64,000 bases of DNA from Ensifer adhaerens (GTDB taxonomy: Bacteria > Pseudomonadota > Alphaproteobacteria > Rhizobiales > Rhizobiaceae), in assembly GCA_900215285.1 (NCBI GenBank), contig OCMG01000003.1, positions 62,001 to 126,000 on the forward strand. Direction: 5' to 3'. This document shows positions 1 through 64,000 of this stretch, one piece after another. Below the pieces are notes generated by a model that was not told the DNA's origin, ran no database searches, and saw only the letters and a list, made by a program, of their open reading frames with translations. The number at the start of each line of letters is the position of its first letter. Position 1 is the first letter of the stretch. A program made the translations under genes and the position numbers.

Positions 1-108
1 CACCAGCATTTGCGGCACGCCGAAGCCCGCAAACGACTGCATCTGACAGATTCTCGTACCGATCCGGGCATTGGCCCGCAGTCGACCTACATGCAAATCA
101 CGGCTTGA
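1..108 (+). CDS. C-terminal end of a regulator, possibly GntR/FCD family (partial)
   Basis: A reading frame open from base 1 ends with TGA at 106-108 and encodes 35 residues. The tail has a basic helix (HLRHAEARKRLHL) like the final helix of FCD-domain GntR regulators, which often end in a similar Arg-rich segment. It is followed directly by the promoter region of the shikimate-type importer operon, a common place for a regulator. Only the last helix is visible, so the family is a guess; that it is the end of a real gene is more secure than the name. Confidence 0.4.
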   Translation, partial: HQHLRHAEARKRLHLTDSRTDPGIGPQSTYMQITA

Positions 109-112
109 CTGC

Positions 113-135
113 ATTATGAACTAACTGGTACAAAC
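113..135 (+). promoter_or_regulatory. Candidate operator for the quinate/shikimate TetR regulator, site 1
   Basis: The segment TTATGAACTAACTGGT (from 114) shares TTATGnACTnnnTGGT with the reverse strand of the tetR/quiC intergenic region (4917-4936). It lies about 120 bp before the first importer gene. Inference: one regulator, probably the adjacent TetR protein, controls both promoters. Visual match only, and not a clean palindrome. Confidence 0.35.
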
Positions 136-252
136 ATTCCAGCAGCGGCGAATGGGAGATATTCGCCGATGTGGGAGGATGCCGGGGCGCGGAGCGTAGA
201 CGAGACAGTCGGAGCTTCGATCCTGATGCAGCCACGGCACTGGGAGAGAAGC

Positions 253-921
253 ATGTCCTATAGTTTGGATTTTTCGGCGGTTTTCGCGCATTTGCCCGAG
301 CTGCTGATCGCATGCCTCGCGACAATCGGGTTGGCGATTGCCGGGATGTCGCTCGCCACCGTGATCGGCGTTCTGGGTGTGATCGCCCGGCGATCGCGCT
401 TCGCCTGGTTGCGTGCACTGGTTATCGGCTTCGTCGAAATTATCCGCAACACGCCCTTCCTCGTCCAGATCTTCTTCATCTTCTTCGCGCTCCCGCAGCT
501 CGGCGTTCGACTCAACCCGACGGCCACGGCGATCATTGCTCTGGCACTCAACGGCGGGGCCTATGCCATCGAGATCATTCGCGGCGGGGTGGACGCCATC
601 CCCAAGGGGCAGATCGAGGCCGGGCTGGCGCTGGGCCTGCATAAGGCGCAGATTTTCCGCTTCATCGTGCTGAAGCCGGCGCTGCGCACCGTCTATCCGT
701 CGCTTACCAGCCAATTCATCATGCTGACGCTGACGACTTCGGTCTGTACGTCAATTGCCGCTTACGAGCTGACGTCGGTCGCGCAGAAGATCGAGGCGGA
801 CACGTTCCGCTCCTTCGAGGTCTATTTCTCGATCACGATCCTTTATCTGATCATTTCGTCGCTGATGATGGGCGTTTTTGCCCTCATTTCCCGCCTTTCC
901 TTCAGCTATCCGGTCAAGTGA
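253..921 (+). CDS. ABC transporter permease, polar amino acid (HisM/GlnP) type
   Basis: Membrane permease of a PAAT-family importer, 222 residues, the usual size. Hydrophobic segments run through the chain, and the cytoplasmic EAA loop that docks the ATPase is clear (EIIRGGVDAIPKGQIEAG followed by LGL). The ATG at 253 follows a GAGAGAAG ribosome site; an in-frame ATG at 169 would add a non-membrane leader and is less likely. It is the first gene of an operon of two permeases, binding protein, ATPase and shikimate dehydrogenase. Context suggests the cargo is shikimate or quinate rather than an amino acid; that is inference. Confidence 0.88.
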   Translation: MSYSLDFSAVFAHLPELLIACLATIGLAIAGMSLATVIGVLGVIARRSRFAWLRALVIGFVEIIRNTPFLVQIFFIFFALPQLGVRLNPTATAIIALALNGGAYAIEIIRGGVDAIPKGQIEAGLALGLHKAQIFRFIVLKPALRTVYPSLTSQFIMLTLTTSVCTSIAAYELTSVAQKIEADTFRSFEVYFSITILYLIISSLMMGVFALISRLSFSYPVK

Positions 922-931
922 GGCGCGCAGC

Positions 932-1582
932 ATGGCAACCATCGGCTTCAACGAAATCTACTTCCTGCTGCAGGGTCTCAAATGGACCCTTGCCCTCACC
1001 GTCATCGGCTTTGTTGGCGGCGGCATCGTCGGCCTTCTCGTGGCACTCGCCCGCACGGCAGACAGCAAGGTCCTGCAAAGGGCGACGACCGGCTATATCG
1101 CGATCTTCCAGGGCACGCCGCTGCTCATGCAGCTCTTCGTCGTCTATTATGGCGTGGCGTTGGTCGGCCTCAATATCGATGCATGGCTTGCCGTTGCGAT
1201 TGCCTTCACGCTCCATGCCAGCGCCTATCTCGGCGAGATCTGGCGCGGCGGCATCCAGGCCGTGCCAAAGGGGCAGACGGAAGCGGCCAAGGCGCTGGGC
1301 CTGCACTATGTCTCGCGCATCAAGGACGTCATCCTGCCGCAGGCACTGAAGATCTCGCTACCCGCCACGATCGGCTTCCTCGTCCAGCTGATCAAGGGCA
1401 CGTCGCTCGCCGCCATTGTCGGATTTGTCGAATTGTCGCGCGCCGGCCAGATCGTCTCCAACCAGACGTTCCGCCCACTTACCGTCTTCGCCATCGTCGG
1501 CCTGATCTATTTTCTCATCTGCTGGCCGCTATCTCTCTGGGGCGCCCGCACAGAACGCCGGCTTCAGACCGCAGCCCGCTAG
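932..1582 (+). CDS. ABC transporter permease, polar amino acid (HisM/GlnP) type, second subunit
   Basis: Second PAAT permease, 216 residues, pairing with the preceding gene to form a heterodimeric pore. It begins with a hydrophobic helix (FLLQGLKWTLALTVIGF) and carries the EAA loop (EIWRGGIQAVPKGQTEAAKA). The ATG at 932 is chosen because it lies 10 nt after the upstream stop with a GAGGCG site; the longer in-frame start at 878 would overlap the first permease. The next gene, the binding protein, follows after 37 nt. Confidence 0.88.
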   Translation: MATIGFNEIYFLLQGLKWTLALTVIGFVGGGIVGLLVALARTADSKVLQRATTGYIAIFQGTPLLMQLFVVYYGVALVGLNIDAWLAVAIAFTLHASAYLGEIWRGGIQAVPKGQTEAAKALGLHYVSRIKDVILPQALKISLPATIGFLVQLIKGTSLAAIVGFVELSRAGQIVSNQTFRPLTVFAIVGLIYFLICWPLSLWGARTERRLQTAAR

Positions 1583-1619
1583 TATCCAAATCATGAGCTT
1601 TTTAAGGAGGAGCAAGTCT

Positions 1620-2456
1620 ATGAAACACCTGAACACCATCAAGCGCCGGAGCCTTCTGGCCCTTGCCGCTGCAGCGATTGCCGCGTTTCCGGCCCTGCAT
1701 GCCAGCGATGCCTTCGCCGGCACGTTGGCCGATGCAAAGAAGGCCGGCAAGGTCGTGATCGGCATTCAGGGCGACAATTCGCCTTGGGGCTTTGTCAATT
1801 CCAGCGGCGTGCAGGACGGTCTCGACGCCGATATCGGCAAGGCCTTTGCCGAATCCCTCGGTCTGAAGGCCGAATTCGTGCCGCTGGCAGTGGCCAACCG
1901 CATTCCCGCACTCATGACCGGCAAAGTCGATGTGCTCTTCGCTACGATGGGCATGACCCCCGAGCGCGCCAAGACAATCCAGTATTCGAAGCCCTATGCC
2001 GGCAACGTTCTGTCGGTCTATGGCCCGAAGGACAAGAAGATCGCAGGCTACGACGATCTGAAGGGCATGAATGTCGGCGTTCCGAAGTCGAGCGCCATGG
2101 ATACGTCGCTGACAGCCGGCGCCAAGACGGCCAACATCCTGCGTTTCGACGATGATGCCGCCAACATCCAGGCGCTGCTTGCCGGCCAGGTCGAAGCCAT
2201 CGGCGGCAACCAGTTCTATGGCGACCGCCTGAACGCCGCGGCTCCGGGCAAGTATGAATCGAAGTTCGACCTCACGACGCTTTATAACGGCGCCGGCACC
2301 CGTCCGGGCGAGAAGGACTGGAACGAGGCCATCAACACCTTCATCGACAAGATCAAGGCTGACGGAACGCTCGCAAAAATCTACGCCAAGTGGATGAAGC
2401 GCGACGTTCCGTCATTCCCGGACTCGATGCCCGACGTCCCGTTCAGCGTGAAGTAA
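1620..2456 (+). CDS. ABC transporter substrate-binding protein, family 3
   Basis: Periplasmic solute receptor, 278 residues. An N-terminal signal peptide (basic start, then [22 protein letters not shown]) precedes the mature protein, which has the family-3 fold ([25 protein letters not shown] at its start). The ATG at 1620 is fixed by a strong AAGGAGG about 8 nt upstream; an in-frame ATG at 1593 lies before that site. Operon position between permeases and ATPase is standard. The ligand cannot be read from sequence; the co-transcribed shikimate dehydrogenase points to a cyclohexane-carboxylate such as shikimate or quinate. Confidence 0.9.
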
Positions 2457-2466
2457 GGGGGTAGCC

Positions 2467-3228
2467 ATGCCGCAGACCAACGCAAGCCAGACGCCACTCA
2501 TCGCCATGGAAGGCGTTGGCAAGTGGTATGGCGCCTACCACGCACTCCGGAACGTGAACATTCAGGTTGCAAAGGGCGAGAAGATCGTCCTTTGCGGCCC
2601 CTCCGGCTCGGGCAAGTCCACGCTCATCCGCTGCATCAACCATCTGGAGGAAATCCAGGAGGGCAAGATCACGGTCGAGGGAACGACTTTGACCGGTTCG
2701 GCAAGCGCAATCGACGCCGTGCGCCGCGAGGTGGGGATGGTGTTCCAGAGCTTCAATCTCTTTCCACACATGACCATTCTGGAAAACTGCACGCTCGCGC
2801 CGATGCGGGTGAAGAAGGTCTCCAAGGCGGACGCCGAAGCCACCGCCCGCAAATATCTGGAACGCGTGCGCATCGTCGACCAGGCCCACAAATATCCGGC
2901 CCAGCTTTCGGGCGGCCAGCAGCAGCGCGCCGCGATTGCCCGCGCACTCTGCATGGAGCCGAAGGCGATGCTCTTCGACGAGCCGACCTCGGCGCTCGAT
3001 CCGGAAATGGTCAAGGAAGTGCTGGATACGATGATTGGCCTTGCCCGTGACGGCATGACGATGATCTGCGTGACGCACGAAATGGGTTTTGCCCGCCAGG
3101 TCGCAGACCGCGTCATCTTCATGGCTTCGGGCGAGATCATCGAGGAAGCGCCACCGGAAGAGTTCTTCAGCAACCCCCAGCACCAGCGCACGCGCGCATT
3201 CCTGGGCGAAATTCTCGCCCATCACTAA
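2467..3228 (+). CDS. ABC transporter ATP-binding protein, GlnQ/HisP type
   Basis: Cytoplasmic ATPase of the importer, 253 residues. Walker A (GPSGSGKST), Q-loop ([10 protein letters not shown]), signature ([15 protein letters not shown]), Walker B ([12 protein letters not shown]) and H-loop (CVTHEMGFA) are all present. It starts 10 nt after the binding-protein stop behind a GGGGG-rich site. It is 56 nt upstream of the dehydrogenase gene, and the gap contains an eight-T run but only a weak stem, so readthrough into the dehydrogenase is likely. Confidence 0.92.
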
Positions 3229-3284
3229 GTCGCAGCGTTCGCCGCTTTTTTTTAAAATTCCAAACCGCGAAACGGGTTCGGACC

Positions 3285-4154
3285 ATGACATCGCAAACGA
3301 CTTATCGCGTCGGCCTGATCGGCGCAGGGATACAGCTTTCCAAATCGCCGGCGCTTCACATGCATGAAGGTGCGGCACACGGGCTCGACTATGTCTACGA
3401 GCTGGTCGACATCACCGCCCGCGGGCTCACGGAAAGCGCGTTGCCTGAGCTAGTTGCGGAGCTTCAGGCGCGCGGCTTTGCCGGCACCAACATCACGCAT
3501 CCGTTCAAGCAGGCGGTGATCCCGCTGCTCGATGAACTCTCGGAAGATGCGCGCATGCTGGGCGCGGTCAACACCGTCGTCTTCAGGGACGGCAAGCGTA
3601 TCGGCCACAATACCGATTGGTACGGCTTCTATGAAAACTTCGCGCAGGGCCTGCCGGATGTGCGGCGTTCAAGTGTCCTTCTGGCCGGTGCCGGTGGCGC
3701 GGGCGTCGCGGTTGCGCACGCGCTGCTGAAGCTGAATGTCCAGCATCTCGACATTCTCGACCAGGATCAGGCTCGTGCGCGACGCCTTGCCGACGATCTC
3801 AATCGCCGCTTCGGCGCCGAACGCGCCTTCGCGGTGGCCGAAGCAAACGCCTCGCTACCACACGCCGACGGTTTCGTGAACGCGACTCCCGTCGGCATGC
3901 TTGCGCATCCCGGTATCCCAATTGACCCCGCGCTTCTGGAAGCGCGGCATTGGGTCGCCGACATCGTCTATGTGCCGCTTGAGACAAAGCTGCTTGCAAC
4001 CGCAAAGGCCAAGGGGTGCCGCGTTCTGCCGGGTGGCGGCATGACGGTCTTTCAGGCCGTCGGTGCGTTCCGGCTCTTCTGCGGCCGCGAGCCCGATGCG
4101 GCGCGCATGAGCGCCGACTTCCTCAAGCTCTGTGCCGCCGACAAGGCGGCCTGA
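3285..4154 (+). CDS. aroE: Shikimate/quinate 5-dehydrogenase, catabolic AroE paralogue
   Basis: NAD(P)-dependent dehydrogenase interconverting shikimate (or quinate) and 3-dehydroshikimate (or 3-dehydroquinate), 289 residues. Family landmarks: substrate serines in LSKSPALHMH near the N-terminus, the catalytic lysine in NITHPFKQ, the GHNTDWYGF substrate loop, and the Rossmann glycines in LLAGAGGAGVA. Its place in an operon with an importer, and beside a QuiC-type dehydratase, argues for a catabolic enzyme like QsuD rather than the biosynthetic AroE, which normally sits near dnaQ/coaE in alphaproteobacteria. Cofactor preference is not determined here. Confidence 0.85.
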   Translation: MTSQTTYRVGLIGAGIQLSKSPALHMHEGAAHGLDYVYELVDITARGLTESALPELVAELQARGFAGTNITHPFKQAVIPLLDELSEDARMLGAVNTVVFRDGKRIGHNTDWYGFYENFAQGLPDVRRSSVLLAGAGGAGVAVAHALLKLNVQHLDILDQDQARARRLADDLNRRFGAERAFAVAEANASLPHADGFVNATPVGMLAHPGIPIDPALLEARHWVADIVYVPLETKLLATAKAKGCRVLPGGGMTVFQAVGAFRLFCGREPDAARMSADFLKLCAADKAA

Positions 4155-4175
4155 CAGGAGAGTGGGCGATGAGCC

Positions 4176-4874
4176 TTACGAATGGTCAGCAGGGATAGCG
4201 TCGAGATGATCCGGACGAAGGACATAGCGCAGCACCATATCCGCGACGTGGCGGGACAGTCTGTGCTGGCCTTCGTCGGTAAACAGATCGCCGCCGAAGA
4301 TCAGCGAGAAGGTCGCGCTGTTCGATACGTTGAAGAAGGAGAGCGCGCTGATCTGCCAGTGGAGTTCCAGCGGCGTGAGACCCTCGCGGAAAAGCCTCTC
4401 CGCCTGACCGCGCCGCAGCACCTTTTCCAGCTCCTCGATCGCCGGCTGGTTCAGGTCGCGGATCGTCTTCGACATCTGCATGTGCCGGCCGTGGTGAATG
4501 TTTTCGACCATGACCATGCGGATGAAGTCCGGGTTGGCGCGATGGTGGTCGAAGGTGAATCGGCAGAGCTTGTCGAGGGCCGCGATCGGATCGAGCCCTT
4601 CCAGTTCCAGATCGTGTTCGCCGCCGCGTACCTTGCCATAGGCCTCTTCCAGCACGCGCTGGTAAAGCCCTTCCTTGTCGCCGAAATAGTAATAGATCAT
4701 GCGCTTGGAGGTTTTCGTCCGCGCCGCGATCTCGTCGATGCGCGCGCCAGAAAGCCCGTTCTGCGAAAACTCCTCCATCGCCACCGTCAGGATGTCGCGG
4801 CGTACACCTTCGGGGTCCCGGACAGAAGGCTTGGCCTCCTTCGATTTGGTCGCCTCGGTTGCTTCTCTCATCAA
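4176..4874 (-). CDS. TetR family transcriptional regulator of the quinate/shikimate genes
   Basis: DNA-binding repressor-type protein, 232 residues. The N-terminal helix-turn-helix spans about residues 30-75 (FSQNGLSGARIDEIAAR, then TSKRMIYYYFGDKEGLY), after a charged leader. It is transcribed divergently from quiC, with 80 nt between the two starts, and converges on the dehydrogenase gene with a 21-nt gap. This arrangement suggests it controls both arms of the pathway. The effector is unknown; a pathway metabolite such as shikimate, 3-dehydroshikimate or protocatechuate is inference. Confidence 0.85.
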   Translation of the reverse strand: MMREATEATKSKEAKPSVRDPEGVRRDILTVAMEEFSQNGLSGARIDEIAARTKTSKRMIYYYFGDKEGLYQRVLEEAYGKVRGGEHDLELEGLDPIAALDKLCRFTFDHHRANPDFIRMVMVENIHHGRHMQMSKTIRDLNQPAIEELEKVLRRGQAERLFREGLTPLELHWQISALSFFNVSNSATFSLIFGGDLFTDEGQHRLSRHVADMVLRYVLRPDHLDAIPADHS

Positions 4875-4916
4875 CTCTCCCCCCGAAGCCGCACAAATGT
4901 CGGCTTCGTCTCCTAA

Positions 4917-4936
4917 TTAACCAAACAGTACATAAC
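4917..4936 (-). promoter_or_regulatory. Candidate operator/promoter between tetR and quiC, site 2
   Basis: AT-rich island in an otherwise GC-rich gap: TTAACCAAACAGTACATAAC on the plus strand. Read on the minus strand it shares TTATGnACTnnnTGGT with the site at 113-135. It sits just upstream of the quiC ribosome site and 43 nt from the tetR start, where a repressor could block both promoters. No perfect dyad is visible. Confidence 0.35.
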
Positions 4937-4954
4937 GCAGGAAAGGATGGCAAT

Positions 4955-6886
4955 ATGGCATATCGCGATACCCGCCGGGCGCCGGCCGCAATGCAGACCT
5001 CCATTGCCACCGTCTCGATCAGCGGCGAGTTTCCGGAAAAGCTGGCCGCCATCGCCAAGGCCGGCTTTACAGGGGTCGAGATTTTCGAAAATGACTTCCT
5101 GACCTATGATGCCTCCCCGCGCGAGGTGGCGCAGATGGTCAAGGATCACGGCCTTTCGATCACGCTGTTCCAACCTTTCCGCGATTTCGAAGGCATGCCC
5201 GAACCGCAACGCAAGCGCACGTTCGAACGGGCCGAGCGCAAGTTCGAAATCATGGGCGAACTGGGCACCGACCTGATGCTGATCTGCTCGAATGTCTCGC
5301 CCGTTTCGCTTGGGGGCATCGACCGCGCAGCAGGCGATTTCCACGAGCTGGGCGAGCTTGCCGCCCGGCACGGCGTGCGCGTCGGCTATGAGGCGCTCGC
5401 CTGGGGGCGGCATATCAACGATCACCGCGACGCCTGGGAAATCGTGCGCCGCGCCGACCACCCGAATATCGGCCTGATCCTCGACAGTTTTCACACGCTG
5501 TCGCGCAAGATCGACCCGAACTCGATCCGCTCCATCCCCGGCGACAAGATCTTCATCGTGCAGCTCGCCGATGCACCGCTCTTCGACATGGACCTGCTCT
5601 ACTGGAGCCGCCATTTCCGCAACATGCCGGGCGAAGGCGATCTTCCGGTTGTCGATTTCATGCGCGCGGTTGCCGCGACCGGCTATGACGGTCCGCTGTC
5701 ACTGGAAATCTTCAACGACCAGTTTCGTGGCGGTTCCGCCAAGGCGTTGGCGGAAGACGGGCACCGCTCGCTGGTCAACCTGATGGATCGCGTGCGCCGG
5801 CTGGAGCCGGATATCGCCATCGATGTTCCGGTCATGCCCGATCGCGTGACAGCGCGTGGTGTTGAATTCGTGGAATTCGCCACCTCGGAAGAGGAGAAGG
5901 ACAATCTGGCCGCCCTGCTCTCGACCCTCGGCTTCGTGAAATCCGCGCAGCATCGCAACCGGGCTGTCGAACTCTATACACAGGGCGATATCCGTATCGT
6001 TATCAACACCGACAAGACGGGTGACACCTTCGCCGACGCCTCCTATGCGGTCCATGGCACCAATGCCTATGCCTTCGGGCTCAAGGTGGACGACGCCCAT
6101 GACGCGCTTGCCCGCGCCATCGCGCTCGGCGCGCCTGTCTTCTCGGAGGAGCGTAAGTCGGACGAGGTTTCCGTTCCGGCCGTCCAGGGCGTCGGCAACG
6201 GCGTGATCTATTTCCTCGACGATACGCCGGAGCTTGCCGGGATATGGGACCGCGAATTCGCCACCCTTCCCTTTGAGCCCAGAGGCGCAAACCTCATGCG
6301 CATCGACCATCTCGCACAGACGACGCAGTACCAGGAAATGCTCACCTGGCTGCTCTTCTACCACGCGATCTTCGCGGTGCGCCGCACGCCGATGGTCGAT
6401 GTCGTCGATCCCGGCGGCCTGGTGCGAAGCCAGGCGATCGAGGGCAATCCGGAACCGGCCTTCCGCGTCACCATGAACGGTGCCGACAACCGCAAGACTT
6501 TTGCCGGCAAGTTCCTCGCCGAAGGCTTTGGCACCAGCATCCAGCATATTGCCTTCGCGACCGACGATATCTTCGCCACCGCAGCCCGGCTCGATGAACT
6601 CGGCTTCCAGGCGCTGCCGATCTCGCGCAACTATTACGACGATCTTGAAGCCCGCTTCGGGTTGGAGCCCGAATTCTCCGATGCCCTGCGCGCTGCCAGC
6701 ATTCTCTACGATCGCGATGACAAGGGCGAGTATTTCCAGATCTACAGCCGAACCTTCGGCGAAGGCTTTTTCTTCGAAATCATCGAGCGACGCGGCGGCT
6801 ATGCCGGCTATGGCGCGATGAACGCCCCCTTCCGCATTGCCGCACAACGGCGTCTGGCGCGGCCACCGGGAATGCCGAAGCGCTAA
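4955..6886 (+). CDS. quiC: 3-dehydroshikimate dehydratase fused to an HPPD-like domain (QuiC type)
   Basis: Converts 3-dehydroshikimate to protocatechuate, linking quinate/shikimate breakdown to the beta-ketoadipate pathway; 643 residues, close to Pseudomonas QuiC1. Residues 1 to about 290 are a sugar-phosphate-isomerase TIM barrel with metal ligands visible in GYEALAWG, LILDSFH, VQLADA and LSLEIFND. Residues about 300-640 form two VOC folds resembling 4-hydroxyphenylpyruvate dioxygenase; the His-His-Glu metal triad seems retained (IDHLA, IQHIAFA, FFFEIIERR). The ATG at 4955 follows GGAAAGG; an earlier in-frame ATG at 4859 overlaps tetR. Whether the second domain is catalytic is unknown. Confidence 0.9.
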   Translation: MAYRDTRRAPAAMQTSIATVSISGEFPEKLAAIAKAGFTGVEIFENDFLTYDASPREVAQMVKDHGLSITLFQPFRDFEGMPEPQRKRTFERAERKFEIMGELGTDLMLICSNVSPVSLGGIDRAAGDFHELGELAARHGVRVGYEALAWGRHINDHRDAWEIVRRADHPNIGLILDSFHTLSRKIDPNSIRSIPGDKIFIVQLADAPLFDMDLLYWSRHFRNMPGEGDLPVVDFMRAVAATGYDGPLSLEIFNDQFRGGSAKALAEDGHRSLVNLMDRVRRLEPDIAIDVPVMPDRVTARGVEFVEFATSEEEKDNLAALLSTLGFVKSAQHRNRAVELYTQGDIRIVINTDKTGDTFADASYAVHGTNAYAFGLKVDDAHDALARAIALGAPVFSEERKSDEVSVPAVQGVGNGVIYFLDDTPELAGIWDREFATLPFEPRGANLMRIDHLAQTTQYQEMLTWLLFYHAIFAVRRTPMVDVVDPGGLVRSQAIEGNPEPAFRVTMNGADNRKTFAGKFLAEGFGTSIQHIAFATDDIFATAARLDELGFQALPISRNYYDDLEARFGLEPEFSDALRAASILYDRDDKGEYFQIYSRTFGEGFFFEIIERRGGYAGYGAMNAPFRIAAQRRLARPPGMPKR

Positions 6887-6990
6887 TGCTCTGATCCACA
6901 AACTCGACCGATATACAGCGCTTCATTCCCTCAACTGTCGCCAATTCAACGCTACCGTTCTCTGTTGGCTGAGAAATGCGCGGGAGGCGT

Positions 6991-7015
6991 GAGGTCCCGG
7001 CAATGCCGGAACCTC
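6991..7015 (+). terminator. Hairpin terminator between quiC and the convergent MFS gene
   Basis: GAGGT and ACCTC pair around one mismatch, then CCGGC pairs with GCCGG over an AAT loop, giving an 11-bp stem followed by a T-rich stretch (TTGTT). It sits in the 154-nt convergent gap 104 nt after quiC. The U-tract is short, so efficiency is uncertain. Confidence 0.6.
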
Positions 7016-7040
7016 TTGTTCGTCTTGCCATAGGGGCCAA

Positions 7041-8696
7041 TCAAAAAAGCGCGGCGGTCTTCTGAAGCGTGATCCACACACCCCAGAGGATCGGAATCCC
7101 CACCACCGCCCAGGCGACAAGCGCCTTGCCGTCAAAGCCACCCTTGCCGATGCCGAACGAGCCGGTTGGGCCTGCATTGGCCGCTGCGGTTTTCGCCTGC
7201 ATCGCGGCGACTTCTTCCTGCGACATGTACCATTTTTCCGATAGCGGCCGCACGAGCGCATTCGCTACAAGCCCGAGCGCCAGCATGCCCGCCAGGATAT
7301 ACATCGTGAAGTCATAGACCTGATCACGCGGGATGCCTGCAGATATCTGGAATTCGCGGATATAGTTCACCACGACCGGCCCGATGATGCCGGCCGTTGC
7401 CCATGCCGTCAGCAGCCGGCCATGGATTGCACCGACGAACTGCGTTCCGAAAATATCGGCAAGATAGGCCGGCACGGTGGCGAAGCCGCCGCCATACATG
7501 GACAGGATGATGCAGAAGATGCCGACGAAGAGCAGCTGGTTGCCCATATGCGCCGCCGTCGGGGCGAGGGTATAGAGAACGATGCCGAGGATGAAGAACG
7601 TATAATAAGTGTTCTTCCGGCCAATTCTATCGGACAACGAAGCCCAGAAGAAGCGCCCGCCAATGTTGAACAGCGATAACAGGCCGGCAAAGCCTGCCGC
7701 AATGGCAGCAATCGCGGTCTTCTGTTCCGGGCTCAGCGCCGTGAAGCTGATCTCCGGATGGCCGATCAGACGTCCGCCGAAGATTTCCTGAAGCATGGGC
7801 GAGGCCATGCCGATCACGCCGATGCCGGCAGACACGTTCAGGCAGAGAACCGCCCAGATCAGCCAGAATTGGGACGTCTTGTGGGCGTCGCGCAGGTGGA
7901 CGTGATGCGCGGTGATCATGGTGGGCTTGGCGCTGGCGGCCGGCGGCGTCCAGCCTTCCGGTCTCCAGCCGAGCGGCGGGATGCGATAACCGAATGCCCC
8001 ACCCATCATGAAGACGAAATAGATGGCGGCCATGATCAGGAATGTCTGCCAGACTCCGACGGAGTCGGGCCCCTTGAAGGTCTTCATCAGCATGTCGGCC
8101 AGCGGTGCGCCGATCATTGCGCCGCCGCCAAAGCCCATGATGGCCATGCCCGTCGCCATGCCGCGCCGATCAGGAAACCACTTGATCAGCGTGGAGACTG
8201 GCGAGATATAGCCGAGCCCGAGGCCCACACCGCCAATAACGCCAGCGCCGATCCACATCATCCAGAGTTGATGCGTCATGACGCCGAAGGCTGCAATCGC
8301 GATGCCACCGCACCAGCAGATCGCAGAGACGACACCCGCCTTGCGGGGGCCGGCACGCTCCAGCCATCCGCCCCAGATGGCAGCGGACGAGCCCAGCAGG
8401 ACGAAGAAGAGCGTGTAGATCCAACCGAGATCAGCGACACGCCAGTTGCACTGGGTGGTAAAAAGCGCGCTCGCGAGCGACATGGTCTTGCAAGTCTCGG
8501 GCGTGTTGGCACCCAGCGCGTTTGACAATGGGAGCCAGAACACGCTGAAGCCATAGGCCATGCCAATGCAGAGATGGATCGCGAGTGCCGCCGGCGGAAC
8601 CAGCCAGCGGTTAAAGCCGGGCTGCGCAACAATGCGCTCCCGGTCGAGAATTCCGGCGGAATAGACCCCGGACCCGTTGTCGGTGGTAACTGTCAT
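7041..8696 (-). CDS. OFA-family MFS transporter (oxalate/formate antiporter-like)
   Basis: Inner-membrane secondary transporter, 551 residues, with about 12 hydrophobic segments (for example GMAYGFSVFWLPLSNAL near the start and GFAGLLSLFNIGGRFFWASL in the second half). The overall pattern is that of the OFA family (TC 2.A.1.11), which moves small carboxylates. The ATG at 8696 has a strong GGAGGAG site; longer in-frame starts would add a non-hydrophobic leader. It lies downstream of a sigma-54 promoter and beside a sigma-54 two-component pair, so expression is probably triggered by an external carboxylate. The substrate is unknown. Confidence 0.85.
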   Translation of the reverse strand: MTVTTDNGSGVYSAGILDRERIVAQPGFNRWLVPPAALAIHLCIGMAYGFSVFWLPLSNALGANTPETCKTMSLASALFTTQCNWRVADLGWIYTLFFVLLGSSAAIWGGWLERAGPRKAGVVSAICWCGGIAIAAFGVMTHQLWMMWIGAGVIGGVGLGLGYISPVSTLIKWFPDRRGMATGMAIMGFGGGAMIGAPLADMLMKTFKGPDSVGVWQTFLIMAAIYFVFMMGGAFGYRIPPLGWRPEGWTPPAASAKPTMITAHHVHLRDAHKTSQFWLIWAVLCLNVSAGIGVIGMASPMLQEIFGGRLIGHPEISFTALSPEQKTAIAAIAAGFAGLLSLFNIGGRFFWASLSDRIGRKNTYYTFFILGIVLYTLAPTAAHMGNQLLFVGIFCIILSMYGGGFATVPAYLADIFGTQFVGAIHGRLLTAWATAGIIGPVVVNYIREFQISAGIPRDQVYDFTMYILAGMLALGLVANALVRPLSEKWYMSQEEVAAMQAKTAAANAGPTGSFGIGKGGFDGKALVAWAVVGIPILWGVWITLQKTAALF

Positions 8697-8828
8697 GATT
8701 TCTCCTCCGCAGCGCATCCCATCCCGGAATGCGATGTCTGTTGCCTGTGGGACGGGCCCGGCCGTCTTGCAGCAAAGCCAGCCAACTCCTCCTGATGGCT
8801 GTTCGCCGGAACGTCCCCTTTTTTTGCT

Positions 8829-8844
8829 AGCAAAGGGCGTGCCA
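8829..8844 (-). promoter_or_regulatory. Sigma-54 (-24/-12) promoter for the MFS transporter
   Basis: On the minus strand the sequence TGGCACGCCCTTTGCT matches the RpoN consensus TGGCACG-N4-TTGCW at every defined position. Predicted transcription start is near 8819, leaving a leader of about 120 nt before the ATG at 8696. The adjacent gene pair encodes an NtrC-type activator with a GAFTGA motif, exactly the partner such a promoter needs. Confidence 0.85.
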
Positions 8845-8895
8845 GTAGAATGTGGGATGTATTTCAATAGGTTGGCTGAAAATTCCACAAAATTC

Positions 8896-8930
8896 GGACA
8901 GATTGTCTTTTGTTAAGGGACAAATTGTCC
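8896..8930 (-). promoter_or_regulatory. Paired enhancer sites (UAS) for the NtrC-family activator
   Basis: Two related dyads, GGACAGATTGTC (8896-8907) and the perfect palindrome GGACAAATTGTCC (8918-8930), have centres about 22 bp apart, two helical turns. They lie roughly 82 and 105 bp upstream of the predicted start of the sigma-54 promoter, the usual place for bEBP binding sites. The second ends just short of the stop codon of the sensor kinase gene. Confidence 0.7.
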
Positions 8931-8932
8931 GT

Positions 8933-10945
8933 TCAATCCGCTTCGGGCAGCCAAATTGTAAATCTAGCGCCTTCGCCAGGCACACTCTCCACAGCGATGG
9001 TCCCGCCCTGCCGCGTCACCAGTGTCTGGCTGATGGAAAGCCCGAGGCCGGTTCCAGCCTGCTGCTTGGTGGTGAAAAAGGGATCGAAAACCCGCGCCTG
9101 CATGTCCGGGTCGATACCGATGCCGCTATCGGTGACGACGATCGCCACACCCGGTCGCTCGCGCCATTCCCGGTCAACGGTTTCGATGGTGAGCCTGCCG
9201 CCGTCAGGCATGGCATGGATGGCATTGACGATCAGGTTGACGATGACCTGCTGAAGCTCCGTGCGGTTCATCAGGATCAGCCGCTCGGCCGTATTTTCAA
9301 GCCGCACCTCAATGGCGGCCTTGCTGAGCAAATGCTGCACGAGCGGCATGCAATCTGCGACCGCCTGGCCCGGCGCATAGCGATCCACGAACCCGGCAAA
9401 CTCTTCCGGCTTGGCAAACTGCAGGAGCTTGGTGACGATCTGGTTGATGCGCTGGATCTGTTCATCCAGCAATCGAAACTCGACTTTCGCCAGGTCCGCC
9501 TTCTCGCCGACGACAGTGCGGATGACATCCAGATTGCCCTGCATGACGGCGATTGGGTTGTTGATTTCATGTGCCACGCCCGCCGTGATCTCGCCAATGG
9601 CGGCAAGCTTTTCCGACATGACCAGCTGTTTCGTGGTGGCTTCCAGTTGCCTGTTAGCCAACTGCAACGCCTGCGTCCGTTCATCGACGCGCAGGTTCAA
9701 CTCGTCGTTCCATTGCCGCAGTTCCCGGTCCCGCTGTTGCAGTTGGTCCAGGAGATCATCGAGATGCACGGCCACGCGTCCGATTTCATCCCGGTTCTCG
9801 ACAGCGCCCGTGCGTGCGCCGAGATCGCCGCTTTCCACCTTTGCGATCGTGGCGTCCACCCGTTCCAGAGGCTCGAATATGCCTCGCGCCAGACGCAGGA
9901 AAATCGGAATGCTCAAGGCGGCGATCACGAAAAAGGCGGCCATGATGAAAAAGGCGGTCTGGTATTTTGCAGCCGTGAAGGGCGCCTGCAGAAAGCCGAC
10001 ATAGAGCATCCCCACCCGTTTTCCAAAACTGTCGGTGATCGGCTCATACGCGGACATGTACCAGTCGTTGACAACGAAAGCGCTGTCGAGCCAGGTTCTC
10101 CCCTTGTCCAGGACGGCCGAGCGCACGGCTGCAGATACCCGCGTTCCGAGGGCACGCTGTCCTTCGAAGAGTCGGACATTGGTGCTGATACGTACATCAT
10201 CGAGAAAAAGCGTGGCGGTGCCCTGGCTGCCTTCGGGCAGGCTCGCCGACCGGTAGACCAGATCGTTGATCGTATCGATGAAGACGAGATTCTGGTTCAG
10301 CAAGATTCCGCCGACCAGCGCGCCCTTGCCGGCAGGCCCCAGGTCAACTGGACTGGCGCTCTGGATCACCATGCCGCGTGTCTCATCCGTTCGTGAGCTT
10401 GGCACGGCATTGGCGGTCGGTACGAGTGGCAGCCGCGCCCGCGCCGCGAGTCCTGGCGAAAGCGTCTGCAGATCGGCGCTGTCCAGAACATCGATGGCGG
10501 TGCGTGGCGTGCCGCGCATGGCAGCGGCGATCACCGGCCAGTCTGTCCTAAGGGACGTGACGGCAAGATCGTCAACCGAGGCGATGATCCGCCCTTTGCT
10601 GTCGATGACATAAAGGAAATCGAGTTCGAGGCGTGGCTTGGCCTGGGCAAGCAGAGCCTTCAGGGCCGCGGGGTCTGCGACGACCTCCTTGAACCGCGCC
10701 GAGGCTCCCAGCGCAGTAACATGTTCGCCGGAATTCTCCAGGATATGGGTGAGGTACTGATGCGCGATTGTCAGGTCGCCGTGAACCTTCGACGTCAGGG
10801 CCGCATCGAATTTGGCATTCAGCCGATAGACGGCGATACCAAGAAGCAGCGGCAGGATCACGAGCGTCGGCAGCAGCGCGATCGCGAGCAGCCTGTAGCG
10901 AACGGAACGCGCAGGCCGAACAGGATCGGCGGCCGCGTCAGCCAT
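8933..10945 (-). CDS. Sensor histidine kinase with periplasmic Cache domain, NtrB/DctB-like
   Basis: Membrane sensor of a two-component system, 670 residues. TM1 near residues 18-38 (LLAIALLPTLVILPLLLGIAV), a periplasmic sensor of about 280 residues, TM2 (FFIMAAFFVIAALSIPIFL), a HAMP region with a coiled coil, then the kinase core: H-box AGVAHEINNP (His near residue 457), N-box NLIVNAIHAMP, G1 DSGIGI, F-box FDPFFTTK and G2 GTGLGLS. The start at 10945 overlaps the regulator stop by 8 nt, giving translational coupling; longer in-frame starts run far into the regulator gene. The ligand is unknown; by context it is a carboxylate carried by the OFA transporter. Confidence 0.88.
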   Translation of the reverse strand: MADAAADPVRPARSVRYRLLAIALLPTLVILPLLLGIAVYRLNAKFDAALTSKVHGDLTIAHQYLTHILENSGEHVTALGASARFKEVVADPAALKALLAQAKPRLELDFLYVIDSKGRIIASVDDLAVTSLRTDWPVIAAAMRGTPRTAIDVLDSADLQTLSPGLAARARLPLVPTANAVPSSRTDETRGMVIQSASPVDLGPAGKGALVGGILLNQNLVFIDTINDLVYRSASLPEGSQGTATLFLDDVRISTNVRLFEGQRALGTRVSAAVRSAVLDKGRTWLDSAFVVNDWYMSAYEPITDSFGKRVGMLYVGFLQAPFTAAKYQTAFFIMAAFFVIAALSIPIFLRLARGIFEPLERVDATIAKVESGDLGARTGAVENRDEIGRVAVHLDDLLDQLQQRDRELRQWNDELNLRVDERTQALQLANRQLEATTKQLVMSEKLAAIGEITAGVAHEINNPIAVMQGNLDVIRTVVGEKADLAKVEFRLLDEQIQRINQIVTKLLQFAKPEEFAGFVDRYAPGQAVADCMPLVQHLLSKAAIEVRLENTAERLILMNRTELQQVIVNLIVNAIHAMPDGGRLTIETVDREWRERPGVAIVVTDSGIGIDPDMQARVFDPFFTTKQQAGTGLGLSISQTLVTRQGGTIAVESVPGEGARFTIWLPEAD

Positions 10946-12344
10946 CCCAGGCCGCCAGCTTGCGATCGATGGTCTTGCGCGAAATGCCGAGCCTCTGCGC
11001 CGCCTCGTCCCTTTGCCCCTTGCAGGCGGCCAGAACTGCCAGGATATGCCGACGCTCGACATCGGCAAGAGAGCCGGGCGCTGGTGAGGCAGTGGTGAAC
11101 TCACCCGGACCGAAGCCGTCGGGGAAATATCCGAGGATCAAGGTGCGCTCGACGAGATTGCGCAACTCACGCACATTGCCTGGCCAGGAATAGCTGCTCA
11201 GCGCACGGCGCGCGTCATCGTCGATCGCGACTTGCGACATGCCGAGCTGTGCAGACAGCTTCTTCATGAAGAGAGCCGCAAGCTCGATGACATCGTCTTC
11301 ACGCGCGCTCAACGGCGGGAGATGGATCTGCATGACGTTGATCCGGAAAAACAGATCGGCTCGGAAGCGGCCCGCCTGCACCTCCTTGTCCAGTTCCGCA
11401 TTGGTCGCGAAGATGAAGCGAATGTCGACCGGGACTTCTCTCTCGGCGCCCACAGGGCGCACCTTGCGGTCCTCCAGTGCGCGCAGGAGCTTGCTTTGCG
11501 TGGCAGGTGGCATTTCACTGATTTCATCGAGGAAGAGCGTGCCGCCCTGCGCATGGAGGAACAAGCCCTCGCGGGCGCGATCCGCGCCGGTGAAAGCGCC
11601 TTTCAGATGGCCGAAAAGCTCGCTTTCGATCATTTCGGGCGGGATCGCACCGCAATTCACCGGCACGAAAGGTTTGGAGGCGCGATCCGACAGGGCATGC
11701 AACGAACGGGCGGCCACTTCCTTGCCGGTGCCCGACTGGCCAGTCAGCAGAACGGATGTCGGAAGCGGCGCAACACGTGCAATCGTCTCGCGTACGCGGT
11801 CTATGGCGCGGGAATGCCCTATCAGGCGATCCCTCAGCAACATATGATCGGATGCAGCCGTGAGCTCATAGCGCAGCACGTAGTTTTCACGTTGCAGGCG
11901 GATGCGGTCAAGACACTGCGCGACAGCGTTGAGGATCTGGTTGGAGCGAAAGGGCTTGAGGATGAAATCGACGGCCCCGGCTCGGAGCGCCTGAATTGCA
12001 GTTTCCAGATCAGCATAGGCGGTCATCAGGATGGCCTCGCCGAAAAAGCCGATCGCTCTCTGTTCGGAAAGCCACTCCAGCCCGCTTTTTCTGGGCATGA
12101 TGTTGTCCAGTATGATGAGATCGTAATGCTGCTCGTCGAGACGCGCCGTGGCCTCGTCCGTGTCGGAGGCCACCTGAACGTGCTTGCACCGCGGCGCAAG
12201 CGTCCTCAAAAGGAAATTGCGCATCCCCGGTTCGTCGTCGACCACGAGAATGGAGGCATTTGCCAGCGACGGGCCGAATTCCGCATCTGGCTGAAGGTGA
12301 CGCGCCTCCCGTTGGGCTTCAATTCCCACCTCGCCCCTCCCCAT
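10938..12344 (-). CDS. Sigma-54-dependent response regulator, NtrC family
   Basis: Transcription activator, 468 residues, three domains. Receiver: acidic pocket VVDDEP near 35 and phospho-acceptor D80 in LIILDNIMP. AAA+ domain: Walker A GQSGTGKE, sigma-54 contact loop GAFTGA, Walker B TLFLDEISEMP. A Fis-type HTH closes the protein (DEAAQRLGISRKTIDRKLAA). All motifs needed to open a sigma-54 promoter are intact. First gene of the pair with the kinase. The ATG at 12344 has a poor ribosome site; a GTG at 12329 behind GGGGCGAG is an alternative start and would barely change the protein. Confidence 0.92.
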   Translation of the reverse strand: MGRGEVGIEAQREARHLQPDAEFGPSLANASILVVDDEPGMRNFLLRTLAPRCKHVQVASDTDEATARLDEQHYDLIILDNIMPRKSGLEWLSEQRAIGFFGEAILMTAYADLETAIQALRAGAVDFILKPFRSNQILNAVAQCLDRIRLQRENYVLRYELTAASDHMLLRDRLIGHSRAIDRVRETIARVAPLPTSVLLTGQSGTGKEVAARSLHALSDRASKPFVPVNCGAIPPEMIESELFGHLKGAFTGADRAREGLFLHAQGGTLFLDEISEMPPATQSKLLRALEDRKVRPVGAEREVPVDIRFIFATNAELDKEVQAGRFRADLFFRINVMQIHLPPLSAREDDVIELAALFMKKLSAQLGMSQVAIDDDARRALSSYSWPGNVRELRNLVERTLILGYFPDGFGPGEFTTASPAPGSLADVERRHILAVLAACKGQRDEAAQRLGISRKTIDRKLAAWDG

Positions 12345-12363
12345 GGGCGTTTTAATCTTGCTC

Positions 12364-12380
12364 GCAGCTTAGGAAGCTGC
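12364..12380. repeat. Short inverted repeat upstream of the response regulator
   Basis: GCAGCTT-AGG-AAGCTGC is a perfect 7-bp inverted repeat 20 nt before the regulator start. It has no T-run on either side, so it looks more like an operator or leader stem than a terminator. No matching copy was seen near the sigma-54 enhancer sites. Confidence 0.35.
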
Positions 12381-12388
12381 GCGAGATA

Positions 12389-12742
12389 ATGCAAGGCAGA
12401 GACGCGCGCCTTGCGGGCTCCAGCGGCCAGACATCCCCGTCGCGCACCTGCCGCGTGAGCGTCGCTCGGGTCTTGACGGTTCTTGAGACCCACAAGTGCG
12501 ATCAGGTCGCGCTCACGGCAGAACTGACCCGGACGCCCGAGGGAAAGCTCGAGGGCATTCTTCTGATCCCGCTCGGCCTGTCATTGCCTGAAGGTGCCCA
12601 GCTGAAGTTGGACGATACGGCCCTTGGCAGCGCACTGCATTTTTCCATCTGCATTCCGCAGGTTTGCCTCGCGCCCCTATCCATTGAATCAGAGACCATC
12701 GCAAAGTCTGGCGGCAGCAACGGGCCGGGTGGTGGAAGTTAG
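12389..12742 (+). pseudogene. Remnant of an invasion-associated locus B (IalB) family gene
   Basis: The frame encodes 117 residues whose middle resembles IalB-family periplasmic proteins (EGKLEGILLIPLGLSLPEGA, then a KLDDTALGSALHFSICIPQVCLA segment with the paired cysteines). IalB proteins are usually about 170-190 residues with a signal peptide and a further C-terminal strand region; here both ends are missing and the first 30 residues have no signal character. No continuation was found in neighbouring frames. Read as a decayed fragment; a divergent intact protein is less likely. Confidence 0.5.
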
Positions 12743-12816
12743 CGTTGGAGACGATGGCTGCCCCTGGCCGGCTTCGCCAAAAAGCGTTTGGTCCGCACCT
12801 CGATCCTGTATGTCTG

Positions 12817-14772
12817 TCACCCGTTCGTCAGGTGGTGGCGTGTTGCAACAGCGCCACCCCGTCGGAAGGCAGGATTTGCACCATCAGATTGACCGGCAAC
12901 CTCGCTAGCAAAATTGTAGGTCGTCAGACGGCGTCTGACGGTCTCAAGCACAGCGGCGGGAGTTCCAGCCGGGGGGTCGATGGCTACAAGCAGGCCATGT
13001 CGGGGATCATGCCGGGCGGTTATCATTGCGGTGTCGCCCAGCAAATCGTGCGCCCATGAACGCACCTCCTCCAAGGCCGCCTGTTCCCTGAGCGCTGGCT
13101 TGAAAATCTTGCCGACCGCCGTGAGCGGCATGGAGGAAACGATCCTGACTGCGACCGGAACCGCCGCGCGCTCGGCCATCAGCTGGGCGCAGAACAAGCG
13201 CAATGACTCCGCCTCGACTGCTTGGCCGGCGCGCAACTGCACGAAAGCGACGGGCAACTCGCCGGCATAAGCATCCGGTTGGCCGACAGCGGCGGCAAGC
13301 TCGACCGCCGGATGGCGATAAAGTGCTTCCTCGATGACCTGTGGATCGATATTGTGGCCGCCGCGAATGATGATGTCCTTCGACCGGCCGGTGAGCCAGA
13401 GATAGCCTTCCGCATCCTTGCGCCCCAGATCACCCGTGTCGAACCAGCGGCCACCCTTGCTCCAGTCCGGACGCGCCTCGCCTGGCAGGGGATCATGCCA
13501 AGCCCCTTCGTTATGGTCGGCGTCGAGATAACCACCGAAAACCTGTTCCCCGCGCACCAGAACGTGACCGATCTCATCCGCTTCGCAGACCTTCGCGATG
13601 CCGCCCGCCTCCACCTCCGCGACGATGATTTCCATGAACGGGAGGGGGAGGCCGACGGAGCCGATGCGGCATTCGCCCTTCGCCGGGTTCATCGCGCCGA
13701 AGCCGTGAAGCTCCGTCATGCCCCAACCCTCGACAATCTGCCGTCCAAGTCGCTCTTTGACCTGTCCTGCGCTTTCCAGCGGCATTGCCGCGCCGCCGGC
13801 ATGGCACAGGCGCACCGAGGAAATGTCCGCCTTATCGATGGGGACATTCATCACGGCGCTCCAGCTCGTCGGAACCATGGCCAGGACAGTCGGGCGGAAC
13901 CGTTCGATATGCCGCCAGAAATGGCCGATCACGTCACGGTTACGGAAGCCCGCCGGCGTCATCAGCACGACTTCTGCTCCCAGCGTCAAAGGCATCAGCC
14001 CGGCCGCGTAGCCGCCGCCGACATGGAATGGCGGCAAGCCGTTGAAAAAGACCTCGTCTTCGCCCTCAGACCAGGCGGAGCCGAGAGCCCAGCAATGATG
14101 CGTGATCCCGCCATGGGAATGGACAGCGAGTTTCGGCGTATTCGTCGTTCCGCCGGTATGGAAAAGGGCGGCGACATCATCCCGTGCCGGCGCGCGCCAA
14201 AAATCCGGCCGGGTCTGCGGGATGCCTGACAGAGCTTCGTCGATGGATCGGATACCCCCATCAATCCCGGAGACCGGTCCGCCGATGCGGAACACATGTA
14301 GCGGCGCATCGAGTGCGGCCAGGATGGCCGGCACCTTGTCGATCACGCCCGGAAGTATGCCGGCGTCAGGTACAAGAAGCACCTTGGCATTGGCAGTCCG
14401 GAGCAAAGCCGCGATATGCGCCGGTTCCAGCAGGAAATTCACGGGATTTGCGCGGCCCGCCAGATGCGCACCAACCATGGCCGCAAAGGCATCCGGAATG
14501 CCAGGCAGCAGCATGGAAACCGCATCCCCCGCCCCGATACCGCATCCTCGGAAGAGATGCGCCATGGCGTGAATGCGCCTGAGAAGCGCATGGTAGGTGA
14601 CGGTTTCCACCGGCGTATCCGGCGCTCCGCTCTGCAGCGCGCGGATCGCGACCCTGTCCGGGCTGCCTTCCGCGACGCGGGCGATCTGCTCATAGACCGA
14701 GCCTCTGGCCCAGACGGCCTCGGCCGTCGTTTCTTCAAGCCTCTCGATATCGCGCAGCGATGCAATCGGCAT
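12817..14772 (-). CDS. Acyl-CoA synthetase (AMP-forming), with C-terminal extension
   Basis: Activates a carboxylic acid to its CoA thioester using ATP, 651 residues. AMP-binding core motifs: HTGGTTNTPKLA, GWGMTELHG, the hinge region WLTGRSKDIIIRGGHNIDP, and the C-terminal catalytic lysine in LTAVGKIFKPAL. About 95 residues follow that lysine, a longer tail than usual (ANL enzymes mostly end within about 20). Last gene of the minus-strand carboxylase operon, 68 nt after BKACE. Substrate unknown; a branched or isoprenoid acid is plausible from context. A second synthetase at 21899 may act on a different chain length. Confidence 0.85.
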   Translation of the reverse strand: MPIASLRDIERLEETTAEAVWARGSVYEQIARVAEGSPDRVAIRALQSGAPDTPVETVTYHALLRRIHAMAHLFRGCGIGAGDAVSMLLPGIPDAFAAMVGAHLAGRANPVNFLLEPAHIAALLRTANAKVLLVPDAGILPGVIDKVPAILAALDAPLHVFRIGGPVSGIDGGIRSIDEALSGIPQTRPDFWRAPARDDVAALFHTGGTTNTPKLAVHSHGGITHHCWALGSAWSEGEDEVFFNGLPPFHVGGGYAAGLMPLTLGAEVVLMTPAGFRNRDVIGHFWRHIERFRPTVLAMVPTSWSAVMNVPIDKADISSVRLCHAGGAAMPLESAGQVKERLGRQIVEGWGMTELHGFGAMNPAKGECRIGSVGLPLPFMEIIVAEVEAGGIAKVCEADEIGHVLVRGEQVFGGYLDADHNEGAWHDPLPGEARPDWSKGGRWFDTGDLGRKDAEGYLWLTGRSKDIIIRGGHNIDPQVIEEALYRHPAVELAAAVGQPDAYAGELPVAFVQLRAGQAVEAESLRLFCAQLMAERAAVPVAVRIVSSMPLTAVGKIFKPALREQAALEEVRSWAHDLLGDTAMITARHDPRHGLLVAIDPPAGTPAAVLETVRRRLTTYNFASEVAGQSDGANPAFRRGGAVATRHHLTNG

Positions 14773-14840
14773 GTCACGTCCTCCTCGTGATAACCGGCGT
14801 TTCTGTCTTTCCTTGTCGTCGCGACGAGATGCGACGCCTG

Positions 14841-15713
14841 TCAGGCACGTCCATCGAACAGCATCGCCCGCGCCTCCTCTGGCGTCGCGATGTCGCGGCC
14901 TTCCCTGCAGGCAGCCGAGACGAGAGCCTCGATGAGATCGCCGTTACCCCGCGCCCTCGACCCGTCGGGCAGGTAGAACGTATCTTCAAGACCGGTGCGC
15001 AGCATACCGCCCAATCGGGCCGCGGCGGCATGGACCGGCCAGATCTCCTCCCGGCCGATCAGCGTCGCCTGCCAGCGCGACCCTTCCTGCAGATAGTCCT
15101 TCAGGATCGGCAGCAGACGCGCATCGACCGGCATGCCGGACGCAACGCCCATGACAAGATTGTATTGCGCCCGCTCGAGCATGCCGTTGGCGATATACAT
15201 GGCGACCGAGCGGACGATGCCGGTGTCGAAACATTCCATTTCCGGCAGCGTGCCCGTCTCGCCCATCACGTCGAGAAAGTCCTGCACCTTCGAGGGCGGA
15301 TTGTCGAAGACCATGGGCGGCCAGGCCCATTCGCCGTTGGAGCGGATCTTGAGATAGTTCAGCGTACCAGCATTGCAGGCGGCGATCTCCGGTTTCAGCG
15401 CGCGCACGACATCGAGCGGACCCTGATAATCCGGGCCGACCACGCCGGTCGTGGCATTGATGATGATACCCGGACAGGCGGCGCGGATCGCCTCGACGAT
15501 CTCTCCCGCCACGGCCGGCTCCCAGGAGGGCAGATGGCCCTTGCCCGGCTCCTGGCGGCGAAAGTGGATATGGATGATCGCCGCGCCGGCATCATAGGCC
15601 TCGCGCGCCGAGGCCGCGCATTGCGCCGGCGTCACCGCGATATTGTGCAGGCTCGGGTCGGTCAGAACGCCATTCAGCGCGCAGGTGACGATGGCTTTTT
15701 CGGGTGCAGTCAT
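14841..15713 (-). CDS. BKACE-family beta-keto acid cleavage enzyme (DUF849)
   Basis: Zn-dependent enzyme that condenses a beta-keto acid with acetyl-CoA to give acetoacetate and a new acyl-CoA; 290 residues, typical for the 3-keto-5-aminohexanoate cleavage family. The metal-binding HxH is seen in IIHIHFRRQEPGKGH, and the family N-terminus EKAIVTCALNGVLTDP is present. It lies 13 nt after the TIGR03084 gene in the carboxylase operon. The keto substrate is unknown; BKACE enzymes accept many. Here it could release acetoacetate at the end of a branched-chain or isoprenoid acid pathway in place of a classic HMG-CoA lyase, which is absent. Confidence 0.85.
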   Translation of the reverse strand: MTAPEKAIVTCALNGVLTDPSLHNIAVTPAQCAASAREAYDAGAAIIHIHFRRQEPGKGHLPSWEPAVAGEIVEAIRAACPGIIINATTGVVGPDYQGPLDVVRALKPEIAACNAGTLNYLKIRSNGEWAWPPMVFDNPPSKVQDFLDVMGETGTLPEMECFDTGIVRSVAMYIANGMLERAQYNLVMGVASGMPVDARLLPILKDYLQEGSRWQATLIGREEIWPVHAAAARLGGMLRTGLEDTFYLPDGSRARGNGDLIEALVSAACREGRDIATPEEARAMLFDGRA

Positions 15714-15726
15714 TTGCTATCCAATC

Positions 15727-16527
15727 TCAATTCGCAACGGCGCGGTGGCGCGAACCGGCAACGGGCGGCTTTTCCGGCGGACCGGCAAAGCATTGCGCAT
15801 GGTCCATCCATGTCCGCGCCACATCGCCTTCGATGACCAGCGCCGTATCTGCGACCGCGCGCGTCTGCGTGACCACTGCGGCAAAATCGACCGCCGGGCC
15901 GGATATGCGCCCCGCGCCTGCCTCGCCGAAGGTCCAGACTTCGCCGGACGGCGCTGTCAGCGTCAGTTCCGGCATGGTTTCAGGCACTGCCAGGCGATGG
16001 ACCTGATGCGACCAGCCGAAGGTGTTGATGCCGAGCACGACGAGATTGCGGATGCGGTCGCTTTCCGGCCGCACCCGGCCGAGCGCATCGAACACCTCGA
16101 AGCCATGCGCCCAGGTCTCCATCTGCCGCGCCGTGATGGCCGAGCGCGCCGACATGCTGGGGCCGACCCAGGGAATGCGCTGCTTGGGATCGATCCCGGC
16201 AAAGCGCACGGCGATGTCCTCCGCCGTTTCCTTCCAGAGCGTGAAGAGCGCGCGGCCGCGCTCCGGGATCGACCCGTTTTCGTAAGAGCGAAGCCCGCCT
16301 CTGGTCAGGGCCGCCATCAACGGGTCGAGCATCGCCTTGAAGGCGGCCTCGTCGGTGGCGGCGAGATCGACGGCCTTGTTCCAGAAATGCAGGTGGACGA
16401 GCACGTCGTTGATCGTCCAGCCCTTGAACTGGGTGGGCTTGGAGAAAGTGGCCTCGCTCTCCCCTTCGAGAAGGGCGGCCAGCGTGCGGCTTTCCTCCAG
16501 GAAATCTGCGGCTTCCTTCAGGCTCAT
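15727..16527 (-). CDS. TIGR03084 family putative metal-binding protein (DinB/maleylpyruvate-isomerase fold)
   Basis: Protein of 266 residues with a DinB-like four-helix start (EAADFLEESRTLAALLEG, then FKGWTINDVLVHLHFWNKA). Histidines at the helix ends (VLVHLHFWN; METWAHGFEVFD) are the likely metal ligands. The ATG at 16527 overlaps the stop of the biotin carboxylase gene as ATGA, so translation is coupled. The family commonly accompanies acyl-CoA carboxylase and BKACE genes in proteobacteria, but its reaction is not established. Inference: a thiol- or CoA-dependent step in the same pathway. Confidence 0.75.
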   Translation of the reverse strand: MSLKEAADFLEESRTLAALLEGESEATFSKPTQFKGWTINDVLVHLHFWNKAVDLAATDEAAFKAMLDPLMAALTRGGLRSYENGSIPERGRALFTLWKETAEDIAVRFAGIDPKQRIPWVGPSMSARSAITARQMETWAHGFEVFDALGRVRPESDRIRNLVVLGINTFGWSHQVHRLAVPETMPELTLTAPSGEVWTFGEAGAGRISGPAVDFAAVVTQTRAVADTALVIEGDVARTWMDHAQCFAGPPEKPPVAGSRHRAVAN

Positions 16528-18530
16528 GCGGCGTCCTCCTCGATTGCAACCATCAGCGTACCGGCCGCGAGCTGCTGGCCCTTGGCAATGCGGACGTCCG
16601 CGATCGTGCCGCGCGCCGTGGCTTTGAGCGTATGTTGCATTTTCATCGCCTCCAGCACGGCCAGCGGCTGACCGGCCTCGACCGTCTGGCCCGGCTCGAC
16701 AAGAACCGAAACCACCAGACCCGGCATAGGGGCAACGACGCGGCCGGAGCCTGCCACTGCGGCTGCATCCTCCCACGGCCGATGCGGCTTCAGCGAAAAG
16801 CGCCGCGGGCCGATCGCCAGCAGCAGTTCGCCATCGTGGCGCTCGCTGAAGAGCACGGTCTGGCGCTTGCCACCGGCCAGAAGCACCGCCTCATGCCCCT
16901 CAATGCGAACAATCTCGATCGCATGCTGCCAATCGCCCCCCTCGGCCATCGTCCAGACCTTTCCGGCGCAGAGACCGGTGAGGCGGCGAAGCTGCCCGCC
17001 AAGCGTCACGTCGAGACGCGAGGCCAAGGGAGCTGCGGACTGAAAGCCGATCAGGCTCTCATCCGGCAGGGTCGAGGCGGCGAGCGCCTTGCGGCTTTCG
17101 AGCGCGAGCTTCAGCGCCGCGCCCATGGCGAGGCTGAGACTGTCGATTTCGGCCTCTTTCACGCCATCCGGATAGTTCTCGCCGATGAAGGCGGTCGTGG
17201 CACGGCCTTCGGCAAAGTCGGGGCGCTCCAGAATGTCGATCAGGAATTCGGCATTGGTGGAAAGCCCCAGCACCGCCGTGTCTTTCAGCGCGCCGATGAG
17301 CCGCCGCCGCGCGACATCGCGCGTCGGGCCATGCGCAATGACCTTGGCGAGCATCGGATCGTAGAAGGGCGATACGGTCTGGCCCGTGACAATGCCCGCA
17401 TCAATCCGCACGCCGGGACCGGTCGCCGGCTGCCAGAGCGCGATATCGCCCGTCGCCGGCAGGAAGCCAGCAGCCGGGTCTTCGGCATAAAGCCGCACCT
17501 CGATGGCGTGGCCGTCGAGCCGCAAATCATCCTGACCCAGCGGCAGCGGTTCGCCCTGTGCCACGGCGATCTGCATGGCGACGAGATCGAGCCCCGTCAC
17601 CATTTCCGTCACCGGATGCTCGACCTGAAGCCGGGTGTTCATTTCGAGGAAATAGAATTCGCCGCGGTCATCCAGCAGGAATTCCACCGTCCCCGCGCCG
17701 CGATAGTCGACCGCGCGCGCTGCCTCCACCGCCGCCTTGCCCATGCGGGCGCGAAGTTCGGGCGAAACGACCGGAGACGGGGCCTCCTCGACCACCTTCT
17801 GATGCCGGCGCTGCACCGAGCAGTCGCGTTCGCCGAGATGGATCACATGGCCATGCGCATCGGCAAAGACCTGGATTTCGACATGGCGCGGCCGGCGCAC
17901 GGCCTTCTCAAGAATGAGATCGCCGGAGCCGAAAGCGCTCAGCGCCTCCGCCCGCGCCCGTGTCAGCGCATCCGCCAGCTCGGTGGGCTCTTCGACCAGC
18001 CGCATGCCGCGCCCGCCACCACCGGCCGAGGCCTTGACCATGACCGGGAAGCCGATCCGCTCCGCCTCAGCGATGAAGGTCGCGTCGCTCTGGTCGAGCC
18101 CTTCATAGCCCGGAACGCAGGGTACGCCAGCGGCGATCATGGCGCGCTTGGCGCCCGCCTTGTCGCCCATGACGCGGATCGCCTCGACCGGCGGGCCGAT
18201 GAAGACGAGCCCGGCAGCCGCGACGGCTTGAGCAAAACCGGCATTTTCCGAGAGGAAGCCATAGCCCGGATGGATCGCCTCCGCCCCGCTCAACCGCGCG
18301 GCCTCGATGATCTTTTCGGGCCGGAGATAGCTTTCGCCCACCGGACCGGGGCCGATCAGTACGGCCTCGTCGGCCAGCGCCACATGCGGCGCGCCCTTGT
18401 CGGCTTCGGAATAGACGGCGACCGTGCGCAAGCCCAGTGCCCGCGCCGAGCGGATGACACGGCAGGCGATTTCGCCGCGATTGGCAATCAGGATTGAAGA
18501 GAAACGAGACATGGTCATGGGCATACTCAT
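16524..18530 (-). CDS. Acyl-CoA carboxylase alpha subunit (biotin carboxylase + BCCP)
   Basis: Carboxylates its own biotin with bicarbonate and ATP and hands the carboxyl group to the beta subunit; 668 residues. Biotin carboxylase at about 6-450 (ILIANRGEIACRVIRSARAL at the start, a glycine-rich ATP-grasp loop ASAGGGGRGM), a linker, and a C-terminal biotinyl domain with VLEAMKMQHT (biotin lysine about K630). Start and stop overlap the neighbours by 4 nt on both sides. Domain plan matches the methylcrotonyl-, geranyl- and propionyl-CoA carboxylases; sequence alone does not separate these. Confidence 0.9.
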   Translation of the reverse strand: MSMPMTMSRFSSILIANRGEIACRVIRSARALGLRTVAVYSEADKGAPHVALADEAVLIGPGPVGESYLRPEKIIEAARLSGAEAIHPGYGFLSENAGFAQAVAAAGLVFIGPPVEAIRVMGDKAGAKRAMIAAGVPCVPGYEGLDQSDATFIAEAERIGFPVMVKASAGGGGRGMRLVEEPTELADALTRARAEALSAFGSGDLILEKAVRRPRHVEIQVFADAHGHVIHLGERDCSVQRRHQKVVEEAPSPVVSPELRARMGKAAVEAARAVDYRGAGTVEFLLDDRGEFYFLEMNTRLQVEHPVTEMVTGLDLVAMQIAVAQGEPLPLGQDDLRLDGHAIEVRLYAEDPAAGFLPATGDIALWQPATGPGVRIDAGIVTGQTVSPFYDPMLAKVIAHGPTRDVARRRLIGALKDTAVLGLSTNAEFLIDILERPDFAEGRATTAFIGENYPDGVKEAEIDSLSLAMGAALKLALESRKALAASTLPDESLIGFQSAAPLASRLDVTLGGQLRRLTGLCAGKVWTMAEGGDWQHAIEIVRIEGHEAVLLAGGKRQTVLFSERHDGELLLAIGPRRFSLKPHRPWEDAAAVAGSGRVVAPMPGLVVSVLVEPGQTVEAGQPLAVLEAMKMQHTLKATARGTIADVRIAKGQQLAAGTLMVAIEEDAA

Positions 18531-20143
18531 GGGCGGGCAACTCCGAAGCTGTTGGGACGGAGGGCGCGCTGCCGCGCCTCGAGGCAGGTCAGCAGGCAGA
18601 AGGCAATGACGCTGCGGCTGTCGCGCGGGTCGATGAGCCCATGATCGAGCACCCGGCCGGATGTGTAGAAGGGCGAGGACTGCCGGTCGAAGAGCGACTT
18701 GATCGCCGCTTCCTGCGCGGCGAGCTTCTCCTCGTCCAGAGAATCGCCACGGCGGGCTGCCCCGGCACGCGCCACGGTGGACATGGTCCGCGCCGCCTGC
18801 TCGCCGCCCATCACGCCGCTCTGGCTGCTCGGCCAGGCGAAGAGGAAATCGGGCTCGAACGCAATGCCGGCCATACCGTAATTGCCGGCCCCGAAGCTCG
18901 CGCCGACATAGAGCGTGATCTTCGGCACCTTGGCATTGGCGACCGCCTGGATCATCTTCGATCCATGCTTGATCATGCCGGCCTGCTCATAGGCCGTGCC
19001 GACCATGTAGCCGGTCGTGTTGTTGAGGAAGACGAGCGCCGTGCCCGCCTGTTCGCAGGCCTGGATGAAATGCGTTGCCTTGGTCGCCCCGGCCGGATCG
19101 ATCGGCCCGTTATTGCCGAGAATGCCGACGGCAACGCCGTGAATGGTCGCCTGAAGGCAGACCGTCTGCGGGCCATAGCCGGGCTTGAACTCGGTGAATT
19201 CCGAGCCGTCCACCAGCCGCGCAGCCAGTTCCCGCACGTCATAGGGCACCTTCATGTCGAGCGGCACCAAGCCTGCGATCTCGTCGCTGGAGAGACGCGG
19301 CGGGGCATAAGCACGGGGACCCGGCTGCATGTCGCGGTTCCAGTCGAGCCGGGCCATGACGTCGCGGGCCATGGCGATGGCGTGAATGTCATCCTCGGCG
19401 AGATATTCGACGAGACCGGAGACGGTGGCATGCATTTCGACCCCGCCCAGATCCTCCTCCTTCGCCTTCTCGCCGGTGGCGGCATAGACGAGGGCGGCGC
19501 CGGCCAGCGCCGCCATGCCGTTCTTGCGCACGCCGATCACATAGTCGGACATGCCGGGCATATAGGCCCCGCCGGCGGTTGAGGGGCCATGCAGCACGGC
19601 AATGGTCGGCAAGCCTGCAGCCGAGAGCCGGGCGAGATTGCGGAACACCGCCCCGCCGCGCGCCCAGTCGTCCACGACATAATTCATCAGGTTGGCGCCG
19701 GCACTTTCCACCAGATGGATGAAGGGCAGCTTCTGGCGCAGCGCGATCTCCTGCATGGAAAGCATGGCCTGCAATGCAAACGGGCTGAGCGCACCGGCGT
19801 TGATGCCGCTGTCATCCACGACGATCATCGCCCGCACGCCGGAAACAAAGCCGATGCCGCCGATGAAGGTCGAGCCAGGAACGGAAGCCGCCTCATCCTT
19901 GGCATCCGCCATATAGCCGGCAAGGCTGTGCAGCCTGAGATACGGCAGACCAGGATCGAGAAGGCGCGCCAGCCGCTCGCGCGGCGTGATCTGGCCACGC
20001 TCCTCGAAACGGGCGCGGCGCTTTTCCGAAGCCGTTTCGGCCCGTGCCTCAAGGGCGCGAAGCTGCTTCACGGTCTCCAGCATGCCGTCCCTGTTTGCGA
20101 TGAATTCCGGCGCCCCGGCATCGACCCGCGTTTGAAATGCCAC
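18527..20143 (-). CDS. Acyl-CoA carboxylase beta subunit (carboxyltransferase)
   Basis: Transfers the carboxyl group from biotin to the acyl-CoA; 538 residues, usual for methylcrotonyl/geranyl-CoA carboxylase beta. Crotonase-fold halves carry the oxyanion glycines (HGPSTAGGAYMPGMSDY; YVGASFGAGNYGMAG). The start is assigned to GTG at 20143 because a GGGAGG site lies 6 nt upstream and the family N-terminus (ANRDGMLETVKQLRALE) follows; an in-frame ATG at 20374 would reach into the divergent tetR promoter. Head of a five-gene minus-strand operon facing tetR. Confidence 0.9.
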   Translation of the reverse strand: MAFQTRVDAGAPEFIANRDGMLETVKQLRALEARAETASEKRRARFEERGQITPRERLARLLDPGLPYLRLHSLAGYMADAKDEAASVPGSTFIGGIGFVSGVRAMIVVDDSGINAGALSPFALQAMLSMQEIALRQKLPFIHLVESAGANLMNYVVDDWARGGAVFRNLARLSAAGLPTIAVLHGPSTAGGAYMPGMSDYVIGVRKNGMAALAGAALVYAATGEKAKEEDLGGVEMHATVSGLVEYLAEDDIHAIAMARDVMARLDWNRDMQPGPRAYAPPRLSSDEIAGLVPLDMKVPYDVRELAARLVDGSEFTEFKPGYGPQTVCLQATIHGVAVGILGNNGPIDPAGATKATHFIQACEQAGTALVFLNNTTGYMVGTAYEQAGMIKHGSKMIQAVANAKVPKITLYVGASFGAGNYGMAGIAFEPDFLFAWPSSQSGVMGGEQAARTMSTVARAGAARRGDSLDEEKLAAQEAAIKSLFDRQSSPFYTSGRVLDHGLIDPRDSRSVIAFCLLTCLEARQRALRPNSFGVARP

Positions 20144-20292
20144 GTCGTTCCTCCCTGTCCGGCCTGCACAACTTGCGCGGCCCGCGAACTGTCCGGCTTT
20201 TAGCGAAGCACTCCTCAGGCTTCGCCAGCCCGGCTCAGCACCGGCCTCAACCGAACTCTTTTTCATTCGCTCTGTCGAGCACTTGAAAACAA

Positions 20293-20306
20293 ACCGTTCG
20301 TACGGT
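20293..20306. promoter_or_regulatory. Palindromic operator between carboxylase operon and tetR
   Basis: ACCGTTCGTACGGT: 5-bp arms ACCGT/ACGGT around TCGT, in the AT-richer part of the 242-nt divergent gap, about 80 nt before tetR and 150 nt before the carboxylase start. Size and position suit a TetR operator controlling both directions. Confidence 0.6.
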
Positions 20307-20385
20307 ATGTCTGCCACAACATGATCGAAGCCGTCAAGCGGGATCGCGAAAATCAAGCAGCAGACGAGGAACAAGAGGGGGAGCC

Positions 20386-21024
20386 ATGACGACAGTCGAT
20401 GAAACAGAGAAGGGCCCGCGCAAGCAGGCGGACCGGGTGCGCGACATGCAGGACCGGCTGATTGCCGCGACCGTCATCTGCCTCGACCGCTACGGCTATT
20501 CCGGCACCTCGATTTCGGCGATCCAGGATGCGGCGGGCGTCTCGCGCGGCGCGATCCTGCATCATTATCCGTCCCGGCAGGAGTTGATCGCCGCGACCGC
20601 CGCGCGCCTTCTCGACGCGGCGCTGCGGCCGACGCAGGAGGGACGGCCGGGGCGCGGCGATGGTGCAAAGACGATCGAGGAACTGCTGCTCTTCTATTGG
20701 CGGCAGGTCATGAACGTGCCGGAAGGCCGCGCCTTCATAGAAATTCTTGTCGCCTGCCGCACCGACGAGGCGCTGGAATCGGCGCTTTCCGATCTCTTCA
20801 CCACCTGGGATGCGAAGGTGGCCGAAACTGCACGCCACCGCTTTGCTGCCTTCACCGAAGACCCGGACGATGCCGCCCTTCTCTGGTCGATCGCCCGCAC
20901 CTTCCTGCGCGGCCTGATCATCCATTCCCGCTTCGTCGACGATCCGGCGCATCTGGAAAACATGGTCCGCCGCTTCGCCGCGCTGATCTCGCCGCAACTT
21001 TCCCTCAAGACCCGGGCGCATTGA
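20386..21024 (+). CDS. TetR family regulator of the acyl-CoA carboxylase cluster
   Basis: Repressor-type protein of 212 residues. HTH at about 25-70 (RYGYSGTSISAIQDAAGVSR, then GAILHHYPSRQELIAAT). It is the first gene of the plus-strand half of the module and is divergent from the carboxylase operon, with a palindrome between them. Its stop and the SDR start are 2 nt apart, so it is co-expressed with the catabolic genes. Acyl-CoA intermediates are the usual effectors of TetR proteins in atu/liu-type clusters; that is family knowledge, not shown here. Confidence 0.88.
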   Translation: MTTVDETEKGPRKQADRVRDMQDRLIAATVICLDRYGYSGTSISAIQDAAGVSRGAILHHYPSRQELIAATAARLLDAALRPTQEGRPGRGDGAKTIEELLLFYWRQVMNVPEGRAFIEILVACRTDEALESALSDLFTTWDAKVAETARHRFAAFTEDPDDAALLWSIARTFLRGLIIHSRFVDDPAHLENMVRRFAALISPQLSLKTRAH

Positions 21025-21026
21025 CC

Positions 21027-21857
21027 ATGACGGAAACACTCACGGGCAAGACCCTCTTCATCACCGGCGGTAGCCGGGGCATTGGCCGCGAGGTTGCGCT
21101 GCGCGCCGCGCGCGAGGGCGCCCATGTCGTCATCGCCGCCAAGACCTCCGAGCCGCATCCGAAACTTCCCGGCACGATCCATTCCACGGTCGCCGAGATC
21201 GAGGCGGCGGGCGGTCGCGGTCTGGCGCTGATGCTGGATGTGCGCGACGCCGACGCAGTCGAGGCAGCGGTCGCCCAGGCGGCCGGCCACTTCGGCGGCA
21301 TCGACGCGGTGATCAACAATGCGGGCGCGATCGGGCTCACGCCGCTTGCCGAGACCGGCGTTAAACGCTTCGACCTGATGATGCAAATCAACGCCCGCGC
21401 GGTCTTCGTCACGGCAAAAGCCGCCCTGCCCTTTCTGAAGCAATCGGCCAATCCGCATATCCTCAGTCTCTCGCCGCCGCTCAATTTCGAGCCCCACTGG
21501 CTGAAGCCCTATATCCCCTACACGGTGACGAAATATGCCATGACGATCCTGTCGCTCGGCCTTGCGGAGGAGCTGCGCGCCGATGGCATTGCCGTCAACA
21601 CGCTGTGGCCGAAGACGACGATTGCCACGGCCGCCGTCGAGCACGAGGTGGATGCGAGCCTGCTCGCCCGCTCGCGCCATCCCGCCATCATGGCGGATGC
21701 GGCACATGCCATCCTGACATCGCCGGCCAACACATTCACCGGCCAGACGACCATCGACGAGGACGTTTTGCGCGCCCGCGGCGTCACCGACTTTTCCGCC
21801 TATAGCGTCGACGCCCAAGTGGAGGACCTTGCGCTCGACCTTTACGTGGACCCCTGA
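21027..21857 (+). CDS. Short-chain dehydrogenase, HSDL2/AtuG-like
   Basis: NAD(P)-dependent oxidoreductase, 276 residues. Cofactor glycines in FITGGSRGIGREVAL, the NNAGAI motif, and the catalytic YTVTK. An insertion after the first helix (AAKTSEPHPKLPGTIHSTVA) is characteristic of the HSDL2-like SDRs, which include AtuG of Pseudomonas citronellol breakdown. The ATG at 21027 follows the tetR stop by 2 nt. Likely acts on a 3-hydroxyacyl or terpenoid alcohol intermediate; substrate inferred from context only. Confidence 0.82.
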   Translation: MTETLTGKTLFITGGSRGIGREVALRAAREGAHVVIAAKTSEPHPKLPGTIHSTVAEIEAAGGRGLALMLDVRDADAVEAAVAQAAGHFGGIDAVINNAGAIGLTPLAETGVKRFDLMMQINARAVFVTAKAALPFLKQSANPHILSLSPPLNFEPHWLKPYIPYTVTKYAMTILSLGLAEELRADGIAVNTLWPKTTIATAAVEHEVDASLLARSRHPAIMADAAHAILTSPANTFTGQTTIDEDVLRARGVTDFSAYSVDAQVEDLALDLYVDP

Positions 21858-21898
21858 CCACCATCGACATGTGAGCACATCACCATGGGAGGAGAGAC

Positions 21899-23479
21899 AT
21901 GCTCAATTACAGCGTCATTCTGGAGGACGCAGCGCGCACGCTGCCCGGCAAGACCGCTTTCATCTTCGGCGAAAAGCGCTGGAGCTTTGAAGAACTCAAT
22001 CAGGCAGCCGCCCGCATCGCGAGCGGACTGAAGGCGCTGGGTGTCGAACCCGGCGACCGTGTCGCGGTCAGTTGCCCCAACGTTCCCTATATCCCGATGA
22101 TCATGTTCGGTGTCCTGAAGGCGGGCGCGGTCTATGTGCCGCTCAACATCCTCCTGAAGACAGAGGAGATCGCCTATCACCTGCGCGACTGCCAGGCGAA
22201 GGCCTTTCTCTGCTTCGAGGGAACAGAGGCATTGCCCATGGGCGCCTGGGGCCATGCGGCCTTCGAAATGGTGCCCGGCTGCGACATGCTGATTGCCATC
22301 ACCGCCGATCCGGCCGCCCCCTCGCCCTTCGAGGACTGCCCGACGCTCGGCCAGATCATGGCCGCCTCTGCGCCGATCAACGAACCCGCGCCGACCAACC
22401 CGGACGACACCGCCATCATCATCTACACATCCGGCACGACCGGCGACCCGAAGGGCGCGGAGCTCACGCATTCCAACGTAATGATGAACACGTTCCTGCT
22501 GCGCGATCTGATGCAATACCAGCCGGGTGACGTGTCGCTGCTGGTGCTGCCGCTCTTCCATGTCTTCGGGCTGATCGTGCAGATGTCGTCCGGGATTCTG
22601 GCCGGCATCACCCATGTCATCCAGCCGCGTTTCGATCCAGAGGCCGTGTTGCAGGCCATGGCGCGGGAGAATGTCAGCGTCTTTTGCGGCACGCCGACCA
22701 TGTATTGGGCGCTGCTGCATCACGACAGTGCGACGGCGCCGGACCCGGTCAGCATCGGCCGGCACCTGCGCTGCTGCATCTCCTCCGGACAGTCCATGCC
22801 GGGGCCGACGCTGAAGGCCTTCGAGGAAAAATTCTCCACCACGATCATCGAGGGCTACGGCATGTCGGAGGCCTCACCCGGCATCACCTTCAACCGGCTG
22901 GAAATGCCGCGCAAGATCGGCTCGGTCGGGACCCCCTTCTGGGGCATCAATGTGCGCATCGTCGATGCCGACGACCGCGATGTGGCGCAGGGAGAGACCG
23001 GCGAGATCATCTGCCGCGGACACAATGTCATGAAGGGCTATTTCAACGCGCCGGAAAAGACGGCGCACGCGCTGCGCGGCGGCTGGCTGCATACCGGCGA
23101 TATCGGCCGTTTCGACGAGGACGGCTATCTCTATATCGTCGACCGGCTGAAGGAGATGATCATTCGCGGCGGCGAGAATGTCTATCCGACCGAGGTCGAG
23201 AAGATGCTGGCCGAACACCCCGCCATTTCGCTCGTCGCCGTCATCGGCACGCCGGACGAGAAATACGGCCAGGAGATCAAGGCCTGTGCAGTTTTGAAGG
23301 CCGGCGCAAGCCTGACGGAAGAAGAGTTCATCGCTTGGGCGAAAAACCGCATGGCGGCGACGAAATATCCGCGCAAGGTGGAATTCATGGCACAGTTGCC
23401 GATGACCGCGACCGGCAAGATCCTCAAGAAAGAACTGGCGCGGCGCGAACTTAGCCGATGCCAGCCGGAACCGGCGTAA
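21899..23479 (+). CDS. Acyl-CoA synthetase (long/medium-chain fatty acid-CoA ligase type)
   Basis: AMP-forming ligase, 526 residues. Motifs: IIYTSGTTGDPKGAELTHS, GYGMSEASPG, GGWLHTGDIGRFDEDGY, hinge DRLKEMIIRGGENVYP, and catalytic lysine TATGKILKKELARR. The ATG follows a strong GGGAGGAGAG site. Third gene of the plus-strand operon tetR-SDR-ligase-hydratase. AtuH in the acyclic-terpenoid cluster has the same role, activating citronellate-like acids; the substrate here is unproven. Confidence 0.88.
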   Translation: MLNYSVILEDAARTLPGKTAFIFGEKRWSFEELNQAAARIASGLKALGVEPGDRVAVSCPNVPYIPMIMFGVLKAGAVYVPLNILLKTEEIAYHLRDCQAKAFLCFEGTEALPMGAWGHAAFEMVPGCDMLIAITADPAAPSPFEDCPTLGQIMAASAPINEPAPTNPDDTAIIIYTSGTTGDPKGAELTHSNVMMNTFLLRDLMQYQPGDVSLLVLPLFHVFGLIVQMSSGILAGITHVIQPRFDPEAVLQAMARENVSVFCGTPTMYWALLHHDSATAPDPVSIGRHLRCCISSGQSMPGPTLKAFEEKFSTTIIEGYGMSEASPGITFNRLEMPRKIGSVGTPFWGINVRIVDADDRDVAQGETGEIICRGHNVMKGYFNAPEKTAHALRGGWLHTGDIGRFDEDGYLYIVDRLKEMIIRGGENVYPTEVEKMLAEHPAISLVAVIGTPDEKYGQEIKACAVLKAGASLTEEEFIAWAKNRMAATKYPRKVEFMAQLPMTATGKILKKELARRELSRCQPEPA

Positions 23480-23501
23480 GGGACATGCGAAAGGACAGAC
23501 G

Positions 23502-24290
23502 ATGCAAGACTACGAAACCCTGACGCTTGCGGTGGACGCCCGCGGCGTCGCCACCTGCACCCTCAACCGGCCCGAGAAGCGCAATGCGATGACCGATCGG
23601 ATGCTCGCGGAGTTCATCGACATGGCCGGCCGCATGTCCGCCGATCCCGACGTGCGTGCCGTCATCCTGACGGGTGCTGGCGATTTCTTCTGCGCCGGCG
23701 GCGATCTCTCCTGGATGAAACAGCAGATCGAGGCTGATCGCGCCACCCGAATGAAACAGGCACGCGGGCTGGCTGATGCGCTCTTCGTCCTGAATACAAT
23801 GGACAAGCCGCTGATCGGCCGCATAAACGGCAGCGCCTTCGGCGGCGGTCTCGGCCTCATCAGCGTCTGCGATGTGGCGATAGCGCCGGCGACCGCACAG
23901 TTCGGCTTCACCGAGACGCGGCTCGGGTTGATCCCCGCCACCATCAGCCCGTACGTGATCGCCCGCATGGGAGAGGGCAAGGCCCGTCGCGTCTTCATGT
24001 CGGCCCGGTTGTTCCCGGCTCATGAGGCGGTGGCGCTCGACCTTCTCGCGCGGGCCGTTCATGCCGAAGACCTCGATGCAGCCATCGAAGCGGAAGTTGC
24101 GCCTTATCTTTCCGTCGCCCCAAGCGCCGTCGCCGCCTCCAAGCGGCTGGCCCGCTCTCTGGGTCCTCGCATCGAGCCGGATGTGATTGACGCGACGATT
24201 GCCGCACTCGCCGATACTTGGGAAACAAACGAAGCCCGCCATGGTATTGAAGCTTTCCTTACCAAGACGTCCCCCCGCTGGACGCGTTAG
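23502..24290 (+). CDS. Enoyl-CoA hydratase, methylglutaconyl/isohexenylglutaconyl-CoA hydratase type
   Basis: Crotonase-fold hydratase of 262 residues. Oxyanion-hole segments GDFFCAGGDLSWM and GGGLGLISVCDVAIA; the catalytic glutamate lies in FTETRLGLIPATISPYV, the signature shared by LiuC/AtuE-type hydratases that act on carboxylated (glutaconyl) CoA esters. That fits the carboxylase in the same cluster: the carboxylase product would be this enzyme's substrate. Last gene of the plus-strand operon, starting 22 nt after the ligase. Confidence 0.85.
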   Translation: MQDYETLTLAVDARGVATCTLNRPEKRNAMTDRMLAEFIDMAGRMSADPDVRAVILTGAGDFFCAGGDLSWMKQQIEADRATRMKQARGLADALFVLNTMDKPLIGRINGSAFGGGLGLISVCDVAIAPATAQFGFTETRLGLIPATISPYVIARMGEGKARRVFMSARLFPAHEAVALDLLARAVHAEDLDAAIEAEVAPYLSVAPSAVAASKRLARSLGPRIEPDVIDATIAALADTWETNEARHGIEAFLTKTSPRWTR

Positions 24291-24412
24291 AGTCTGTCAG
24301 GAATAACTGGAACCTGTGTTTCCCAAAGGGAAAGACTGTTACGGGGCGGCTTTCGCCTTGACTTGATCGGCACTTATCTTTGTCTGAGGCATCAATCTGG
24401 AAAAGAACGCGC

Positions 24413-25411
24413 TCAGATGCGCCGTCCGTCCTCTCCAAAGCGATGCACGTGCGTTGGTAAGGGTTTTAATGTTACCGGCTCGCGAGCGTGAAACTCCATT
24501 TCGCCCGCGACCCGAGCCGTGATCCGAGTTCCATCCTCCATTTCAGCATGCAGGAAAATATCGCTTCCCAGATATTCCGAGGAAACGATACGGGCAGCCC
24601 AGCCGTCGCCGCCGCGCGCCACGGAAAGATGCTCCGGCCGAACGCCGACAGACGCGCAGTCGAGCCGGCGAGCAATGTCGCCTCCCACGATATTCATCTG
24701 AGGCGACCCGATAAAGCTGGCCACAAAGAGGTTCACCGGCGTCTCGTAGACCTCCCGCGGTGTACCGACCTGCTCGACGCGGCCCTTGTTGAGGACGACG
24801 ATCCGGTCAGCCATGGTCATTGCCTCCGTCTGGTCGTGGGTGACGTAAATCGTCGTCGTCTTCAAACGCTCGTGCAACTGCCTGATTTCGGCGCGCATCT
24901 GCACGCGCAGCTTCGCATCCAGATTGGAGAGGGGTTCGTCGAAGAGAAAGACCTTCGGTGCGCGAACAATGGCTCGGCCCATGGCGACGCGCTGGCGCTG
25001 CCCACCAGACAAGGCCACCGGCTTACGCTCCAGGTAGGGACCGAGGTCGAGAACGGCGGCCGCCCGCTTGACCCGCTCGGCGATTTCCGTCGCCGAGCGG
25101 CCCGCGAGTTTAAGGGCGAACCCCATGTTTTCGGCGACCGTCATGTGCGGATAGAGCGCGTAGTTCTGGAACACCATCGCAATGTCGCGTTCTTTTGGCA
25201 TCAGGCCGTTGACCTCTTTGCCATCGATCAGGATGCGCCCGCCGGACACTGTTTCCAGACCCGCAATCATACGAAGCAAGGTTGACTTACCACACCCGGA
25301 CGGACCGACGAGAACCATGAACTGGCCGTCCTCCAATTCGGCAGAGATACCGTGAATCACCTCTAAGGCACCGTAATTCTTTACTATTTTCTCGATTTCA
25401 ACTTTTGCCAT
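24413..25411 (-). CDS. ABC transporter ATP-binding protein, UgpC/MalK family
   Basis: ATPase of a CUT1 sugar importer, 332 residues. Walker [10 protein letters not shown], signature [14 protein letters not shown], Walker [14 protein letters not shown]-loop [10 protein letters not shown], then a C-terminal TOBE regulatory region ([15 protein letters not shown]). It is divergent from the binding protein and permeases at 25535-28671 and shares their promoter region, so it is the likely motor for the alpha-mannoside importer. A second MalK-like ATPase starts at 63288 for the other sugar system. Confidence 0.9.
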
Positions 25412-25432
25412 CGCTCATCCTCCCGAATGCCC

Positions 25433-25460
25433 TTGACACAAAACAAAAGTGATTTAACCT
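25433..25460 (+). promoter_or_regulatory. Sigma-70 type promoter of the mannoside importer operon
   Basis: TTGACA (25433-25438), 16-nt AT-rich spacer, TAACCT (25455-25460), in the 123-nt divergent gap. The start would lie about 65 nt before the binding-protein ATG. The -35 box is a perfect consensus; the -10 box is weak. Confidence 0.5.
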
Positions 25461-25534
25461 AAATATCAGGCGCTGGGAAGTCCGCTGCGGAGGCAAGTGG
25501 CACCGGATTCGCCAAGGGATGGAGGATTTTGATT

Positions 25535-26836
25535 ATGCTGAAATTGATTGCTGGCGCGCTGGCCGCCGGAGTAGCCCTGCTTGTGCCGCTGGCAGCAAGT
25601 GCAGACGATCTCGTGACCAACAACAGAATCGGGCTTGCCAATGCGCCGAACAAGCTTGTTTTCCGCATGACCACGGATGGCCCGGCGAACAACATGCCGG
25701 AAACGGCCGAAGGCTACAAAAAGCTCTTCGAAGATTTCATCAAGAAGCATCCCGATTGGCAGATCGAAACGCAGCTGATGACCGGCGATATCGGCCAGGA
25801 ACAGGCACGCATGCTCGAGCAGGCCAAGTCCGGCGCCGCCCCCGACTGCGCAGCGGTGGACTCCTTTGTCCTGCCCCTCTTCAAGAGGGCCGGCGTCCTG
25901 AAATCCTTCTCACCTTATTTCAAGAAGGAAGAAATTGAACAACTCTTCCCCTTCATCCGAGAGGGCGTGACGGGTTCCGATGGCCAGATCTATGCCTGGT
26001 GGTGGAGCACGGACCTTCGCGTTCTCTATCGCAACAAGGACATCGTGCCGGATGCACCGCAGACCTGGGATGACCTGAAGAAGGCCGGCCTTGCCTCGGT
26101 GAAGAAGGGTATGGAAGGCATTCTCTTCAACGGCAGCCGATACGAAGGCACGACCTTCGACTGGGTTTCGAACTTCTGGGCGCAGGGTGGAGACCTGGTC
26201 GACAAGGACGGTAAGCCGGTCTTCGGCGAAGGCGACAACAAGGCCAAGTTCGTCAAGGCGGTCAATTTCTATCGCGATCTGGTCGAATCCGGAGCAGCCC
26301 CCAAGCGTGTGGCAACGATCGGCAACTATGATGACTTCAACGCCGCCGCAGCAGCCGGCACGACCGCCCTCTTCGTTGGCGGCAACTGGCAGCTCGGCCA
26401 GCTGAAATCCACGCTCGACGCTTCGGAATTCGCCAAGTGGACCTTCTCGCCGCTTCCAGGCCCGACGCAGGGCGAACGCTCGACCGGCACGGGCGGCTGG
26501 ACGATAGCTTCCTTCTCCTCAGATCCGAAAAAGGTCGCCTTCTGCGCGGACATCGCCCGCGAGATCTACATGGGTCCTGCCAATGAGGTGCAGGGCCAGT
26601 TGCCGACGCGCGCCGATCTTTACGGAAAGTACAAGATGTTCTCTTCGCCGGAGAACAAGGCGTTTGCCGAAGCGCTGCAAAAAGGTCGCGCCCGTCCCGG
26701 CGCGCCCGTCTATCCGGAAATCTCGAACCAGATCCAGATCATGATGGGCAAGGTTCTGACCGGCGCTGAAACAACTGACAAAGCGGTGGATGAGGCCTTT
26801 GCCGCATCGATGGCCGCCTATCAGCGCCTGAAGTAA
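25535..26836 (+). CDS. Extracellular sugar-binding protein, family 1 (CUT1)
   Basis: Periplasmic receptor, 433 residues. The N-terminal signal peptide (LKLIAGALAAGVALLVPLAASA) is followed by a family-1 fold with LRVLYRNKDIVPDAPQTWDDL in the middle. The ATG at 25535 has GGAGG 9 nt upstream; a TTG two codons earlier is too close to that site. Head of an operon with two permeases and an alpha-mannosidase, so mannose-containing oligosaccharides or glycosides are the probable ligands (inference). Confidence 0.9.
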   Translation: MLKLIAGALAAGVALLVPLAASADDLVTNNRIGLANAPNKLVFRMTTDGPANNMPETAEGYKKLFEDFIKKHPDWQIETQLMTGDIGQEQARMLEQAKSGAAPDCAAVDSFVLPLFKRAGVLKSFSPYFKKEEIEQLFPFIREGVTGSDGQIYAWWWSTDLRVLYRNKDIVPDAPQTWDDLKKAGLASVKKGMEGILFNGSRYEGTTFDWVSNFWAQGGDLVDKDGKPVFGEGDNKAKFVKAVNFYRDLVESGAAPKRVATIGNYDDFNAAAAAGTTALFVGGNWQLGQLKSTLDASEFAKWTFSPLPGPTQGERSTGTGGWTIASFSSDPKKVAFCADIAREIYMGPANEVQGQLPTRADLYGKYKMFSSPENKAFAEALQKGRARPGAPVYPEISNQIQIMMGKVLTGAETTDKAVDEAFAASMAAYQRLK

Positions 26837-26851
26837 CGGCCTCCCAAGCCG

Positions 26852-26880
26852 GTGCGGACGGAGCTCTGCTTCGTCCGCAC
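26852..26880 (+). other. Intercistronic hairpin after the sugar-binding-protein gene
   Basis: GTGCGGACG and CGTCCGCAC form a perfect 9-bp stem with an 11-nt loop, 15 nt after the binding-protein stop and 25 nt before the permease start. No T-run follows. Such stems typically protect the upstream message and lower permease expression relative to the receptor. Confidence 0.7.
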
Positions 26881-26905
26881 TCATTTGCCCTTCTCGGAAC
26901 CTGTC

Positions 26906-27832
26906 ATGACAGCAGTTGCAACATCCGCTGCGCCGGTTGCGGCGTCACCAGCCAGGGAGCCCCGGCACGCAAGGCCGGCGCTATGGCTTCTGCCGCTCAT
27001 TCTGGTCCTGGGGATTTTTTATCTCTACCCGGTCTTCGATGTCTTTCGATACGCGTTCACGGACATCACGCTGCTCGGCAAGGGCGAGAACTACACGTTC
27101 GCCAGCATTGCCAAGACGTTGACGCGGCCCGAACTGCCAGAAGTCCTCTGGGTCACCTTCGTTTTCACGGCGGCAAGCGTATTCGGCCAGCAGGGCCTCG
27201 GGCTTGCAGTTGCACTGGTCGTCGTCCGGGGTGAAAAGCGGCGACTTTTCGGGACCACAATCCTGCGCACCACTGCACTGATTGCCTGGGTGGTTCCCGG
27301 CATTGCAGGCGGCATCGTCTGGAAAATGCTGTTCAACGGAGCGCCCTTCGGCGGTCTGAACAGCGTCATGCGCCTCCTCGGACTTGCCCCGGTTCAATGG
27401 CTCTCGGACCCGGATACTGTCATGTGGTCGGTCGTCGTCGCCAATGTCTGGCGCGGGACGGCATTTTCCATGGTGGTCATGTATGCTGCACTCAAGGCGA
27501 TCGACCCGGTTCTCTACGAGGCGGCCGATGTCGATGGTGCCAATCCCTGGCAGCGCTTCTGGCACATAACGGTGCCGCAACTGCGCGCCGCCATCATGGT
27601 CAACCTGATCCTCATCACCATTCAGACGCTGAACATGTTCGATTCCGTCATTTCGCTGACCGGTGGGGGCCCGGGCCGGGCGACGGAGGTTCTCTCCCTC
27701 TACACGTTCAATACCGTGTTCCGGAACTACGATCTTGCGGCGGGGTCGGTCCTGTCGCTGCTGATGCTGGCGATCTCCATGGGCCTGGCGCTGATCTACG
27801 CAAAATTCCTGCCGAAGGAGAGCCGCTCGTGA
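26906..27832 (+). CDS. Sugar ABC transporter permease, MalF/UgpA type
   Basis: Inner-membrane permease, 308 residues, with an N-terminal hydrophobic helix (LWLLPLILVLGIFYLYPVFD) and the EAA loop (YEAADVDGANPWQRFWHIT). The ATG at 26906 is preferred; an upstream GTG at 26852 falls inside the hairpin and would add a polar tail. Partner of the next gene, whose start overlaps this stop. Confidence 0.88.
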   Translation: MTAVATSAAPVAASPAREPRHARPALWLLPLILVLGIFYLYPVFDVFRYAFTDITLLGKGENYTFASIAKTLTRPELPEVLWVTFVFTAASVFGQQGLGLAVALVVVRGEKRRLFGTTILRTTALIAWVVPGIAGGIVWKMLFNGAPFGGLNSVMRLLGLAPVQWLSDPDTVMWSVVVANVWRGTAFSMVVMYAALKAIDPVLYEAADVDGANPWQRFWHITVPQLRAAIMVNLILITIQTLNMFDSVISLTGGGPGRATEVLSLYTFNTVFRNYDLAAGSVLSLLMLAISMGLALIYAKFLPKESRS

Positions 27833-28671
27833 AATCCGTCACGCAGGCCCGCATCGGGGACGCCTTCAGCTATCTTTTCATGGCCGTGATGATGCTGTTC
27901 TTTGCCTGGCCGCTGATCTGGCTGCTGTCGCTTGCCTTACGCGGACGCAAGGAAATCTATCTCGGCGTCGCACGCCTCATCCCGCATGAGCCGACGCTTG
28001 CCAACTTCAAGGCAATCCTGTCGTCGAGCCAGTTCGCCGCCTATCTGATCAACGCACTGAAACTCTCGACCTTGAGCGCCGTCGGCTGCTTGATCGTCGC
28101 GCTGCCGGCAGCCTACGCCTTCTCGCGTTTCCCCATGAAGGGGAAAGGCGGGTGGATGATGGGCCTGCTCAGCTTCCAGATGATCTCGCCTCTCGTCATC
28201 ATGATCCCGCTCTACCGCTACATGGCTTCAATCCATATGACGGAAAGTCATTTCGGCGTGACGATGGTCTATATCGCGCTTGCAGTGCCGACGGCGACAT
28301 GGATCCTGAAGGGATTCATTGACGGCATTCCGGCCAGCCTGGACGAGGCCGCTCTGATCGACGGCTGCAGCCGGTTCGGCGTCTTCTGGCGCATCATCTT
28401 GCCGCTTTCGACGCCCGGCATCGCATCCGCGTTCATCATCACCGTGATTGCCGGCTGGTCGCAATTCCTTGTGCCATTCCTGCTCATCACCAAGGACCAA
28501 CTCATGCCGATCGGTGTCGGCATCTTCCAATATGCCGGAACGCAGAACGACAGCTCGCTGCAGGTGCTCGCCGCCGCCTGCCTCGTTTCCGTCGTGCCGG
28601 CCATCGTCGCCTTTCTTTCCCTACAACGCCTCATCCTCGGCGCCATGACCGCCGGCGCGGTGAAAGGCTGA
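27829..28671 (+). CDS. Sugar ABC transporter permease, MalG/UgpE type
   Basis: Second CUT1 permease, 280 residues. Hydrophobic start (FSYLFMAVMMLFFAWPLIWL) and EAA loop (LDEAALIDGCSRFGVFWRII). It begins with GTG at 27829, overlapping the previous stop as GTGA, so the two permeases are translationally coupled and made in equal amounts. The mannosidase gene follows after 27 nt. Confidence 0.88.
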   Translation: MKSVTQARIGDAFSYLFMAVMMLFFAWPLIWLLSLALRGRKEIYLGVARLIPHEPTLANFKAILSSSQFAAYLINALKLSTLSAVGCLIVALPAAYAFSRFPMKGKGGWMMGLLSFQMISPLVIMIPLYRYMASIHMTESHFGVTMVYIALAVPTATWILKGFIDGIPASLDEAALIDGCSRFGVFWRIILPLSTPGIASAFIITVIAGWSQFLVPFLLITKDQLMPIGVGIFQYAGTQNDSSLQVLAAACLVSVVPAIVAFLSLQRLILGAMTAGAVKG

Positions 28672-28698
28672 ACACAGTCTCACAGGAATATATCGAAA

Positions 28699-31600
28699 AT
28701 GGCTCTCTCACTTGCCCAACGTCTCGACCTCTTGAACGTCCGTGCCGAGGAACTGTCTTTCTGGCGCGTGCGTGAAAGTCAGCCTGTCGAGGGCTGGATT
28801 GTCGACGGTCAATCCATCGCTCTCGGGGCAGCATGGCCCGAAGTCGACGGCACGCACCGGTTCAGCGTCGATGCCTCGTTACCCTCGACCTGGCCGCTTG
28901 CTGAAACCCGCCTGCGCCTCGATCTCGGCGGGGAAAGTCTCATCACGATCCGCGACGACAAGGGCGCCGAGACCTCCTACGGCCTCGACCCGAACCATCG
29001 CGAATTCCCGCTGAGCTCTCACCGCTTCTCCGTGTCCTCGACAACGGTCGCCCGCCTGCCGTTCGGTGAGCCTGTGCGCCAGCCGAAGCTTACCATGGCG
29101 GAGGCAATCTGGGTCGATCCACAGGTGGAGCGCCTGGCGCTGCTGTTGAAGCAGATTTGCGAGACCATCGTTGTTCTCGGCGAACACGAAGTCATTCCGC
29201 ATCTTCTGAACGCCGGCGAAAAGGCGCTGCGCCGCCTCGACTGGCCGACAGAAACCCAGGCCTATATCAGCCGCACCGCATCGGCACCGATGCAGCAGAA
29301 GATCTGGCGCCTGCCGGAGGTGGTCGCAAGCCCGGCCGCCCTGACGGACACCGAGCGCGACAGCGTGCGCAGCGCATATGAGGCGCTGATCGCCACACTG
29401 GACGATCTGCAGAAGCGCTACCCGCCGCAGGGCGACGTCGTCCTGACCGGCCATGCCCATATCGACCTTGCCTGGCTTTGGCCCTACCGGGAAACGCGTA
29501 GCAAGCTGCGCCGCACATTCCACACCGCGCTCTCGCTGATGGAGCGCTTTGAAGGCTTCCGGTTCAACCAATCCACCGCGCATTATTATGCGCAGATCGC
29601 CGAGGACGATCCGAAGCTCTTCGAGACCGTGCTGGATAAGGTCAAGACCGGCCAGTGGGAAACGGTCGGCGGCATGTGGATCGAGCCCGACACGATGATG
29701 CCCTCGGGCGAGAGCCTGGCGCGCCAGATCCTCTACGGCCAGCGCTATTTCGAAAAGACCTTCGGCGCGCGCCACACGGTCTGCTGGCTGCCGGACTGCT
29801 TCGGCTTTTCGGGCGCCCTGCCTCAGCTTCTCAAGCAGGGCGGTCTTGAAAACTTCTTCACGATCAAGGTCAACTGGTCGGAGACGAACCGCTTTCCCGC
29901 CGACCTGTTCTGGTGGGAAGGCCTCGACGGCAGCCGGGTTCTGACCCACACGTTCGACAATACGCCACATGGCTATAACGGCGAATTGCAGCCGCACGAT
30001 ATCCACCAGACATGGCGAAACTATCGCGCCAAGGACAAGCACGACAAGACGCTGCTCGCCATCGGCCACGGCGACGGCGGCGGCGGCGTCACGCCGGAAA
30101 TGCTGGTTCGTCACGAGCAGCTTTCGCATTTCCCGGCCCTGCCGAAGACGACATGGGGCCATGTCAAGGACTTCTTCGACGGCGCACAGGCGAGCGCAAA
30201 GAGTGCCACCCTGCCCGTCTGGCGCGGCGAGATCTATCTCGAGCTTCACCGCGCGACGCTGACGAGCCAGAGCGCCGTCAAGCGCCTGCACCGTAAGGCT
30301 GAGCGCGGCATGATCACGGCTGAAACGGCTATGGGACTTGCCCATCTTCTGGGCGGCGAGAAGCCGGTCTCGGAAGAAGCCGCATGGCGCGTCGTTCTCA
30401 AGAACGAGTTCCACGACATCCTGCCCGGTTCCTCGATCCGCGAAGTCTACGAGGATGCAGAGGAAGAGCTGAAGGAAACCATCCGCCATGCGGAGGCCGT
30501 TGGGAGGGCCGCACTCGCCGAGATCGCCCAGCGTCTGCCCGCTGGCAACACGAGCGACGCCCTTCTGATCGTTAATCCGTCGCTCGACGCCCGACGCTGC
30601 GAAATCGTCACACCGGAAGGCGCAAGGCTCGTCGGCGCATCAGATATCCCCGCGCTTGGCGTTGCAGTCATCTCGCGCTCCGCCATCAAGACGCCAAAGC
30701 CGGTCGAGGCAACGGCAAGAGCGCTCGAAAACGAGATCCTGAAGGTCACGCTGGCGGACGACGGCACGATCGAAAGCCTGTATCACAAGCCGAGCGGTCG
30801 CGAATCCATCGAGGGTCGAGGCAACCGCCTGATGGCCTATCTGATGGAAAAGCCGCGCAACTGGGACGCCTGGGACATCGAAGGCGACTACATGCAGAAG
30901 GGTGAGGAAATCACCCATGTCGAAAGCCTTGAGGTGATCGAACAGGGAACGGCGCGCGGCGCGATCCGCATCGTCCGTCGCTGGCGCAATTCCACCGTCA
31001 CGCAGGTCCTCTCGCTGGCCTCCGGCTCGCCGCGCCTCGATATAGAGACGGAGATCGACTGGCACGACCGCCGCGTTTTCCTGCGCAGCATCACCGAGAC
31101 CTCGGTCAGAGCGATGACGGCGACCTACGAATGTGCATACGGCATTGTCGAGCGGCCAACGCATGTCAATCGCAGCTGGGATGCAGCGATGTTCGAAGCC
31201 GCCGGACATCGTTTCGTCGATCTGTCGGAGACCGGCTTCGGCGTGGCGATCCTCAACAACGCAAAATATGGCCACAGCACGTTCGGCAACGTGCTTGGCA
31301 TTTCGTTGTTGCGTGCGGCTGTCTACCCCGACCCGCTTGTGGATGAAGGGTATCAGCACTTCACCTATTCGCTGATGCCGCATGAGGGTGCCTGGCATGA
31401 GGGCCGCGTTCGCGAAGAGGCCGAAGCGCTCAATCAGCCCTTGCTGGTTGCGCCCGTCAGCGGCCGCGCCGAGGGCGTCTGGCAGCCGCTGTCGGTGGCA
31501 GGCGTGCAGTCCGGTCTTTCGGCGCTGAAGCCGGCCGAAGATGGCAAGGGCCTGATCCTGCGCGTCTACGAACCGGCGGGACGGCGAGGACAGATCCGGA

Positions 31601-31722
31601 TCGAAACCCCGGCCGGCTGGCTAGTGTCGGAAGCGCTCAACATTCTCGAAGAGCCATCGGGCGCGAAAGCGGACGAATTGAAGCCGTTCGAGGTGAAGAG
31701 CTGGCGCCTCATCCCTGCCTGA
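28699..31722 (+). CDS. Alpha-mannosidase, glycoside hydrolase family 38
   Basis: Cleaves alpha-linked mannose from oligosaccharides or glycosides; 1007 residues, cytoplasmic (no signal peptide). GH38 zinc site: H254 and D256 in GHAHIDLAWLWPYRET; nucleophile D366 in CWLPDCFGFSG; further conserved ATIGHGDGGGG-like loop (AIGHGDGGGGVTPEML). A middle helical domain and C-terminal beta domains follow. Its place after an ABC importer implies intact oligosaccharides are imported and trimmed inside. No mannose kinase or isomerase is nearby, so free mannose must join central metabolism elsewhere. Confidence 0.92.
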   Translation: MALSLAQRLDLLNVRAEELSFWRVRESQPVEGWIVDGQSIALGAAWPEVDGTHRFSVDASLPSTWPLAETRLRLDLGGESLITIRDDKGAETSYGLDPNHREFPLSSHRFSVSSTTVARLPFGEPVRQPKLTMAEAIWVDPQVERLALLLKQICETIVVLGEHEVIPHLLNAGEKALRRLDWPTETQAYISRTASAPMQQKIWRLPEVVASPAALTDTERDSVRSAYEALIATLDDLQKRYPPQGDVVLTGHAHIDLAWLWPYRETRSKLRRTFHTALSLMERFEGFRFNQSTAHYYAQIAEDDPKLFETVLDKVKTGQWETVGGMWIEPDTMMPSGESLARQILYGQRYFEKTFGARHTVCWLPDCFGFSGALPQLLKQGGLENFFTIKVNWSETNRFPADLFWWEGLDGSRVLTHTFDNTPHGYNGELQPHDIHQTWRNYRAKDKHDKTLLAIGHGDGGGGVTPEMLVRHEQLSHFPALPKTTWGHVKDFFDGAQASAKSATLPVWRGEIYLELHRATLTSQSAVKRLHRKAERGMITAETAMGLAHLLGGEKPVSEEAAWRVVLKNEFHDILPGSSIREVYEDAEEELKETIRHAEAVGRAALAEIAQRLPAGNTSDALLIVNPSLDARRCEIVTPEGARLVGASDIPALGVAVISRSAIKTPKPVEATARALENEILKVTLADDGTIESLYHKPSGRESIEGRGNRLMAYLMEKPRNWDAWDIEGDYMQKGEEITHVESLEVIEQGTARGAIRIVRRWRNSTVTQVLSLASGSPRLDIETEIDWHDRRVFLRSITETSVRAMTATYECAYGIVERPTHVNRSWDAAMFEAAGHRFVDLSETGFGVAILNNAKYGHSTFGNVLGISLLRAAVYPDPLVDEGYQHFTYSLMPHEGAWHEGRVREEAEALNQPLLVAPVSGRAEGVWQPLSVAGVQSGLSALKPAEDGKGLILRVYEPAGRRGQIRIETPAGWLVSEALNILEEPSGAKADELKPFEVKSWRLIPA

Positions 31723-31756
31723 TCAGGATGGCAGCTCCCGAGATATGCGTCTTGCC

Positions 31757-31793
31757 CGGCCCCGATTGCGATGAAATAGTCGAATCGAGGCCG
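31757..31793. repeat. Imperfect inverted repeat between alpha-mannosidase and ROK regulator
   Basis: CGGCC-C-CGATT pairs with AATCG-A-GGCCG (one mismatch) around a 15-nt loop, in the 94-nt gap. There is no T-run, so it may be a weak terminator, an RNA stem or an operator for the ROK protein encoded 24 nt downstream. Confidence 0.4.
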
Positions 31794-31816
31794 CGCAGCA
31801 TCGTCTGCTTTCAGCC

Positions 31817-33058
31817 ATGGGGGACAACGAACTGAAATTCCTGGGCTCTAATCTGGAGCACGCTGCTTCAAAGAATCGGGGCGTGATCCTGAGCGCGATT
31901 CATCGCTCCGCGCCGATTTCGCGTGCCGAACTGGCACGTCAGTCGGGCCTGACCAAGCAGGCGGTAGCCCGTATCGTGGATCGCCTGCTCGATGAGGGCC
32001 TCGTGATGGAGGCGCGGCGTCGGCATGGTCTTCGCGGCCAGCCGGCCATCGAACTGGAAATCAATCCGGATGGGCTCTACTCCATCGGTGCCAATGTCGA
32101 CCGCGATCATCTGACCATCGTCGTCATCGATGCGACGGGCGCGCTGCGCGGCCGCATTCATCACGAGAGGCGCTTCATCCTGCCCGGCGAATTCATAGAA
32201 TTGATGCAGGAGGCGCTGTCGACCTTTCGCCGGCGCAGGCTATTCGATGATGGCCGGCTTGCCGGGATAGGACTTGCCATTCCGGACTGGCTGGGCGACG
32301 TGCCGGTCATCGGCTTTCCGGAAGCCTATCGCGCGTGGAGCACTTTTGACGTTCGTGGCGCGCTCGAGGCTCTCACCCATCATCCCATCCTGATCGACAA
32401 CGATGCCAATGCGGCAGCAACCGGCGAGATTGATTACGGGCTCGGAACTGAGATCAAGAGTTTCTTCTACGTGCTCGTCAATGCCTGCCTCGGCGGTGCG
32501 ACCGTGATCGACGGCGTTCGCCACAAGGGCCGCGACGGTCTCAGCGGCGAAATCGGCTGGCTGCCCGTTCTGTTTGAGGAAGGCCCCATGGCTGGACAGG
32601 TACAGCCGTTGGGCGACATGTTCTCGATGTTCATCTTGATGGATTATCTTCAGCGCCAGGGCGTGGACGTCTCTACCCCCGATGACCTCGTCCACCTCGA
32701 CGTCCGCGGCCGCACGCTCGTCACCGCATGGCTCAAGCGTGCAAGCGGCAGGATCGCCGAAGCCATCGACAATATCGGCATGTTGGTTGATCCGGAAGCC
32801 ATTCTGGTGGGCGGACGCCTGCCAGTCCGAATCATCGATGAACTACTCGTTTACGTTCACGAGCATCTGACGCAAATGGGGCTCGAAGCGCCCTCGCTGC
32901 ATCGCGCTGCATGCTCGGAAGACGCTGCTGCACTAGGTGCCGCGGCCATGCCCCTCGCAAACCGTCTGGGCCTGCCGTCTGCCGACAAAAGCCAGTTGAC
33001 GCGCGTTCCACTCACGACTGCAAAGCTTCAGGACCTCGCCGCCAATGCGGCGCATTAG
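31817..33058 (+). CDS. ROK family transcriptional regulator (mannoside operon)
   Basis: Sugar-responsive regulator, 413 residues: winged HTH at about 25-85 (SRAELARQSGLTKQAVARIV) followed by a ROK sugar-kinase-like domain with IDNDANAAATGEIDYGLG. The zinc motif CxCGxxGC found in many ROK proteins is missing (the segment reads LSGEIGWLPVLFEEGP). Last gene of the alpha-mannoside operon, so probably its repressor, induced by a mannoside or mannose. Divergence in the effector pocket cannot be judged here. Confidence 0.87.
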   Translation: MGDNELKFLGSNLEHAASKNRGVILSAIHRSAPISRAELARQSGLTKQAVARIVDRLLDEGLVMEARRRHGLRGQPAIELEINPDGLYSIGANVDRDHLTIVVIDATGALRGRIHHERRFILPGEFIELMQEALSTFRRRRLFDDGRLAGIGLAIPDWLGDVPVIGFPEAYRAWSTFDVRGALEALTHHPILIDNDANAAATGEIDYGLGTEIKSFFYVLVNACLGGATVIDGVRHKGRDGLSGEIGWLPVLFEEGPMAGQVQPLGDMFSMFILMDYLQRQGVDVSTPDDLVHLDVRGRTLVTAWLKRASGRIAEAIDNIGMLVDPEAILVGGRLPVRIIDELLVYVHEHLTQMGLEAPSLHRAACSEDAAALGAAAMPLANRLGLPSADKSQLTRVPLTTAKLQDLAANAAH

Positions 33059-33059
33059 C

Positions 33060-33185
33060 ATTACAGTTGCGATCTTCTGATGGCTCCAAAACGTGGCATG
33101 GATGGCATCGCCTAGTCATGCTGGAGACGATCGCATCAAGTTACCGCCCGGAGCGCTCCGTGAAAATCGAATTCGCAACTGTAAT
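33060..33185. repeat. 126-bp segment bounded by a perfect 13-bp inverted repeat
   Basis: ATTACAGTTGCGA at 33060-33072 is exactly inverted as TCGCAACTGTAAT at 33173-33185. The 100 nt between them hold no convincing gene. Size and ends are like a MITE, though no flanking target duplication is obvious. It starts two bases after the ROK stop codon, so it may instead act as a long-range stem in the transcript. Confidence 0.45.
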
Positions 33186-33259
33186 TCCGGACCAATGCCG
33201 GCGAAAGTGGAAACCGGTTTCTCGGCTGGAACTGCTTGAAACCATGCGCGGAACTTCCC

Positions 33260-34432
33260 TCACTCTTCACGCGCATCCATCAAGGCTAGATCTGGCAGAA
33301 GGTCGCCGAGGAACACGCTTGCTGCGGCTCCTTCGGCACACCCGCCACTGGCGAAATGTGTCCGCACCAATTCCGGCACGGAAAAAGAAGCAATAAACTC
33401 ACGCGTCTGCCGGTTAACCTGCGCAATCATCGCATCCAGCGCCCAGGCGGGCATATCCCCCCCTATGAGAATGAGCCCCGGGGACAGAAATCCGCCGATG
33501 GCAATGACTACATCCTTTAGATGCCCAGCCGCCATGCCGGCCCAGGCATCTAGAAGCGCCGGGTCGTCAGGTTCCTGGCTGCGCAGAAAATCGGGGCGTG
33601 ACCCCGGGCCGAGAATATCATCGAGCGGAATCCGGTCATGGCCCGTCCGCATGGCTCCGATATTGCCGGCGCGCCCATGCTCACCTTTGAAGAACTTGCC
33701 GCCGATCAGCAGACCAGCCCGGACATTGGTGCCGATGAGGATAACGACGATGCCGCCATCGCGCTCACCGACACCCATGATCCGCTCGGCAAGGACGGCA
33801 GCTTCCGTCTCTTCTATGACCCGGACGGGCAAGTTTTGCGGCAAGGCCATCGCACCGACCGGATCCGCAAGCATTTGCGGCGACAATGACACGGCAACAC
33901 CGCGACAGCGCGCTCGGTGTTCTTCCGATGCCAACAGCGCTTCGACCGCTGCCCCGGCCCCCTGGATATCCGGGAACGTCTTGGCCGCAACGACGGCACC
34001 GGCAAGATCGATCAAACACGCCCGGCCGCCTGCTGTTCCACTCCAGCTAATCCCGGCGGCGTATGCACTGTCGGGCAGAAGATAGTACTCGGTCGAGACA
34101 TAACGGCCAGTTCCGGCGCGCTTGCGCTGTCCGACATGGCCAGCATCCAGCAGGCGGGTCATGATCCCCGCGATTGCGGGCTCCGTGAGCAGCAAACGGG
34201 CGGAGAGTTCAAGCCGCGTCTGCGGACCCGCACGGCGCAGAATTTCAAGTGCCGCCCTTGAATTATGCGATGCAATGTCTGTGGGACTGATGCCCGGCGT
34301 CTCGTTGCGGGGAACATCAACGCCTCGCTTTCGGCGTGCCAGTCTGAGCTTGTTGTTGGGGGCCACGGCAAGACAATCTTTTTGGAGACGATCCAACCTC
34401 TGTAACAACAGATCGTCACGGGCGTCTACCAC
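33260..34432 (-). CDS. ROK family transcriptional regulator, minus strand
   Basis: About 390 residues if read from the GTG at 34432. HTH region RRAGPQTRLELSARLLLTEP followed by IAGIMTRLLDAGHV, then a ROK domain with VVILIGTNVRAGLLIGG and HGRAGNIGAM. The zinc-binding cysteines are absent. The start is uncertain: ROK proteins usually begin about 20 residues before the NSRAALEILRR helix, which would put the real start near residue 25-35, yet no good ATG is present; a GTG in the CLAVAPNN stretch is another option. It converges with the mannoside ROK gene and is divergent from the sulfatase-operon ROK. Target unknown. Confidence 0.78.
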   Translation of the reverse strand: MVDARDDLLLQRLDRLQKDCLAVAPNNKLRLARRKRGVDVPRNETPGISPTDIASHNSRAALEILRRAGPQTRLELSARLLLTEPAIAGIMTRLLDAGHVGQRKRAGTGRYVSTEYYLLPDSAYAAGISWSGTAGGRACLIDLAGAVVAAKTFPDIQGAGAAVEALLASEEHRARCRGVAVSLSPQMLADPVGAMALPQNLPVRVIEETEAAVLAERIMGVGERDGGIVVILIGTNVRAGLLIGGKFFKGEHGRAGNIGAMRTGHDRIPLDDILGPGSRPDFLRSQEPDDPALLDAWAGMAAGHLKDVVIAIGGFLSPGLILIGGDMPAWALDAMIAQVNRQTREFIASFSVPELVRTHFASGGCAEGAAASVFLGDLLPDLALMDAREE

Positions 34433-34841
34433 CCGACGGTGTTTCAGCTTTTTGGAGATCGGGATCGGTCGAAATGCGACGTGACCAACCCACTGAACTA
34501 TCGCAATCCCAAGGTCATCTCAAGTTTTCGGCGAGAGGCCACAGATGTTGTAGCTCGCGCTTGATGGGAACCGAACCGTCTCCCCTAAGACTTTGACGCA
34601 CTTTTCTTCTAATGTAGATATCTCTAATTCATCTACAAATAATTGAAAATGGGGGTAATTTTGGATTTCTGCGGCCCCTGCTCAAGGGAAGCTCCGCGGA
34701 AAAAATCGCGAAATAGAGGCGGCTCTTTTAAAAGACGTGACGGATCTGCGTGCAACTGCTTCGCTAGCGTTCCATTTTCCTTACACGGCTTGACGAGTGT
34801 CCATTTCTTTTACTAAGTAAGGAAACTAAGAGGAGAAGGGT
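34433..34841. other. AT-rich divergent regulatory region between two ROK genes
   Basis: 409 nt without a gene, clearly more AT-rich than its surroundings. It contains a 7-bp inverted repeat TGTAGAT/ATCTACA (34613-34619 and 34631-34637) next to a TTGACG hexamer at 34593, and a second dyad flanking a promoter at 34776-34825 (listed separately). It looks like a purpose-built control region for both ROK genes and the organosulfate operon. Confidence 0.6.
34776..34825 (+). promoter_or_regulatory. Promoter bracketed by a 9-bp dyad, likely ROK autoregulatory operator
   Basis: TTTCCTTAC (34776-34784) and its exact inverse GTAAGGAAA (34817-34825) flank TTGACG (34790-34795) and a -10-like TACTAA (34811-34816, 15-nt spacer). 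The half-sites are 41 bp apart, about four helical turns, so a ROK dimer or tetramer could occlude the promoter. The operon's first gene, a ROK regulator, begins 16 nt later. Confidence 0.6.
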
Positions 34842-36005
34842 TTGAGGAACGGAAGCGGAGAGATATTGACGAAGTTGCGGGACCAAGGCGCCATGTCGCG
34901 CGCCGAGTTGTCCCGACTGACCGGTATTTCGTCAGCCGGCGTCACCAAGATCACGGCGCAATTAATTCGCGATCGTGTGCTATGGGAGCTGGATGGCTCG
35001 GAAACGGCAAGTATCGGGCGTCCGCCTGTCACGGTCGCAATCCGGCCGGATGCACGGCATGTTCTCGGTATTCATCTCGGCGCAGGTCAGGTCCATTTCG
35101 GGCTTTCGGACCTTGGTCTCGCTCTCACCCACGCGCGCAGCGTCGCCTACGACCTCAGCGAGCCCGTCTTCGATCTCATCGCACGCGTTTCGGATCTTGC
35201 GCGAGACGTTCTGCGTGATTGTGATCTCCCTCCCGGCAAGCTTCTGGGCATCGGGGTCGGGGTTCCCGGCAGCGTCGATCCCACGCGCCGGGCGAATACG
35301 CATTCGGTGCTGACCGGTTGGCGCGACATTCCCTTTGCGGCCGCCTTCGAACAGGCGCTCGGCCATCCGGTGGTGCTGGAACACAATGCCACCGCTATGG
35401 CCATGGCGGAAGCCTGTTACGGAGAAGGCCGGGCGGCGGGCAGCATTCTCTACTTGCTTCTCGGCAAGGGCATCGGCGCCGGCTTTGTGCAGACGGACGG
35501 GATCGAGCGGCGCAACGCCGTCGAGATCGGCCACGTCGTGGTGGAGCCCGGCGGCAGACCCTGCCGGTGCGGGGGGCGCGGCTGCCTCGAGCGCTTTTTC
35601 TCCGAGGAACCTCTACGCGAAATTGTCGGCAATCCGGCCCTGCCGCGGACCGAGCTTCTTGATGCGGTCATGAAGACGTCGCAATGGCCGACACTTTACG
35701 AATATTTCCTCCAGGCGCTTTCAACCGCTGTCACTCTCTTGGGTCCGGAGCGGATCGTACTCGGTGGCGACCTGAATTACGCGCCGGATCGCTTTCTGGA
35801 GGATTTGCGCCGCGATCTTCCGCTCCGGGTGATGCCGGAGCAGCGCCGGAAATTGCGGATCGAACGCACAAGTCTTATCGAGCCGGTGGGCGTTCACGGC
35901 GCAGCATGCGTCGCTCTGGAGCGCTTTTTGTATTCAAACGGTCTTCTCACATCGTCGTCAAACTTTGCCCGCCACGCCGAGCGAAAGTCGGGAAGGAATT
36001 CATGA
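34842..36005 (+). CDS. ROK family transcriptional regulator of the organosulfate operon
   Basis: 387 residues starting at TTG 34842, placed there by an AGGAG site 6 nt upstream. HTH at about 10-60 ([20 protein letters not shown]); ROK domain with [18 protein letters not shown] and the zinc motif [13 protein letters not shown], so the sugar-binding fold is intact. Its stop overlaps the permease ATG (ATGA), making it the first gene of a six-gene operon. Because ROK proteins sense sugars, the sulfated substrate of this operon may be a sulfo- or sulfated sugar (inference). Confidence 0.88.
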
Positions 36006-36808
36006 GCATTGCCAATGATCCCGAGCCTGCGGGCTCGAACAACGAAAATGCCTATGCGGCGGGACGCCTGCTCTGGGGCCTCTTGTCATTCGCCGTCGGC
36101 ATAGGGCTCTGGTGGATCTTCACCGCTTCTGGGCTTTCGGTCCTTCCGAGCCCATGGACGGTATTGTTGCGCATGGTCGATCTGGCCATGTCCGGCCAGC
36201 TTTGGACCGATATGTTCGCCTCTCTGCGCCGTGTGCTGCTCGGTTTCCTGCTTGGTTCCCTGATTGCCGTGCCGGTGGGGTTCCTCATGGGCTGGTACCG
36301 GATCGCGAGAGCCATTGTCGATCCGTGGATCCAGTTCTTTCGAGTTATCCCGCCGCTCGCGATCATTCCACTGGCCATCGTCACGCTCGGCATCGATGAA
36401 AAGCCAAAAATATTCGTGATCTTTCTCGCCGCCTTTCTGTCCTCGGTCGTCTCGACCTATCAAGGCGTCATCAGTGTCGATCGCACCTACATCAACGCCG
36501 CGCGGGTGCTCGGCGCCGGCGATGGGGTGATTTTTGCGAAGGTCATCATTCCGGCGTCCACCCCCTTCATTCTGGTCGGGTTCCGCATCGGCCTCGGCTC
36601 CGCCTGGGCAACCGTCGTCGCCGCCGAACTGATTGCCGCGCAATCCGGCCTCGGATTTCGCATGCAGCAGGCCCAACTTTATTATGACCTGCCCACCATC
36701 TTCGTCAGCCTCATCGCTATCGGCATTCTGGGCCTCATCATGGACCGGATCGTTGTCCGCGCGGAGGAACGGCTGACCCATTGGCAGGAGAGGATCCATC
36801 ATGACTGA
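36002..36808 (+). CDS. ABC transporter permease, SsuC/TauC type
   Basis: Membrane subunit of a sulfonate/taurine/nitrate-class importer, 268 residues. Hydrophobic helices ([40 protein letters not shown]) and the EAA loop ([20 protein letters not shown]) are visible. The ATG at 36002 overlaps the ROK stop by 4 nt. The ATPase gene begins 8 nt before this one ends. Confidence 0.88.
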
Positions 36809-37583
36809 GTTCCAGCCGAAGATCGCCTTCCGCCATGTATCGAAGACGTTCGGGGACGGGGCAAAGTCATTCGTCGCCCTGCGCGATCTGACGCTGGACA
36901 TCGGAGACGGCGAAATCGTCACAGTCGTCGGGCCATCGGGCTGCGGCAAATCCACGGCGATGAACATCGTGGCCGGTCTGGTGGATGTCTCATCGGGAGA
37001 TTGCCTGGTGGATGGAAAGCCGGTGAAGGGACCGGGGCCGGACCGTGGCGTGATCTTTCAGCAATATGCGCTTTTCCCGTGGCTGACGGTGCTGAAGAAC
37101 GTTGAATTCGGCCTCAAGCTGCAGGGCATGCGGCAAGACGAACGCCGCAAGCGCGCGTTACATTACCTGGACCTCGTGGGACTGAAGGATTTTGCCGACG
37201 CCTATCCGAAGACGCTGTCCGGCGGCATGAAACAGCGTTGCGCGATCGCGCGGGCCTATGCCGTGAACCCCAGCGTCCTCTTGATGGACGAACCGTTCGG
37301 CGCGCTCGACGCGCTGACGAGGGTCAAGCTGCAGGATCAGCTGCTCGACACCTGGTCGAAGGACAAACGGACAGTGATGTTCATCACCCACGATGTCGAC
37401 GAGGCGGTCTATATCGCACACAGAGTCATTGTCCTTGCAGCACGCCCGGGGCGTCTGCAGGAAATCATCGAGGTCGATCTGCCGTTTCCGCGCAATGAAG
37501 AGGTGCGGCTGTCGCCTGAATTCACCACAATTCGCAACAAGGTCTGGCGCGCGGTCTACGACCGGGCGTCCGAAACTGCATGA
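36801..37583 (+). CDS. ABC transporter ATP-binding protein, SsuB/TauB type
   Basis: ATPase of the same importer, 260 residues. Walker [11 protein letters not shown]-loop [13 protein letters not shown], signature [14 protein letters not shown], Walker [14 protein letters not shown]-loop [13 protein letters not shown]; the GMKQR signature and ALFPW are typical of the sulfonate/nitrate class. Overlaps the permease gene. Confidence 0.92.
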
Positions 37584-37603
37584 AACCCGGGAGGAGAGAA
37601 GTC

Positions 37604-38560
37604 ATGTTCAAGAAGCTAATGGTATTGGCGGCGGCAGCCGTGGTGGCACTATCCGGCGCTGCCAGCGCCGCTGAGGTCGATACGATCCGCATGGGCTATA
37701 TCGCGGATTATTTTGGAACCAGCGTGGCAGCTATCGCCACCAAGGAGGGCCTGTGGGCGAAACACGGGCTGAATGCAGATCTGAAGGTCTTCACGAACGG
37801 TCCCATCCAGGTCCAGGCGCTCAACGCCGGATCGCTTGATTTTGCCTATATCGGCCCCGGCGCTCTTTGGCTGCCGGCGAGCGGCCAAGCCAAGGTGATC
37901 GCGGTCAATGCCCTTGGTTATACCGATCGTGTCATTGCACAGCCGGGCATCAACAGCATTGCCGATCTAAAGGGCAAGAAGGTTGGCGTTCCCGAGGGAA
38001 CCTCGGGCGACATGCTGCTGCGTCTGGCCCTGAAAAAGGCCGGAATGAAACGGGAAGACCTCAACATCATACCTATGGATCCTTCAACCGTCGTCACGGC
38101 TTTCGCCTCCGGGCAGATCGACGCCGCGGGCATCTGGTATCCGTTCGTTGATGTCATCAAGAAGCGGATTCCCAATCTCAAGGAGTTGAGCTCGAACGAG
38201 GATTTCTTCCCCGATATCGCGTTCCCATCGAGCTTCATCGTCAGCGATGCGAAGGCAAAGGATGTCGAGGTGATCAAGAAGGTCAACGCGGTCATCAAGG
38301 AGGCGGTCGATTTCCGCCGTGAAAACCCCGAAAAGGCCGTGGCAATCACAGCCGCATTTCTGAACGTGCCGGAGGGGCCGCTGATGACCGAGTCAAAGCT
38401 CGCCCGCTTGCCGTCCAGCGCTGAGCTGGAAAAGCTGACCCGCGACGGCAAGGTGGCGAACTGGTTCGACACGCTCGCCGGCCTCTACGCCGATTTCGGC
38501 AAGATCAAGACGCCGTTGCCCGCATCGGACTTCTATCTCGGCAAGCTTTACGCCGAATAA
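37604..38560 (+). CDS. ABC transporter substrate-binding protein, TauA/SsuA/NMT1 type
   Basis: Periplasmic receptor, 318 residues with signal peptide (FKKLMVLAAAAVVALSGAAS). Mature part has the NMT1-like pattern (AAIATKEGLWAKHGLNADLK; KGKKVGVPEGTSGDMLLRLA). The ATG at 37604 follows GGGAGGAGAG; an ATG 24 nt earlier overlaps the ATPase stop and lacks this site. Ligand likely a sulfate ester, given the sulfatase downstream. Confidence 0.9.
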   Translation: MFKKLMVLAAAAVVALSGAASAAEVDTIRMGYIADYFGTSVAAIATKEGLWAKHGLNADLKVFTNGPIQVQALNAGSLDFAYIGPGALWLPASGQAKVIAVNALGYTDRVIAQPGINSIADLKGKKVGVPEGTSGDMLLRLALKKAGMKREDLNIIPMDPSTVVTAFASGQIDAAGIWYPFVDVIKKRIPNLKELSSNEDFFPDIAFPSSFIVSDAKAKDVEVIKKVNAVIKEAVDFRRENPEKAVAITAAFLNVPEGPLMTESKLARLPSSAELEKLTRDGKVANWFDTLAGLYADFGKIKTPLPASDFYLGKLYAE

Positions 38561-38568
38561 GAGCGCAT

Positions 38569-38593
38569 GGGGCTGCGGTCAAAGCGCGGCCCC
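38569..38593 (+). other. Intercistronic hairpin after the organosulfate-binding-protein gene
   Basis: GGGGCTGCG pairs with CGCGGCCCC (one G-U pair) over a 7-nt loop, 8 nt after the stop codon. No T-run follows and the sulfatase start is 25 nt further on, so it most likely stabilises the receptor message. Confidence 0.65.
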
Positions 38594-38618
38594 TCCACGT
38601 CATGCAACAGGAGCAGAA

Positions 38619-40169
38619 ATGACGCGCCCCAATATCATTTTCATCATGTCCGATGACCACGCCTCGCGAGCGATCTCGGCCTATGGCGCGGGGATCAACC
38701 ACACGCCCAATCTGGACCGGCTGGCGAGGGAAGGCATGCGGCATGACGCGACCTATGTCACCAATTCGATCTGCACGCCTTCGCGCGCTGCGATCCTGTG
38801 CGGCACCCATAATCACGTCAACTGCGTCACGACGCTGGAAACGCATATCGACAACCGTCTGCCCAATGTTGCCAAGTCCCTGAAGGCGAGTGGATACGCG
38901 ACGGCAATCTTCGGGAAATGGCATCTGGGCGAGGGCAAGGCGCACCAGCCGACCGGATTTGATGAGTGGGCGGTTGTGCCGGGACAGGGCGATTACTGGG
39001 ACCCTGCTTTTCATTTCCCCGACGGGCTCCGACGGGTGAGCGGCTATGCCACGGACATTATCACCGACATGTCGATCGAATTTATCGACCGCCACAAGGA
39101 CGAGCCGTTCTTCCTGATGTGCCACCACAAGGCGCCGCATCGCAATTGGCAGTATCACCCCCGCTATCGCGGCATCCATGCCCCCGGCACCATTCCGCTG
39201 CCGCCGACCTTTGACGACGACTATTCCAACCGTGCGGCCGCTGCAGCCGCCGCTAAAATGCGTGTGCGCTCGGACATGCTCTACGACGATCTGGGTCTGG
39301 TCCAGCCGGAAGGCGGGCGAGAGATCGCCGGCGAGTTGCTGACCGAATACTGGCAAATGCGCAAAATCCCAGATCTCCAGGCTGGTGAAACGATCACCGT
39401 GACCTGTGCCGAGACGGGTGAAAAGTTCACCTTTGACGACCCGAAGGCCTTCGCCGAGTTTAAGTATCAGCGCTATATGTCGCGCTATTTGCGGACGGTC
39501 CAGGCCATTGACGACAATGTCGGACGGATGCTCGACAAGCTGGACGAACTCGGTCTGGCAGAAAATACCGTCGTCATCTACACATCCGACCAGGGCTTTT
39601 TCCTGGGAGAGCACGGCTGGTTCGACAAGCGCTTCATGTATGAAGAGAGCTATCAGATGCCGTTCCTCTGCCGTTACCCGGCTGAAATTCCAGCAGGCAG
39701 CGTCTCGGGTGACATCGCTTGCAATGTCGATTTCGCCCCCACGTTCCTCGACTGGGCGGGCGTGACCAAGCCGAGCTATATGCAGGGTGTTTCCATGCGC
39801 TCTGTTTTGAAGGGTCAGACGCCTGGGGATTGGGATCAGGTCGCCTATCATCGCTACTGGATGCACAACGATGAAATTCACGAGGCCTGGGCGCATTACG
39901 GTGTGCGTGACCCGCGTTACAAGCTGATCTATTGGTACAATAAGGATCTCGGCCAAGCCGGCGCCCGTCCTAACGGCGCGCCTCCGGAGTGGGAATTGTT
40001 CGATTGCGAACAAGATCCGATGGAACTGACCAATGTCGCGAACGATCCGGCCTATGCGCAGGTGTTTGCCGACATGCTTGTCAAACTCGACACCAAGCAG
40101 GCGCAGATCGGCGATGCGCCCGAACACGATAGCCAGGCCGTACTCGCAAGTCTGTTAAAGGCGAGCTGA
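38619..40169 (+). CDS. Sulfatase, Cys-type (formylglycine-dependent)
   Basis: Hydrolyses sulfate esters (or N-sulfo groups), 516 residues. The N-terminal metal site is PNIIFIMSDDHASR; the activation motif C52-T-P-S-R (ICTPSRAAIL) marks a cysteine oxidised to formylglycine. YTSDQGFFLGEHGWFDKR carries further metal and sulfate ligands. No signal peptide, so it acts in the cytoplasm on imported substrate. Overall resembles arylsulfatases and sulfamidases of the S1 family; the exact substrate is not evident. It pairs with the maturase encoded immediately downstream (stop and start 1 nt apart). Confidence 0.92.
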   Translation: MTRPNIIFIMSDDHASRAISAYGAGINHTPNLDRLAREGMRHDATYVTNSICTPSRAAILCGTHNHVNCVTTLETHIDNRLPNVAKSLKASGYATAIFGKWHLGEGKAHQPTGFDEWAVVPGQGDYWDPAFHFPDGLRRVSGYATDIITDMSIEFIDRHKDEPFFLMCHHKAPHRNWQYHPRYRGIHAPGTIPLPPTFDDDYSNRAAAAAAAKMRVRSDMLYDDLGLVQPEGGREIAGELLTEYWQMRKIPDLQAGETITVTCAETGEKFTFDDPKAFAEFKYQRYMSRYLRTVQAIDDNVGRMLDKLDELGLAENTVVIYTSDQGFFLGEHGWFDKRFMYEESYQMPFLCRYPAEIPAGSVSGDIACNVDFAPTFLDWAGVTKPSYMQGVSMRSVLKGQTPGDWDQVAYHRYWMHNDEIHEAWAHYGVRDPRYKLIYWYNKDLGQAGARPNGAPPEWELFDCEQDPMELTNVANDPAYAQVFADMLVKLDTKQAQIGDAPEHDSQAVLASLLKAS

Positions 40170-40170
40170 C

Positions 40171-41130
40171 ATGTCCTGCTGCGCGTCCAGAAACGCCTCC
40201 TCTGGAGCAGGTCACCCGAGCGATGACCTGCAGGGGGACCGCGGGCCGGGCCCGGAGGTTCTGGCCCGGGCCAACAAGACGCCTCCGCCGAAAGTCCTCT
40301 TTCACGGAGGCCCCACCCATACGGGAACGAGAACGCCGGTTATCCCTCAGGACGGCGAAGGGGTGATCGGTGAACATCGGCTGGAGCCATTCCGTGCCGA
40401 GGCGCATGCCGTCACCAATTCCCGCTTTGCAGCATTCGTGACCGAAACCGGATACCGCACGGTTTCGGAACGTCTCGGTCAGGGATTGGTGTTCAGATAC
40501 CTGATGGACAGCCCCCGACGTGCAACATCGACGGAAGGCCCGACGCCCTGGTGGGCCGCGGTTCCGGGCGCCTGCTGGTATGCGCCTGAGGGCCCGGGGT
40601 CATCGATCCTCGAACGCATGGATCACCCCGTGACGCATATTTCCTGGGGCGACGCAGCGGCATTTGCGGCATGGGCAGGTGGCCGGCTTCCAACCGAGGC
40701 GGAATGGGAACACGCCGCGCGCGGCGGTCTGGACGATCCTCGTTTCCCATGGGGCGATGAGGAGCCGAACGATCATGACTTCATGCCGGCAAATATCTGG
40801 CAGGGGACCTTTCCGGACGGGAACAGTCAGGCTGACGGCTATGCGGGAACCGCACCAGTTGATGCCTTCTCGCCCAATGGCGCAGGTCTTTTCAATATGG
40901 CCGGCAATGTTTGGGAGTGGACGTCAGATCCTTTCCGCATCCGCTCCGCCGCACGCTATGCCTCGCTGAGGAATAGTGAAGCAGTGGCGCAAAAGCAGAT
41001 GGTGATGAAGGGCGGCAGTTTTCTCTGCCACATCAGCTATTGTTACCGATACCGGATCGCCGCCCGATCAGCGACCAGCGCAGACAGCGGAGCTGCACAT
41101 TGCGGCGTGAGAGTGTTTTTCAGTGCATGA
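40171..41130 (+). CDS. Formylglycine-generating enzyme (sulfatase maturase)
   Basis: Copper-dependent oxidase that converts the CxPSR cysteine of the sulfatase to formylglycine; 319 residues. FGE fold motifs: HPVTHISWGDAAAFAAWAG, RLPTEAEWEHAARGG, NMAGNVWEWTSDPF, and the redox pair C286 and C291 in GGSFLCHISYCYRYR, spaced as in human FGE (five residues apart). No signal peptide, matching a cytoplasmic sulfatase. The first 25 residues are Cys/Ser-rich (SCCASRN) and lie outside the fold, as in other bacterial FGEs. End of the operon. Confidence 0.92.
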   Translation: MSCCASRNASSGAGHPSDDLQGDRGPGPEVLARANKTPPPKVLFHGGPTHTGTRTPVIPQDGEGVIGEHRLEPFRAEAHAVTNSRFAAFVTETGYRTVSERLGQGLVFRYLMDSPRRATSTEGPTPWWAAVPGACWYAPEGPGSSILERMDHPVTHISWGDAAAFAAWAGGRLPTEAEWEHAARGGLDDPRFPWGDEEPNDHDFMPANIWQGTFPDGNSQADGYAGTAPVDAFSPNGAGLFNMAGNVWEWTSDPFRIRSAARYASLRNSEAVAQKQMVMKGGSFLCHISYCYRYRIAARSATSADSGAAHCGVRVFFSA

Positions 41131-41498
41131 TGACCGCCTGCTGATCCGTGGATAATCGTCTCTTCGTGTCCAGGGTTGGGATTGGACGGGGCCCCGTTGT
41201 CGAGGTGGCGATCCGGAAAAACGACTTGAAGCTCCGATGACTGAGCACCCGTCCAGAAAGATCGAATGTATTCAACCAATTGCCCCGAGAGAAAACGACG
41301 GCCTTGTCGTTCTGAACGCTCTTGACGCCCGCAACCACCGGAAGGTCGCCCTGCCCTTTTTCTGAGGAAACCTGGAAGGATTGCTCGTTCGCCTCCGCGA
41401 CTTGGACTTGGCAGTCCGCAAGCTGCTTCCCAGCTTCGTCACGATTGTTGCAGACCGGATGCCTTGACCGACCGTATGGTTCGCGCCATCTAGGCGCT
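41131..41498. other. Gene-poor stretch after the FGE gene
   Basis: 368 nt in which I see no supported gene. Long frames exist on both strands but start without ribosome sites and have no recognisable domain. Together with the frameshifted gene that follows, this looks like a worn junction between the organosulfate operon and the ATPase operon. Confidence 0.5.
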
Positions 41499-42124
41499 AT
41501 GGCGAAACGAGAGAAGAACGGCATCGAACTGATCAGAACCTGGACCTTGTCGGCTCCGATCACCATGGGATCGTCCGTGCGGGCAAAGGGTCTTCTACAG
41601 GAAATACAGGCGCGCCTTCCTGCCACCTCCAAGAAAGCAATCTCGCTCGAAGGCCTGGATCTCGTGTTGGCAATGCCAGTCGATGAGAGAAGCCCGCTTT
41701 CAACGCAGCGGTCTCGGTGGTTTCCAAGGCTTTGGATGAAGCTCCTTCCCTTCCTGTCATCCCACGCGAAATCGAGGACATCCTTGGCATGAAGACGAGC
41801 GAGCGGCATCGCTGGCTTGCGGATGGACGTCTTCCAAGTGCTGGCACACGAACCGTGAGACTCGCAGGACGTGCCCGCAAGATCACCTTCCATATCTTCG
41901 ACCCGCAGGTGGTCGAGGATCTTCTGGACCGTGGTGCCATTGATGAGTGGCGTATCGAGGATGTGGAGGCGAAGGCAGAGAAGAGAGCGAAGGCTGCCTA
42001 TCAGGCGAAGCTGACGCGGCAGTCGAAGAAGAGGAAGCTGTCGAAAAAGCCCGAGGACAGCGAAGATCCGGGCGTGGCGCTGCGGGGCTGGGAAGATTTC
42101 GATCTTGACGGGCTGCTGCGTTGA
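41499..42124 (+). pseudogene. Frameshifted hypothetical gene
   Basis: The frame starting at ATG 41499 encodes AKREKNGIELIRTWTLSAPI and runs to PVDE at about 41687, then loses sense. A frame that opens at 41687 continues with EKPAFNAAVSVVSKALDEAP and later HRWLADGRLPSAGTRTVRLAG to the stop at 42124. The join falls in a GAGAGAAG repeat, consistent with a two-base AG insertion. The restored protein would be about 207 residues with a Lys-rich C-terminal tail. I do not recognise the family. The frameshift is inferred from coding character on both sides. Confidence 0.5.
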
Positions 42125-42330
42125 TCACGAGCTGCATGATCATGCCCTGCATTTCGTCCTGTGGCTCTGACGCCGATCAATCCTGCGCCCCCGCCCCGCG
42201 CGGCGCGGCGACTGCGGCGGCACAGCTCTCGTTTCCATGACGGGGCCGTCGGGAAACGGTTCGTTTTCCGCATCCGCTAGCTGCGTGCCGCCTTTCAGTG
42301 GATTGACCCACAGCCAATCTGCTCAGGCAA

Positions 42331-43155
42331 TTAGTTAGTACCGAGCTGACTGGTCGCCAGTTCAATCATCTCCGTTGTCATCTGTTCCTGCCGCGCCTGT
42401 CTCAGGGACCATTCAACGTCCGTACGACGTCGGCGCAGATTGGTTTGTGCCCGTGCCATGGTTTCGATACGGGCCTGGGCTTCAGCCCGGATTCCCTTCA
42501 TCAGCATGAGGGCGATGCTGGCGAAGAGGGCTTCCCGTTGCAGCCCGTCCAGCAGGAGCTTTGGTGCCATGGTCATCACCGGAGAGGGCGTCGGTGCAAC
42601 TGCCTTGCCGCTGGGGCGTGGCAAGAGGGTTTGCACCACAGGTGGCGCCGCCGGGTCAGAGGCTCCGACAATTGCACGGATCGTGCCCGGGTGTTCAGCG
42701 CTGTTTTCGACCAAAATATCGGTGATCCGGCTTGCAAGGTCCGGGGTGGCGTCCGGATGACCGGGCAAGTCGGCGCTCCACAGAAGCGATTGGTCGTCAT
42801 CTTCCAGCATCTGCACGGTGCGCTGGCCGGCGACAATCACGCCCAAATCCGGCTCGAACAACTGGCGGGCCGCAGCCGCGATGCGCGATGGATAGGCACC
42901 CGAGAAGCCTTGTGATGCGCCGATGACGATCAGCATTCCGGGACCTTCCACTCTGCCGGCACAGGGCGTACCCGCTGCCGCTTCAGCGGCTTCAACTGCC
43001 CTGCCGATGGTTTCGGCATAGGTTGAAATGGCCGTCATGGCGGCGTTTGCCGCCGCCAGATGGCTTGCGGCCATGGCACGAAGGGCACCTGTGACTTGGC
43101 CAATATCATCAAGTCCCGCCAGGCGTTTTTCGATCTCTTCAGAGCGGTCGGTCAT
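42331..43155 (-). CDS. atpG: N-type ATPase subunit gamma
   Basis: Central-stalk subunit, 274 residues, long N- and C-terminal helices ([20 protein letters not shown] at the start; [20 protein letters not shown] near the end). It is the last gene of the atpDCQRBEFAG order that defines N-ATPases. Its ATG overlaps the alpha stop by 4 nt. Diverged from the gamma of ordinary F-ATPases, as usual for this family. A 206-nt gap without a gene follows. Confidence 0.85.
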
Positions 43156-44654
43156 GTCCTGCTGATCGCCTCCCGGACGTTGTTGAGCAGAGTTGTCCGC
43201 ACTTCATCAGACAGTTTGTTGAGATCGGCACGCAGGCCCTCCAATGCGGGCTCGGCTGCCAGCCTTTCGGGAAGACTTTCCTTCAGCGCTGCGAGGTCTT
43301 CCGCTGCGACTTCATCAAGCATTCCCTTATTAAGGGCTGCGAGCAGTGCGATCTGAGTGAGGATCGAATAAGGGGAAAAGCGGGGCTGCGCCAGCAGTGC
43401 GGCAATCCTCTCTCCGCGCTTCAGCCTCGATGCCAATGCCTGTTCGCCGAAGCCGCCAAACCGGGAGAACATCTTCATTTCGAGATATTGCGCATAGTCG
43501 AGCCGCAGCCGACCGGCGACAGCCTTCATCGAACCCCATTGCGCCTTGCCGCCTACCCTGCTGACCGACAGGCCGACATCGACGGCGGGACGCTGGTTGG
43601 CCGCGAAAAGGGCCTGCGATGTCACGATCTGCCCATCGGAGATCGAAATGAGATTAGTCGGAATATAGGCCGACAAATTGCCAGCCTCGATTTCGGCAAT
43701 GGGCAGCGCCGTCAAAGATCCGCCGCCATGGTCACTCGACATCATCGCCGACCGCTCCAGAAGGCGTGCGTGAAGATAGAATATGTCGCCCGGATAGGCT
43801 TCCCGGCCCGGCGGTTGGCGCGAGAGGAGCGCCAGTTCGCGGTGGGTGGCCGCGTGCTTGGTCAGGTCATCATAGACGATCAACACGTGCTCGCCGCGGT
43901 CGCGAAACCACTCGGCGATGGAGGTAGCTGAAAACGGCGCCATCCACTGCAACCCCGGTTCGGCTGTCGCTTCGGCTACGATGAAGATCGTTCGGACAAA
44001 ATTGCCGCGTTCACGCACGGCCTCGATAACCCGCCGCACTCCGGACATGCGCTGGCCGATCGCCACATAGATGCAGATCATCTCGCTCTCGGCCTGGTTG
44101 ATGATCGTGTCCACCGCGATTGCCGTCTTGCCGGTCTGCCGTTCGCCGATGATCAGTTCACGCTGGCCGCGCCCGATGGCAAAGAGCGCGTCAATCACGA
44201 GAATCCCCGTCTCGACTGGCCGGGTGACGAAATCGCGCTCAATGATCGTTGGCGCCGGCCGCTCGATTGGCAGCCTGTCATGGCACTCCGGCAAAGGCGC
44301 CTCGTCCAGTGGTCGCCCGAGCGGGTCGAGGATGCGACCGAGCAGCGCTTCGCCAACAGGGACGGAGGCGATCTCACCTGTGCGGCTAACCTTCGAACCG
44401 GCTTTGATCCCGTCTGCCGGATCAAGAAAGGCTGCATGCAGCAGATCTTCGTCAAGGGTGAGCACGAAGCCGCGCGCGCCGCCTTCGAACACCAAGAGTT
44501 CATTGAGGGCAGCGCCTGGCAGGCCCTTCATGGTCGCCAGACCATCGGCGACCGCAACGATGGTGCCAATTTCCTCGGTCCGGGCTCCGACGGGAGCTTC
44601 ATCGATTCGCCGCTTCATTCGCTCGAAGGCGCTGAGGTCCTCAGTACTCATCAT
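43152..44654 (-). CDS. atpA: N-type ATPase subunit alpha
   Basis: Non-catalytic nucleotide-binding subunit, 500 residues. P-loop [13 protein letters not shown], beta-barrel start ([18 protein letters not shown]), and the Arg-finger region [32 protein letters not shown]. The start at 44654 overlaps the b-subunit end by 14 nt. Two ATGs in tandem (44654 and 44651) leave the exact start open by one residue. Confidence 0.92.
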
Positions 44655-45360
44655 GCATTGCCTCGGTTATGCGTTCCAGATCATGCAGCAGCGAATTGCG
44701 CAACACGCCGCTCTGCGATCGCAATTCGAGCCCCGAAATCAACGCCGGGTCTTCGGTCGTCTCCACCTGCACGTGAAACGGCTCCAGCGTCGCCAGCACC
44801 GTCTGGCGCTCTTCTGGCGACAGAACGGTAGCGGAAACGATGGTGAGGCCCCCGCCCCGCAGCAGCGCATTTCGCTCCGCGACCGGCAGAGCCGAGAGGG
44901 TATCGGCCAATCTATCGACATAGCCCTTGAACGTTGCCGGCTGGGTTTCAAGCGCGCGCTTGGCGATGGCGGACGCCAGGTCCCGTGCACGCTCAACCAG
45001 TTTTTCCTCGGCTCTCCTGTCGTCACGTGAGCGGGCGGCCTGACCTTCCGCAACGATCTTTGCCGCTTCGGCATGGGCTTGCTGGATCAGCGCATTGCGC
45101 TGCGCCTCCGCGTCTTCACGCGCCTTTGACAAGATCTCCTGGCGGCCAGTCCGGCTGGCTTCGGCTTGCGCGTCAGCTCTTGAAGCGGCCGCTTCGGCCT
45201 CCGTCTTCGCCGCCTGCGCCGCCTTCAATGCAGCATCTGTTTCGTCGCGCCGTCGGGCAATCATGGCAGCGACGGGCTTGAATAGGAAACGCTGCAGAAT
45301 TGCCAGCAGGACGATCACGTTGACCAGCTGGAAGCCGAATGAAACCCAGTCGAAGGTCAT
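44641..45360 (-). CDS. atpF: N-type ATPase subunit b with delta-like C-terminal segment
   Basis: Peripheral stalk, 239 residues, far longer than the usual 155-165. One N-terminal membrane helix ([20 protein letters not shown]), a long Ala/Glu/Arg coiled coil (about 35-150), and then a globular end whose final part ([20 protein letters not shown] then SLLHDLERI) resembles the C-terminal signature of the delta/OSCP subunit (DPxLIGGLxxRxGxxxxDxSxxxxLxxL). No separate delta gene exists in this operon, so b probably supplies the delta contact. Confidence 0.88.
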
Positions 45361-45605
45361 TTGACGAACGGATTTGCAAACAGCAGGAGCAAGGCGATGA
45401 CGAGGCAGTAGATCGCCATGGTCTCGATCATGGCAAGGCCGACGAACAGCGTGCGCGAGATCGTGCCAGCCGCTTCGGGCTGGCGGGCGATCGCGTCCAA
45501 TGCGGCAGCAACGGCACGCCCTTCAGCCAGTGACGGACCGATAGCCCCGACACCCACCGCGAAGGCGGCGGAGACAATACTGATAACCTGAACCAAATTT
45601 TCCAC
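45357..45605 (-). CDS. atpE: N-type ATPase subunit c (rotor ring)
   Basis: Two-helix hairpin of 82 residues; start assigned to GTG 45605 behind AGGAG (7-nt spacing), since upstream in-frame sequence is not hydrophobic. Ion-site residues: E28 in helix 1 ([11 protein letters not shown]) and E61-T62 in helix 2 (AMIETMAIY), with the polar loop RQPEA. In Na+-binding F-type c subunits helix 1 carries Gln at the E28 position and helix 2 carries Glu-Ser/Thr, so this site has two carboxylates. Ion choice (Na+ or H+) cannot be settled from sequence. Confidence 0.92.
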
Positions 45606-45624
45606 GCAGATTCTCCTGCTTTTC

Positions 45625-46287
45625 TCATTCTTCGTTGACGGCGGAGCCGATGAAGACCAGCGCCAGGGTGGCAAAAATATAGGCCTGAACCGCGCCCGTG
45701 AGCATGTCGAGTGCAATCAGGGGGATTGGAACCAGAAGGCCGGCAAGCGCACTGATGATGCCGATGACGAAAACGCCGCTCATGACGTTGCCGAAGAGAC
45801 GGATCATTAGCGAGAAGTGCCGGGTGATCTGTTCGACCACATTGAGCGGAATCATGACCCAGCTTGGCTTTGCGAAAGAGGCCAGCCAGCCTCCGAAACC
45901 CTTGCTTCTGACTCCCCAGTAGAGTCCGGCGCCGAAAACGACCAGCGCCAGTGCCGCATCGGTTTCCAGATGTGCCGTTGGTGGTTCGACGCCAGGGATG
46001 AGCGAAGACCAGTTGGCGGTCAGCACAAAGATCAGAAGCATGCCGACGAGCGGGCGAAAGCGCGCCGGATTTCCGGCGATGGTGGCCTGGATCTCGGAAT
46101 CGAGTGTGGTAACGATGAGTTCTAGAACTGCCTGGACCTTTCCCGGTCGCAGGGAAAGGCGTCGCGTCGCCAGAATGCTGGCCAAGCCAAGCACCAGCAT
46201 GATGCACCAGGTGATTACGACCGGCCAAGTCACGGCAATGGGACCGAGATGGAAGGCGACGGCGGCTGTCAGGGGACTGTCGATCAT
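45625..46287 (-). CDS. atpB: N-type ATPase subunit a
   Basis: Membrane stator forming the ion half-channels, 220 residues, five or six hydrophobic segments. The essential arginine is in the late helix [13 protein letters not shown], matching the a-subunit family. ATG 46287 overlaps the atpR stop (ATGA). An in-frame ATG at 46377 would add a basic, non-hydrophobic leader and is rejected. Confidence 0.9.
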
Positions 46288-46559
46288 GGTACCTTGAACC
46301 GTTTCAGGATGATTTTTCGGCCGGCGAGAACCCCAGCTGCGCATGCGAGCAACGGAAGCGCGCCGGTGCGCGCCCAAACGTAGAAAAGTCCTGCGAGGAC
46401 GACAAACCGCGCCACCTGCAACCCAACTGCCGCGATCTTGCCATCCACCAGCATCTTCGACAGATGGGAAAGCGTGACAAAGTGCAGCCAGCCGGCCAGC
46501 ACCCCGGTGCCCAGAGCAACAAGTGAGAGGACGGCGGTTATCGGATCAGGCCAGTTCAT
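46284..46559 (-). CDS. atpR: N-type ATPase-specific membrane protein AtpR
   Basis: 91 residues, three hydrophobic helices (ITAVLSLVALGTGVLAGWLH; VARFVVLAGLFYVWA; LPLLACAAGVLAG) and a basic end (RKIILKRFKV). Small three-helix protein found only in N-ATPase operons between atpQ and atpB. An arginine within the second helix (QVARFVV) may contact the rotor carboxylates, as proposed for the family. Overlaps both neighbours by 4 nt. Confidence 0.85.
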   Translation of the reverse strand: MNWPDPITAVLSLVALGTGVLAGWLHFVTLSHLSKMLVDGKIAAVGLQVARFVVLAGLFYVWARTGALPLLACAAGVLAGRKIILKRFKVP

Positions 46560-46830
46560 TGTTCATGCATCCATCTTAGCGCCAGCCACAGGCCCGTCGC
46601 GGCGCCGACCATCAGCAACGCCGCGGCAATCGTGATGCCGCTATCAAAGAAGCGATCAAGCCAGTGACCGATCAGGAGGCCGCCAAGTGTCGGCAGCACG
46701 ATGATCCAGCCGAGAACCCCGATCTGGCCAAATCGCCTTGCAAGTGACGGCTCAGGATCATTGCTGCCGACCAGTTCCCGTGCCTGCGCCCGTTCGGCCG
46801 CTTGCTGCACACGATCCTGCTCTCGTTCGA

Positions 46831-46834
<4 letters not shown>
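46556..46834 (-). CDS. atpQ: N-type ATPase-specific membrane protein AtpQ (AtpI-like)
   Basis: 92 residues: a charged N-terminal third (IEREQDRVQQAAERAQAREL) and two hydrophobic helices (GWIIVLPTLGGLLIGHWLDR; ITIAAALLMVGAATGLWLAL), the AtpI/AtpQ layout. By analogy with AtpI it may help assemble the c ring. Overlaps atpC and atpR by 4 nt each. Confidence 0.85.
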
Positions 46835-49800
<2,966 letters not shown>

Positions 49801-49804
<4 letters not shown>

Positions 49805-50736
49805 TTGATCATCCCCCTCTTCCGGCCTTCGGCCATCAACACGGCAATGGCGCAGGACAGCATACGCGCCCGCACGCTATCTGCCCGGCTTGTCAGCATC
49901 ACTGGAACGCGCGCGCCCAACACAATGCCGGCAGCGTCGGCACCGCCCAGGAAAATAAGCTGTTTTGCCAGCATGTTGCCGGATTCGATATCAGGCACGA
50001 TGAGAATGTCGGCCTGACCGGCGACCGACGAGACGATGCCTTTTTCCTTTGCCGCCGTCATCGAGACGGCATTGTCGAAGGCCAGCGGCCCATCCACCAG
50101 CGCGCCCGTTATCTGCCCCCGCTCGGCCATCTTGCAAAGCGCCGCTGCATCAAGTGTGGCCTGCATGCGCGGATTGATCGTCTCGACTGCTGCAAGCACC
50201 GCGACCTTTGGCGTTTGGCTCTCCCAAAGGACACGCCAGAGACCAATGGCATTGCGGACAATGTCCGCCTTGTCTTCAAGATCCGGCGCGATGTTCACCG
50301 CTGCATCGGTAATGATGAAGGGATGCGGATACTCCTGGGTGATGATGACGAATGCATGGCTGAGGCGCCGCTCCGTGCGCAGGCCTGCCGTCGGTGACAG
50401 GATCGCAGACAGGAGCTCATCCGAATGAAGCGAACCTTTCATGATCGCGTCAACCACGCCACGGCCGGCAAGTTCCGCCGCCTTCGCCGCCGCAGCGTGG
50501 CTGTGTTCGGTGTCGACGATCTCATAAGTATCGGGTTTGTGGCCTGCCTCGACCAGTGCCTGGGCGATACGCCCTGCCGGCCCGATCAGAACCGGAGCGA
50601 TAAGACCGGCTTCGACAGCCTCATCGACAGCTTCGAACACGGTGTGCTGCACGGGATGGACAATCGCAGTCCGCATCGGTGCCAAGCCCGTACAACGCTC
50701 GATGATGGCCTGATAATGGGGAGAATTCGGCATCAC
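49801..50736 (-). CDS. Phosphate acetyl/butyryltransferase
   Basis: Interconverts acyl-CoA and acyl phosphate; 311 residues, single PTA/PTB domain without the N-terminal extension of long Pta. Visible family segments: VDAIMKGSLHSDELLSAILS, RRLSHAFVIITQEYPHPFII, ITDAAVNIAPDLEDKADIV, and the C-terminal GADAAGIVLGARVPVMLTSR. It feeds the acetate kinase encoded next. Whether acetyl- or butyryl-CoA is preferred is unclear. Confidence 0.87.
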
Positions 50737-50742
50737 ACATCC

Positions 50743-51870
50743 TCAATTCTTTGACAGGATCCATTTGCCGATGGCTGGCCAGGTCTCCGCCAGGGTCCTG
50801 CGCCCCATGAAGAGGCCGATATGCCCGCCTGGAACAAGAGCGCTCTGCACCTCATTATCTGGCGTACCGACCAATGTGCGGGCGGCAAAGACCTGTTCGA
50901 AGGTCGTGATGTCATCAGCCTCGCCAGCCAGAAGGTAAAGGGGACACGTGACGCGCTTGAGGTTGAGCTCTCGCCCGAGCCCGACGAACTTGCCCTTGGC
51001 GAAAAGGTTGTCCTTGAAAAGCTGGCTGATGGCCTGGAGGTAGTAGGTGCCAGGCAGATCGAGCGGGTTTTCATACCAGCTTTCGAATTTCTTCGTCCGC
51101 CGTATGTAGTCGCGGTCTTCCAGATTTTTGTAAAGGGTGACGTACTTGTCGAGATACTGCGTATCCGGATGCATGTTCTTCCAGCCTGCAAGCATGAACT
51201 TGCCGGGCATTCTGCCATGGCCCATGGTGACCATCCTGCTGTAACTGGCCAGCGGCATGGTATGCGCCAGATGCCGTATCGGGCCGTCGCCCGCATTGGT
51301 GTCGATCGGCGAGCCGGCTAGAACCAGCGAGGCGACCTTTCCCGGGAAACGCGCAGCCAGCATAGCCGATAGCCAGCCGCCCTGGCACAAGCCGACCAGG
51401 TGAACCCGCCCGCCAAGATCGTCGATCGCGGCGTTCAATTCGGCGAGATACGTGTCGATCGAAAAATAGCGCATTTCGGACGTTGCCGATTTCCAGTCGG
51501 TCACCCATACCGCTGGAATTCCGACATCCAGCAATGTACCGACGAGACTTTGATCCTTATCGAAATCAGCGATCGTCGCGCCGTGGCCCGCGTAAGGCGC
51601 ATCGATCAGAACCGGTATGCCCTCGTTCGGCTTCCCGAATTCGCGCAACCGCATCGTCGGAAGATCCAGGCGCACGACATTCGTGGTGAACCATTCCGGT
51701 TCCGGGGGGTGGTCTATCTCCTCGGCTGCCTCGAGAAAATGCAGATAACGACTGGTCGTCTCCACTGCCGCTTCCTGTGCAGCAATTGCGGCCGATAGCG
51801 GCCAGAAGAACGGCACGCTGTGTTCCGCCGTCCCGGGAGACGCCAAAGAAGGCTGACCTGGATTACTCAT
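50743..51870 (-). CDS. PhaC-like alpha/beta hydrolase
   Basis: 375 residues with a PHA-synthase type nucleophile elbow G-L-C-Q-G-G (HLVGLCQGGWLSAMLAARFP, Cys in place of Ser), acid in LAGEADDITTFEQVF and base in PGGHIGLFMG. Size is nearer class III PhaC (about 355) than class I (about 590). It could polymerise or transfer 3-hydroxyacyl groups, or act as a related thioester hydrolase. Gene lies 6 nt before the Pta gene and 12 nt after a small unknown gene. Substrate is unproven; a cysteine nucleophile favours acyl-CoA substrates. Confidence 0.75.
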   Translation of the reverse strand: MSNPGQPSLASPGTAEHSVPFFWPLSAAIAAQEAAVETTSRYLHFLEAAEEIDHPPEPEWFTTNVVRLDLPTMRLREFGKPNEGIPVLIDAPYAGHGATIADFDKDQSLVGTLLDVGIPAVWVTDWKSATSEMRYFSIDTYLAELNAAIDDLGGRVHLVGLCQGGWLSAMLAARFPGKVASLVLAGSPIDTNAGDGPIRHLAHTMPLASYSRMVTMGHGRMPGKFMLAGWKNMHPDTQYLDKYVTLYKNLEDRDYIRRTKKFESWYENPLDLPGTYYLQAISQLFKDNLFAKGKFVGLGRELNLKRVTCPLYLLAGEADDITTFEQVFAARTLVGTPDNEVQSALVPGGHIGLFMGRRTLAETWPAIGKWILSKN

Positions 51871-51882
51871 GCCACATCCTCG

Positions 51883-52167
51883 TTAAACCGGTTGAACTTG
51901 AATGGACCAGCGTCCAAGTGCGGGGACAGTCAAATTTCCGTCCGGAACGATGCGCGAATGATCGATATGGCGATGGGGCAAAATGACAGCCTCGACCTGG
52001 CGGGCATCGTTGGCGGAAGGCCCTGTCTCCAACCGCCTTTTGTTCGCGATGCATTGAAACACCCGGTAGCCGATGCGGAACCATCGGTTGTTTGCCTCAA
52101 GACTGAAGCACGGACGGAGCCCTAGGTTGGGGGCGGCGTGGAAGCTCGATTCCGGGCTGGATTGCAT
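51883..52167 (-). CDS. Small hypothetical protein heading the N-ATPase operon
   Basis: 94 residues beginning at ATG 52167 behind an AAGGAAGGA ribosome site, and ending 12 nt before the PhaC-like gene. Third codon positions are mostly G or C, as in real genes here. Contains WFRIGYRVFQCIANKRR and a His-rich stretch LPHRHIDHSRIVPDG. No transmembrane helix or signal peptide; no family recognised. Position just after the FixK-type promoter makes it the first gene of the transcript. Confidence 0.55.
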   Translation of the reverse strand: MQSSPESSFHAAPNLGLRPCFSLEANNRWFRIGYRVFQCIANKRRLETGPSANDARQVEAVILPHRHIDHSRIVPDGNLTVPALGRWSIQVQPV

Positions 52168-52189
52168 AACTAGATCCTTCCTTCCGAGG

Positions 52190-52231
52190 ACCATAGCCTG
52201 CAGACAGCCTCTGTCGTTTGACGAGCATCAA
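52190..52231 (-). promoter_or_regulatory. FixK/FNR-type promoter of the N-ATPase operon
   Basis: TTGACGAGCATCAA (52218-52231) fits the FixK/FnrL consensus TTGAY-N4-RTCAA at every fixed position. On the minus strand a -10-like TATGGT lies at 52195-52190; the predicted start near 52183 puts the box centre at about -41.5, the class II activator position. The first ATG (52167) is 16 nt further on. This predicts induction at low oxygen. Confidence 0.7.
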
Positions 52232-52547
52232 TTGAAACGCGACCCGTCTCACTATTTTGGGCAGGAAGCGCGCGAGAGAGGACATGCGAAAACAGGATCG
52301 TGTCGATCGCGCTTGATTCACCTCGGCTCAGCCGACGGGCGACGTTCATGCACCCAATGCAGTCCTTGAACGACTGAGGCGAACATTGGTGACGACGCGC
52401 GTCGCTCATTCCGGAAGCCATCCGACCTCCAATCGATCAACCGAAATTCGATGATGCGAGCCGCTGATCCGGACAGAGATGGGCCTTATTGCAACTCTCC
52501 AAACCATTGCGCTGGATGCGCTGAAAACGGTCTTATCGGAGACGCGC
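52232..52547. other. Upstream region of the N-ATPase operon
   Basis: 316 nt between the FixK-type box and the DUF1543 stop. An 83-residue minus-strand frame (52170-52421) with a GGAGG site crosses it, but the FixK box and promoter lie inside that frame, so it is not listed as a gene. No other structure was recognised. Confidence 0.4.
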
Positions 52548-53054
52548 TCAGGCCAGACGCAGGTATTTGCACACGAATTCGAAGGGCACTTCCGCTTGCG
52601 CCTTGGTCAGGACAAGCGCGTAGCCGCTGTCCTTGAGCTGCGCACCGACATCGATGACCTTTTCCACCTCGAACACGTTGTCCTTGTGGGGAAGCGCCCA
52701 GTGGCGGATTTCGCCAAGCGCCCGCTTGGTGGCCTCGCGCGCGTCGGGCGCGACCTTGAAAACATTCTTGTGCAGCTCCCCGAATTCGCCGAGGTCGTAG
52801 CCGCCAAGGTTTAGGAAAAACAGCGTGTTCCCGCTGCTGGCCGCCGGAGCCTTCGCAAGCGTTATGTCGTAACCGTCCGCCTGGCGCAGCTCGCCCCAGC
52901 TGTCGAGATGGAGGCTCTTTGGATCACCCCACCATTGCCGCCGCAGGTTGTCATGGCAGGCCTCGGCGGTCTCGCCGATGGAAAACCTGATGTCGTGCAG
53001 CTCGATGTTGGAGTTGCCGCAGTCGCCGCCAATGTAAAAGACAAAGAGTTTCAT
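52548..53054 (-). CDS. DUF1543 domain-containing protein
   Basis: 168 residues with the DUF1543 pattern twice: N-terminal KLFVFYIGGDCGNSNIELHD IRFSIG-type start and a later WWGDPKSLHLDSWGEL segment with aromatic pairs. No signal or membrane helix. Function unknown; such proteins are widespread single genes. It is divergent from the FAD-binding protein gene with a 135-nt gap and probably independent of the ATPase operon. Confidence 0.8.
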   Translation of the reverse strand: MKLFVFYIGGDCGNSNIELHDIRFSIGETAEACHDNLRRQWWGDPKSLHLDSWGELRQADGYDITLAKAPAASSGNTLFFLNLGGYDLGEFGELHKNVFKVAPDAREATKRALGEIRHWALPHKDNVFEVEKVIDVGAQLKDSGYALVLTKAQAEVPFEFVCKYLRLA

Positions 53055-53189
53055 CGCTCACCTTCCACTGTCTTGTCCGCAATGCCCGTTCTTCAACTCA
53101 ATCGTTCAAACGGCCAACTGTCTTGGAACCGGCGAACGTCAGGATCGTTTCTGAGTGGCACAGCATCTGCTGTGCGAGTGGAGCCCCAA

Positions 53190-54974
53190 ATGCGTCAACG
53201 CGTCGCCATCGTCGGATCCGGTCCGACAGCCATATATGCCCTGCAGGAACTGATCAATTGCTCTTCCCCCTTGACGGTCGTCATGCTCGAATCCTCTGAC
53301 ATCGCCGGGAAAGGGACGCCCTATCAACGCGGCATCAATGATCCGGCAATGTTGTCGAACATTCCAAGCATCGAGATCCCTGCCTTGCCCGAGAGCCTCG
53401 TTGACTGGCTTCGGCGGCAGCCTGCCCGCTACTGCGATGCGTTCGATATAGATCGGTCCGACATATCTGACCGGGCGTTTTACCCGCGTGTCGTGCTCGG
53501 CGATTATTTCCGGGCCCAACTGCAGGCGATCATCGCCAAGGACGAGGCCGCGCGGCACGAGATTGTCATCCGCGAAGGCGTCAAAGTACTGGACATTGTG
53601 CCTATTGGCGACCGGTTCGCCGTCAGAGCGGCAGAGCCGGCCGGCGAAGACGCGTTCGATCACGTCATCATTGCGACGGGCCACGGGTTTCCTTCGGCAC
53701 CCGAAACAGCGCCCGGCTATTTCGAGGCGCCCTGGCCCGCGACCGCGCTGCGTTCGATCCCGCCCGGCCGAATCGGCGTTCTGGGCACCTCGCTCAGCGC
53801 CATCGACGCGGTGATGACCATCGCGACCTCTTTCGGCCGGTTCGTGCGGACCCCGGGGATCGGTCTCGAATACCTGTCGGACGGCAACGATTTCCAGGTG
53901 ACGATGATGTCCCGCAAGGGGCTCCTTCCGGAAGCGGATTTCTTTTTCCCGATTCCCTACGAAGAGCCGAGTATCTGCACGGCGCAAGCCGTGTCCGAGC
54001 GGATTGCGCTGGGCAGCAGCGGCCTTCTGGACGACATCTTCGACCTGTTTCGGCGGGAGCTTGCGCATGCGGATCCGGACTACGCCGAGCGGATCGGGCT
54101 CGACGGGCTGACGGCCGATACATTCGCCGAGGCCTATTTTGGTGTGCGCGACCAGTTCGATCCGTTCGAATGGGCCGAGGCCAATCTTGCAGAAGCCAAA
54201 CGCAACTATGCGCGCCGCCACAAGGTGGCGTGGCGTTATGCCATCCTGATTTGCCACGAAATCATCGAGACCGCTGTCACCTCATTCACCTCCGATGATC
54301 TGGCCCGCTTCAACCGGTCGTTCAAGAGCATTTTTGCCGACGATTATGCGACGGTTCCACACCTTTCGATCGAGCGTCTTTTGGCGTTGCACCGCGCGGA
54401 TAAGCTGCACATCGTTGCGCTAGGCGACCAATCCAAGGTCTCGGGTGACGGCCGCGAACGCGGTGCGACTGTCTCGGGGGCTATGGGCGATCTCGAATTT
54501 GACACGTTCATAGACGCCACAGGGCAGAAGAGCCTGTCTGCCGATGAAATTCCCTTCCCGTCGCTAAGACAGCACGGGCTTGTCGCGCCGGCACTGACAG
54601 TCACCCAGCGAGGCAGCCATCGCCGCACGGGGGGCATCGATGTCGACGCCTCGTACAGACCTTTGATCGCCGGGGTACGCCCTGTGCGCAGGCTCTACAT
54701 TCCCGCAGTCTCCTACCTCCTGCACAAGCAGCCCTTTGTCCAGGGCATCACGAGTGTCGCAGCCCTCGGCCAGGTCGTCGCCCGCGCAATCGTCGCCGAT
54801 GTGATGCGCCCGGTCCGAAGCCGGAAATCGCGTGCGTTCAAGCGATCGAGACCGCAGCAAAAGTCGACCTCGACGCGGCATGACCGTGCTTCCCGGACGG
54901 AGGACACATCCTTCCTGCAGATCGCCTCGCCTGACCCCGCCCCGCCAGTCGCAAAGGGCGAAGGCGGACGCTGA
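53190..54974 (+). CDS. FAD/NAD(P)-binding protein (NAD_binding_9 type)
   Basis: 594 residues. Dinucleotide-binding N-terminus VAIVGSGPTAIYALQEL, then GKGTPYQRGINDPAMLSNIP, typical of the FAD-NAD(P)-binding family of uncharacterised oxidoreductases; a second Rossmann signature at IGVLGTSLSAIDAVMTI. The C-terminus is basic and Ser-rich (RPVRSRKSRAFKRSRPQQK). The ATG at 53190 is chosen since the flavin motif begins four residues later; in-frame sequence upstream (to 52908) has no support. Substrate unknown. Confidence 0.78.
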   Translation: MRQRVAIVGSGPTAIYALQELINCSSPLTVVMLESSDIAGKGTPYQRGINDPAMLSNIPSIEIPALPESLVDWLRRQPARYCDAFDIDRSDISDRAFYPRVVLGDYFRAQLQAIIAKDEAARHEIVIREGVKVLDIVPIGDRFAVRAAEPAGEDAFDHVIIATGHGFPSAPETAPGYFEAPWPATALRSIPPGRIGVLGTSLSAIDAVMTIATSFGRFVRTPGIGLEYLSDGNDFQVTMMSRKGLLPEADFFFPIPYEEPSICTAQAVSERIALGSSGLLDDIFDLFRRELAHADPDYAERIGLDGLTADTFAEAYFGVRDQFDPFEWAEANLAEAKRNYARRHKVAWRYAILICHEIIETAVTSFTSDDLARFNRSFKSIFADDYATVPHLSIERLLALHRADKLHIVALGDQSKVSGDGRERGATVSGAMGDLEFDTFIDATGQKSLSADEIPFPSLRQHGLVAPALTVTQRGSHRRTGGIDVDASYRPLIAGVRPVRRLYIPAVSYLLHKQPFVQGITSVAALGQVVARAIVADVMRPVRSRKSRAFKRSRPQQKSTSTRHDRASRTEDTSFLQIASPDPAPPVAKGEGGR

Positions 54975-55005
54975 AGAATGGCGGGAAATCGGGCTGTGAC
55001 CGAAA

Positions 55006-55615
55006 TCAACTGCGCAGCGCCGGCAGACCGATGCCAGAACTTTCGAAACCGCCGTCGACGGCGATGACCTGGCCTGTCACGTAGCTAGCCTTCTCCGAGC
55101 AGAGGAAAGTGATGACCTCCGCAAGTTCCCGTTCGGTGCCGTAGCGATTGAGCGGGATTGCGTCATGATAGGCGTCGATGATTGCCTGCGAATGGACGGC
55201 CATGGCCAGCTTCGTCCGGACCGGACCCGGGCATACGCAATTGGCGCGGATGCCATATTCGCCCAGTTCGGCGGCCTGCTGCTTCGTCAGATGCATGACG
55301 GCAGCCTTCGATGTGCCATAGGCGACACGCAGCATCGAGGCCCGCAGCCCCGAGATCGAGGCGATGTTGACGAGCGCCCCCTTCGTCTTCTTGAGCGACG
55401 GCACAGTCGCTTGCGACCCCAGGAAGACTCCATCCAGATTGGTCTCCATGACGCGCCGCCAGCGGGAGAAGTCGGTGTCCTCGATCGGGCCGAAATCGGC
55501 CACGCCGGCATTGTTAATCACCGAGTCTATGCGGCCGAAGCGATCGAGAACCGCCACCACCATAGCCACCGGCGCCGCGGGCAGCGCCCGTCACCAAGGC
55601 CAATTTCTTCGTCAT
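55006..55615 (-). pseudogene. Broken short-chain dehydrogenase (internal deletion + frameshift)
   Basis: From ATG 55615 the strand encodes KKLALVTGAARGAG, the start of an SDR, and then runs straight into VVAVLDRFGRIDSVINNAGV in another frame. About 50 residues between the cofactor loop and the NNAG motif are gone. The remainder is intact, with YGTSKAAVMHL (Tyr-Lys catalytic pair) and a normal C-terminus at 55006. Unlikely to give an active enzyme. It lies in a run of damaged genes ending at an IS remnant. Confidence 0.75.
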
Positions 55616-55627
55616 GTGTCGTCGTTC

Positions 55628-55765
55628 CTATTTCGCTGCATTTCCCATGATAAGCCCCATGCCGCCGTCGACCGGCAGTTCGGCGCCCTTAATGAAGCTG
55701 GCCGCGTCCGAGGCCAGAAAGAGTGCCGCCTCGGCCACATCGAAGGCAGCGCTCTTGAAGCGCTA
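55628..55765 (-). pseudogene. C-terminal fragment of a second short-chain dehydrogenase
   Basis: The minus strand encodes FDVAEAALFLASDAASFIKG and then ELPVDGGMGLIMGNAAK before a TAG at 55628, the standard SDR ending. A stop codon occurs in frame just upstream, and no N-terminal part exists; the sequence beyond about 55765 belongs to a different gene on the other strand. A recombination joint is therefore likely at about 55765. Confidence 0.75.
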
Positions 55766-55819
55766 GGCGGCCAAGGTCGAATCCAAATTGAAAAAAAGCT
55801 GAAGTCGAAGTTCGCCTGA
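55766..55819 (+). pseudogene. C-terminal scrap of an unidentified gene
   Basis: Plus-strand codons read GGQGRIQIEKKLKSKFA then TGA, 33 nt before the thiolase ATG, as expected for the tail of an upstream operon partner. Everything before is the antisense SDR fragment. Too short to name. Confidence 0.4.
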
Positions 55820-55852
55820 GGGACCGGGACGCAGCATTCGGGAGGAAACATC

Positions 55853-56077
55853 ATGCAACCTCCCCAGATCATCGGCTGGGCCCACAGCAAGTTCGGCAAG
55901 GCGCCGGAAGAGGATGTCGAGCAGCTCCTGGCCGGGGTGATCCCTGAGGCGCTGCAACACAGCGGCGTCGGGCCAGAGGAAATCGACGGCATTTTCGTCG
56001 GCGTCTACAACAACGGCTTTTCGCGCCAGAGCTTCGAAGGCGCGCTGGCGGGCATGGCCGTTCCAGCGCTTGCTGGC
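55853..56077 (+). pseudogene. Truncated thiolase (acetyl-CoA acetyltransferase-like)
   Basis: ATG 55853 behind GGGAGG encodes about 75 residues with a thiolase-like N-terminus (QIIGWAHSKFGKAPEEDVEQ; EIDGIFVGVYNNGFSRQSFE), then passes into transposase DNA near 56077. The catalytic cysteine, normally near residue 90, is lost. The gene was cut by insertion or IS-mediated deletion. Confidence 0.8.
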
Positions 56078-56078
56078 G

Positions 56079-56529
56079 TGCCGTGGATCAAGATGGTTAC
56101 GTACTCGACGAAATTGTGCAGGCTCGCCGCAATATCAAAGCGGCGAAGCAGGTTCTGGTCCGGTTGATGAAGAGGCAAGGATGCCAGCCCAAGCGCATGG
56201 TCACTGACAAGCTCCGTTCATACGGCGCTGCAAGACGTCAGGTCATGCCTGACGTCGAGCATCGATCGCACAAGGGCTTGAAAAACCGTGCTGAAAACTC
56301 GCACCCGCAGCTGCGGAAACGGGAGCGGGTGATGCAGCGGTTCCGTTCGGCAGGCGCTTTGCAACGTTTCGTCAGCGTCTTCTCCGCGGTTCGCAATCTC
56401 TTTGTCCCAACCAGCCCGAAAAAGAGAGCCATCGATGTCCCCCTGTATCGCCCATGGGAGGAATGCGGCTGGCATCGCGGCGTGATTACTGGAAGCCTGC
56501 CCGTCGCGCACTCGTCCCAATTAACCTGA
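56079..56529 (+). mobile_element. IS6-family transposase remnant (C-terminal part)
   Basis: Encodes VDQDGYVLDEIVQARRNIKA, then MVTDKLRSYGAARRQVMPDV and EHRSHKGLKNRAENSHPQLR, the second half of an IS6/IS26-type DDE transposase including the TDKLRSYGAA and NRAENSH blocks. The N-terminal half with the HTH and first catalytic Asp residues is absent. The C-terminus after LFVPTSPKKRAIDV differs from typical family ends, and no terminal inverted repeat was found, so both ends appear lost. It sits exactly between a truncated thiolase and a truncated sugar kinase. Confidence 0.85.
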
Positions 56530-56531
56530 CA

Positions 56532-56717
56532 TCACCCAGGGCTTGACGGCTCGACCATGTTTCCCAGCGCGCGAAAGATCGCGATATCGCGTTTCGTCAC
56601 CCCGAGCAGCGCACCCGTCAGATCGAAGACGCCGGCGCGGACGCTGCCCGTCCCGACATCCACGCCGATGACGAATCGACCGGCGTCGTTGTCGCGCATG
56701 TCGGCCTGCTGTGTCAT
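56532..56717 (-). pseudogene. Truncated FGGY-family carbohydrate kinase
   Basis: The first about 55 residues of an FGGY pentulose kinase: FVIGVDVGTGSVRAGVFDLT followed by GALLGVTKRDIAIFRALGN, then VEPSSPG and stop where other family members continue VEQSS and on for 450 residues. Its ATG overlaps the ribokinase stop, so it was the last operon gene before the IS event removed its body. Confidence 0.85.
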
Positions 56718-57643
56718 GCCCAGCCCAGAAGCGCATCGATCTCCGCCCGCGACGGCATGGCCGGCGCAGTGCCTGGCCGGGTCACGGCGATGCCGGCCGT
56801 GCCCGCAGCGAAACGCACCGCATCGATCGGCGCGCGGCCTTCGGCCAGCGCTGCCGAGAAGCCGCCGAGAAAGGCATCGCCTGCCCCTGTCGTGTCGATG
56901 ACCTTGCCCGCTGAAACCGCGGGCACGAATTCGCTGTGGCCAGCCGTGTGGTAGAGCGAGCCGCGCCCGCCAAGGGTGATGATGACCGTCTTCGCGCCGC
57001 GCTGGAGCAGTGTCTCGGCGGCCTTCACCGCCTGCTCGTCCGTATCGACCGGATGGCCGACAATGCCGGCGGCCTCCACCTCGTTCGGCACGATGAAATC
57101 GCAGAGGGGGTAAATGTCGTCCGGGATGACCTGCGCCGGGGCGGGATTGAAGATGGTCGTGACGCCCGCTTGTCTTGCGATCGAAAGGCCGTGCCTTGCA
57201 GCCTCCAGCGGTTGCTCCAGCTGCGTCATGAAAATGGCGGCGGCTTCAATCTCTGCGCGGTTCGCATCGACATCCTCGATGCCGATCAGGCCCGCAGCAC
57301 CGGGTGCGACGATAATCGCGTTATCGCCATTATCCTCATTGACGAAGATGAAGGCAGCCCCCGTCGACACGCCATCCATGCGCATGACATTGGCCTTCAC
57401 GCCGGCATCCTTGTATGCGGCGAGTGCCATGTCGCCGAACGGGTCCTTGCCGACGCGTGAGATGAAGGTGACCTGGCCGCCCGCCTTTGCAGCGGCAATC
57501 GCCTGGTTGGAGCCCTTGCCGCCCGGCCCCAGCGAAAAACCGGAGCCGATCAGCGTTTCGGCGATCTGCGGCATGCGCTTGGCCTTGTAGGCCGTGTCGG
57601 CGGCAAAGATGCCCAGGATGACGATGGCTTTTCTATCACTCAT
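56714..57643 (-). CDS. rbsK: Ribokinase (PfkB family)
   Basis: ATP-dependent sugar kinase, 309 residues. Ribokinase signatures: GGKGSNQAIAAAKAGGQVTF near the start, the IFNPAPAQVIPDDIYPL segment, and the catalytic DTTGAGDAFLGGFSAALAEG. Phosphorylates ribose or a related sugar. ATG overlaps the RbsD/FucU stop by 4 nt. Its former partner kinase (FGGY) is destroyed, so this is the only kinase left in the island. Confidence 0.88.
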   Translation of the reverse strand: MSDRKAIVILGIFAADTAYKAKRMPQIAETLIGSGFSLGPGGKGSNQAIAAAKAGGQVTFISRVGKDPFGDMALAAYKDAGVKANVMRMDGVSTGAAFIFVNEDNGDNAIIVAPGAAGLIGIEDVDANRAEIEAAAIFMTQLEQPLEAARHGLSIARQAGVTTIFNPAPAQVIPDDIYPLCDFIVPNEVEAAGIVGHPVDTDEQAVKAAETLLQRGAKTVIITLGGRGSLYHTAGHSEFVPAVSAGKVIDTTGAGDAFLGGFSAALAEGRAPIDAVRFAAGTAGIAVTRPGTAPAMPSRAEIDALLGWA

Positions 57644-58101
57644 CGGGCCACGTCCTCAGCCGGAATGACGCCCTTCGTCAGGATGAAGCAACCGTAGAAG
57701 CGCATCTCGCCGGTCGCGATCACGCAATAGGCCTTGCGGGCGATGTCGTAGAAGGCCATGCGCTCGATCGGATACATGGGTGCCGACTTGCCTTCGGCGC
57801 GATCCACGATGGCCTGTGCTTCTTTCTGCACATCCGGGATTTCGTCCGGCTTGCCTATGACTTCCATGCGGCCAACCGAGGGCTGCAGAGGCGTATCAAG
57901 CGGCAAGACCGAGAGGATCGCTTCGATCGCCTTCGGCGCGGAGGTGTTTTCCATGGTCAGGAGACGGCCGATAAGTGAATGCCGCGCGACGGAATCCGAA
58001 GGGAAATTGGTGTCTGACACGACGAGATAGTCGCCATGACCCATGTTGCAGAGCGCCTGCAGAATGTCTCCGTTGAGTTCCGGTCTGATACCTTTGAGCA
58101 T
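57640..58101 (-). CDS. RbsD/FucU family sugar mutarotase
   Basis: Interconverts pyranose and furanose or anomeric forms of an imported sugar; 153 residues. LKGIRPELNGDILQALCNMG then HGDYLVVSDTNFP matches the family, somewhat closer to FucU. ATG 58101 lies behind AGGAGG; a longer in-frame start at 58176 overlaps the regulator region and is rejected. The conserved histidine of the MGHGD motif is present. Confidence 0.85.
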   Translation of the reverse strand: MLKGIRPELNGDILQALCNMGHGDYLVVSDTNFPSDSVARHSLIGRLLTMENTSAPKAIEAILSVLPLDTPLQPSVGRMEVIGKPDEIPDVQKEAQAIVDRAEGKSAPMYPIERMAFYDIARKAYCVIATGEMRFYGCFILTKGVIPAEDVAR

Positions 58102-58141
58102 GGTCTTTCCTCCTGTTGGCGGCTCTTTCGGCTTGTCTGTC

Positions 58142-59149
58142 TTAATGTCCGCTCTTGTCTGCGTCGGGCGGAGCACCGGTCGACCCGCGCACGACCAGTG
58201 TCGCGCTCATGGCCTCGTCCTCCGGCGTCTCAACCCTGTCCAGCAGCAGCTCCACAGCGCGCCTCGCCAATTCGTCCGTCGGCTGGCGCACCGTTGTCAG
58301 GCGCGGCACGACGAGATTGGCGAGATGAATGTCATCGAAGCCGGCAATCGAAAGTTCGCCCGGCACGTCGATGCCGAGGTCGCGAGCGGTGCGCAGCACG
58401 CCAATCGCCTGCTGATCACTCGCCGCCGCGATGGCCGTCGGGCGCTTCCCGTAGGGCTGCGCCAGAAGCCGCCGGCCGATCACCTCGCCCGATCCGTAAT
58501 CGAACCGGCCCGAGAAAATCTCCAGGTCAATCCGCCCGTCCAGCGCATGAATGCGGTCCACAAACCCTTCGCGCCTGGCACGGCCGGCTTCGGTATCCAG
58601 CGGGCCCGCGATATAGGCGATGCGACGGTGGCCCAGCTCATAGAGATGATCCGCGACGAGAGCCGCCGCTTCGGCATGGTTGATGGAGATCAGCGGGAAA
58701 TCGGCAAAGCGGCGGTCGAGCGAGACGATCGGCACCTTGGATCTCACCCGCGACGGATGGCTGACATTCGCCGCAACCACGATGATGCCGCGCACGGAGC
58801 GATCCAGAAATGCCGCAATATGGCTCTGCTCGGCCCCGTGGTCGTTATGGGAGCTGGCCAGCATCAGCGAATGGCGATGCTCCAGCGCTGCGCGCTCGGC
58901 ACTTGCCGCCATCTGTGCGAAGAACGGGTTGGTGATGTCAGGCACAATCAGTCCGATCACATCGGTCCTTGAGGTTCGCAGCGCCCGCGCCATCACATTC
59001 GGCCGGTAGCCGAGCACATGGATCGCGTCATTCACCTTGTCGCGCAGCACCGCCTTGACGGCGGCTTCACCGGCCAGCACGCGCGACACCGTCCCCACGG
59101 ATACGCCGGCCCGAAGGGCGACATCCTTGACTGTGGGGATTTTTTCCAT
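58142..59149 (-). CDS. LacI family transcriptional regulator
   Basis: 335 residues; N-terminal HTH (TVKDVALRAGVSVGTVSRVL) with hinge helix (RPNVMARALRT), then a periplasmic-binding-protein-like core (VIGLIVPDITNPFFAQMAAS). Lies within the operon, 15 nt after the permease gene. Two TGAAACGTTTCA palindromes upstream of the operon are the expected operators for this protein class. Effector probably the imported sugar. Confidence 0.9.
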   Translation of the reverse strand: MEKIPTVKDVALRAGVSVGTVSRVLAGEAAVKAVLRDKVNDAIHVLGYRPNVMARALRTSRTDVIGLIVPDITNPFFAQMAASAERAALEHRHSLMLASSHNDHGAEQSHIAAFLDRSVRGIIVVAANVSHPSRVRSKVPIVSLDRRFADFPLISINHAEAAALVADHLYELGHRRIAYIAGPLDTEAGRARREGFVDRIHALDGRIDLEIFSGRFDYGSGEVIGRRLLAQPYGKRPTAIAAASDQQAIGVLRTARDLGIDVPGELSIAGFDDIHLANLVVPRLTTVRQPTDELARRAVELLLDRVETPEDEAMSATLVVRGSTGAPPDADKSGH

Positions 59150-59164
59150 GGTTGCTCACTGCCG

Positions 59165-60076
59165 TTATTTTACCGCGCCGGCGGTCATGCCTGCGATGAT
59201 ATGTTTTTCGAGCAGGACGCCGACGAACACAAGGGGCAGGATTCCGGCTGTGGACAAGGCGGCCATGGACCACCAGTTGATGCCCTGGCTGCCGGTCTGG
59301 CTGGCGATCATCACCGGTAGCGTATTGGTATTGGTCGAGGTCAGCAGGGCCGCAAAGAAATACTCGTTCCAGCACAGGATCAGAGCCAGGATGAAGGCCG
59401 CCACCATTCCGGGCAGGACGAGCGGTACGATGATGCGGCTGAAGGCGCCCCAGATCGAAAGGCCATCGACAAGTGCCGCCTCCTCCAGTTCGACCGGAAT
59501 GGTCGCGAACTGGTCGCGCATGATCCAGACGACGATCGGCAGCACCATCAGCGTATAGACCGCAATCAGTCCGCTATAGGTGTCGAGGAGTGCGAGCTGC
59601 TTGTAGAGTACCAGGAAGGGCAGCGCGAGCACGACCGGCGGCATGATGAGCTGCGACAGGAAGAAGAAGGATATGTCGGAATTCCGCATATGGCCGAACT
59701 TGTAGGAGAAGCGGCTGAGCCCATAGGCCGCGAGCGAGCCCAGGAAGACGGCAAGCGCAGAGGCCGTCACGGAAATGATGGCGCTGTTGAAGAGGCGGTG
59801 CATGAACTCCTCGCGCACGGTCGAGGTCTGCATCAGCGCATCGGGCGACAGGCCGAGCGAGCGCCAGCCAAGCCAGCTTGGTGCGAATTCGAGCCAGGGG
59901 ATCATGTTGCCCTTCATAACGTCCGGCGCGGTTTTGAACGAGGTCGAGATCGTCCAGAATAGCGGGAAGAAGCTGACCACCGCCCAGGTGATCAGCAGAC
60001 CGTAGACCACGATGCGCATGGCCCACCAGCGGGCGCGCTGGCGACGGGCGAATTTGTCCAGATCGATGGCCACCAT
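59165..60076 (-). CDS. Sugar ABC transporter permease, MalG/UgpE type
   Basis: 303 residues. Hydrophobic start (VVYGLLITWAVVSFFPLFWT) and EAA loop (LEEAALVDGLSIWGAFSRII). Its ATG overlaps the partner permease stop by one base (TGATG), giving coupled translation. Confidence 0.88.
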   Translation of the reverse strand: MVAIDLDKFARRQRARWWAMRIVVYGLLITWAVVSFFPLFWTISTSFKTAPDVMKGNMIPWLEFAPSWLGWRSLGLSPDALMQTSTVREEFMHRLFNSAIISVTASALAVFLGSLAAYGLSRFSYKFGHMRNSDISFFFLSQLIMPPVVLALPFLVLYKQLALLDTYSGLIAVYTLMVLPIVVWIMRDQFATIPVELEEAALVDGLSIWGAFSRIIVPLVLPGMVAAFILALILCWNEYFFAALLTSTNTNTLPVMIASQTGSQGINWWSMAALSTAGILPLVFVGVLLEKHIIAGMTAGAVK

Positions 60077-61194
60077 CAGAGCCTCCCTGTCATGCGCTTG
60101 ACGATGCGGTCCGTGAGGTTCATCAGACCGGTCATACCGACCACGATGATCACCAGATAGACGAGCGCCAGAAGTGTGCCGTAGCCGACATTCGAGCGGT
60201 CGCGATATTCACGGTAGATGAAGCTGGTGACTGAATCCGTAGCCCCGCCGGGGCCACCGGAGGTCACCGTAATGATGATATCGGCAAGCTTCAGCTTGAA
60301 GATGATGCGGATCATGACCGCCGTGACCGAGACCGGCAACATAAGCGGGAAGATGACCTGCCAGAAGCGCTGCCACTTGGTGGCGCCATCCACCTCGGCC
60401 GCCTCCAGCACTTCACGCGACAGCGACTGCAGACCGGCGAGCAGCATGATCATCATGAAGGGAATGAAGGTCCAGGCATCCATGATCATGATGGTGATCT
60501 TTGCCATGAGCGGATCGCCGAAGAAGGACGGATTTTCCCAGCCGAGCCAGCGGGCAAGCCGCGCTACCGGCCCAAAGCGGGTTTCCAGCATCGACTTGCC
60601 GACCATCCAGCCCACGGCGACCGGCGACAGCATGAGCGGCATCAGAAAGACCACGCGCCAGAACTTGCGGGCCACGATGTCCTGGTTGAGAAGCAACGCG
60701 AGACCAAATGCAATGGCATATTCGACCGCGATCGCCAGGGTATAATAGACCATGTTGAGGAGCGCGTTGAGATAGAACGGGTCGGAAATCATCTGACGCA
60801 GATTGTCCAGCCCGTTGAACTGCCGCCCTGTTGGAGAAGCAAGGTTCCAGTCGGAAAAGCCGACCCAGAGCGCAAAGAGCAGCGGAAATACCACCATGGA
60901 GACCACGAAAAGAGCGGCCGGCAGCACGAAGAGCGCCTTCTTGCCCTGTTCGCCATAGATCACCACGCGCGTCACGCAGAGCACCACAGCCCAGATGAAA
61001 TAGGCATAGAGCACAGGCCGCCAGGTTGCGAAACCGAATTCGGTCCAGCGCAGATCGTGCGAGGCCTGAATCAGGAACGATGCAACCAGCCAGGCGGCGC
61101 TTAGCCACAAGGCGGCATAGCCCCAGAAACGCCGGCCTGGCGAAATGGAACCGGTTTCGACCGTGTGCAACAGGTCGCCTTGAAGTGTCGACAT
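60076..61194 (-). CDS. Sugar ABC transporter permease, MalF/UgpA type
   Basis: 372 residues, longer than the usual 300 because of an extra N-terminal pair of helices (FWGYAALWLSAAWLVASFLI; VLYAYFIWAVVLCVTRVVIY), as seen in MalF. EAA loop EVLEAAEVDGATKWQRFWQV. ATG 61194 follows GGGGGA; an upstream in-frame ATG at 61251 lies beyond the hairpin and is rejected. Confidence 0.87.
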   Translation of the reverse strand: MSTLQGDLLHTVETGSISPGRRFWGYAALWLSAAWLVASFLIQASHDLRWTEFGFATWRPVLYAYFIWAVVLCVTRVVIYGEQGKKALFVLPAALFVVSMVVFPLLFALWVGFSDWNLASPTGRQFNGLDNLRQMISDPFYLNALLNMVYYTLAIAVEYAIAFGLALLLNQDIVARKFWRVVFLMPLMLSPVAVGWMVGKSMLETRFGPVARLARWLGWENPSFFGDPLMAKITIMIMDAWTFIPFMMIMLLAGLQSLSREVLEAAEVDGATKWQRFWQVIFPLMLPVSVTAVMIRIIFKLKLADIIITVTSGGPGGATDSVTSFIYREYRDRSNVGYGTLLALVYLVIIVVGMTGLMNLTDRIVKRMTGRL

Positions 61195-61223
61195 GGAAGT
61201 CCCCCGCGAGACCATTGAAATGA

Positions 61224-61248
61224 CCGGCGGAGCCAAAGGCCCCGCCGG
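61224..61248 (-). other. Intercistronic hairpin after the Tat-type binding-protein gene
   Basis: CCGGCGG-A-GCC and GGC-C-CCGCCGG pair over an AAA loop (10 pairs, one mismatch), 18 nt downstream of the binding-protein stop and 29 nt before the permease start. Very GC-rich; no T-run on the minus strand. Probable mRNA-stabilising stem. Confidence 0.7.
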
Positions 61249-61266
61249 CATAGTTGTTTCCCGGGA

Positions 61267-62937
61267 TCAGAGTCCGAGGCTCGATCGATACAGTTTCAGC
61301 TGCTTTTCGCGGCCGATCTGGTCGGTGATCTTCTCCCAGGCGGCGGCAATGGCGTCCGCCGTGTCCTGTGCCGACTTGTACTTGCCGGCATAGCCCTTGG
61401 CGAGTTCGTCTTCCGCCACCGAATAGTACTGGAAGATGCCGGGAATGCGCGGCTCGACAGCACGGTTCGGGTGGTTGTAGGAGCCGAACTGGGACTTCAG
61501 GTAGTTCGAGATGTAGTCCTGCTTGTAGCCGGCAGCGACCCATTCCTCGATCTTGGACTGGCTGTTGCGGTGAACCTGGAAGCCAGACGGATACATGGCG
61601 GTCCAGATGGCGATGTCCTTGCCGCCGAGATGGGCAGCGGCACTCCAGGCGGCACGCTGCTTCTTCTTGTCGCTGTCCACGCGGGCCATGACATAGATGC
61701 CCCAGCCGAGATAGGCGCAGTTCGGTGCTTGGTTGATGCCGTCCTTGGCCTTCACCCACTTGCCGGCCTTGCGGTCGTAGACATCTTCCGAACCCGGCAG
61801 GATATCGAAGGCGGCCACATCGCCGACCACCGACGTGTCGGAGGTATTGGCCTGCTGGCCGATATCGCCCCACCAGGTGACCATGGAGCCCGTGCCGGCC
61901 AGGAACTGCTGGAAGCCCGTCGTGCCTGGATCAGCATTGATCTGGTCGGTCGGTTCGTAAGCCATGAGATCCATGGCTTCCTGGATGGCGCGGACCCAGC
62001 CGGGGCTGTTGACTAGCGGCTTCATGGTTTCAGGATCGAACAGCCAGGCCGGATCGCCCGGCATCTTGACGTAGGCCGTGGCGCGGTCTTCCAGGAAGTA
62101 GAAGCCGAAGCCGCCCCAGCCCTTGTAGGGATCGAGATAGCCATAGGCCGGCGAACCGGACAGCGGATCCTTCTTGCCCTTGAGGAACTTCGAAATTTCC
62201 TGAACCTGCGCCCAGGTCTTCGGCGGAGCCCATTCGCCCTTGTGGCCTTCGTCCTTCCAGGCCTTGGCGAGCGTTGCGTCCTTGAAGTAGTCGGCGCGGT
62301 AGTTGAAGTTGTGGCAGTCACCATCGATGGTCACGCGGTAGGTCTTGCCGTCCCAGGTGCCGACCGGGGGCTTCAGGTAGTCCACGTAGTCTTCGATATC
62401 GATCTGCTTCTTCACCCAGTCCGGCATTTCGGAGAGTAGACCCTTGCCGGCCGTGTCACCCTCGAAGGGTGCACCCATTTCCAGGATGTCGAAATCCACC
62501 GTGCCGGTGGCGATCGATTGCTGCAGACGGGCATTATAGTCGGCCTGCGCCAGGTCGATCCAGTTGATCTTGGCGCCGGTATAGGCTTCCCATGGCTTCA
62601 GGAAGCCGCGGAACAGGAAGTTGTGGAGGTTCTGGTTGTTGAGCCCCATGAAGGTCAGCTCGACGCCGGCGAACTCGCCCTGCTTCACGTTGGACTTGGT
62701 CGGGCCGAGGCAAAGCTCGCCCACCTTCTGCCAGTCGGCATCCGTCGGCGAACCCTTGCCGACGCCCGGGATCTTCAGGATCTGGCTGCGGACGTCATCG
62801 GCCGCAAAGGCCTGCGTCGGCAGCCCGCCAAGGGCGCTCGAAACGCCCATGAGTGCGGCAGCGCTCGCCGTGCCGCGCAGAATGTCGCGACGGCTTGCCT
62901 GACGGCGCATCAATGCATCGTAAACTTCGACTTTCAT
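61267..62937 (-). CDS. Extracellular sugar-binding protein, Tat-exported
   Basis: 556 residues, unusually long for a CUT1 receptor (commonly about 420). The N-terminus carries a twin-arginine signal (RRQASRRDILRGTASAAALM) rather than a Sec signal, so it is likely folded before export. Central part has family-1 character (YRVTIDGDCHNFNYRADYFK). ATG 62937 follows GGGAGGAG; a longer in-frame start at 62988 lacks such a site. Head of the operon under the TGAAACGTTTCA palindromes. Substrate unknown; pentose or deoxysugar is suggested by ribokinase and mutarotase. Confidence 0.88.
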   Translation of the reverse strand: MKVEVYDALMRRQASRRDILRGTASAAALMGVSSALGGLPTQAFAADDVRSQILKIPGVGKGSPTDADWQKVGELCLGPTKSNVKQGEFAGVELTFMGLNNQNLHNFLFRGFLKPWEAYTGAKINWIDLAQADYNARLQQSIATGTVDFDILEMGAPFEGDTAGKGLLSEMPDWVKKQIDIEDYVDYLKPPVGTWDGKTYRVTIDGDCHNFNYRADYFKDATLAKAWKDEGHKGEWAPPKTWAQVQEISKFLKGKKDPLSGSPAYGYLDPYKGWGGFGFYFLEDRATAYVKMPGDPAWLFDPETMKPLVNSPGWVRAIQEAMDLMAYEPTDQINADPGTTGFQQFLAGTGSMVTWWGDIGQQANTSDTSVVGDVAAFDILPGSEDVYDRKAGKWVKAKDGINQAPNCAYLGWGIYVMARVDSDKKKQRAAWSAAAHLGGKDIAIWTAMYPSGFQVHRNSQSKIEEWVAAGYKQDYISNYLKSQFGSYNHPNRAVEPRIPGIFQYYSVAEDELAKGYAGKYKSAQDTADAIAAAWEKITDQIGREKQLKLYRSSLGL

Positions 62938-63042
62938 GTGGTCTCCTCCCACGTTTTCCGAAGAACTTTCCCGCCGGCCCGGACACATCCTGGTGAGGAT
63001 TTTTGCGCTGGCCTCGGGCAGAACTATCTGTTAAGCAAGAAA

Positions 63043-63056
63043 ATGAAACGTTTCAT
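63043..63056. promoter_or_regulatory. LacI-type operator 1 in the divergent sugar promoter
   Basis: Perfect 14-bp palindrome ATGAAACGTTTCAT in the 350-nt gap between the binding-protein and ATPase genes. The CG-centred form with GAAAC/GTTTC arms is standard for LacI/GalR proteins. About 106 nt before the binding-protein start. A further ATGAAAC half-site follows at 63063. Confidence 0.8.
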
Positions 63057-63129
63057 ATCCTGCATGAAACCGCTCCTCTCGGTCTCAGCGACGAGAATTA
63101 GACGGCGGCGGCGAAATGTCAACCAATAA

Positions 63130-63143
63130 TGAAACGTTTCATG
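63130..63143. promoter_or_regulatory. LacI-type operator 2, identical copy
   Basis: Second exact copy of ATGAAACGTTTCAT, 87 bp from the first and 145 nt before the ATPase start. Two identical operators at this distance could allow DNA looping that silences both directions. The rest of the gap shows no gene. Confidence 0.8.
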
Positions 63144-63287
63144 GAGGAGGTTTTCACGGCGATTCAAGACGCGGTGCAGGGTATTTTCGGCCCTTCGCGC
63201 GAGGCGGAAATCCGTGGAGAAAACAGGATAATGCCGGGCGCCGACCTTTGACGGAGGACGATTGCGTGACAGGCAGATGGGAGCGAG

Positions 63288-64000
63288 ATGGCTGAGGTCA
63301 AGATCACCGGAGCGCAGAAAGCCTATGGCGCGCTGAAGGTCCTTCACGGCATTGATATCGACATCAGGGACGGCGAATTCGTCGTGCTCGTCGGGCCCTC
63401 GGGCTGCGGCAAGTCGACCCTTCTGCGCATGGTGGCCGGCCTTGAGAGCATCACCGGCGGGACGATCTCGATCGGCGAGCGCGTGGTCAACAACCTGCCG
63501 CCCAAGGATCGCGACATCGCCATGGTGTTCCAGAGCTACGCGCTATATCCGCACAAGACGGTGGCGGAAAACATGGTCTTTGCGCTGCGCCTGCAGAAAC
63601 TTCCCAACGACGTCATCAAGCAGCGCCTGCAGGCAGCTGCCGAAACGCTGGACCTCGTGCCCTATCTCGATCGCTATCCGCGGCAATTGTCCGGCGGCCA
63701 GCGCCAGCGCGTCGCCATGGGCCGCGCTATCGTCCGCTCGCCTCAGGTCTTCCTCTTCGATGAGCCGCTGTCAAACCTCGACGCCAAGCTTCGTGTGCAG
63801 ATGCGCAAGGAAATCAAGGAGCTGCACCAGCGGCTCGGCACCACGACGATCTACGTGACGCACGACCAGGTGGAAGCCATGACCATGGCCGACAAGATTG
63901 TCGTCATGCAGGGCGGCCATGTCGAGCAGATCGGCACGCCGCTCGACCTCTATGACTGGCCGAACAACACCTTCGTCGCCACCTTTATCGGTTCGCCCTC
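63288..64000 (+). CDS. ABC transporter ATP-binding protein, UgpC/MalK family (partial)
   Basis: 237 complete codons before the window ends. Walker [10 protein letters not shown], signature [14 protein letters not shown], Walker [14 protein letters not shown]-loop [10 protein letters not shown]; the TOBE domain lies outside the window. Divergent from, and presumably serving, the permeases at 59165-61194. ATG 63288 follows GGGAGCGAG. Confidence 0.9.

Follow-up and report, generated by a model that had tools for sequence, protein, structure and literature searches.

A single operon in Ensifer adhaerens joins enzymes for oxygen-independent ATP formation with a second rotary ATPase, probably an ATP-spending ion pump

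In the 64,000-nucleotide stretch of Ensifer adhaerens DNA analysed here (the window; contig OCMG01000003.1, positions 62,001 to 126,000), one operon joins enzymes that make ATP independently of oxygen with a second rotary ATPase of the N-type, which is probably an ion pump that spends ATP. We consider, with a probability of roughly 0.55, that the operon is a low-oxygen energy module in which ATP from substrate-level phosphorylation would drive the pump, keeping the membrane energised, preventing acidification of the cytoplasm, or both. The cellular functions of N-ATPases are described as largely unexplored (abstract of PMC5376962), and roles in salt and acid defence have been proposed (passages of PMC10579370, PMC12342949 and PMC6688271). 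The presence of similar pairings of a kinase with an N-ATPase in other bacteria hints at a purpose for this poorly understood enzyme.

Results

Structure of the operon

Twelve named genes, identified as open reading frames, run on the minus strand from position 51870 down to 42331. They and the region upstream are as follows.

52218..52231, no strand assigned: FNR/FixK-type box TTGATGCTCGTCAA, palindromic TTGA-N6-TCAA (motif scan)
51883..52194, minus: possible small ORF of 103 aa (start at ATG 52194) or of 94 aa (start at an internal ATG preceded by AAGGAAGG)
50743..51870, minus: PhaC-like alpha/beta hydrolase, 375 aa (PF11339/PF06850)
49801..50736, minus: phosphotransacylase (Pta/Ptb type), 311 aa (PF01515; NF006045 465.7 bits, cut-off 282)
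48692..49804, minus: acetate kinase (AckA), short 370-aa subfamily (PF00871; TIGR00016 304.8 bits, cut-off 293.4)
47271..48695, minus: atpD, N-ATPase beta (profile matches; overlaps ackA)
46831..47274, minus: atpC, epsilon (TIGR03166 110.3 bits, cut-off 100.1)
46556..46834, minus: atpQ, AtpZ/AtpI-like membrane protein (PF09527 36.9 bits, cut-off 26.6)
46284..46559, minus: atpR, N-ATPase signature subunit (PF12966 41.4 bits, cut-off 26)
45625..46287, minus: atpB, subunit a (PF00119)
45357..45605, minus: atpE, subunit c, GTG start (NF009998 144.9 bits, cut-off 116)
44641..45360, minus: atpF, long subunit b, 239 aa (TIGR03321 92.6 bits, under the cut-off of 224.7)
43152..44654, minus: atpA, alpha (28 relatives, 64-74% identity)
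42331..43155, minus: atpG, divergent gamma (TIGR01146 50.8 bits, under the cut-off of 194.45)

Profile searches matched the families expected for the order PhaC-like hydrolase, Pta, AckA, atpDCQRBEFAG; atpA and atpG were identified outside the Pfam search, by relatives and by an NCBIfam-type profile, respectively. The near-gapless run described in the first-pass annotation was confirmed for the twelve named genes, which mostly overlap by 4 nt. According to the coordinates this applies to Pta/AckA (GTGA), D/C, C/Q, Q/R, R/B, E/F and A/G, and the claimed ATGA overlap of AckA and beta was confirmed from the letters as well. The overlaps claimed for nearly all later genes are also present, the exceptions being a 19-nt gap between atpB and atpE (read from GTG 45605) and a 14-nt overlap of atpF and atpA. 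The only other gap among the twelve is one of 6 nt between PhaC and Pta. On the minus strand, no terminator-like site was found between ackA and atpD (11 in the whole scan, 8.2 in shuffled sequences). Promoter-like sites occurred at the chance level (2 vs 2.4 in shuffles); one of them (49038-49010) falls within ackA, some 315 b upstream of atpD, where a second transcription start may be located. We infer from the sequence that one message would cover the whole operon.

Concerning the small gene that had been placed first, the frame is present, but its status as a coding sequence is unproven: the codon signal was weak, no Pfam family matched, and no useful relatives were found among the collected loci (best E 0.005, at unrelated places).

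Properties of the N-ATPase

The N-type gene order that had been claimed was borne out, with atpQ and atpR scoring above their cut-offs. A separate delta gene is absent from the operon, only atpF lying between atpE and atpA; the lack of this gene and a long b subunit are given as N-ATPase features in passages of PMC4154653. With the NCBIfam 'alternate F1F0' models, epsilon was above the cut-off, and the scores were 609 for beta (cut-off 752), 117 for c (131), 93 for b (225) and 47 for gamma (282). The beta subunit from another locus, L142, described below, was just below the same cut-off (741/752). A second alpha/beta pair is found elsewhere in the genome (C4:1497239 and 1499657), and the window ATPase is thus an additional copy, in agreement with the earlier view that it is a second rotary ATPase.

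Alignment to solved c-rings indicated that the atpE product has glutamates in both helices and an ETMAIY motif, in place of the Na+-linked ESTxxY. The latter is regarded as the Na+ motif of the c subunit in passages of PMC9927469 and PMC6688271, and two glutamates are taken as diagnostic of Na+ in a passage of PMC8620254. The ring of the Burkholderia pseudomallei N-ATPase is a c17 ring selective for H+, and the enzyme has been proposed to be a proton pump (passages of PMC5376962). We predict protons as the coupling ion of the window enzyme, with Na+ as a candidate as well.

Enzymes encoded upstream of atpD

The solved structure nearest to the window Pta is a phosphate butyryltransferase. Three PF01515 matches are present in the genome, and only the window Pta lies in a short frame; the other frames, of 767 and 816 aa, would match malic-enzyme fusions in size. 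The window Pta is the sole stand-alone Pta found in the genome, and AckA is its only AckA match. The eight catalytic motifs examined across 16 aligned AckA sequences (L059, L145 and L193, which had no usable frame, were left out) are kept in the window protein, and a 20-column C-terminal stretch is absent from 11 of the 16, including that of the window, and present in 5. Matches to AckA and AtpR are absent from five genomes of the same genus, so the island is dispensable.

The PhaC-like protein possesses a GLCQGG elbow together with Asp and the His of GGHIG; in the alignment, Cys is present in 33/33 sequences and Asp and His in most. Identification as a class III PHA synthase (PHA_synth_III_C, 139.5 bits vs a cut-off of 365.3) or as PhaZ (115.1 bits vs 300.75) was rejected. 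With scores this far below both cut-offs, the earlier suggestion that a storage polymer supplies the acyl groups is unproven.

FNR-type boxes

TTGA-N6-TCAA occurs once in the whole window, at 52218-52231, just upstream of the operon. This sequence corresponds to the FNR/FixK-type consensus. TTGATNNNNRTCAA had 1 match in the window (mean of 0.15 in shuffles, 12/100 of which contained one), and TTGATNNNNATCAA, allowing one mismatch, had 4 (1.18 in shuffles). The box lies 348 b before phaC, and therefore fits only with a transcription start in the leader. The genome encodes at least one FNR-type regulator with the cysteine motif CISCEARHGGIC, so that both features of an FNR/FixK regulon, the upstream box and an FNR in the genome, are present. 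At another locus (L206), a box lies 71 b before the longest reading of an FNR-like gene.

Among loci of the window's own family, 12/23 carry a box within 300 b upstream of atpD (mean of 0.01 in shuffles); two of these twelve, L119 and L120, are copies from the same genome. Outside the family, exact boxes precede atpD in 1/25, and boxes with at most one mismatch in 5/25 (0.17 in shuffles). Of operons beginning with PhaC or Pta, 7/38 have a box (0.49 in shuffles); a role as a general mark of the PhaC module was rejected, as 31/38 lack it.

Kinases and pumps at other loci

The exact phaC-pta-ackA-atpD arrangement was not found at 28 genome-contig, 24 own-family and 18 plasmid loci, where part of the DNA stretches stop at or before atpD. 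In the stretches examined, AckA was near the N-ATPase in 0/28 genome-contig and 0/24 own-family loci (0/52), and ArcC/A in 0/28 and 3/24, respectively. Most of the N-ATPases examined are thus without a kinase partner. A common upstream partner for all N-ATPases was also rejected, as the genes preceding atpD at ten loci gave eight family assignments and two without. Metagenome relatives of AckA (91%) and PhaC (90%) both come from contigs 9966 long, a shared length that points to a further instance of PhaC with AckA; atpD is not tied to the contig.

On the other hand, pairing of a kinase with an N-ATPase recurs. At L142, an ArcD-ArcA-ArcB-ArcC operon ends in an arcC that overlaps atpD by ATGA, with an FNR-type box 162 b before arcD. 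Cut-offs were reached for the antiporter (TIGR03810), ArcA (NF002381), ArcB (TIGR00658) and ArcC (TIGR00746), while ArcA scored 462 with TIGR01078 (cut-off 489). ArcA-ArcB-ArcC lie upstream on the same strand at L139 and in Roseicitreum antarcticum, with one gene intervening before atpD, and at L121 an arc operon diverges from the N-ATPase, with a box before each. In Rhizorhabdus dicambivorans, hydrolase-Pta-AckA-FabI is followed by a small opposite gene and, 0.7 kb on, by atpD; six more sphingomonad plasmids have an identical AckA-atpD spacing of 1529 b (from coordinates) and were therefore counted with it as one event. In Sulfitobacter, AckA-Pta-FabI-hydrolase stands head-to-head with the N-ATPase, with two boxes between. 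Among the acetate-kinase cases observed, that of the window is the most tightly coupled. The first-pass annotation had staked the association on conservation in relatives; at the loci examined, the exact fusion fails this test, whereas the pairing in general does recur.

In 7/22 sampled loci, the gene for a P3A proton-efflux ATPase stands next to the PhaC-like gene, including a single run of Pta-AckA-PhaC-P3A (L176); this P3A has SNKTGT at the position where DKTGT is expected and may be inactive. In the PhaC tree, pump labels clustered weakly (9 changes vs a mean of 11.1 in shuffles, 14/200 of which reached a value this low), and a single pump swap and repeated swaps are thus not firmly separable.

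Discussion

A low-oxygen module and its alternatives

In the scheme that we favour, a fall in oxygen would lead an FNR-type regulator to switch on the operon by way of the 52218-52231 box. Phosphotransacylase would convert acyl-CoA to acyl phosphate, from which acetate kinase would generate ATP without respiration. The N-ATPase, translated from the same message, would spend this ATP on the export of ions, probably protons, keeping the membrane energised and/or countering acidification by fermentation acid. The PhaC-like hydrolase may supply or shunt acyl-CoA, or act on storage polymer. Induction by FNR, the direction and ion of the pump, the acyl substrate and the PhaC-like role are all predicted here. 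Comparison with other loci favours the earlier proposal that substrate-level ATP feeds the pump under low oxygen, since L142 has the same overlap with another kinase, FNR-type boxes precede atpD at many loci of the family, low-oxygen induction of an N-ATPase has been published for Nitrospira, and a P3A proton pump fills the corresponding place elsewhere.

The Nitrospira result, upregulation of N-ATPase subunits at low O2 in N. marina (passages of PMC10579370, citing its ref. 20), makes the oxygen part less new. It is one of two relevant precedents in the literature as far as it was seen, the other being the mycoplasma gene cluster discussed below. Among the matches listed, no text connected an N-ATPase with acetate kinase, with arc genes or with FNR/FixK boxes, and an earlier mention is possible; PMC3543383 and PMC4455057 name both acetate kinase and N-ATPase, the latter in the reference list only.

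An unlikely alternative is that pH defence comes first, the pump exporting protons that accompany the acid from Pta-AckA or external acid, with membrane energisation as a side effect. Arginine deiminase makes ammonia, in Roseicitreum arcC is separated from atpD by a gene of the HdeD acid-resistance type, and the PhaC partner elsewhere is the H+ pump P3A, all of which would fit. An acid-defence role has also been proposed for the B. pseudomallei N-ATPase and an N-ATPase-like enzyme of Methylacidiphilum (passages of PMC5376962 and PMC6688271). However, the FNR-type boxes suggest oxygen, not pH, as the signal, and the explanation presumes H+, which for the window enzyme is a prediction.

Somewhat less likely still is shared regulation without metabolic coupling, in which pta-ackA was inserted between phaC and atpD within a low-oxygen island that had moved laterally, the neighbours having only a promoter in common. 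Islands of this kind mix many stress genes, and the exact fusion was seen in only one genome among the loci examined. The window PhaC groups with a Xylophilus PhaC located directly before atpD, and the closest Pta-AckA pairs for which the context is known (72-76%) form separate operons of the Paracoccus type. Two mycoplasma species likewise have eutD-ack next to F1-like ATPase genes, but in most mycoplasmas the pair is found at various places (passages of PMC3369863). Against this, an unrelated kinase pathway in L142 came to occupy this position, with an identical overlap, and the single-copy ackA and pta are retained in the window operon. ATP synthesis by a many-subunit ring at low proton-motive force, with Pta-AckA activating acetate, is very improbable, as P3A pumps, which to our knowledge are not known as synthases in cells, occupy the partner position elsewhere and the fermentative arc operons give ATP.

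Taking the low-oxygen module beyond the window, we suggest tentatively, at slightly under even odds, that a substantial part of the N-ATPases of Alpha- and Betaproteobacteria may be FNR/FixK-controlled anoxia pumps fuelled by substrate-level phosphorylation. These would have been wired repeatedly to acetate or carbamate kinase, with a PhaC/Pta/AckA module able to use P3A instead. An ATP source and an ATP user in one operon, the carbamate kinase parallel and the oxygen-type boxes provide a testable role for the N-ATPase, and a possible answer to how bacteria could hold a membrane gradient once respiration stops.

Comparison with known systems

The window enzyme resembles known N-ATPases in gene order, in atpQ and atpR, in the lack of a delta gene, in the two glutamates of c and in being additional to an F-type ATP synthase. 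It differs in that the operon starts with phaC-like, pta and ackA, and in beta, c, b and gamma scores below the 'alternate F1F0' cut-offs.

Loci of the lxa type are islands of about 50 genes with universal stress proteins and low-oxygen induction. Pta-AckA-PhaC-FabI is present on a Burkholderia cenocepacia replicon (L199), where a box precedes Pta by 93 b, and we infer that L199 is lxa itself or a related locus; low-oxygen induction of lxa in B. cenocepacia is described in passages of PMC6127331 and PMC9104464. If so, lxa shares the Pta-AckA-PhaC module and box with the window, but the window operon contains a pump, whereas no N-ATPase was found in the 19-kb stretch of L199. The P3A proton-efflux ATPase, although of an unrelated pump family, is likewise an ATP-driven H+ pump joined to the same PhaC-like module, once with Pta-AckA.

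In the Mycoplasma Type 2 F1-like ATPase cluster, eutD and ack lie downstream, so that phosphotransacetylase and acetate kinase genes also adjoin F1-like ATPase genes, but the enzyme is not an N-ATPase and has no known F0 sector (passages of PMC3369863). The arginine deiminase operon arcDABC uses carbamoyl phosphate and carbamate kinase, not acyl phosphate and acetate kinase. As in the window, it provides fermentative ATP from a phosphorylated intermediate, and in L142 its kinase gene is the last and is coupled to atpD.

Organization of the operon

The operon was examined by profile searches of the window with Pfam and NCBIfam, which confirmed its gene families; functions are assigned by homology. 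The features concerned are the following.

51870 to 42331, minus strand: twelve genes, in order a PhaC-like hydrolase, phosphotransacylase (Pta), acetate kinase (AckA) and atpDCQRBEFAG
52218 to 52231, upstream of the operon: FNR/FixK-type box TTGA-N6-TCAA, the only one in the window
49038 to 49010, within ackA: promoter-like site, at chance level
37580 to 41130: genes in a row for an NMT1/SsuA-like binding protein, a sulfatase and a formylglycine-generating-type modifying factor

The first-pass annotation had described twelve to thirteen gapless genes with an ATGA overlap between ackA and atpD. Twelve are confirmed: the coordinates give 4-nt overlaps at eight junctions from pta to atpG, ATGA is common to the end of ackA and the start of atpD, atpF and atpA overlap by 14 nt, and 19 nt separate atpB from atpE. 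The small open reading frame before phaC, counted as a thirteenth gene, is present, but its coding status is unproven.

A genome search located a second alpha/beta pair elsewhere, which marks the ATPase of the operon as additional and of N type. The NCBIfam thresholds for 'alternate F1F0' enzymes are not reached by its beta, c, b and gamma chains, pointing to a divergent member. Judged from sequence, the operon thus encodes an extra, divergent N-ATPase.

With the AckA of the operon as query, one place was found in its own genome. PF01515 matched three; the two matches beyond the operon fall in longer frames (767 and 816 aa), which by their length would be malic-enzyme fusions. No acetate kinase and no stand-alone phosphotransacylase were thus found besides those of the operon. 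Eight catalytic motifs are kept in AckA (alignment of 16 sequences); a 20-column stretch near the C-terminus is absent from it and from 10 of the 15 other sequences, including those of Paracoccus and Shinella. The closest solved structures are acetate kinases for AckA and, for Pta, a phosphate butyryltransferase, which means that an acyl group other than acetyl may be used. Scores of the PhaC-like protein are far under the NCBIfam synthase and PhaZ cut-offs; its Cys is present in 33/33 aligned sequences, most of which also keep the Asp and His. Another contig encodes a class I PHA synthase (750 bits).

Distribution of the fusion and of related pairings

Conservation of the exact phaC-pta-ackA-atpD fusion did not hold: it was not found again among the 28 nearest and 24 own-family loci. 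In the stretches examined at the 28 N-ATPase loci closest by alpha subunit, AckA and Pta were absent; a PhaC-like gene directly precedes atpD in three (Xylophilus, Labrenzia and Roseibium), and a DUF3141 relative lies upstream in one (L026). AtpR was present in 26/394 Rhizobiaceae genomes, own included, and no AckA was found in 24 N-ATPase stretches of the family outside the own genome (24/26 AtpR places; G663 and G641 left out). Five same-genus genomes gave neither AckA nor AtpR matches, which suggests that the operon was gained laterally. Among the best 120 relatives listed for each, PhaC and AckA share seven contig sizes (9966, 35774, 72579, 11494, 15907, 6616 and 6719), and PhaC with AckA is therefore a recurrent pair. 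In genome G1405 (L194), PhaC-Pta-AckA occur in this order, followed by convergent genes, without an ATPase. A MAG contig (L015:3949-8985) carries the atpD-C-Q-R-B part of an N-ATPase twice in tandem, the second atpD being short; this is either a duplication or an assembly fault.

The association of a kinase with the N-ATPase recurs in general form, at three loci (L142, L139 and L121) and on plasmids, but the exact fusion was not seen at any other locus read. In the Rhizobiaceae locus L142 (2051-8114), genes for arginine-ornithine antiporter, arginine deiminase, ornithine carbamoyltransferase and carbamate kinase precede atpD, ATGA is common to the carbamate kinase gene and atpD, and a box lies 162 b before the first gene. 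By its gene content, this is a second kinase-to-N-ATPase fusion, via a complete ArcD-ArcA-ArcB-ArcC operon. Locus L139 has ArcA-ArcB-ArcC and one SDR-like gene before atpD, and in L121 an arc operon diverges from the N-ATPase, each with a box in front.

On named plasmids, 16 N-ATPase stretches were read from overlapping lists of 40 and 65 matched records, the latter including ordinary F-type enzymes. That of Rhizorhabdus dicambivorans, picked for an AckA already known nearby, has hydrolase-Pta-AckA-FabI before atpD. The pairing occurs in 4/15 of the others and not in 11/15: AckA-Pta-FabI-hydrolase head-to-head with the N-ATPase, two boxes between, in Sulfitobacter sp. SK012; ArcABC-HdeD-atpD in Roseicitreum antarcticum; ArcD-ArcA-ArcB in opposite orientation, with no ArcC inside the stretch, in Paraburkholderia phytofirmans OLGA172; and AckA-Rpe-Zwf-Tkt on the strand opposite the N-ATPase in Polymorphobacter. 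Overall, AckA or ArcA/ArcC lie in the stretch at 9/70 loci, or 7/68 after removal of those found via AckA (L059, Legionella fallonii, and L223). Set against a rough estimate (0.5 to 1 expected for single-copy genes over stretches of this kind) rather than an F-type control, the Poisson P is 1e-6 to 8e-5, indicative only given the kinship among loci. A phosphoenolpyruvate synthase gene lies near the N-ATPase on the opposite strand of a Methylosinus plasmid (L226:1508-3889) and directly before it on an Acaryochloris plasmid (L235:3771-6287).

A P-type pump in the position of the N-ATPase

Genome searches for the PhaC-like subfamily (E <= 1e-100) gave 22 places, excluding the own genome and G802, the search centre chosen for its N-ATPase. 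A gene for a plasma-membrane-type (P3A) proton-efflux ATPase adjoins the PhaC-like gene in seven, in Rhodobacterales and others, after it in L173, L174, L175, L176 and L178 and before it in L155 and L191. The NCBIfam cut-off of TIGR01647 is passed in L155 (both copies), L173, L174, L175 and L178; L176 and L191 were assigned by similarity. A gene for a TrkH cation transporter is found on the other side in L191. An N-ATPase is in the stretch at one place (L192), and Pta-AckA are adjacent at three (L176, L193 and L194). L176 has Pta-AckA-PhaC-P3A on one strand; in its P3A-like ATPase (6537-9029), SNKTGT replaces DKTGT, with N for the phosphorylated D, so that the protein is possibly inactive or the sequence in error. 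P3A pumps use ATP to export protons. Their occurrence in the same position suggests, by analogy, that the N-ATPase of the operon also consumes ATP.

FNR-type boxes and regulators

The pattern TTGATNNNNRTCAA has one match in the window (shuffles: mean 0.15, at least one in 12/100), and the looser TTGATNNNNATCAA, with one mismatch, four vs 1.18. An FNR-like protein carrying CISCEARHGGIC is encoded in the genome, and a box of the same kind precedes the longest reading of its gene by 71 b; a cysteine cluster is also present in a second Crp/Fnr protein (L210). Exact TTGAY-N4-RTCAA at no more than 300 b before atpD occurs in 12/23 own-family loci, counting two copies in one genome (L119 and L120), vs a shuffle mean of 0.01 and maximum of 1. 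Outside the family, the exact box was found in 1/25 loci and a one-mismatch box in 5/25 (shuffles 0.17). With a 400-b range, 13/48 loci have a box vs 161/9600 random windows from the same loci; 6/54 (L009, L023, L031, L133, L141 and L192) were dropped because the sequence upstream was missing or the start was not covered. These counts argue that N-ATPases of the family may often be under oxygen regulation, the sign being weak outside it. Most PhaC- or Pta-first operons are without a box, which is present in 7/38 (shuffles 0.49). One stretch (L151:1-15462) contains seven FNR-type boxes in 19 kb, with 0.04 expected from base composition, around a PhaC-like gene and Pta-AckA, and is a predicted low-oxygen island.

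Proposed mechanism and comparison with known systems

The most likely working of the operon, as read from its sequence, is that upon oxygen loss FNR would bind and one message would be made; acyl-CoA would be converted to acyl phosphate and then ATP, which would drive ion export by the N-ATPase. In the portions of the literature searched, an N-ATPase tied to acetate kinase, arc genes or FNR boxes was not found. The oxygen part has a precedent, and is thus less new, in Nitrospira marina, where a rise of N-ATPase subunits at low O2 is reported (PMC10579370), in agreement with the proposed trigger. In Burkholderia pseudomallei, the N-ATPase, with a c17 ring, is viewed as an efficient proton pump (PMC5376962), which agrees with the proposed ATP-driven export. 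In a B. cenocepacia record, a box lies 93 b before Pta-AckA-PhaC-FabI, and this arrangement is taken to be the lxa locus or its kin. The reported low-oxygen induction of lxa (PMC6127331) agrees with the mechanism proposed here.
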